From a bacterium (GTDB taxonomy: Bacteria; Blakebacterota; Blakebacteria; Blakebacterales; Blakebacteraceae), in assembly GCA_025774615.1 (NCBI GenBank), contig JALGVQ010000055.1:1-30621 (forward strand): a stretch of 30,621 nucleotides of DNA, read 5' to 3'. The notes below the pieces were generated by a model, which worked only from the letters and a program-made list of their open reading frames with translations, was not told the origin of the DNA and made no database searches. A program made the position numbers and the translations under genes. Positions 1 through 30,621 of the stretch are shown here, one piece after another; position 1 is the stretch's first letter; every line of letters starts with the position of its first letter.

Positions 1-2
1 TC

Positions 3-815
3 GGAGGCATGGTGTTCCACAACATCCTCATACTCAATCACTACCTCTTCGAACGCCGGAAAAAGCTGAAGGATTCTTCCTGGATTCGCAGACTTGATAC
101 CACCGAAGTGATCCAGCATCTGCTCCTGGCCCTCTCCTTCATCCTCCTGGTGATCACCGGATTCGCACTGAGGTTCCCTGAGACCGGGTGGGCGCGATTC
201 GTCACATGGCTGGGCATGAATGAGCCGGTGAGAGGAACCATCCACCGGATCTCGGCGGTGTTGATGATCGGTGTCTCGTTCAGCCACCTCTACTCGATCT
301 TCTTCACGAAGCGGGGCAGGATGCAGATCAGAGCGATGTTGCCCGGATTCAGGGACGCCACCGACGCGATCGGCGCAGTGAAGTACTACACGTGGATGAG
401 CAGGACCCAACCAGGCGCGGATCGATACGACTACACGCAAAAGGCTGAGTACTGGGCGCTCATCTGGGGAACTGCCGTCATGGTACTCACCGGTTTCGTT
501 CTCTGGTTCCCTGTACAGGCCGCAAAGATATTCCCCTCATGGATCGTGATGGTCTCCCAGACGATTCATTATTACGAAGCATGGCTCGCGACCCTTGCGA
601 TCATCGTGTGGCATGGTTTCTTCACAATACTGCACCCGCGTGAATTCCCGATGAGCTGGACATGGATTACCGGACGGATGCCGCTGGAGGATGCCAGGCA
701 TCACCACCCGCGCTGGTATAAGGACGTGGCAACGGGCCGGGAGAAGGAAGAGATGCTCGACATGGAAGACTCTTCCACGGACGATGATGTACCAACGGCG
801 GATAATCAGGAGTAG
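3..815 (+). CDS. Membrane cytochrome b (HydC/FdnI/b561-like), 5'-truncated by window edge
   Basis: This is a multi-pass membrane protein that probably carries b-type hemes and exchanges electrons between quinol and periplasmic cytochromes. Four or so hydrophobic segments are visible (about residues 36-54, 78-97, 147-167 and 185-207, counted from the ATG at position 9). Histidines suited to heme ligation sit at residues 37, 79, 93, about 187 and about 201, which is the layout of the HydC/FdnI and cytochrome b561 families. The tail is acidic. The frame is open to the left edge. The only candidate start, ATG at 9, has a GGAGG just one base upstream, too close for a ribosome site, and is followed by a non-membrane stretch containing HN-rich residues. 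I infer that the gene begins outside the window, perhaps as a c-type/b-type fusion like Geobacter CbcL. It converges with ccmE, 20 bases away. Confidence 0.8.
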   Translation, partial: GGMVFHNILILNHYLFERRKKLKDSSWIRRLDTTEVIQHLLLALSFILLVITGFALRFPETGWARFVTWLGMNEPVRGTIHRISAVLMIGVSFSHLYSIFFTKRGRMQIRAMLPGFRDATDAIGAVKYYTWMSRTQPGADRYDYTQKAEYWALIWGTAVMVLTGFVLWFPVQAAKIFPSWIVMVSQTIHYYEAWLATLAIIVWHGFFTILHPREFPMSWTWITGRMPLEDARHHHPRWYKDVATGREKEEMLDMEDSSTDDDVPTADNQE

Positions 816-835
816 ATCAGGAGAGTATACGTGGA

Positions 836-1261
836 TCAGGGAGTGATGGGCTCATCTCCCTCATTCCCGACATGCTCAGTGGGGTCCTTCCCTTCATACT
901 TGCTCGGACACTTCGTCAGTATCTGCCGGGCCTGAAAACGGACACCATCCCAGGTGCCGATGGCGACAATCCCGGTTGCATCATCAAAGGCCGAAGGCTT
1001 TACGCCTGCGAACACCACTTCAAGAGAATCACTGCTTTCAGGTGAGACCATGTAGAAGTGGAATTTCCGGGCTTCATCATCGCTGTACCAGGAAAGGCGG
1101 TTCTCAGGAAGATCACCTGAGACCTGGACGGTCTTTTCAGTCGCTTCCCTGGCTTCGGCGAAGGTCACATAAGGATTGAGTGAATCCTTGAACGCGCCAA
1201 GGCCGAGCCAGGTGAACCCGACCAGTGCCACGATACCCACTATGATGCGTGTTCTGTTCAT
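836..1261 (-). CDS. ccmE: Cytochrome c maturation heme chaperone CcmE, cysteine (CxxxY) type
   Basis: CcmE carries heme in the periplasm from the CcmABCD complex to the CcmFH ligase. This 141-residue protein has one N-terminal membrane anchor (about residues 5-23) and a beta-rich OB-fold-like domain with the usual LPENRLSWY-type region. Near the C-terminus is KCPSKYEG, with Cys118 and Tyr122. In E. coli the heme-binding residue is a histidine in an HDENY context; a Cys in a CxxxY motif is the variant described for Desulfovibrio and archaeal CcmE. I chose the ATG at 1261, 19 bases after the ccmD stop, because GGGAGGGG lies upstream of it. An in-frame ATG at 1321 would overlap ccmD and add a charged leader. 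It is the last gene of a leftward ccmC-ccmD-ccmE set. Confidence 0.92.
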   Translation of the reverse strand: MNRTRIIVGIVALVGFTWLGLGAFKDSLNPYVTFAEAREATEKTVQVSGDLPENRLSWYSDDEARKFHFYMVSPESSDSLEVVFAGVKPSAFDDATGIVAIGTWDGVRFQARQILTKCPSKYEGKDPTEHVGNEGDEPITP

Positions 1262-1280
1262 CCTCCCTGCCCCTCCCTCA

Positions 1281-1439
1281 TCATCCTTCTGAAGTCTCTG
1301 TCGGATTGTCCTCAACCTCACCTCTTGCGAGCAGTGCGGTCTCCAGGCGCTTCAACCGCCGGTCCTGCCCGGCCAGATAGAAGAATATCCCGGCCCAGAT
1401 GATGATGATGACCAGGGCAGCGTATACCAGGTCACCCAT
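1281..1439 (-). CDS. ccmD: Small CcmD-like heme exporter subunit
   Basis: This is a 52-residue single-pass membrane protein beginning MGDLVYAALVIIIIWAG, with a hydrophobic segment at about residues 5-23 followed by a basic stretch (QDRRLKRLE) and an acidic tail. Length, topology and position between ccmC and ccmE match CcmD, which stabilises the CcmABC complex and helps release holo-CcmE. The ATG overlaps the end of ccmC by eight bases, so translation is probably coupled. CcmD proteins are poorly conserved, so the call rests on topology and synteny rather than on sequence motifs. It is short enough to be missed by routine gene calling. Confidence 0.8.
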   Translation of the reverse strand: MGDLVYAALVIIIIWAGIFFYLAGQDRRLKRLETALLARGEVEDNPTETSEG

Positions 1440-2082
1440 GGAGCACCTCCCGTTTCAAAGTTCGTATTCTGCTGGCCATTCCGAATATCCAGGAAAAGAG
1501 CAGTGTCTGACCGATCAAAGCTGCATTGAGAACCAGTATCATCCCCGTTGCCATCCCCCCTTCCCCCGCTGAATTCACCACCGGGTCGGGATGGAGTGAC
1601 TCCATGATCCGGGGTACCACGAAGATCAGGTAAGGAACAGTGATGAAGGCGATGATGTTGTAGGCTCCCGCCAGAACACCGCGGCGATCCGGATCATCCA
1701 CCGCTGAGCGTAGCGCGAAGTATGCGCCGTAGATGAGCAGGAGGATGACGATGCTTGATTCCCGGGGATCCCAGTTCCAGTAGACCCCCCATGCTTTCTT
1801 TGCCCACATCGAACCGCTCACGGTCGCCAGTATCGCGAAGAGGAGGCCGATCTCGGCCGCTGTCGTCGCCCGATCGTCCCAGAGGAGGTCCCTGCTCCTG
1901 AGATACCTGATGGAGCAGATGAGCGCGGTCCCGAAGGCCAGCACACAGATCCATGCCACAGGGATATGGAACCAGGCGATACGGCTCAATTCACCCAGCC
2001 CCATCGCGGGCGGAATGGCGTTGAATGCCGCCCAGATCACTACCGTGATCCAGATCCCGGTCAGATACTTCCACCACTTCAT
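1432..2082 (-). CDS. ccmC: Heme exporter protein CcmC
   Basis: This 216-residue, six-segment membrane protein of the heme handling protein family presents heme to CcmE at the periplasmic face. The tryptophan-rich WWD signature is visible at about residues 98-108 (WGVYWNWDPRE). The two expected external heme-ligand histidines are His39 (in AWFHIPVAW) and His164 (in ESLHPDP). Length is normal for the family (about 200-250). The ATG at 2082 is preceded by GAGAGG six bases upstream. It opens the ccmC-ccmD-ccmE set; ccmF is about 3.5 kb upstream on the same strand and ccmA, ccmB and ccmH are not in the window. About 210 bases separate it from the preceding cytochrome gene, including a terminator-like hairpin, so it probably has its own promoter. 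Confidence 0.95.
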   Translation of the reverse strand: MKWWKYLTGIWITVVIWAAFNAIPPAMGLGELSRIAWFHIPVAWICVLAFGTALICSIRYLRSRDLLWDDRATTAAEIGLLFAILATVSGSMWAKKAWGVYWNWDPRESSIVILLLIYGAYFALRSAVDDPDRRGVLAGAYNIIAFITVPYLIFVVPRIMESLHPDPVVNSAGEGGMATGMILVLNAALIGQTLLFSWIFGMASRIRTLKREVLHG

Positions 2083-2205
2083 GCCGTACCTCTCACTGTT
2101 CCGATCGATCGCGCTCGATCCGGAGGGATATCAAGGATGATAAAGTACGTCCTCCGGTGACATTTTCAGAGAGAAAAGGTAGGTACCCTCCCACTCCATA
2201 TACAG

Positions 2206-2237
2206 GGGGGTCTCCAGCCATCAGGCCGGAGACCCCC
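2206..2237 (-). terminator. Strong hairpin after the Ig-nonaheme cytochrome gene
   Basis: A near-perfect inverted repeat (arms GGGGGTCTCC and GGAGACCCCC, with an inner GCC/GGC pair around an ATCA loop) lies about 55 bases past the stop of the gene ending at 2294. No clean T-tract follows on the minus strand, so it may be a Rho-assisted terminator or an mRNA 3'-end stabiliser. It separates the cytochrome genes from ccmC. Confidence 0.6.
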
Positions 2238-2293
2238 GAGTTACTCGCGCCGGAATAGGTGACGCGTTCTTTTACCCTGTTACAGCCGGTTCT

Positions 2294-3991
2294 TTACTTG
2301 TCGCCCGACGACAGTACGTGCCCGTTGGGTACATCAATACCGGCAACATGCCTGTACGACTGCTGCAGCAACTGGATGGTGAAGGCTGCATTGTGAACCC
2401 CATGACTGTGGTCGTAGAGGACCGTAGCCAGGTTGAATCCAGACTCACGCACTGTGCGCGTCGCCAATCCACCCGACAGGACAGCTGACCAGACAGACGT
2501 GCTGTCGTCAGGGAATCCGACCGCAGTGAGGACGACATCGAAAGCATCGTCACCCGAGACGCCGACCGTGTCCAGACCCGTCGCCACCAGGGCACCCAGC
2601 AGCGAGTCCATGAGTCCGTTCACCTCACTCTGGACCCCTTCGACCGCACCGTCACCGTCGAAGTCGTTCTTCGCCATGATATCATCGAAATCGGTCAGAA
2701 CACCGTGGCATGACTCACACGCTTCCACACTGGGCTCAAACGCGTGCTCGGATGTATTCGGACTTCCGTACTGGTTCACCCCGTCATGACCTTCCATGTG
2801 GCATGTCACACAGGAGTCTTCCATCAACAGGTGCTGTGAGCTGGACCAGACGAAACCGCTTCCCACGACATCTACGAAGAAGACATCCGGATAGAGGAAC
2901 GCCCCCTGGTTCCCGTGGTGCGGCCCGAAGTGTGACGATCCGTTGGCAACCTGGTCCTCGATGTCAGCTGCATCGCGGCGACCGGTGTGGCAACCGAGAC
3001 ACAGGTTCCCGAGCCCACCCTTGGTGACGGTGTCACCGTTGGGGGCCGTAACCCCTGAGGGGTACAACCTGATCTGGTGTTCGTTGGTCGCGTCGTGCGG
3101 GTTGTGGCAGGTGATACAGTTGATCGAGATGAAGGTGGTGTCGGAAACCGCTGCTCCCGAAACCTCTTCGATGTATCCGCTGCCCGTGTGACACCGGGCG
3201 CCACAACCTGAATAGTATGATCCTTCGTAGATCGTGTGACCGACGTTATGGTTGTGCGCTTCCCAGTCCGACCAGTTGTTGTTCCTGGTGCTTACGTGGC
3301 AATCGGCACAGACATCCTCGCTCACCGAGAGTGTGATTTCAGTTACGTCACCATTGCCGGCTACGTGCGCGCTTGCAGGACCGTGACAGTTCTCACACTG
3401 AACATTGTGAAGATCACTCACGGGATTGTCATCAAATCCACCGTTCGCCAGATCAGCGTCGTATCCGGTCGTGTGGCACTCAAAGCAGTATTCAGCGCCG
3501 TGGTCCGATTCCAGGATCGCGCTTGCTGCGTCGGCGTGATTCGTTTCCTGCCAGGCAGCATAGGTGGTCGAATGACAGCCCGAGCATGCCTCAGCACCAA
3601 GGTAGTAAGGCTGGACTGCCGGTACGTAGACATCGACTCCGATGTCGATCGTGCTCTTCGTGAGATTGATGCCATCGTTCACTTCGAGTTCGATGGTAAC
3701 GATCTCTTCGACTTCGGGTGACGTCCACGTCACTGTATCGTTACTGGTGCTCGAGAACGTCCCCTTCGGAGCACTCCAGCGGTATTCAATCGCGTCGCCG
3801 TCGGCATCGGTAACCACCGCTATAAGGATGGTTTCGGCGCCCTGACTGATCGAAGTCGAGGAGGCAGTGATGGATACGATTTCTGGAGCTTTATTCTCTG
3901 AGCCGGTGCTCTCCTCGCAGCCCATGAGGGCAAACGAGGATACCGCGAGAGCGACCATCCCCACTCGTAACCAGTGCTTGCTATGATTCAT
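2294..3991 (-). CDS. Nonaheme c-type cytochrome lipoprotein with N-terminal Ig/PKD-like domain
   Basis: The 565-residue product is an exported multiheme electron carrier. It starts with a lipoprotein signal ending LMGC (Cys25). Residues about 32-122 form a beta-rich Ig/PKD-like domain (AVVTDADGDAIEYRWSAP is typical of that fold). The heme domain follows, with eight CXXCH motifs (CSGCH, CFECH, CENCH, CADCH, CITCH, CLGCH, CVTCH, CESCH) and one CX3CH (CGARCH, fifth in order). The C-terminal part of about 130 residues is heme-free and helical, with a DFDGDG loop and a GVHNAAF segment. The heme and tail regions resemble the nonaheme lipoprotein at 10726-12003, so the two are probably paralogs. The start at 3991 has AGGGGAT upstream. 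A 78-bp repeat shared with the octaheme gene lies upstream. A role at the outer membrane in metal or electrode reduction is inferred. Confidence 0.9.
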   Translation of the reverse strand: MNHSKHWLRVGMVALAVSSFALMGCEESTGSENKAPEIVSITASSTSISQGAETILIAVVTDADGDAIEYRWSAPKGTFSSTSNDTVTWTSPEVEEIVTIELEVNDGINLTKSTIDIGVDVYVPAVQPYYLGAEACSGCHSTTYAAWQETNHADAASAILESDHGAEYCFECHTTGYDADLANGGFDDNPVSDLHNVQCENCHGPASAHVAGNGDVTEITLSVSEDVCADCHVSTRNNNWSDWEAHNHNVGHTIYEGSYYSGCGARCHTGSGYIEEVSGAAVSDTTFISINCITCHNPHDATNEHQIRLYPSGVTAPNGDTVTKGGLGNLCLGCHTGRRDAADIEDQVANGSSHFGPHHGNQGAFLYPDVFFVDVVGSGFVWSSSQHLLMEDSCVTCHMEGHDGVNQYGSPNTSEHAFEPSVEACESCHGVLTDFDDIMAKNDFDGDGAVEGVQSEVNGLMDSLLGALVATGLDTVGVSGDDAFDVVLTAVGFPDDSTSVWSAVLSGGLATRTVRESGFNLATVLYDHSHGVHNAAFTIQLLQQSYRHVAGIDVPNGHVLSSGDK

Positions 3992-4107
3992 GTAATGGAT
4001 CCCCTATTCCGGGTTTTCTTTGATTCTCATTTATTATGAGGAGTGCTGACAGTGACTCGTGAGCACTGCTTACCAATTAATAAGTACTACGAATATTCTA
4101 TTTCAAT

Positions 4108-4185
4108 ACTAAATCAGTAGTAATTGGTCCGAATATCGACTTTTTCCAGGAAATCCAGGCCTGATGTATAGGTTTGTATATATTT
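4108..4185 (-). promoter_or_regulatory. Direct repeat copy A, upstream of the Ig-nonaheme gene
   Basis: This 78-bp segment is nearly identical to 5507-5584: the first 38 bases (plus-strand order) match exactly and about 69 of 78 match overall by eye. It ends 117 bases upstream of the ATG at 3991. On the coding (minus) strand it runs from an AT-rich TATATA stretch to a GGACCAATTACTACTGA block. The same position relative to two cytochrome genes suggests a shared promoter or regulator-binding element. Confidence 0.65.
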
Positions 4186-4211
4186 CACGTAATCGATGCA
4201 GATACAGGCCA

Positions 4212-4240
4212 CCCATCGCACCGTCAACCGGTACGATGGG
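4212..4240 (-). terminator. Hairpin between the octaheme and Ig-nonaheme genes
   Basis: A seven-base perfect inverted repeat (CCCATCG / CGATGGG) with an inner ACCG/CGGT pairing lies about 33 bases past the octaheme stop codon. There is no T-tract. Its placement just before the 78-bp repeat mirrors the hairpin at 5585-5614, so it probably marks the end of one transcript before the next promoter. Confidence 0.45.
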
Positions 4241-4272
4241 CAGTCTGCAGGAAAGGCTATCCGATCAAAGGG

Positions 4273-5403
4273 TTACCTGGGGGCGGTGTGAATCCCCATC
4301 GCTCTGGTCGACAGTTCGCTCAGGGTTTTCGCGCTCCCGGAGCCGCCGATACCATTGGGATCCTTATGGCATCCGTAACAGGCGAAATCGAGAGTGACGA
4401 ATCCGTACGCCTTTGCCCCACCATCATACCACATGGCGTCTTTGCCCACGGCAGCGGTGTTGATTTTGAATATGTGCGTTTCAATGTCTCCATTGTACAT
4501 ATTCTCGGCAACCGCTGACTTGGAGGCCTCAGGCATATGGCAGTATTCGCAATCAATTGTCATATGATTGAGTGTTGTCGACTGGTCGGCATGGCAGCTT
4601 GCACAGGTCACCCTGATACCGCCCATGCTGGCGCCATCGACGGAACTCGCGTGGGGATCGTGGCACGTGACACAATCGAGACCACGATGACCGCCAGACA
4701 GCATTTCGTCGTACTGCTCGTGATGCTTGATGAATCCACCGGATGCGGCGATCAGGTGGTTGGCATCACGCGTGTGACACTCACCACACAAGCTCGAATG
4801 GGTGTCGACCCTGATGTCATCGGCTGACTGGGTCTTCACGTGCCTGGATCCGCGACCATGGCACTGTTCACAGCGAACACCAGGTTCGGAAAAGGCGCCC
4901 GCCATGCCTGGCAGGTCATCCTGTCGTTTTCCACCGACAGCGTAATCGACCCATCCGGTCGTGTGACACGTTCCACAGTCGTACTGTTTGGTTCCCGGTG
5001 CTTCAGTGTCGTGGTAGCCGACCCAGCCATCTGTCTCGATGTTGTACTGAACCGCGCTACCGGTGATGATATACCCGTTCGAGTCGACGAAACGCGCTTT
5101 CCAGTTGTATCCGCCAATGACATAGGATATGTCACTCCACGTGTACCCCGAAGGTGGCACCGGGGTGTCCCATCCGTTCAGGTCGGGTGCCGTACCATCT
5201 TCGACCTTGACCAGTTTATAGGGATGTCCGGTTGCTTCTACCTGTGAGACGACAGTGGCGTGGCATTCCTCGCAGGCACTCATCCCGGCGAAGGTCAATC
5301 CCGGGATGACCTCTGTCGGATTATCGTCACACCCTGCGATGGCAAGAGAAGCGACAGCGAGAACGGCTGCTCCAAGTCGCAGCCAGTGTCTGGTTGGATT
5401 CAT
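4273..5403 (-). CDS. Octaheme c-type cytochrome lipoprotein
   Basis: The 376-residue product has a lipoprotein signal ending AIAGC (Cys25) and eight CXXCH motifs in order: CEECH, CGTCH, CEQCH, CGECH, CVTCH, CASCH, CEYCH, CYGCH. Between hemes 1 and 2 is an insert of over 100 residues (ISYVIGGYNWKARF and similar) that I recognise from cytochrome c554-like multiheme proteins of metal-reducing bacteria. Cys25 is followed by Asp-Asp; in E. coli Asp at +2 favours inner-membrane retention, but that rule may not apply here. The start at 5403 has AGGGGA eight bases upstream and gives a proper signal peptide; the open frame extends further but without one. Its signal peptide resembles that of the gene starting at 3991 (MNxxxHWLRxG). 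A periplasmic or surface electron-carrier role is inferred. Confidence 0.9.
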   Translation of the reverse strand: MNPTRHWLRLGAAVLAVASLAIAGCDDNPTEVIPGLTFAGMSACEECHATVVSQVEATGHPYKLVKVEDGTAPDLNGWDTPVPPSGYTWSDISYVIGGYNWKARFVDSNGYIITGSAVQYNIETDGWVGYHDTEAPGTKQYDCGTCHTTGWVDYAVGGKRQDDLPGMAGAFSEPGVRCEQCHGRGSRHVKTQSADDIRVDTHSSLCGECHTRDANHLIAASGGFIKHHEQYDEMLSGGHRGLDCVTCHDPHASSVDGASMGGIRVTCASCHADQSTTLNHMTIDCEYCHMPEASKSAVAENMYNGDIETHIFKINTAAVGKDAMWYDGGAKAYGFVTLDFACYGCHKDPNGIGGSGSAKTLSELSTRAMGIHTAPR

Positions 5404-5506
5404 GTGTGGGTCCCCTGTCCCGAAATGATGTTGATGAGCAGAACCTGTGAAATTGTTGTTAGTGCTTCTTAATACTTTATAAGTGGTGCTAATAATGATC
5501 TGCAAG

Positions 5507-5584
5507 ACTAAATCAGTAGTAATTGGTCCGAATATCGACTTTTTTCAGGATTTAGCGACCTGCTGTATAGGTTTATATATATTT
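5507..5584 (-). promoter_or_regulatory. Direct repeat copy B, upstream of the octaheme gene
   Basis: Second copy of the 78-bp element at 4108-4185, ending 103 bases upstream of the ATG at 5403. Differences cluster in the middle (a nine-base block), leaving conserved outer blocks: the 38-base block nearest the gene and a CTATACA plus TATATA block farther away. This looks like two conserved half-sites with a variable spacer, as expected of a promoter or activator region. No experimental promoter is implied. Confidence 0.65.
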
Positions 5585-5614
5585 GACCGGACCGGCTCTG
5601 CAGCCGATCCGGTC
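5585..5614 (-). terminator. Hairpin just after ccmF
   Basis: An inverted repeat (GACCGG / CCGGTC with an inner GGCT/AGCC pairing) lies within 10 bases of the ccmF stop codon and directly abuts repeat copy B. There is no T-tract on either strand, so intrinsic termination is uncertain. Confidence 0.4.
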
Positions 5615-5621
5615 AAACGGG

Positions 5622-6512
5622 TCATGATCCCTTCGGCTTCATACTGACAGCTCTCCTGATTATTGCGATCGTTCCTCCCGCCAGAACCAGCAGGACACCC
5701 AGCCAGAGAACGCTCATCAGCGGTTTCTCGCTCAACTCCACGGTGAGGAGACCTCCGACCGCCCTGCCGTCTACTGGTGTGTCCTCACCCATGTAGACGA
5801 GCGTTACCCGGCCCCTGTCGGCATCGATTCCCTGAAGCCTCAACAATCCGTCCACGCCTCCAGGTAAAGCGACTGCTGGAGGCTGCTCCCCACCGACCGA
5901 CCAGCGGGGGATGATGTGTTCACTCCCTCCATCCCACTCCACCAGGACACGGGCTCCGATCGTGCCGGCCACCATGTCGGAGGTTTCGTGTCCGCCCATG
6001 TCGTAGTCTTCGAACGTGAGCGTGATCCCACCGATCTCCTGCGATTCCCCCTTCCCCAGATCGAGGATGTTGCCCGATCCGGCAACTGCCTCAGAGGGCG
6101 GCAGATACTGAGCCGGTGCGAGATAGAGATCACCAAGGAGCCCCCGGGCGATATGGGGTTCTGCGCGTACCATCATCTGTCCAGATCCATACTGCTGATA
6201 CAGTTTCGGCTTCAGAACTCTCGAGGCGGCAGATCCCGGCCGGGTGAGGGTCACGGAAGTCGACTGCTTGCCACCAGGCTCCTCGTTCCAGCCGGTGAAG
6301 GTCAGTTCGTACCCGAGCACCTCGGTCGGAGTCTGATAGATCAGGTCGGCTGTCTGCTTCTGCCCCGTTGTGGCAGCCACGACGGCAATCAGCATTATGG
6401 CGGCACCGATATGAGCCAGAGGGCCCCCGGTCATTTTCCAACCATCGCTTGAGAGTGTATGCTGGAAGATGAAGAGGTTCGCGGCCAGCGCCAGCACACA
6501 TCGATGCGGCAA
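5622..6512 (-). CDS. ccmF: CcmF C-terminal part, in a different frame from the N-terminal part
   Basis: This frame continues the CcmF protein after the frame change near 6495-6501. The first meaningful residues read VLALAANLFIFQH and then GGPLAHIGAAIML, a typical late CcmF membrane segment with a histidine. A periplasmic domain of roughly 190 residues follows, then a last membrane span near the end (SVLWLGVLLVLAGG). No convincing start codon exists at the head of this frame, so it is not an independent gene. Joined to the upstream part by skipping one base, the protein would be about 730 residues, somewhat longer than usual because of the periplasmic domain. A hairpin and the 78-bp repeat follow. 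Confidence 0.85.
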   Translation of the reverse strand: MPHRCVLALAANLFIFQHTLSSDGWKMTGGPLAHIGAAIMLIAVVAATTGQKQTADLIYQTPTEVLGYELTFTGWNEEPGGKQSTSVTLTRPGSAASRVLKPKLYQQYGSGQMMVRAEPHIARGLLGDLYLAPAQYLPPSEAVAGSGNILDLGKGESQEIGGITLTFEDYDMGGHETSDMVAGTIGARVLVEWDGGSEHIIPRWSVGGEQPPAVALPGGVDGLLRLQGIDADRGRVTLVYMGEDTPVDGRAVGGLLTVELSEKPLMSVLWLGVLLVLAGGTIAIIRRAVSMKPKGS

Positions 6513-7815
6513 CTGCCCCGATCAGACCGGCGGACACCGAGACGATCAGTGCCTGTCGTCCCACCATACCCCCGCCACGCCAGCGGATAAGGACCGAGAG
6601 ACCGATCCCGAGAGCCATGAGGATCGCAAGCGGCAGCGTTGTTCGGCCATAGTACGAGATATCTATCGCCGCGCCCTCACCTCCGGAGATCTTGCTGATG
6701 ATCGGAGCCGAGGTGCCGAGCCCGATCAATACCGTTATCCCGATGATGACGAGAGTCCCGATCGTGAGCTGCATCTCCCGGCTGAAGAACTGCTCATCGA
6801 GTTTCTCACCCTTGAGTGCCTCTCCAGCTCCCGTGATCCGGTAGAACCCGTAACCGATAACCGCGACCATCCACACAAAGAGCCAGGTACCCACCTTGCT
6901 GGCTCCAAACGTGTGCACGCTGGCGCCTTCGAGGACCCCGCTGCGAGTAAGGAAGGTGGAGTATATGACGAGCGCGAATGTCAGTATCGCGAGGACGACA
7001 TTGGTCCTGGCGAGTTTCTTCCGTGAGCGCTGAAGGAGCATACCATGGAAGAGTGCCATCCCGAGCAGCCACGGGAGGAGACTGGCGTTCTCGACAGGGT
7101 CCCAGCCCCACCAGCCACCCCAGCCAAGCACTTTATATGCCCAGAATCCGCCCATGATGACGCCGGTACCCAGGGTTACCCACCCGAGTAGTGACCAGGG
7201 AAGAGCGCTGTCGATCCATTCTTCATTCCGCTTGCGACCGAGTCCGGCCATGGCAAAAGCAAAGGGGATCGAAAGTGCAGCGTAGCCGAGGAAGGTGACC
7301 GGTGGATGAATAGCCATCCACGGGTCGCGCAGCAGAGGATTCAACCCGGCGCCTTCAGCTGGAATCTGCGGGAGGAGGGAAAAAAGACCACTGATAAGGG
7401 TCATGACCACGAGGGCCGCTGCCGAAGGCAGGTAGACCTTCATCACCGGCACTTCCCACTCACCTGAGTATCTGGCGAGCGCCCACGCGAGCAGAGCCGC
7501 CAGGATCGCCCAGATGAGGAAGCTCCCCTCCTGCCCCGCCCAGAACGCGGACAGGACATACAGCGCCGGCAGATCATTGCTCACATGAGCGTAGACATAT
7601 TCAACCTGATAGGCATGGGCGAACAGCAGCCACAGGAGAGAAAATCCCGCGACCGAGAGTGAGATCACCGCGTAGAACAAATATTTTCTGGCCTTCGGGA
7701 GGCCTGGATCGGAATCCTTCAGATCGATCCCGCGGTAGGCGATCCACGACATGATGTACGTTATCAATGCGGCGATGAGCGCCGCCGAACCAAGGGTGGG
7801 CAGTACGGCAGTCAT
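6130..7815 (-). CDS. ccmF: Cytochrome c heme lyase subunit CcmF, N-terminal part (frame broken near 6498)
   Basis: CcmF is the membrane core of the heme ligase that attaches heme to CXXCH motifs. The multi-pass protein shows the WWD domain at residues 231-243 (WGGWWGWDPVENA), plus His170 (MAIHPPV), His257 and His301 (GASVHTFG). The start at 7815 has AGGAG seven bases upstream. Homology is continuous to about residue 439; after the sequence SVSAGLIGAVAASM the frame reads a non-CcmF tail ending at 6130, while the true continuation is in the next frame. The switch lies in a CACACA stretch at 6495-6500, where one extra base (or two missing ones) explains it. The gene lies 73 bases after the outer-membrane barrel gene, consistent with co-transcription with the cytochromes it matures. 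Confidence 0.9.
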   Translation of the reverse strand: MTAVLPTLGSAALIAALITYIMSWIAYRGIDLKDSDPGLPKARKYLFYAVISLSVAGFSLLWLLFAHAYQVEYVYAHVSNDLPALYVLSAFWAGQEGSFLIWAILAALLAWALARYSGEWEVPVMKVYLPSAAALVVMTLISGLFSLLPQIPAEGAGLNPLLRDPWMAIHPPVTFLGYAALSIPFAFAMAGLGRKRNEEWIDSALPWSLLGWVTLGTGVIMGGFWAYKVLGWGGWWGWDPVENASLLPWLLGMALFHGMLLQRSRKKLARTNVVLAILTFALVIYSTFLTRSGVLEGASVHTFGASKVGTWLFVWMVAVIGYGFYRITGAGEALKGEKLDEQFFSREMQLTIGTLVIIGITVLIGLGTSAPIISKISGGEGAAIDISYYGRTTLPLAILMALGIGLSVLIRWRGGGMVGRQALIVSVSAGLIGAVAASMCAGAGREPLHLPAYTLKRWLENDRGPSGSYRCRHNADCRRGCHNGAEADSRPDLSDSDRGARVRTDLHRLERGAWWQAVDFRDPHPAGICRLESSEAETVSAVWIWTDDGTRRTPYRPGAPW

Positions 7816-7888
7816 TCAGACAACTCCTGCTGTTTCTGGTAACGGGTGATGCTACCGGATGTGAGTATTGCGCTCTGTCTCTACGTTG

Positions 7889-9757
7889 TTAAAAACCTCT
7901 GCTGAATCCAAAGGTGATCAGCGAAGCGTCGAAATCATCGAGATCATCGACTACCTGGTCGAGTGAGAACGACCGGTAATCCACGTGCAGGGTAAGCACG
8001 TTCAGGTCAATGGCGACACCCAGACGCATCATCGAACGCGTGAGCGGCCACTGGCCATTGGCCCTGAACCAGTATCCGTCAGCTACGACATCGATGCCGT
8101 CTTTCAGGTGCCAGGCCAGACCACCGGCCGTCGCGAAGGTGACGTCACGGTAGTTGAAGATGGTGGGTGAGGGTGGCGCGAACCGTGCGATCGGTACCGT
8201 CATCTCGAGTCGCCCGCGCGTCCAGGTCATATGACCGCTCAGGTTATCAAGGAGTGGGAACCGGGAGGCTCTGAGCCCGACTGAGAAGTTGCGGTAATCG
8301 CTCGTCCGCGTGTTGAAGTAGTAATCGGGATCGGTGCTGTCATGGCTGTAGTAGCGCATCGACGAGCCATATTTATAGGCGATCGTTGTGGTCAGCCATT
8401 TGTGCGGCATGAAGTTGAGAACCGCGGAAGTGCTGTTCCGGTCAGTGGGTGATATCCGGGAATAGGGATTCTCGATATCCGCGACACGGTGGCTGAAACG
8501 GAACCTGAACCGATCGTGACGAGCCCAGGTGAATCCACCGACCCAGTCGGCGGTCACCGTCTCAGAAGTCTCCGCCCCGCCCTCTTCGAGGGTCCGGGAT
8601 ATGTTCGCCCCGCCGATATCGATCGAGACACCCCTGAGCGGGGTCCAGATCATCCGCCCCATGAGACGGAGCGAGGTGACGGCTATTTCGACAGATGTTA
8701 CACCGGGAATCAGAATACCTTGAGGATCCCAGTAGCCTTCCACACCGTATGCCGTCCTGCGGATCGAGACGTCGGTCGAGAGACCCTTGAGAAGAGAAAG
8801 ACTGAATCCACCATCGAGAATGGAATAACTGCGATCAAGTGCCCCTCTCGCCGATGATTCGGAATCGAGCGGCGCTCCGCTGTAATCGATCCCCTCCGCA
8901 ACTTCCAGGAGTGACTTCTCGATCGTACCTGAAGAACTGCTGTACCCGAACCGGAGCATCGCCGGCCCCACGGGGGCGACGACGTTCACCTTCATCACCG
9001 GCAGATCCCCGACATCGTGCAGGATGTGGGAGTAGTCGTACAGTTCACTCGACCGCCCATCCAGTCCTTCACTGGTATCAGCGACGACTGCTCCATACCG
9101 GTTATCGAGATGGTAGAGAGAATAGGAGAGATCGACGGTGGCCATACTGAGCGGCAGGCTCGTAGATATCTGCAAGGAACTGGAAGTCTCATCCACCGGT
9201 GTCTGGGCCAGGTGCTTCTCACGTTCGATGTTCCAGACCAGGAGATTCGTTCCCTCCCTGCGGAGCCGGTCGTAACGGATATGGATATCAGGCAGCTTTC
9301 CGGTAGAGATGGTGAGGTCGGCAAACCTTCCTCTGCGGGTATAGGCATACGGCGAGCCGCCGATACCGAAATCATCCACATACGAGCCGGTGGTGTGGAA
9401 ATAGCGGGAGTTGTATCCCCCGTACCTCAGATGGTAGAGACCACTCTTCGAAAGCCAGCCATTCAGGGTCGATAAGGGAGACTCTCCCCATCCTGCTGCG
9501 TTCAGCCCGAACTGCTGTCCGGCGGCGTCACCGGAGAGCGAGAGGCCGGCCAGCTGGAGACCGCTCTGGTAATCATATTCCTCATCGTACTTCATCCCGG
9601 CGTTCGATCCGCCCGCTAGCGAGAGGGAACGCGCGCTCAGGTGAAGCCAGCCGGAAACCACTCCACTCTGCTGGGCGTGGACGGTCACGGCCGGGAGAGA
9701 AGAGAGCAGAGAGGTGAGTGTGAATGCTGTTACCGCGATCCGCGAAATGGTGCGCAT
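7889..9757 (-). CDS. MtrB/PioB-like outer-membrane beta-barrel of a porin-cytochrome conduit
   Basis: The 622-residue product has a signal peptide (MRTISRIAVTAF... ending VHAQQ) and alternating amphipathic strands throughout, rich in Tyr, Arg, Ser and Gly, ending in Phe (FGFSRGF), the usual signal for outer-membrane barrel insertion. Its N-terminal part (SLSLAGGSNAGMKYDEEYDYQSG region) and its place directly after a decaheme cytochrome gene match the MtrB/PioB/DmsF family, which sheathes an MtrA-type cytochrome to carry electrons across the outer membrane. MtrB is about 700 residues. I prefer the ATG at 9757, with GGTGAG seven bases upstream, over an in-frame GTG at 9769. I do not see the CXXC pair found near the Shewanella MtrB N-terminus. 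It starts 18 bases after the cytochrome stop. Confidence 0.85.
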   Translation of the reverse strand: MRTISRIAVTAFTLTSLLSSLPAVTVHAQQSGVVSGWLHLSARSLSLAGGSNAGMKYDEEYDYQSGLQLAGLSLSGDAAGQQFGLNAAGWGESPLSTLNGWLSKSGLYHLRYGGYNSRYFHTTGSYVDDFGIGGSPYAYTRRGRFADLTISTGKLPDIHIRYDRLRREGTNLLVWNIEREKHLAQTPVDETSSSLQISTSLPLSMATVDLSYSLYHLDNRYGAVVADTSEGLDGRSSELYDYSHILHDVGDLPVMKVNVVAPVGPAMLRFGYSSSSGTIEKSLLEVAEGIDYSGAPLDSESSARGALDRSYSILDGGFSLSLLKGLSTDVSIRRTAYGVEGYWDPQGILIPGVTSVEIAVTSLRLMGRMIWTPLRGVSIDIGGANISRTLEEGGAETSETVTADWVGGFTWARHDRFRFRFSHRVADIENPYSRISPTDRNSTSAVLNFMPHKWLTTTIAYKYGSSMRYYSHDSTDPDYYFNTRTSDYRNFSVGLRASRFPLLDNLSGHMTWTRGRLEMTVPIARFAPPSPTIFNYRDVTFATAGGLAWHLKDGIDVVADGYWFRANGQWPLTRSMMRLGVAIDLNVLTLHVDYRSFSLDQVVDDLDDFDASLITFGFSRGF

Positions 9758-9775
9758 GACTTTTCTCACCCCCCT

Positions 9776-10729
9776 CTATCGCCTGAAGAACAGTCGATGA
9801 CTGTCGCTGCCGTGAATCGCGGTATGACAGGTCGTACAGTCCTGGTACCGCACATCGGCAAAGTTGTGGGTCGTGGGCGCCTCGATATGACAGGTGATGC
9901 ACAGCTCACTCGTCCGGTTCGTCTTCAACATGAAACGGTTAGCCGATCCATGCGGAGTGTGGCAGGTGACACAACCCTCCACCGTGCTCGCCTGATGCTC
10001 ATATACGAACGGTCCCCTCTTGTCGATGTGGCAGGAGGCGCACAGTTCACCATTGATCATCGGCCTGTTGAGCATGCCCCGTTCGGGAGATCCATGAGGA
10101 TTGTGGCAGTCTTCGCAGCGGATGATCCCGTTCTCCAGCCTGTGTCCATCAGCGGCCGCGAAATCGGCCATACTGCCCGGGTGACACGAGTAGCAGAGAG
10201 CGGGCGTCGGTGAGGTCTTGAGATATTCGTCGACTTTCGGCGAGTGCATGGAATGGCAATCGGTGCACGAGATTCCACCCGCCATATGGGTCGATGTCCC
10301 ATAGCCGGCATGGCGCATCGAACCTGCATGACAGGTCAGGCAGGTCGATGACACATCAACCGGTTCTTTCTCGGTGAAGTTCACCATCATCTCTGGATCA
10401 CCACTGGCGTTGACATGTTCAGCGCCGGGACCATGACATGCCTCACAGGTCAGATCCCCACTCGGATGTTCCGTACCGGCGCCTGCACCAGCGTGCGGAT
10501 TATCCGGCAGTGCAGCGATGTGGTCGACGTGACACATGCCGCACATCTCAGCGCCCATGTACTGATCCTCTGATCCCGGAGCCGGCTTCCAGGCAAGCAC
10601 TCCCTGCTGGGTGGCGCCGAGCAGCTCGGGTACGCCGGTCAGGGCGACACCGGTCAGGACCATCAAACCGAGGATGGCAGGGAAGACCGGCAAGCCTGTT
10701 CGTCCATTTCGACGGAACAGCATGCTCAT
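9776..10729 (-). CDS. Decaheme c-type cytochrome, MtrA/DmsE-like
   Basis: The 317-residue exported protein has an N-terminal hydrophobic signal segment (about residues 13-39) and ten CXXCH motifs: CGMCH, CEACH, CLTCH, CTDCH, CYSCH, CEDCH, CASCH, CVTCH, CITCH, CTTCH. Length and heme number match MtrA, PioA and DmsE, which pass electrons through an MtrB-type barrel. Repeated CXXCH-xPHG units (DCHNPHGS, TCHTPHGS) are typical of that family. Its ATG overlaps the stop of the upstream nonaheme gene (ATGA); a second ATG at 10723 has better spacing from GGAGG and could be the true start. The barrel gene follows immediately, so the two very probably form the conduit. Confidence 0.92.
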   Translation of the reverse strand: MSMLFRRNGRTGLPVFPAILGLMVLTGVALTGVPELLGATQQGVLAWKPAPGSEDQYMGAEMCGMCHVDHIAALPDNPHAGAGAGTEHPSGDLTCEACHGPGAEHVNASGDPEMMVNFTEKEPVDVSSTCLTCHAGSMRHAGYGTSTHMAGGISCTDCHSMHSPKVDEYLKTSPTPALCYSCHPGSMADFAAADGHRLENGIIRCEDCHNPHGSPERGMLNRPMINGELCASCHIDKRGPFVYEHQASTVEGCVTCHTPHGSANRFMLKTNRTSELCITCHIEAPTTHNFADVRYQDCTTCHTAIHGSDSHRLFFRR

Positions 10730-12003
10730 CTACCTCCCCCTGAACCGGAAGGCACCGGGGTGAAATCCGCAAGCGCATCCTCAAGAAGCTTTCGGCTGTA
10801 ATCGGTGTTATGGACTCCCAGGCTGCCCTCGGAGATCATCGCTTCGAGCACGAACTTCGCGTTCAGATAACTTGTTGTTGTCTCCTGTGCGGTGCCCGCC
10901 GCGTCTATCTCGGCCTGCAGTTGTGTGATCAGACCCTGGATTTCGGTCTGCACCCCATTGATATCAAAATCAGTTGCGCCCTCATGGCACTGCTGACATG
11001 CCTCGATCCGGGGTTCAAAGGTATGACCTGTTTTCGCCGGTACCGCTTCGCTGACGTATGGACTGCTGAAAACGTGGCATGCGACACATGCTTCTGTAGC
11101 AAGGGCTGTCGTGTGGGTGGAGTTCTCATACTCCTCACCAGAGTAGCCGAACCCCAGTGTACCGTTGAACACCTCCCAGGTGGCGTGATGGACCGTCTCA
11201 CCGGGCAGAGCGCCCTCGGCATTGTGACACTTCGCGCAGATCACGTTCTGCCCGAGGGGTAACCGCAACTGTCCCGGATTATCATTGCTGTGTGCCGTAT
11301 GACAGGCCTGACAGGTGATCGGCTGCGGATCGCTCGCGATGTAGCCGCTCTCTCCCGTAGTGACCCAGCGCTCGAATGACTGGGCAATATGGCACTCGGC
11401 ACAGCTGGGATTGGTGGCGACTAATCCCCCGGCGCTCGCGTCGGCTCCCGCGTGAGCCGATAATTCCCATTCCTCCATATAGGGATGGTGGGTCCCCTCA
11501 TGGCACTTGCCGCACAGCTCGGCGTCCCACAATTCCGAATCGACCGGCTGGAGAACATCGGTCGGCGAATCGACATATGCGTTGTTGTGCTGGCTGCCCG
11601 GACCATGACATACCTCACACTGCACATCCCGGTACATCAGAGTATCACTGGAAGCAGCCGCCCAGGCGTCATCGGCCCCAAGAAGGGAGTCACTGGTATC
11701 CCACCCGGTCGTATGACACGGATAGCAGTAAGAGGCAGCGTGTTCGCTCTCCTGGATGGTGGTGAGCGCGTCGGCGTGAGCCGTGAGACGCCAGCCGAAA
11801 GTGGTTTCCTGATGACACTGCACGCAGGAAGGATTCCGATTCACCGCATCGGAATAACCGATGTACTGCAGAGGAACGGCAGCGCCCTCTACGACGGGTC
11901 CCGTCGGCCCCTCATCCTGTTCGCACCCCGCCGCCAGCATCATGGCCGGTATCAACATGAGCAACGCCAGCACCTGCAGTCTGCGCGTCCAGTATCCGTT
12001 CAT
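10726..12003 (-). CDS. Nonaheme c-type cytochrome lipoprotein, candidate surface partner of the conduit
   Basis: The 425-residue product has a lipoprotein signal ending LAAGC (Cys27) and nine CXXCH motifs: CVQCH, CYPCH, CEVCH, CGKCH, CAECH, CQACH, CAKCH, CVACH, CQQCH. A heme-free helical tail of about 85 residues contains a DFDINGVQTEI segment and GVHNTDYSRKLLEDAL, closely resembling the tail of the Ig-domain cytochrome at 2294-3991. The GVHN-type helix recalls the C-terminal helices of the NrfA/octaheme reductase group, which is a weak resemblance. It lies directly upstream of, and overlaps, the MtrA-like gene, the place where outer-surface or terminal cytochromes are often encoded. The start at 12003 has AAGGAAC about seven bases upstream. 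Surface exposure is inferred. Confidence 0.9.
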   Translation of the reverse strand: MNGYWTRRLQVLALLMLIPAMMLAAGCEQDEGPTGPVVEGAAVPLQYIGYSDAVNRNPSCVQCHQETTFGWRLTAHADALTTIQESEHAASYCYPCHTTGWDTSDSLLGADDAWAAASSDTLMYRDVQCEVCHGPGSQHNNAYVDSPTDVLQPVDSELWDAELCGKCHEGTHHPYMEEWELSAHAGADASAGGLVATNPSCAECHIAQSFERWVTTGESGYIASDPQPITCQACHTAHSNDNPGQLRLPLGQNVICAKCHNAEGALPGETVHHATWEVFNGTLGFGYSGEEYENSTHTTALATEACVACHVFSSPYVSEAVPAKTGHTFEPRIEACQQCHEGATDFDINGVQTEIQGLITQLQAEIDAAGTAQETTTSYLNAKFVLEAMISEGSLGVHNTDYSRKLLEDALADFTPVPSGSGGGR

Positions 12004-12143
12004 CGTTGTTCCTTTCGGGCTCGTCCGGCCCCGAAGTTGTTCAATGTCAGGTTTACCAAAACCAAGGGGCCTCCACCGGAATTGTCGTTCCGTCAGTGAC
12101 CCCGGTTACACACTTGATCCTGAATGGCTCTCCTGGCTGATCG

Positions 12144-12716
12144 CTACCCTTTTGTCGGATCGGGGTGAGCGATCTTCGGGGCCATCTCTTCGAAGTCGAA
12201 TCCCGAGAATGTCGGACTCGTGTCGTTATGGCACTTCAGACAGGTCTCTTCATCTGGAGTCAACATCCCGTTGGCGACCGACTGGTCATGGTCTCTCATG
12301 ATGGGGAACTTGTTATAGTCGGCACCACCTCCGTGGCACGATTCGCAACCGACTCCATCTTCAGCCTTCCAGGTAGCGGCATGCTCACTACCCTGCCCTG
12401 ACGTGTGACAGGTCAGGCATTCTGCCGCTTCCTGCGGGTTCCCGAGTCCCTTGTCAGTGGCGATCTGCTTTGCCTGATCACTGCCCAGGGTCTCAAAGGC
12501 CTTGGCGTGCAGGCTGCCTTCCCACTTGCCGAACTGGTTACCCTTGGCTTCACTCCGGTGGCACATCTTGCAGCCGTCCACACCGACGTAGGCATGGTCC
12601 GCGGAGGCGGTCTCCGGGAATCCGGCACCTGTCAGAACCACGAGCGGAAAGATGAGCAGGGGCAGAATGAGCAGGCTCCAGCGCGGGATACGTTGGTTTC
12701 TGGTGTACTCGGTCAT
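12144..12716 (-). CDS. Tetraheme cytochrome c554-like periplasmic electron carrier
   Basis: The 190-residue product has an N-terminal hydrophobic segment (about residues 13-38, either a cleaved signal or a membrane anchor) and four CXXCH motifs: CKMCH, CLTCH, CESCH, CLKCH. The opening YVGVDGCKMCH, the SLHAKAF helix and the ECLTCHTSG block match the cytochrome c554 family, first known from Nitrosomonas as an electron acceptor and also common as a periplasmic shuttle in metal reducers. It is the first gene of the leftward cytochrome block, 140 bases before the nonaheme lipoprotein gene. The ribosome site is weak (GGAG about 11 bases upstream). A role between an inner-membrane quinol oxidase and the outer-membrane conduit is inferred. 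Confidence 0.9.
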   Translation of the reverse strand: MTEYTRNQRIPRWSLLILPLLIFPLVVLTGAGFPETASADHAYVGVDGCKMCHRSEAKGNQFGKWEGSLHAKAFETLGSDQAKQIATDKGLGNPQEAAECLTCHTSGQGSEHAATWKAEDGVGCESCHGGGADYNKFPIMRDHDQSVANGMLTPDEETCLKCHNDTSPTFSGFDFEEMAPKIAHPDPTKG

Positions 12717-13217
12717 ATCTGTTGATGCTCCAGGTTTTCTGCATCACCGGGAAGGTGTACCGTATTCCCGAAGAAGCTCGGTTCACATATGTATAATTTC
12801 AGGCTCAATCGCCTTAAATAATAATCACTCCGAACAACTTGTCACACTCCTTTTCTTTCGAAATCGTAGAAATCCGCACATACGTTTCATCCCGGTCTTT
12901 CCGGTCTCCTGTCAGCTCGGATATTCAATCGACAGTTATCTCAGCAGTTCATCAGCAATCCGTCAGCAGTCCGTTCCCGGGGCAGATGGTGCCGGAATCC
13001 GGTCCGGATCCGATATCTGAATGAGGGTACATGAATACTGGGGATAGAGGAGTTGGAGTGGGCAGATACAGGCAAATAGGTGTATATCAAACATTAATCG
13101 TGTTATATGCAACACTTCTCAATTGACCTGCCACCCCTCTCTTCAGCTAACTGCTGGTAGTGCACATAGTTACAAACAGCCCGGAAATTGGCACGGAGTT
13201 TGTTACGGATAGTGGCC
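12717..13217. other. Divergent gene-free region between cytochrome and copper-efflux operons
   Basis: No protein-coding sequence is convincing in this half-kilobase, which is more AT-rich than its flanks. It must hold the promoters of both the leftward cytochrome block and the rightward cus-like operon. Visible elements are three 11-bp-spaced direct repeats (12941-12973), a GGAATCCGGTCCGGATCC near-palindrome just after them, AT-rich stretches on both sides, and a TTGGCACG-N4-TTG sequence at 13188-13202 that resembles a sigma-54 promoter but lies almost on the start codon. Confidence 0.5.
12941..12973. promoter_or_regulatory. Three 11-bp-period direct repeats, possible response-regulator site
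   Basis: Three consecutive 11-base units start TCAGCA(G/A)T at 12941, 12952 and 12963. Spacing of one helical turn between direct repeats is the arrangement bound by OmpR/PhoB-type response regulators. The site is in a divergent region; which operon it serves cannot be told, and no regulator gene is in the window. Confidence 0.35.
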
Positions 13218-14522
13218 ATGAACTCATTCTTACGTGCAACAGCTGTAATCGTGGTAATCGGAGTGACCGGTGGGAATATCCATGCCCAGGGCAACCCATC
13301 ATCCCCTCCACTCACGATCACTGAATTCGTTTCGGAAGTGCTTGCCACCCACCCTGGAGTGTCCACCCGGGAGTCAGGCAGGGATGCCGGCCTGCATCGT
13401 GTTCCGCAAGCCGGTGCCCTGCCTGATCCTGTCATCGGACTCGGAGTGATGAACCTTCCCTGGGGAAGTTTCAGCTTCGATCAGATGGACATGACGATGA
13501 AGACCCTTTCGGTCACCCAGATGTTCCCGGCGCCGGGAGTGCGGGAGGCACGCACGACCCTGTCGGAACGAGCCGTGGATGTCGCGGAGCAGGAGATCGC
13601 TGTGACCCGGGAGACGCTCAGCCGCCGGGCCCGTCTGCTCTACCTCGACCTGTATGACATCGAACAGGCCCTGGAGATCGTATCGGAGAACCAGACCCTT
13701 CTGGAGACATTCATCCGCATCTCGGAGGCGCGCTACCGCACAGGAGGCGGGATCCAGCAGGACATACTCAAAGCGCGTCTCGAGCATTCGCGCCTCACGG
13801 AAAAAACGATCCACCTCGAGGCCGGATACGCAGGTGCCAGGAGCGCGATGAATATCCTCCGGGGCCGCCCAGCCGGGGAGGAGTTCGATCTGGTCGAGCT
13901 TTCAGGACCAGGGGCCCCGCTTCCAGGGGCCGAAGAGCTGCTCTTGACAGCACGAGCCAACAATCCCGTCCTGCTGAAGGCTTCAGCCATGGTCGAACAG
14001 AGTGAAGCGGCACGGGCTCTCGCCGAACGTGCCACCCGACCGGCCTTGAGCGCCGCGACATCGTATGCCCAGCGGGATGGAGGGCGCAGGAACCTGATAA
14101 GCGCCTCCGTGATGGTACAGGTTCCTCTCTGGATGGGACGGAAACAGGCGCGCGCTGTGGATGAGCGGGAAGCGCTGACCAGGGAGACCCGCTACCGGCA
14201 GCTGGAGATGGAACTCGGCATCCGCGACTCGATCCATCGGCTCCAGAGCCGATTCGAGGAATCGCGCCGTCTGATCAGACTGTATGCCGCCGAGATCATC
14301 CCGGAGTCTGAAGGAGTTCTGAGCAGTACCCTGGCAGGCTACCAGGTCGGCCAGGTCGATTTCCTCACACTACTGAGTGCGCAGGCTACCCTCTTCAACT
14401 ACCAGCTCGAGTCGATCCGTGTGATGACCGACTACCACAGACATCTGATCGAGATGGAAGCGGTGCTGGGAACCGCGATTCCGGAATCCGGGATCGACGA
14501 ACTGTCAGGGAACGGATCATGA
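13218..14522 (+). CDS. TolC-family outer-membrane efflux channel, CusC/CzcC-like
   Basis: The 434-residue product forms the outer-membrane exit duct of a tripartite metal pump. It begins with a signal peptide (MNSFLRATAVIVVIG..., cleavage after HAQ) and has two repeated long-helix regions rich in Ala, Arg and Glu, such as EIAVTRETLSRRARLLYLDL and the later ATRPALSAATSYAQRDGG block, typical of outer-membrane efflux proteins. Length is normal. I chose the ATG at 13218; a TTG at 13188 extends the frame but adds residues before the signal peptide. The ribosome site is weak. The stop overlaps the start of the adaptor gene (ATGA), so translation is coupled. It leads the rightward operon with adaptor and pump. 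Confidence 0.9.
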   Translation: MNSFLRATAVIVVIGVTGGNIHAQGNPSSPPLTITEFVSEVLATHPGVSTRESGRDAGLHRVPQAGALPDPVIGLGVMNLPWGSFSFDQMDMTMKTLSVTQMFPAPGVREARTTLSERAVDVAEQEIAVTRETLSRRARLLYLDLYDIEQALEIVSENQTLLETFIRISEARYRTGGGIQQDILKARLEHSRLTEKTIHLEAGYAGARSAMNILRGRPAGEEFDLVELSGPGAPLPGAEELLLTARANNPVLLKASAMVEQSEAARALAERATRPALSAATSYAQRDGGRRNLISASVMVQVPLWMGRKQARAVDEREALTRETRYRQLEMELGIRDSIHRLQSRFEESRRLIRLYAAEIIPESEGVLSSTLAGYQVGQVDFLTLLSAQATLFNYQLESIRVMTDYHRHLIEMEAVLGTAIPESGIDELSGNGS

Positions 14523-15982
14523 AAAAACTGAATGTGATATTGGGCATCGCCGTTGTGCTTCTGCTGGCAACAGCGGGAGTCATTCTGCGGATCCCCCCAT
14601 TTGCCGGCGGTGATCGGCCGGTTGCGAGTCAGACCGAGACCATGTACGTCTGCCCGATGCACCCGTCGGTCGTCAGTGACCATCCGGGTGACTGTCCGAT
14701 CTGCGGGATGAGTCTTGTGCCCCAGGAGACCGAGGTACACGATCACGAACAGGAATTGCAGGCAGCATCCGACCAGGGTGAGGCGGTCTATACCTGCCCG
14801 ATGCATCCCTCAGTGGTGAGCGATCGGCCCGGCGACTGCCCGATCTGCGGCATGAGCCTTGTTCCGATGGTCACCGAAGGGACCGGCAGTCAGGATCAGA
14901 TGACGATGGCCGACGGGGATCTCCCCGATGTGACGCTTTCACCCCTTCGGAGGAACCTGGCCAATGTCGCGACCTCCACTGCTCACTATGCGGATATGGA
15001 GAGGGAAGTAACAGCCGTCGGACGGTTCGCCGTGAATGAACAACGTACAGCCCATGTCGCGGCCTGGATCGGAGGCAGGGTCGAGAAACTGCATGTCGAT
15101 TTCACCGGCATCACCGTGACAGAGGGAGAACCACTCCTCGACTTATACAGCCCGGCGTTCGTCCAGACCGGAGAAGAGTACCTCGCCACACTGCCGCCGA
15201 CAGACGGCAGCGAGAGTCCGGTCATGGAGAGCGCTCGGGAACGTCTCCGGCAGGCGACCCGCCAGCGGCTGATACTCTGGGGTGTCACTCCCGAACAGAT
15301 CGGGCAGATCGAAGAGAACCGCGTCGTCCCGACCACGATCACGATCCATGCCCCGGCCTCGGGTACCGTCCTGAAAAAGATGGTCCACGAGGGCATGTAT
15401 ATAAAGGAAGGCCAGACCCTCTTCGATATCGCCGATCTGACCTCTATCTGGATGTACGCTGATTTCTATGAAGAGGATCTCTCATCCCTTCATATCGGGG
15501 GCGCAGTGGATGTGCGCACCGATGCCTGGCCTGACCGGACATTCAGAGGCACGATATCCTTTATCGAACCACTGTTGGATCCCCGCTCCCGGACGGTCCG
15601 TGTGCGGGCCGAGTTTCAGAACCATCGGGGCCAGTTGAAACCGATGATGTTCGGTAATGCAACGATCAGGATTCCTCTGAACAACATCCTCATGATCCCG
15701 GCCTCGGCCGTCATCAACACCGGAGAGCGGCAGGTCGTCTGGGAAGAGGTCGGCGAGAACCGTTTCTCTCCCAGACATGTGACAGTGGGACACCGTATCG
15801 GAGAATGGTACCAGATCCTGGACGGACTCGAACCGGGCGCCGAAGTGGCTTCCTCCGGCGGTTTCCTGCTCGATTCAGAGAGTCAGCTCAGAGCGATCAC
15901 CGGCGCAGCCGCCTCCGCTGCCGCGGGGCACTCACATGACAACGGGCAGAATGATTCTCCGGAAGCACGGCCTGCGTCATGA
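14519..15982 (+). CDS. RND efflux periplasmic adaptor, CusB-like, with two heavy-metal-binding domains
   Basis: The 487-residue membrane-fusion protein links the inner-membrane pump to the outer channel and probably captures Cu(I)/Ag(I). After an N-terminal membrane anchor (residues 4-24) come two near-identical heavy-metal-binding domains at residues 43-68 and 91-116, each with CPMHP and CPICGM motifs. The usual adaptor parts follow: a beta-barrel/lipoyl region (HAPASGTVLKKMVHEGMYIK) and a membrane-proximal domain (LEPGAEVASSGGFLLDSESQ). A His-rich C-terminal end (GHSHDN) adds possible metal ligands. CusB usually has at most one such N-terminal domain; the second looks like an internal tandem duplication. 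The gene overlaps both neighbours by four bases. Confidence 0.93.
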   Translation: MKKLNVILGIAVVLLLATAGVILRIPPFAGGDRPVASQTETMYVCPMHPSVVSDHPGDCPICGMSLVPQETEVHDHEQELQAASDQGEAVYTCPMHPSVVSDRPGDCPICGMSLVPMVTEGTGSQDQMTMADGDLPDVTLSPLRRNLANVATSTAHYADMEREVTAVGRFAVNEQRTAHVAAWIGGRVEKLHVDFTGITVTEGEPLLDLYSPAFVQTGEEYLATLPPTDGSESPVMESARERLRQATRQRLILWGVTPEQIGQIEENRVVPTTITIHAPASGTVLKKMVHEGMYIKEGQTLFDIADLTSIWMYADFYEEDLSSLHIGGAVDVRTDAWPDRTFRGTISFIEPLLDPRSRTVRVRAEFQNHRGQLKPMMFGNATIRIPLNNILMIPASAVINTGERQVVWEEVGENRFSPRHVTVGHRIGEWYQILDGLEPGAEVASSGGFLLDSESQLRAITGAAASAAAGHSHDNGQNDSPEARPAS

Positions 15983-18900
15983 TCGACAGAATCATCGAAT
16001 CGAGTGTCCGCAACCGGCTCATCGTGGGGATCGTGTTCATCCTCGCGATCGCCTGGGGACTGTGGGCACTGCAGAACACCCCCCTGGACGCAATCCCCGA
16101 TCTGAGTGACAACCAGGTGATCGTCGCGACCAACTGGATGGGTCGAGGCCCGCAGGTGATCGAGGATCAGATCACCTATCCCCTCTCAGCCGCGCTCCAG
16201 GGACTCCCCCGGGTGAAATCGGTCCGGGCGACCAGCATGTTCGGCGCCAGCATCATCTATGTGATCTTCGAGGACAACGTCGATATCTACTGGGCCAGAA
16301 GTCGTGTCCTTGAAAAACTTAATTACGCGCAGAGTCTCCTGCCCGCCGGAGTGTCACCCACCCTGGGGCCTGACGGCACCGGCGTGGGACACATCTACTG
16401 GTATATACTCGAGAGTGAACAGCACGACCTCGGGTTTCTGCGGTCGGTGCAGGACTGGTATCTGCGCTATCCTCTGTCAGCTGTAGACGGGGTGAGTGAG
16501 GTCGCCTCGATCGGCGGCTTCGTCAGGCAGTACCAGATCGACCTCGATCCCACGAAACTACTTGCCTACAACATACCCCTCAACCGCGTCGTCCAGGCGG
16601 TCCGGAGCAGTAATTCCGATGTCGGCGGACGCCTGCTCGAGATGAGCGACATCGAATATGTCGTGCGCGGTCTGGGGTATATCAAGTCGATCGAAGATGT
16701 CGAAAACATCGTGGTGGGCGCCACCCCCGAGGGAATTCCCATCTTTGTGAGCAATCTGGGTGCCGTCCAGATGGGTGGTGACATCAGGCGGGGCCTGCTC
16801 GACCAGAATGGTGAGGGTGAGGTCGTTGGCGGCATCATCGTCATGCGTTACGGTGAGAACGCCAAGGATGTCATCGACCGGGTCAAGGCCCGGCTGACTG
16901 AGCTCGAACCTGGATTGCCCGAGGGCATCACCGTCCGAACCGCCTACGACCGCTCCGAACTGATCGAGAACGCTGTCGACACCCTGCGGCACACGCTCAC
17001 CGAGGAAGCGATCATCGTCGCCCTGATCGTCCTGCTCTTCCTGATGCATTTCCGGAGCGCCCTGGTGATCATTCTGAGCCTTCCGATCGCTGTGCTCATC
17101 AGCTTCATCTTCATGAAGTACCTCGGTATCAGCTCGAACATCATGTCGCTGGGCGGAGTGGCGATCGCCATCGGGGTGATCGTGGATGCCTCGGTTGTGA
17201 TGGTGGAGAACGCCTATCGCCATATATCCGAAGCAGGCCTGAAGACGCGTGAGGAGATCACCGCCACGGTGATCACCTCCGCAAAACAGGTAGGAAGGCC
17301 GATCTTCTTCAGCCTGCTGATCATCATCCTCTCCTTCGTTCCGGTATTCCTGCTCACCGGACAGGAAGGACGACTGTTCAAGCCGCTGGCCTTCACCAAA
17401 ACCTTTACGATGACGGGCGCGGCCATCATCTCGATCACCCTGGTACCGGTGCTGATGACCATCTTCATCAGGGGCAAGCGACTGCGCATAGAGAATCAGA
17501 ACCCCCTGATGCTGGTACTCAACGCCATCTACCGATCGATCCAGGGACTCGCTCTTCGAAACCGTCTGGTCACCTTGCTGATTACCCTGCTCATCGTGGC
17601 GGCCACGATCCCGATCGCGGCGAGCAGAGGACGGGAGTTCATGCCCGCGCTCGATGAGGGCAGCCTGCTCTACATGCCGGTCACACTGCCCAACGTCACG
17701 GTGACCGAGGCGAAGCGCCTGCTGCAGGTGACCGACGCCATCATCAAATCAGTTCCGGAGGTCGAGTATGTGCTCGGCAAGGTCGGGCGTGCCGAGACCG
17801 CGACCGATCCGGCTCCAGTGTCGATGATCGAGACGATCATCATTCTGAAACCACAATCGGAATGGCGCAAGGGGTTCACAAAATCCGACCTGATCGGCGA
17901 TCTGAACTCACGGCTCCAGATCCCCGGGCTCACCAACGGGTGGACCCAGCCGATCATCAACCGGATCCAGATGCTCGCGACCGGTGTGCGCACCGATCTG
18001 GGAGTCAAGATCTTCGGCCCCGACCTGCGAATTTTGGGAGATCTTGCGCTGCAGGTGGAAGAGATCCTCCGTCCCATCCCCGGAGCGGCTGACCTCTACT
18101 CCGAGCGGGTTGTGGGCGGCCGCTACCTCGACATCACGATCGACCGCGTGGCAGCCGCGCGATTCGGCGTCCGTGTAGCCGACATCCAGATGGTCGTGGA
18201 GACGGCGATCGGCGGAATGAACCTGACCACGACTGTCGAGGGCAGGGAACGGTACCCGGTCAGGGTCCGGTACGCATCAGACTACCGGAGTGATCCGGAA
18301 GCGGTGGGACGCGTGCTCGTCCCGACAGCCGGCGGAGCACAGATACCCCTGGAACAGGTGGCCGACATCACGATCAGTGCGGGACCACCCATGATCAACA
18401 GCGATAACGGCATGCTCCGCTCGCTGGTGATGCTGAACGTGCGCGGCCGGGATATGGGATCGTTCGTGGATGCCGCGAAGGAAGCCCTGGCAGAGGAACT
18501 CGACCTGCCCGATGGTTACTCGCTCAACTGGTCTGGCCAGTACGAGAATCAGATCCGGGCGAAGGAGCGGCTCGCTACCCTTCTGCCGGCTGTCCTTCTA
18601 ATCATCCTGCTGCTGCTCTATATCACCTTCAGAAGCATCGGAGAGACCCTGCTCGTCATTCTCTCGGTGCCTTTCGCTCTCGTCGGGGGCGTCCTCCTGC
18701 AATGGATACTCGGATACAACTACAGCGTCGCCGTCTGGGTGGGTTACATCGCCCTGACCGGCATAGCAGTCGAGACCGGTGTGGTGATGCTGATCTACCT
18801 CAATGAAGCGCTCGACAGATACATCACTGCCGGTTCTGTTACAAAGGAGACGATCCGGCAGGCGGCGACCGACGGCAGTGTGCTCCGCCTGCGGCCGAAG

Positions 18901-19143
18901 CTGATGACCGTCGCCACGAGCCTCATCGGACTCCTGCCGATCATGTGGAGTACCGGAACCGGCAGTGACGTCATGAAACCGATCGCCACCCCGGTGGTGG
19001 GCGGGATCGTAACGAGCCTCATCCTGATCCTGATCGTGCTACCCGTTTTCTGGAGTCTCCTGAAGGAGTGGGAATGGCGCAGGGGGCGACTGCGATTCAG
19101 CGGCATGGGTCATGGGGGGAATGAACGTGTAACCACTACTTGA
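15979..19143 (+). CDS. Heavy-metal RND pump, CusA/CzcA family
   Basis: The 1054-residue inner-membrane transporter drives metal export by proton antiport. The N-terminus (RNRLIVGIVFILAIAWG, then PLDAIPDLSDNQVIV) and the fourth membrane helix with IGVIVDASVVMVEN, including the proton-relay Asp, are diagnostic of the heavy-metal subfamily. Two periplasmic loops flank two six-helix bundles, and length is standard. Met616 (PAPVSMIET) and Met665 (IQMLATG) sit in contexts I recall as copper-binding methionine sites of E. coli CusA, which favours Cu(I)/Ag(I) over zinc or cobalt; that comparison is from memory. The start overlaps the adaptor stop (ATGA). The DUF4920-type gene follows 57 bases on. Confidence 0.95.
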   Translation: MIDRIIESSVRNRLIVGIVFILAIAWGLWALQNTPLDAIPDLSDNQVIVATNWMGRGPQVIEDQITYPLSAALQGLPRVKSVRATSMFGASIIYVIFEDNVDIYWARSRVLEKLNYAQSLLPAGVSPTLGPDGTGVGHIYWYILESEQHDLGFLRSVQDWYLRYPLSAVDGVSEVASIGGFVRQYQIDLDPTKLLAYNIPLNRVVQAVRSSNSDVGGRLLEMSDIEYVVRGLGYIKSIEDVENIVVGATPEGIPIFVSNLGAVQMGGDIRRGLLDQNGEGEVVGGIIVMRYGENAKDVIDRVKARLTELEPGLPEGITVRTAYDRSELIENAVDTLRHTLTEEAIIVALIVLLFLMHFRSALVIILSLPIAVLISFIFMKYLGISSNIMSLGGVAIAIGVIVDASVVMVENAYRHISEAGLKTREEITATVITSAKQVGRPIFFSLLIIILSFVPVFLLTGQEGRLFKPLAFTKTFTMTGAAIISITLVPVLMTIFIRGKRLRIENQNPLMLVLNAIYRSIQGLALRNRLVTLLITLLIVAATIPIAASRGREFMPALDEGSLLYMPVTLPNVTVTEAKRLLQVTDAIIKSVPEVEYVLGKVGRAETATDPAPVSMIETIIILKPQSEWRKGFTKSDLIGDLNSRLQIPGLTNGWTQPIINRIQMLATGVRTDLGVKIFGPDLRILGDLALQVEEILRPIPGAADLYSERVVGGRYLDITIDRVAAARFGVRVADIQMVVETAIGGMNLTTTVEGRERYPVRVRYASDYRSDPEAVGRVLVPTAGGAQIPLEQVADITISAGPPMINSDNGMLRSLVMLNVRGRDMGSFVDAAKEALAEELDLPDGYSLNWSGQYENQIRAKERLATLLPAVLLIILLLLYITFRSIGETLLVILSVPFALVGGVLLQWILGYNYSVAVWVGYIALTGIAVETGVVMLIYLNEALDRYITAGSVTKETIRQAATDGSVLRLRPKLMTVATSLIGLLPIMWSTGTGSDVMKPIATPVVGGIVTSLILILIVLPVFWSLLKEWEWRRGRLRFSGMGHGGNERVTTT

Positions 19144-19200
19144 TTCGGACCACGAATTAGATAGATGATGTTCTCAACGCAACAATAAATGGAGGCACAC

Positions 19201-19800
19201 ATGAAGAAGTTCGCGATTTCGACTCTCGTCATCCTGCTGATGGTGACGGTGGCCACAGCCGGCACGACCGAGGACAAACACTTCGGGCAACCGCTGACGA
19301 TCGAGAAGGTCACCCCCCTGAAAGACATCATCGCCTCACCGGCAGACTATGTCGGCAAGGAAGTCCGCACTGCCGGGTACATCTTTGAGATGTGTACCAG
19401 CAGCGGCTGCTGGATCGGCATCCTGCCCAGCATCGACAGCGAGGAGATCGTGAAGATCTCCTGGATGGAGACCGACGTCAGGTTCCCGATCGGAGAAGAG
19501 ACGACCGGGCACTACATCGAGATCCAGGGTGAGATCATCACCGCCGAGCAGGAAGAGGCGGACCATGAAGCTCACATGGAAGAAGAGGGGATGGATGCAG
19601 ACCACGAGCACGCCGAGGCGGCTCCCGAGGGAACTACCCGCACGGTCTACACCTGCCCGATGCATCCCGACGTGCAGAGTGAGACCCGTGACCGGTGCTC
19701 GATCTGCAACATGTACCTCACCCCGCACGAAATAGCTCTCCCCACCTACAGCGCGCTCGCCATCACGGGCATCGGCGCGATCGTGAAGGAGAAGAAGTAG
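19201..19800 (+). CDS. Secreted DUF4920-like protein fused to a heavy-metal-binding domain
   Basis: The 199-residue exported protein has a signal peptide (MKKFAISTLVILLMV...ATAG). A DUF4920-like domain (about residues 28-115) follows, containing GKEVRTAGYIFEMC and a CTSSGCW motif at residues 65-71. A Glu/His-rich linker (HEAHMEEEGMDADHEH) leads to a C-terminal heavy-metal-binding domain at residues 149-175 with CPMHP and CSICNM. I chose ATG 19201 because GGAGG sits five to six bases upstream; the ATG at 19189 overlaps that site. It closes the copper-efflux operon and is probably a periplasmic metal chaperone or sensor; its exact function is unknown. The last motif has Asn where the adaptor's domains have Gly. 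Confidence 0.85.
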   Translation: MKKFAISTLVILLMVTVATAGTTEDKHFGQPLTIEKVTPLKDIIASPADYVGKEVRTAGYIFEMCTSSGCWIGILPSIDSEEIVKISWMETDVRFPIGEETTGHYIEIQGEIITAEQEEADHEAHMEEEGMDADHEHAEAAPEGTTRTVYTCPMHPDVQSETRDRCSICNMYLTPHEIALPTYSALAITGIGAIVKEKK

Positions 19801-19828
19801 CAGTAGACGAAACGGCGGATCATTACTG

Positions 19829-19867
19829 CCCGCACCGGAGCGCATCCTGTAACGCTCCGGTCGCGGG
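19829..19867 (+). terminator. Hairpin closing the copper-efflux operon
   Basis: A strong stem (CCGGAGCG / CGCTCCGG extended by CCCGC / GCGGG with one unpaired base each side) starts about 28 bases after the stop at 19800. Only a short TTTA follows, so it is a probable but not textbook intrinsic terminator. Confidence 0.6.
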
Positions 19868-19897
19868 TTTACCGCTTACCTGGTGAGCAGGACAAAT

Positions 19898-19921
19898 CCA
19901 GTGAGCCAGTGAGCCAGTGAG
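19898..19921. repeat. Three tandem copies of an 8-bp unit
   Basis: The unit CCAGTGAG occurs three times head to tail with no mismatch, in the short gap between two convergent genes. It is a small microsatellite-like repeat and no function is evident. Confidence 0.7.
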
Positions 19922-19969
19922 ATCTGGGAGTCACTCCGGTTCCGCCAGGAATACCAGGCGACCGGGGAA

Positions 19970-20584
19970 TCAGTCCGGTTCCGCCCCGGTGAGCGAATAC
20001 TCATCCTCTACTGATCCAGCCTCTTCCTCTGCCCTGTTCAGGGCATTGAACTGGACCAGCAGGAGGTACCCGCCCCAGAGGAACATCGCGACCATCAGGA
20101 ACCTGCCGATGTCGTAGCTGATACTGGCGATCAACTGGTCCTTATCGAGCCACCCCAGGTGTCCCAGGATGTTGTTCCAGTCGTGGTAGCCGGGAGCGTC
20201 CTTGCCGGTGACACCTCCCAGCAGCAGCAGGCGCTGTGCCCGGGCGTCACCTATGTACGGGGCTATATCCATGAAATTCTGCCCGAACCACCAGAGGGTG
20301 ACCGCTGACCCGAAGGAGTTCTTCTCTTTCACCAGAAAGGTGATCACGAAGAGGAGCGGGACGAGGAGCTGCATGAGGGTGCCGCCGAGTACCCCGATAA
20401 ACCAGCCGAAGGGGCCAAAGATGACATGCCCTGCCTCGTGGAGGGGGAGATTGACATTGTGCATGAAGGAATTCAGTACCACCGGGGCGTCGGGACCACC
20501 CGCGATGAAACGCACACCCCACCCCACCAGGAAAAGATAGAGGATGAGACGTCCGTAGAACCAGGTTCGCTCCATGTCGTGCAC
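19970..20584 (-). CDS. Small multi-pass membrane protein with HEAGH zinc motif (M50-like)
   Basis: The product is about 204 residues with four or so membrane segments (about 12-28, 54-84, 92-103 and 165-186). The segment LPLHEAGHVIFG holds an HEAGH motif at residues 49-53, the zinc-binding HExxH of site-2-type proteases. A later QNFMDIAPYIGDARAQ (about 102-116) could supply the third acidic ligand, as in the NxxPxxxLDG motif of that family, though it is not a clear match. Proteolytic activity is therefore plausible but not proven. I prefer GTG 20584, which has GGGAGG eight bases upstream; ATG 20575 is the alternative. It is divergent from the large permease gene and converges on the copper operon. 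Confidence 0.75.
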   Translation of the reverse strand: MHDMERTWFYGRLILYLFLVGWGVRFIAGGPDAPVVLNSFMHNVNLPLHEAGHVIFGPFGWFIGVLGGTLMQLLVPLLFVITFLVKEKNSFGSAVTLWWFGQNFMDIAPYIGDARAQRLLLLGGVTGKDAPGYHDWNNILGHLGWLDKDQLIASISYDIGRFLMVAMFLWGGYLLLVQFNALNRAEEEAGSVEDEYSLTGAEPD

Positions 20585-20688
20585 GACGAAGTCCTCCCTG
20601 CCTGAAACAACCCGCAATAACAGCGACAACCTTCAGAAACCTATTCTTTATCCGACTCGTACAAACAGGCAAATGGAAAGGGATCCCG

Positions 20689-23223
20689 GTGGGTGTGGTG
20701 ACACGGGCTCCGATGATCACAGATCGTAATTCCGATAGCCACAGGTCGTACAGAGGAATCGTGGAATCGATCCTGCAGGACATCCGTTTCGCTCTGCGCA
20801 CACTGCGCAAGAACCCGGGATTCGCGATCATTGCCGTGCTCTCCCTGGCCCTCGGGATCGGCGCCAACACCGCTATCTACAGCATCTATAATTCTGTCTT
20901 CCTGAAAGATCTGCCGGTCACGGATATTGGAAGCCTGGTCGAATTTTACACCCACGATCCTGAAGACGACTTCATGGAGCACTCGGTCTCCTCCTACCCC
21001 GATTACCTCGATTACCGTGAGCAGAGTGGTGATGTATTCGAGGACATGGCGATCTACAACATCGCATTCCTCGTCCACGACACCGGTGATGAGAGTAGTT
21101 ATCTCTTCGGGGAAGAGGTGAGCGCCAATTTCTTCGACGTGCTCGGTGTCGGAACAGTCCTGGGCAGGACGTTCATCCCCGAGGAGGAGGGCCTCATAGG
21201 GGCTCCCCCTACTGCGGTTATCGGCCACTCCTTCTGGCAGACCCAGTTCGGCGGTGATCCCGGCATCATCGGCGAGACCATCACTCTTACCGGAGTGGAC
21301 TTCACGATCATAGGAGTGCTTCCTGCCGAATTTCAGGGGATGTTCCCCATCCAGGCCGATATCTGGTATCCGATGACCCTCTCTCCCCTGCTCCGTCCGG
21401 GAGACGATCAGCTCGAATCGAGAGGATCGAGATCCCTCTGGATCAAGGCACGCCTGAAAGAGGGAGTCACCATCGACCAGGCCGAAGCGGCGCTGGATGT
21501 TATCTCTGCACGACTGGCGAGCGAGTATCCGGAATCGAACGAGGGGCATAAGGCCCTGCTCGTCGCCTCCGAGGACGTGAGCTTCCACCCCGAGCTGGAT
21601 GGGATCATCAAGGGCTTCACGATCACCCTCATGGCGGTGATCGGGCTGGTACTGCTCATCGCCTGCGTCAACCTGGCGAGCATGCTGCTCGCCCGGGCTG
21701 TATCCAGACAGAAGGAGATCGGAATCCGGCTCGCGCTCGGGGCCGGCCGGCTCCGGCTTATCCGGCAGCTCATCACCGAGAGCACCCTCCTCTCCATGCT
21801 CGGCGGGATCGCCGGCGTGGCTCTGGCGTACTGGCTGATCCAGATACTGCTCGCAGTCCAGCCTCCCACGATCATCCCGATAAACATCGATATCGGTATC
21901 GACGGGAACGTCCTGCTCTTCGCGTTCCTTCTCTCGGCCGGAACCGGCATCATCTTCGGGCTCATCCCCGCCCTGCAGACCACCCGCCACGAACTGATCA
22001 GTACACTCAAGAGCGGTACCGTATTCATGTCGGGGCGCCTCAGGCGTTTTGGATCGCGGAGCATCCTGGTCGTCACCCAGGTGGCGGTCTCGGTCATCCT
22101 GCTCATCTGCGCCGGCCTCTTCCTGCGCAGTCTGGGGAACGCGAGCAATGTCGACCCCGGATTCGACCTGCGTGACGGAGTGGTGGCGACGTATGAACTC
22201 GGTGAGGGAGGCAGGTTCACGGTCGAAGAGAGCCGGGCGTTCTCTAATAACCTGGTCGACCGGATCTCGGCCCTGCCCGGAGTCGAGTCGGTCTGCATAA
22301 CCGACCGCCTACCGCTCGGACAGGGCATCTCTGTCACCGAAGCCTTCCCCGAGACACCGCACATGGAGATCGGCGAGGACGGCGTCCCGGCGGATCTTGC
22401 CACCGTCAGTCCCCAATACTTCCAGACGCTGGGGATCCCGATTGTCTTCGGTCGCCCCTTCGCCCGAACCGACCTGCCCGACGGTGAACGGGTTGTGATC
22501 GTGAACGAATTCTTCGCCCAGACCTACTGGCCGGGCGAGAGCGCAATCGGGCAGAAGGTCAGGGTCTACCGTGATGACGGGCCGCTCTGTACGATCGTCG
22601 GGGTGGCGAAGAACGGGAAATACCGATCCCTCGGAGAACGGGACAGGTCCTTCATCTACCTGCCCACCGGCCAGGACAACATGTTCCTGTCCAATCTCGT
22701 GGCGCGTACCAGCGGTGACGGCAGAGAGTTCATCCAGACGCTGCGTAATGAACTCCGCGCGATCGACTCACATGTTCCGATACTCGACATCATCACCATC
22801 CGGGAGCATCTGCAGCTGATGCTCTTCCTGCCGAGGATGCTGGCGAGTCTCCTCTTTGGACTGGGAATCCTCTCCCTGATCCTGGGAACCACCGGGCTGT
22901 ACGGTGTGATCGCTTACGATGTATCACGCCGGACCCGGGAGGTCGGGATCAGGATGAGTGTCGGTGCTCAGCAGTCGCAGGTGGTGCGCCTGATCATGTG
23001 GGGGGGCATCAAGCTGGTCGGGATCGGGACGGTGATCGGACTGGGGATCGCCCTGTTTGCCACGAAGGCGCTCGAAACGATGCTCTTCAACATCAGCCCG
23101 GCCGACCCGATCACCTACCTCGGGGTGACCTTGCTCTTCCTGGCAATCGCGATCATCGCAACCACGAAGCCCGCCAGACGGGCCTCGGCCGTCAATCCGA
23201 TAGAAGCACTGCGGAGCGAATAG
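20689..23223 (+). CDS. Large MacB/FtsX-type ABC transporter permease without ATPase domain
   Basis: The 844-residue product belongs to the two-unit permease family common in Acidobacteria and related lineages. It opens with ILQDIRFALRTLRKNPGF and LSLALGIGANTAIYS, the standard N-terminus of those proteins. A MacB-type periplasmic core follows (about residues 75-290), then three FtsX-type helices with an RQKEIGIRLALGAGR motif, a second periplasmic core, and a second FtsX unit with RTREVGIRMSVGAQQ. No nucleotide-binding domain is present and no ATPase gene is adjacent, so its partner must be encoded elsewhere. The GTG at 20689 has AAAGGG upstream; GTG 20761 (giving MESILQD) is another possible start. 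It stands alone and ends in a clear hairpin. The substrate is unknown. Confidence 0.9.
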   Translation: MGVVTRAPMITDRNSDSHRSYRGIVESILQDIRFALRTLRKNPGFAIIAVLSLALGIGANTAIYSIYNSVFLKDLPVTDIGSLVEFYTHDPEDDFMEHSVSSYPDYLDYREQSGDVFEDMAIYNIAFLVHDTGDESSYLFGEEVSANFFDVLGVGTVLGRTFIPEEEGLIGAPPTAVIGHSFWQTQFGGDPGIIGETITLTGVDFTIIGVLPAEFQGMFPIQADIWYPMTLSPLLRPGDDQLESRGSRSLWIKARLKEGVTIDQAEAALDVISARLASEYPESNEGHKALLVASEDVSFHPELDGIIKGFTITLMAVIGLVLLIACVNLASMLLARAVSRQKEIGIRLALGAGRLRLIRQLITESTLLSMLGGIAGVALAYWLIQILLAVQPPTIIPINIDIGIDGNVLLFAFLLSAGTGIIFGLIPALQTTRHELISTLKSGTVFMSGRLRRFGSRSILVVTQVAVSVILLICAGLFLRSLGNASNVDPGFDLRDGVVATYELGEGGRFTVEESRAFSNNLVDRISALPGVESVCITDRLPLGQGISVTEAFPETPHMEIGEDGVPADLATVSPQYFQTLGIPIVFGRPFARTDLPDGERVVIVNEFFAQTYWPGESAIGQKVRVYRDDGPLCTIVGVAKNGKYRSLGERDRSFIYLPTGQDNMFLSNLVARTSGDGREFIQTLRNELRAIDSHVPILDIITIREHLQLMLFLPRMLASLLFGLGILSLILGTTGLYGVIAYDVSRRTREVGIRMSVGAQQSQVVRLIMWGGIKLVGIGTVIGLGIALFATKALETMLFNISPADPITYLGVTLLFLAIAIIATTKPARRASAVNPIEALRSE

Positions 23224-23252
23224 GAACAGCCCGCGACATCATCTCGTTATGG

Positions 23253-23285
23253 AAAAAGGGGAGGTCTGAATGACCTCCCCTTTCT
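23253..23285. terminator. Intrinsic-type terminator between convergent genes
   Basis: A 12-bp perfect stem (AAAGGGGAGGTC / GACCTCCCCTTT) with a five-base loop is flanked by an A-run on one side and a T-run on the other, so it can end transcription from both directions. It lies 30 bases after the permease stop and about 25 bases beyond the end of the convergent kor operon. Confidence 0.85.
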
Positions 23286-23307
23286 GCATCCACTACTGGA
23301 GTGGGTC

Positions 23308-24759
23308 CTACTGAGATTCCCGGATGTACTGGAACCCGCGGGCGACTGCCTTGCGGTCCAACTCCAGCATCTCCTTGTATTTGATCACCGCGTTGAGCGC
23401 TTCATTGACGTCCTCCTCGGTGAACATCCCCGTATGCGAGAGATAAGCGCCGAGCATGATGAGGTTGGCGACCTTGCCGTCACCGAGTTCGACGGCCAGC
23501 CCCGTTGCCGGAACAGCCACGTTCTCGATATCGTCACGCACCGGTTCCTGGGAAACGAGCGAGGAGTTATACATAAGCACTCCGCCCGGCTCCACCAGGG
23601 GCTCGAAACGGTCCATCGAAGGCCCGTTGAAGGCCATGACGACTTCCGGTTCGGTGATCAATGGCGCCGCCACCGGTCTGGTGCTGATCACCACATTGCA
23701 GTTGGCGGTGCCACCGCGGCTTTCCGGTCCGTAGGCTGGCAGCCAGGTCACATGGAAATTCTTCCGGAGCGCCACATTGGACAGCAGGGCACCGAGGAAC
23801 AGGATCCCCTGCCCGCCGAATCCCGCCACTTTGATCTTCGGTTCCCGGTATCGTTCCGGCACATCTCCCCAGTCGGGCTCACCGGTCCGTTCGAAGGCCG
23901 ACATACCCTTGAACAGGATCTCGGGAACCTCTTCGGCAGGGATCGGTGTCACCGGTACAGGCAGCGGTTCAGTCTCTTTGACCTGGTCTTTGAAGACTCC
24001 GAGCGGGAAGACCTTCATCATGTTCTCTTCCAGCCACCCTTTCGCCTCCTGGGGATCCATCTTCCAGCCGACCGGGCAGGTAGAGAGGATTTCGACGAAT
24101 GTGAACCCCTTCCGATCGATCTGGGTCTGCAGTGCCTTCCGCACCGCCTTCCGGGCGGCAAGGATATGCTTGGCGTCGGTGATGGCCACGCGTTCGATGT
24201 AGACCGGCGCATCGAGGGTTGCCAGCAATTCCGACATATGAAGCGGCTTACCGGTCAACGATGTGTCGCGACCAGTGGGAGAGGTGCTGGTCTTCTGCCC
24301 TTCCAGCGTGGTCGGCGCCATCTGACCGCCGGTCATCCCGTAGATGGCATTGTTGACGAAGAAGACGGTGATGTTCTCACCACGATTAGCCGCGTGCAGG
24401 ATGTTGTTGGTACCGATCGCCGCCAGGTCACCATCACCCTGGTAGGAGATCACGATGGAGTCGGGACGGCTTCGCTTGGCGCCGGTCGCCACCGCCGGCG
24501 CGCGTCCGTGTGCCGCCTGGAAGTTCCCGCAGTCGAAATAGTAGTAACCGAAGACCGAACAGCCGACGGGACTCACGAAGATGGTGCGGTCCCTGATGCC
24601 GAAGTCATCCATCGCCTCGGCGATCAGCTTGTGGATGACACCATGGCTGCATCCCGGGCAGTAGTGGGTAGCTCGTTTCTCCTCACCCGGTTTGCGTTCG
24701 AATTCAGAGTAAAGCGATTCAGGCCACTTCAGGACTACCTGCTCGTTCACCGTGTTCAT
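23308..24759 (-). CDS. korB: 2-oxoacid:ferredoxin oxidoreductase, fused beta and gamma subunits
   Basis: The 483-residue protein combines the thiamine-diphosphate-binding beta subunit (about 1-265) and the gamma subunit (about 308-483). The beta part has YCPGCSHG near the N-terminus, GDGD at 108-111 and the NNIL and [11 protein letters not shown] elements of the cofactor site. The gamma part has [16 protein letters not shown] and [10 protein letters not shown], typical of gamma subunits. Together with KorA and KorD it would interconvert a 2-oxoacid (2-oxoglutarate most likely, branched-chain acids possible) and the acyl-CoA using ferredoxin. The ATG at 24759 overlaps the korA stop. Beta and gamma are usually separate genes, so the fusion is notable. 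It is the last gene of the operon. Confidence 0.92.
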
Positions 24760-25817
24760 GATGTCTCCCCTTCCGGGTAGGCCTCGTAGATCGCCTTCCG
24801 CAACTCCTCGACCGAAGGCACCACGCCACCCCACCTGCCGTAAAAGTCCACCGGGACGCGACCGTTCACAGCCAGTCTCACGTCCTCCACCATCTGTCCC
24901 GTAGACATCTCCGAGACCAGGAATTTCTTCGTTCCCCGGGCAAGTTCACCCAACCTCACCGATGGGAACGGCCAGAGCGTGATCGGTCTGATCAGACCGA
25001 CCTTGAGACCGTCTGCCCGGGCAATCTCGACCGCGGAGAGCAGCAGTCTGCTCACGATTCCGTATCCCACCGTGATCAGCTCGGCGTCGTCGGTGTAGAA
25101 CTCCTCCGACCTGACCTCTTCCTTCTCGATGACGGCATAGACCTCGAACAGCTTTCTGACCCTGTCTTCGAGTTCCTCGGGATCGAGATAGATCGAGTTG
25201 ATCAGGTTACCTGCCGTCTCGGCGTTCCCCTGTACCGACCACGGTTTATTCGGCAGATCGGTGACCGGGTCGGGGAACTCGACTGCTTCCATCATCTGAC
25301 CGGTGAAACCATCAGCCATGATCGCGGCAGGATTCATGTACTTGTCGGCCAGATCGAAGGCAAGCATGGTGAGGTCGCACATCTCCTGGGGACTGTTCGG
25401 CGCCAGCGCGATCAGTCGGTAGTCACCATGACCACCACCCTTCACCATCTGGAAATAGTCTCCCTGGGCAGGCGCGATGTTTCCCAATCCCGGCCCACCA
25501 CGCATGATATTGACTATCACTGCGGGGATCCGGGAGCCGACGAGGTAGGAGATCCCTTCGAGCTTCAGGCTGATACCCGGGCTCGAACTGGCAGTCAGCA
25601 CGCGCAGTCCCGCTCCTGAGGCACCATAGACCATCTGGATCGCCCCGATCTCACTCTCCGACTGAAGGAAGACCCCGCCGATTGCCGGCATCAGCCTGGC
25701 CGCCGATTCGGCGATCTCGCTCGAAGGCGTGATCGGATAGCCATAGAAGGCCCTACAGCCGGCAAGGATCGCCCCCTGCAGGATCGCTTCGTTCCCTTTC
25801 ACGAATCTCACAGGCAT
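24756..25817 (-). CDS. korA: 2-oxoacid:ferredoxin oxidoreductase alpha subunit
   Basis: The 353-residue alpha subunit has YPITPSSE at residues 27-34, then [11 protein letters not shown]-like and [17 protein letters not shown] segments that help form the thiamine site, and a C-terminal transketolase-C-like domain ([15 protein letters not shown]). Length suits the stand-alone alpha subunit of four-subunit KorABCD or VorABCD enzymes. ATG 25817 has AAGGAGGAGG upstream, a strong ribosome site, two bases after the ferredoxin-subunit stop. Motifs do not firmly separate 2-oxoglutarate from branched-chain substrates; the KorA assignment is the more likely. Confidence 0.92.
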
Positions 25818-25819
25818 GG

Positions 25820-26098
25820 CTACACCTCCTCCTTCTGCTTCTTCGGCTTCCTGGGTGGTTTGTAGACCGTGATGGCACCCGGCTCCGGACAGGCGTAGAA
25901 ACAGACGCCGCATCCGGTGCAGCCTTCACCCGTGTATTCAGCAGGATGGAATCCGAGATGGTTCAGAGACTCGGAGATCAGAAGGACGCCGGTGGGACAT
26001 ACATACGTACAGAGATTGCACCCCTTGCACATCTCCGGATCGATGATGACATCCGGTCCGACGATGACAGGGTCCTTGGTGTCAGGCGTGCTGGACAC
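25820..26098 (-). CDS. korD: 2-oxoacid:ferredoxin oxidoreductase delta (ferredoxin) subunit
   Basis: The 92-residue protein carries two [4Fe-4S] cluster motifs: [12 protein letters not shown] (Cys24, 27, 30, 34) and [12 protein letters not shown] (Cys60, 63, 66, 70), with a Lys-rich tail. It would pass electrons from the thiamine site to ferredoxin. I prefer the GTG at 26098, which has AGAGGAG eight bases upstream; an ATG at 26119 lacks a ribosome site and adds only basic residues. It is the first gene of the korD-korA-korBC operon, divergent from the gene starting at 26286. On the minus strand, CTGACC and TAATAA blocks about 18 bases apart near 26145-26190 could be its promoter. Confidence 0.88.
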
Positions 26099-26285
26099 TC
26101 GTGGAACTCCTCTCGCCATGATGCAGATCGAGAATGATGCTGCTCGCAAGATAAGATTTTATTACGGCTTCGGGAAGAGGCAGGTCAGAGTGGTGGGCGG
26201 ACGTCAGCCCGGTTACTATATTCGGGTTCCAACATACTCCAACCACCCAGGGAAACTGTGTCCCCGTTCACAGAGTGAGGCCACC

Positions 26286-28076
26286 ATGAGGAAAGCAACA
26301 GACTCCATCCTGAGACCGATCCTGCTATCGGTCATGATCCTGCCACTCATCCTGGCGATCCCATCTGGTGTGGAAGCCCAGGGTCGTACCCCCGAACAGA
26401 GAGCAGCGTTCCAGGCTATCAATGCCATCGAGGACCTGAACGCCAGACTCGAAGCCATAGAAGGGTTCATCCAGAAATGGCCGCAATCAGGATATGTGAT
26501 CAGCTGTCTCCAGGTTGGCCTGCGCACGGCTGCTGAGATCGATCCGGAGTCTGATCTGGTCATCGAGTACGCAGAGCGGTACATCAAGGCGTATGCATCC
26601 CGAGGTGAGGCACTCGCCTATTCCGCCGCAGCCAGCATGTTGAACGAAGCCGGTGCACATGCTGAAAAGGTGGATGAATACATCGCAAAGGCACTCGAGG
26701 GTGCCGCAGACATCCCCGCCCGCAGCCGGGTATCGATCTTCATGAACGCCGCCACCATTGCCGATGCCAGAGATGCCATCGAGAAAGCGATCGGCTACCA
26801 GCGGCAGGCACTTGAATTGAATCCCGGTCTCGGGTATGCGCAGGTCCAGCTCGCTAACTACCTGGTAAAGGCGAACCAGCTGGATGAAGCTGAAGGAATC
26901 ATCATCAATGCCATCATCCAGAGCCCTGATGACCCGACGACACGCGAGACCTTCGAGAATTTCGCAACCCGGCGGACGAACGGCCGGAATACGGATACTT
27001 ATCGGACGCGCATCATCAGTGAAGCAGCCGATGACCTGCTTGCTGCGTCCGAGGATGAACTGCAGACCAAACAGATGCTTGCTGTCGCCTTCGTCAAACT
27101 TGGAGTCCTGACCGAACGGGCAAAGGAATACGCGGACGAAATAGCAGGAATGATCAGTCCCGCGGATGGCGGTGCTGCTCTTCTGGCCGGCGCTACCGCT
27201 GTAGGCCAGGTCCGCCTCGCCCTGGGTAATCACCAGGGTGTTCTTGATGCGCTTGAGCCGGTGCGGATGCTCGCCGGACCGTACGATTTCGATTTTCATC
27301 TCACCCGCGGGATGGCACTCGAGTCTCTCGGCCAGGATCGTGCCGCCATCACCGAGTATTTCGAAACAGCAGCCATGATTACGTACCCGTCCATCATGGA
27401 GCTTCTCGAACCGCTCTGGGAGAAGGTGAATCCTGACCAGAGTCTTGAGGAACATCAGACCGCCCTGCGTGAGGGACTCGAGTCGTGGCATCCCGAGGGT
27501 GAGTTCGAGGTGCCTGCCGACTGGACCGGCAAGGTGGTACTGGCAGAGCTCTTCACTGGCGCCGAGTGCCCGCCCTGTGTAGCCTCTGACCTCGCCTACG
27601 ATGGTCTGATAGCCTACTATCCCAACACTATCGCCGCGGTCCTCGTGCACCACGTCCACATCCCCGGCCCCGACCCGATGACCAACCCCGATACCGAAGC
27701 ACGGATGGCCTACTACGGCAGAGGAATTGTCGGTGGCACACCCACCTCCATCTTCGACGGTACCGATTCCTCGGTCGGCGGCGGCGGCGCTGCCGCGGGC
27801 AAGGGTAAGTTCGGCGCCTACGGTTGGGCGCTCGAGCAGCACCTGGCAATGCCGGCTGTGTTGGATATCGATCTGGCCGGCAAGATAGAGAATGATGAGC
27901 TGGAGATGTCCGCGAAGGTGACATTCGACGTCCAGGAATTGAGAGACAATCCGAACCTGCGCCTGCGGGTCGTGCTGGCCGAGGAAGAACTCCACTACGA
28001 AGGAAGCAATGGCGTGGCCGAGCACCGGATGGTCGTCCGGGCATTCATCGGAGCGGCAGGAAGACCACGAAGGTGA
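26286..28076 (+). CDS. Secreted TPR protein with C-terminal thioredoxin-like (Omp28-type) domain, frame broken near its end
   Basis: The 596-residue frame begins with a signal peptide (ILRPILLSVMILPLILAIPS... ending VEAQG). A helical region with TPR-like repeats follows (about residues 85-320, for instance YQRQALELNPGLGYAQVQLA). Last comes a thioredoxin-fold domain with CPPC at 428-431 (ELFTGAECPPCVASD), like Omp28-related proteins of Bacteroidetes and Acidobacteria. The ATG at 26286 is chosen because it starts the signal peptide; the open frame extends upstream without meaning. The frame ends early at 28076 after VVRAFIGAAG; the natural C-terminus lies in another frame (28055-28285). A periplasmic redox role is inferred. 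It heads a three-gene operon. Confidence 0.82.
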   Translation: MRKATDSILRPILLSVMILPLILAIPSGVEAQGRTPEQRAAFQAINAIEDLNARLEAIEGFIQKWPQSGYVISCLQVGLRTAAEIDPESDLVIEYAERYIKAYASRGEALAYSAAASMLNEAGAHAEKVDEYIAKALEGAADIPARSRVSIFMNAATIADARDAIEKAIGYQRQALELNPGLGYAQVQLANYLVKANQLDEAEGIIINAIIQSPDDPTTRETFENFATRRTNGRNTDTYRTRIISEAADDLLAASEDELQTKQMLAVAFVKLGVLTERAKEYADEIAGMISPADGGAALLAGATAVGQVRLALGNHQGVLDALEPVRMLAGPYDFDFHLTRGMALESLGQDRAAITEYFETAAMITYPSIMELLEPLWEKVNPDQSLEEHQTALREGLESWHPEGEFEVPADWTGKVVLAELFTGAECPPCVASDLAYDGLIAYYPNTIAAVLVHHVHIPGPDPMTNPDTEARMAYYGRGIVGGTPTSIFDGTDSSVGGGGAAAGKGKFGAYGWALEQHLAMPAVLDIDLAGKIENDELEMSAKVTFDVQELRDNPNLRLRVVLAEEELHYEGSNGVAEHRMVVRAFIGAAGRPRR

Positions 28077-28285
28077 AGGATTCCATCGATCTCGCAAACC
28101 TCCAGGCAGACCTGCTCAGTTACCTGGATTCATGGGAGAGCGAGAACACCGATCGCTTCCGCAACAGCCCCGGTTTCAGCAGGAAGATGCACGAGATCGA
28201 CCGGAGCCAGCTGGTGCTGGTAGCATTCGTACAGAACGATGAGACCAGAGAGGTGTACCAGACCCGGGTCATCGAACTGAGATAA
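28055..28285 (+). pseudogene. C-terminal remainder of the thioredoxin-like protein, shifted by one base
   Basis: This frame reads GRKTTKVKDSIDLANLQADL and then DRSQLVLVAFVQNDETREV before its stop, the ending expected for this group of thioredoxin-like proteins (a linker, a helix, and a strand with FVQND). It overlaps the end of the preceding frame. One missing base in the GGAGCGGCAGG stretch near 28050-28060 would join the two into a protein of about 665 residues. A GTG at 28073 exists but has no purpose as an independent start. It ends 13 bases before the next gene. Confidence 0.75.
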
Positions 28286-28298
28286 CCAGGAGCGAGAC

Positions 28299-29570
28299 AT
28301 GACGACGCGGAAACGGACTGACCGCCGGACCTTTATTAAGAGCGCGGTCGCGGCAGCGGCCTCGATCACGATCGTGCCCCGGACCGTCCTTGGCGGGACA
28401 GGTTTCACGGCACCGAGCGATGAACTCACCAAGGGGATCATCGGTGTGGGCGGTATGGGGAGTGGTCACATCGATTATGAGGGATCCCGCCTGCTGGCGG
28501 TTTGTGACGTGGACAGCCTGCATCTGGCCGCAGCCCTTGAGAAGGCGGGGCCGGGAGTCGACGCGTACAACGATTTCCGTGAACTGATCGCGCGTCCCGA
28601 CATCGACATCATCCATATCGCCACCCCACCCCACTGGCACGGGTTGATGACGATTGCCGCCGCCGAGGCGGGCAAGGACATCTGGTGCGAGAAGCCGATG
28701 ACCCGCACCATCGGTGAGGGGAAAAAGGTCGTGGAAGCGGTCCGCAGGAATGGAAGGATATTCCGTCTCAATACCTGGTTCCGTTTCCGGTCCGGATTCT
28801 ACGGCATGAATACCACTGTGAAGGAGATCAGGAAGGTCGTTGAGAGCGGCATGCTCGGATGGCCCCTGAAGGTCACCGTGAGTAACAGCACCGGATTCGA
28901 CTGGAAGTTCTACTGGAGCGGGATGATCCACCAGGTACCTGAACCGGTCCCGCCTGAGCTCGATTATGACTTCTGGCTCGGTCCTGCCCCCATCAAACCG
29001 TATCACCCTCATCGTGTGCACAGTTCGTTCAGGGGTTACTTCGACTACGATGGCGGTGGTCTCGGCGACATGGGCCAGCATTATATCGATCCGATCCAGT
29101 ATCTGCTCGACAAGGATGACACCAGCCCGGTCGAGATAGAGATCGACGCGCCGCAGCAGCACCCCGACGCGGTCGGATCTTGGCGCAGGATCACGTATCG
29201 GTACGCCGACGGCTGCGAGATCATCCTGGATGGAGAGGACAGGGACAAGGATGCCGCCTACATCGAGGGACCGGATGGGAAGCTCTTCAAAGGCTTCACT
29301 TCCGATATCCCGGGATTCGAACAGAAGGTGGCACAGCTCCCCGATCCCGAACCACAGGTAACCGATTTCCATGAGGCTGTCCGGTATCGTCAGCCATTCG
29401 CGCTGAACGAACGGAACGGCCATCGCTCGTGCACGATCGTGAACCTCGGTGTCGTGGCGCTGCAACTGCGACGATCGCTACGGTTCGATCCTGTCACCCA
29501 GCAGTTCATCGATGACCCTGAGGCCGATCGCCTGATCGATCAGCCGATGCGGGCACCGTGGCACCTGTAG
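28299..29570 (+). CDS. Tat-exported Gfo/Idh/MocA-family oxidoreductase
   Basis: The 423-residue NAD(P)-dependent sugar-type dehydrogenase is exported folded. The Tat signal has RRTFIK at residues 9-14 and a hydrophobic stretch after it. The Rossmann fold shows GVGGMGSGH at 49-57, then CDVD, and the family EKP motif at 131-133 (WCEKPMT) with the catalytic-type lysine. A late GGGLGDMGQHYIDP segment holds the usual active-site Asp and His. ATG 28299 has AGGAG seven bases upstream. It lies 13 bases after the thioredoxin-like gene and 14 bases before the HEAT lipoprotein gene, so the three are probably one transcript. The substrate is unknown; members often act on sugars or inositols. Confidence 0.92.
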   Translation: MTTRKRTDRRTFIKSAVAAAASITIVPRTVLGGTGFTAPSDELTKGIIGVGGMGSGHIDYEGSRLLAVCDVDSLHLAAALEKAGPGVDAYNDFRELIARPDIDIIHIATPPHWHGLMTIAAAEAGKDIWCEKPMTRTIGEGKKVVEAVRRNGRIFRLNTWFRFRSGFYGMNTTVKEIRKVVESGMLGWPLKVTVSNSTGFDWKFYWSGMIHQVPEPVPPELDYDFWLGPAPIKPYHPHRVHSSFRGYFDYDGGGLGDMGQHYIDPIQYLLDKDDTSPVEIEIDAPQQHPDAVGSWRRITYRYADGCEIILDGEDRDKDAAYIEGPDGKLFKGFTSDIPGFEQKVAQLPDPEPQVTDFHEAVRYRQPFALNERNGHRSCTIVNLGVVALQLRRSLRFDPVTQQFIDDPEADRLIDQPMRAPWHL

Positions 29571-29584
29571 AGAGGATCGAGACC

Positions 29585-30004
29585 ATGACCAGACTCAAGA
29601 CACACACCACGATGCCTCTCGCCGCAGTCGTACTGCTTCTCGCTCTATCGGCCTGCGCCTCGACAGGACGTATCGCCCCCCCCGATCCGGCAGTGACAGA
29701 CATCACCGACTCGATGCCTGCAGAGACCACCGCCGAAGAGGATCGTCATAACATGACACTCATCAGCATGGGGCCATCCTCCATGCTCGATCTATGCAGG
29801 ATGCTGTTGCCACCAGGTGAGGAAGATGATTCAGGTGCCCGGTTTGCCCTGAGTTCACTGAGTCGGTATGTAGGTCGCCCTGATGCGGAAACCGAACGCC
29901 TTATGTTCGTCCGTGCTCTGACCAATGCTCTCGAAGAGCGATCAGAACCTGAAGTGAGGGCATTCCTTATCAGCCTGTTTGCGAACCGGCAGCAAGAGCG
30001 TTGA
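29585..30004 (+). CDS. HEAT-repeat lipoprotein, N-terminal part before a frame break
   Basis: The frame gives 139 residues with a lipoprotein signal ending LSACAST (Cys25 or so). A helical region with HEAT-like spacing follows (MFVRALTNALEERSEPEVRA and FLISLF). ATG 29585 has AGAGGA eight bases upstream. The stop at 30004 comes in the middle of a repeat. HEAT-like coding continues at once in another frame to the window end, so this is probably the front of a longer protein. Proteins of this kind are often encoded beside Gfo/Idh/MocA genes in secreted sugar-modifying clusters; the role is not known. Confidence 0.7.
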   Translation: MTRLKTHTTMPLAAVVLLLALSACASTGRIAPPDPAVTDITDSMPAETTAEEDRHNMTLISMGPSSMLDLCRMLLPPGEEDDSGARFALSSLSRYVGRPDAETERLMFVRALTNALEERSEPEVRAFLISLFANRQQER

Positions 30005-30621
30005 TCTCGATCGGCTCTCCAGGAGCTGAAGTCGCATTGATCGATGCCCTCCCTGCATCCAGCGGAATGAACACCATCACCCTGGTGAAGGCTCTCGGTG
30101 ACCTGCGGAGTCAGGCAGCTCTGTTCGAGATATGGAAATACACCGCCAGCAATGACCGCGACCTCCGCGACGCTGTGCTCTACGCCCTGTCAAATATCGG
30201 TCCGGTCTCGACCGGGGACCTTCTTGCCGAAGCGGCCAGAAGCACATCCCGCCACGACCGTACCGCGGCCATACGGTATCAGCTCCTCTACGCCAAGCGC
30301 ATGGCTGAAGCCGGCCGCATCGATGAGGGTGCCGCCATCTGTCGTGAGGTCGCGCAGGAACACTCCGCCGAGGGTGAGGAGAGTTTCCGGATCTCAGCCC
30401 TGACCACCCTTGTCGGTATTCTGGGAGGGGCCGCGCAGATCGACCTCTACATGGCCGTGCGTGATCCCTCTCTCGAAATCAGCAGTGCGGCGCTGACCCT
30501 GGCCGGCGAGATGCCTGGTGAAGACGCGTCACTCATCTGGCTGAACATGCAGCAGCGGGCTCCCTGGAAACTGCGGACCGACCTTCGCGCCATGTTGAAG
30601 CGGCGGATGGCCGACTGGCCG
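29992..30621 (+). pseudogene. HEAT-repeat lipoprotein, out-of-frame continuation, cut by window end
   Basis: From about 29992 the next frame is open to the window edge and encodes clear HEAT-type repeats: ARALISIGSPGAEVALIDAL, TLVKALGDLRSQAAL and LRDAVLYALSNIGP, ending with KRRMADWP at the edge. This joins to the preceding gene only across a frame change near 29985-30000. The junction also seems to lack roughly 20 residues of the expected repeat, so a small deletion rather than a single-base error is likely. It has no good start of its own. The gene continues beyond the window. Confidence 0.7.

Follow-up and report, generated by a model that had tools for sequence, protein, structure and literature searches.

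The stretch of DNA analyzed here (the window, 30.6 kb) contains a block of multiheme cytochrome genes that probably codes for an MtrAB-type conduit feeding electrons outward to OcwA-type surface reductases in a diderm bacterium, equipped with its own ccmF, ccmC, ccmD, and ccmE. The gene content, the protein families, the conserved gene order, and the active-site motifs of the nonaheme lip9 are direct observations. The source is a metagenome-assembled genome of an uncultured bacterium (3.30 Mb in 324 contigs, 82% complete), of which the window is contig C34, and we compared it with one further species of the genus (G001, the sister genome), two of the family (G002 and G003), and genomes that share only the domain with it. 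The block runs on the minus strand from 12716 to 2294, with gene families that match the original prediction of a single leftward cytochrome block with ccmF inside. As ccmC, a ccmD-like open reading frame (ORF), and ccmE continue it past the last cytochrome gene on the same strand, the unit is larger than first reported. Its genes, read along the minus strand, are the following:

12144..12716, minus strand: c554-like periplasmic tetraheme cytochrome, 4 CXXCH, signal peptide, PF13435 at 60 bits
10726..12003, minus strand: lip9, nonaheme lipoprotein of the OcwA family, 9 CXXCH, lipobox LAAG/C
9776..10729, minus strand: mtrA, MtrA/DmsE-family periplasmic decaheme cytochrome, 10 CXXCH, TIGR03508
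7889..9769, minus strand: putative divergent outer-membrane barrel of the MtrB/PioB superfamily, 626 aa, no hemes, C-terminal Phe
5622..7815, minus strand: ccmF (heme lyase), frameshifted, PF01578, PF16327, and NrfE/CcmF models
4273..5403, minus strand: lip8, accessory octaheme lipoprotein, 8 CXXCH, lipobox AIAG/C
2294..3991, minus strand: Ig9, PKD-domain nonaheme lipoprotein of the OcwA family, 8 CXXCH and 1 CX3CH, lipobox ALMG/C
1432..2082, minus strand: ccmC, TIGR01191 at 108.5 bits, below the cut-off of 186
1281..1439, minus strand: ccmD-like 52-aa single-helix protein, named from its position between ccmC and ccmE and its shape only
836..1321, minus strand: ccmE, PF03100 at 50.6 bits

Spacing is close from lip9 to ccmF (lip9 and mtrA overlap by 4 bp, 6 bp separate mtrA from the barrel gene, and 73 bp separate the latter from ccmF), with wider gaps of 140 to 281 bp at the c554-like gene, lip8, Ig9, and ccmC. 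A motif count over the translated genes gives 39 CXXCH and one CX3CH, all on the minus strand, so the predicted total of 40 heme sites stands, although not as a count of CXXCH throughout. The exception is heme site 5 of Ig9 (CGARCH, residue 263); this protein is a PKD/Ig lipoprotein with nine sites, as had been proposed (PKD domain PF00801, 26.8 bits), but it has eight CXXCH plus CGARCH and not nine CXXCH. The six frames of the window contain a single CXXCH outside the genes of the block, at 26765, and the clustering of heme motifs is thus not due to chance.

The maturation genes of the block would supply heme attachment for these cytochromes. They correspond to system I, with CcmF, CcmC, and CcmE in the block and CcmB elsewhere in the genome (G000:C117). 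A frameshift near 6500 splits ccmF, the only such gene found in the genome; compared to its intact 734-aa counterpart in the sister genome (L012), a net 44 bp is missing, through either an assembly error or a real lesion. In five other genomes, too, ccmF lies close to OcwA-family genes, and ccmA-I operons have been reported next to mtrCAB (PMC8805035). At the contig edge, facing ccmE, there is a b561/FdhI-type membrane cytochrome b (9-815, plus strand), possibly part of an electron-entry complex lost at the contig end.

The decaheme had been described as MtrA-like, and this is borne out by a TIGR03508 match of 219.6 bits (cut-off, 192.2) and by its alignment over 253 residues with MtrA of the S. 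baltica MtrCAB complex (6r2q_A, E of 1.9e-40); by sequence, it is a DmsE/MtrA-family protein. The c554-like tetraheme matches cytochrome c554 (1bvb) with an E of 9e-8, and its gene adjoins lip9 in the sister genome as well (L014). The barrel is more difficult to place. It has a predicted signal peptide and no curated match (Pfam at E of ≤0.1, NCBIfam at E of ≤10), PF11854 and TIGR03509 included. However, when a four-row profile of the window barrel was compared by hhalign with a ten-row MtrB alignment, the result was 99.6% over 564 columns, against 0.4% for the reversed alignment and at most 0.7% for six column shuffles, so the profile search came out in favor of the relation to MtrB/PioB. Its BLAST neighbors are the barrels of L044, L046, and L047 (77 to 50 bits), each of which exceeds the PF11854 cut-off, and a barrel-sized ORF lies directly behind most MtrA matches in other genomes, as it does in the window. 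The profile-profile comparison, the intermediates, and the place behind mtrA support a predicted homology to MtrB/PioB. A profile search of the barrel alignment against the PDB gave nothing above chance (OmpA only, E of 0.5 to 0.9), and an AF2 model from five distant Verrucomicrobiota-type sequences had a pLDDT of 26.8.

For the location of the system, the formation of a complex, the direction of electron flow, and the substrate, we infer the following scheme. The c554-like tetraheme would ferry electrons through the periplasm, and the decaheme, sitting inside the MtrB/PioB-type barrel, would conduct them across the outer membrane, as homology to the solved MtrAB suggests. Lipoboxes are present on all three extracellular candidates (lip9, lip8, and Ig9). 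The window contains no quinol-oxidizing entry protein; the only PF03264 match in the genome is a NapC/NirT-type tetraheme fused to an FGE-sulfatase domain (521 aa, L001 [G000:C240], 1483-3048, plus strand), and the genome codes for several NrfD-type proteins. The direction of flow is not readable from sequence, and the MtrAB homologs MtoAB and PioAB function in the oxidation of Fe(II) (PMC6344600), so the conduit could also work inward, with Fe(II) or a partner as the electron donor. We consider this unlikely, as MtoAB and PioAB work without an extracellular multiheme component (PMC6344600), whereas the block has two or three. In addition, the two genomes of the genus, which are 82% and 85% complete, showed no heme-copper oxidase (COX1), and POR genes are present in the window, which, in genomes that are both incomplete, fits an anaerobe using the conduit outward.

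With outward flow, electrons would reach lip9 and Ig9. A six-row nonaheme profile has as its top match the structure of OcwA (6I5B; PMC6703420), with an E of 1.4e-42, followed by 6QVM and then by octaheme and pentaheme nitrite reductases. Searched alone, lip9 matches 6I5B with an E of 6.9e-26 and Ig9 with an E of 1.9e-8; Ig9 scores 327.5 bits against the nonaheme profile with 99% coverage, being itself one row of it, and shares 39% identity with lip9 over residues 59-249. The AF2 model of lip9, built with 52 relatives (pLDDT of 79.8, pTM of 0.78), aligns with OcwA at a Z score of 22.2 over 325 residues (3.3 Å), with the Carboxydothermus ferrireducens undecaheme at 21.0, and with NrfA and octaheme nitrite reductases at 14 to 15. 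The nearest solved relative of lip9 and Ig9, as judged from sequence comparison and, for lip9, from the predicted fold, is thereby the OcwA of the Gram-positive Thermincola.

The likeness extends to the active sites. The nine CXXCH of lip9 are invariant or nearly so in the 52 relatives, in an order matching that of OcwA. OcwA has six bis-His hemes, one with His-Met ligation (heme 9), and two open ones (hemes 2 and 5) with the pairs HH281/282 and HH380/381 (PMC6703420); these align with HH172/173 and HH272/273 of lip9 (the OcwA chain index differs from the published numbering by a constant offset of 29 at both pairs). Seven further nonproximal His residues of lip9 (76, 139, 184, 238, 297, 327, and 398) are conserved in 90 to 100% of the relatives, which provides enough distal ligand candidates for its seven six-coordinate hemes. 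In Ig9, NN replaces the first His-His pair and the second is kept. The nonahemes end, as OcwA does, in a C-terminal helical bundle with an invariant HN. Two five-coordinate hemes are probably at work in lip9, by analogy with OcwA, and would permit the reduction of small oxyanions as well.

From here it could be argued that the nonahemes act chiefly on soluble N or S oxyanions, as enzymes like NrfA or ONR, to which the barrel and the decaheme merely deliver electrons. The matches of the lip9 model to NrfA and octaheme nitrite reductases would agree with this, as would the reduction of nitrite and hydroxylamine by OcwA, but the nitrite turnover of the latter is very low (kcat of 1 per min; PMC6703420), no NrfA-type CXXCK occurs in the motif count of the block genes, and the closest structures, OcwA and OmhA, are surface cytochromes related to iron, so we regard such a main role as quite improbable. 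That the nonahemes are ordinary MtrC/OmcA-type cytochromes minus one heme is scarcely credible, as the PF22113 matches (MtrC/MtrF II-IV domain) at 54 and 40 bits stand against OcwA coming first by sequence and fold, no MtrC chain among the nonaheme-profile matches listed, no TIGR03507 match for any protein of the block, and the OcwA-like terminal bundle. PF22113 exceeds its cut-off on lip9, Ig9, and even the c554-like protein, so heme-domain profiles cross-react, and we took matches to UshA_like_PCGU, NrfH, and PF22113 to reflect cross-reaction between multiheme domains. The fold search with lip9 likewise had no MtrC or OmcA chain among the matches listed, which excludes nothing by itself. The earlier view that the lipoproteins do not resemble MtrC or OmcA is nevertheless upheld by the TIGR03507 result and by the match of the nonahemes to OcwA in sequence and of lip9 in fold.

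The third lipoprotein, lip8, appears to be an accessory. Its ORF opens at 5505, but the ATG at 5403 is the likelier start, since starting there yields the lipobox. The N-terminal half matches the front half of OcwA (6i5b, E of 5.8e-9). After the lipid Cys, lip8 has an Asp, a residue that in Escherichia coli is an inner-membrane retention signal, a rule that may not apply in the host phylum. In the sister genome, lip8 is absent from the place between ccmF and Ig9, so we rejected the octaheme as a universal part, and the particular set of three lipoproteins that had been proposed is not fixed. The lip8 leader and the DNA just upstream (window 4273-5505) resemble the region preceding Ig9 in the sister genome (L012, 4090-4227), as if lip8 had been inserted together with a copy of that leader.

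Apart from the missing lip8, gene order is kept in the sister species: one contig carries the RND efflux genes, the c554-like gene, and lip9, and another the barrel, ccmF, and Ig9, with the contig break falling over mtrA. The lip9-mtrA-barrel order recurs in an unrelated genome, a LacPavin sediment MAG (L056/L083), and L046 has two PKD-type nonahemes, mtrA, a barrel, and a c554 homolog. Five Verrucomicrobiota-type loci (L119, L136, L137, L139, and L151) code for a nonaheme, a heptaheme MtrA-like protein, and a barrel-sized ORF. The LacPavin and Verrucomicrobiota barrels match the window barrel by BLAST only at an E of ≥0.08 or not at all, so the case for a shared conduit type in these genomes is carried by MtrA and the nonaheme. 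In a set of 39 MtrA loci, which come from 33 genomes, full nonahemes are found at L046 and L056, five- or six-heme family members with the HN terminus at L073, L080, and L082, and remoter ones at L069 and L071. OcwA-family genes adjoin an mtrA-barrel pair in about a dozen genomes, Verrucomicrobiota included, while most of the at least 423 confirmed matches of the family have no mtrA near by; this linkage frequency is no census, as the linked set was partly picked through MtrA searches. Mapped on a tree of 60 rows, the link to MtrAB requires eight changes, at least six of them forced by starred branches, compared with 15 for shuffled labels; the pairing of nonahemes with MtrAB has therefore been gained or lost several times. 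lip9 and Ig9 lie in separate parts of the family tree, so the block gathers two separate lineages, and we rejected a recent tandem duplication.

Other arrangements appeared in the same comparison. Gemmatimonadota loci (L109, L112, L114, L121, L140, and similar ones) combine an octaheme OcwA-family lipoprotein, a 17- to 18-heme protein, a heme-free ORF of 500 to 650 aa, and a 16-heme protein; a porin is a possible identity for the heme-free ORF and would make this another conduit type. L081 codes for a 1,036-aa protein with 42 CXXCH (7481-10591, plus strand), two genes before a heptaheme lipoprotein that is followed by a 538-aa ORF.

Compared to known systems, the block shares with the MtrCAB/MtrAB of Shewanella (6R2Q; PMC7198977) an MtrA-family decaheme followed by an MtrB-superfamily barrel and separate extracellular multiheme lipoproteins. 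It differs in the very divergent barrel, in surface partners that are OcwA-family nonahemes and not MtrC or OmcA, in the order (surface gene, mtrA, mtrB), and in the inclusion of ccm genes. OcwA of Thermincola potens (6I5B; PMC6703420) has, like the nonahemes of the block, nine hemes, a c554-like front, and an NrfA-like back, with His-His pockets at hemes 2 and 5 (both in lip9) and the terminal helical bundle. In contrast, the nonahemes of the block are diderm lipoproteins whose genes accompany an outer-membrane conduit, lip9 has about 100 residues fewer, and one paralog (Ig9) has a PKD domain. OmhA, the S-layer undecaheme of C. ferrireducens (6QVM; PMC7829351), belongs to the same superfamily as lip9 but has eleven hemes, a monoderm host, and no porin-cytochrome complex. 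Porin-multiheme clusters, some with a separate extracellular multiheme, have already been described in Verrucomicrobia (PMC5615132); they resemble the block in pairing a non-Shewanella porin with a periplasmic multiheme, but the latter was reported with eight hemes and not ten, and no link to OcwA was drawn there. The Verrucomicrobiota loci of our analysis have OcwA-family nonahemes before the MtrA-like gene and the barrel-sized ORF.

The conduit is thus not a wholly new kind, as the combination recurs in other lineages and the Verrucomicrobia clusters were described before (PMC5615132). The suggestion of a distinct conduit type was based on heme number alone, and membership in the OcwA family is the better reason for it. 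OcwA was presented as the solution of a wall-bound Gram-positive, without relation to other surface metal reductases (PMC6703420), and later as the only protein from a monoderm among a subclade of nonahemes from Gram-negative bacteria, whose functions were not given (PMC7829351); the open-licence literature that we searched contained no OcwA relatives tied to an MtrAB pair. That a single operon combines this family with an MtrA-barrel pair points to a concrete role for these Gram-negative nonahemes, suggests that one transmembrane conduit can take different terminal reductases as exchangeable modules, and makes the family a marker for conduits missed by genome surveys seeking only MtrC or OmcA. 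It seems to us an evenly balanced question whether outer-membrane respiratory systems that combine an MtrAB-type conduit with catalytic surface cytochromes of the OcwA type are a separate class recurring across several uncultured phyla, with terminal enzymes that share ancestry with nitrite reductases and Gram-positive cell-wall reductases and could extracellularly reduce minerals as well as small oxyanions.

Last, the cytochrome block adjoins a divergent CusCBA-type heavy-metal efflux set with a further heavy-metal-binding protein (window 13188-19800), and the junction between these RND efflux genes and the c554-like gene is also kept in the sister genome.
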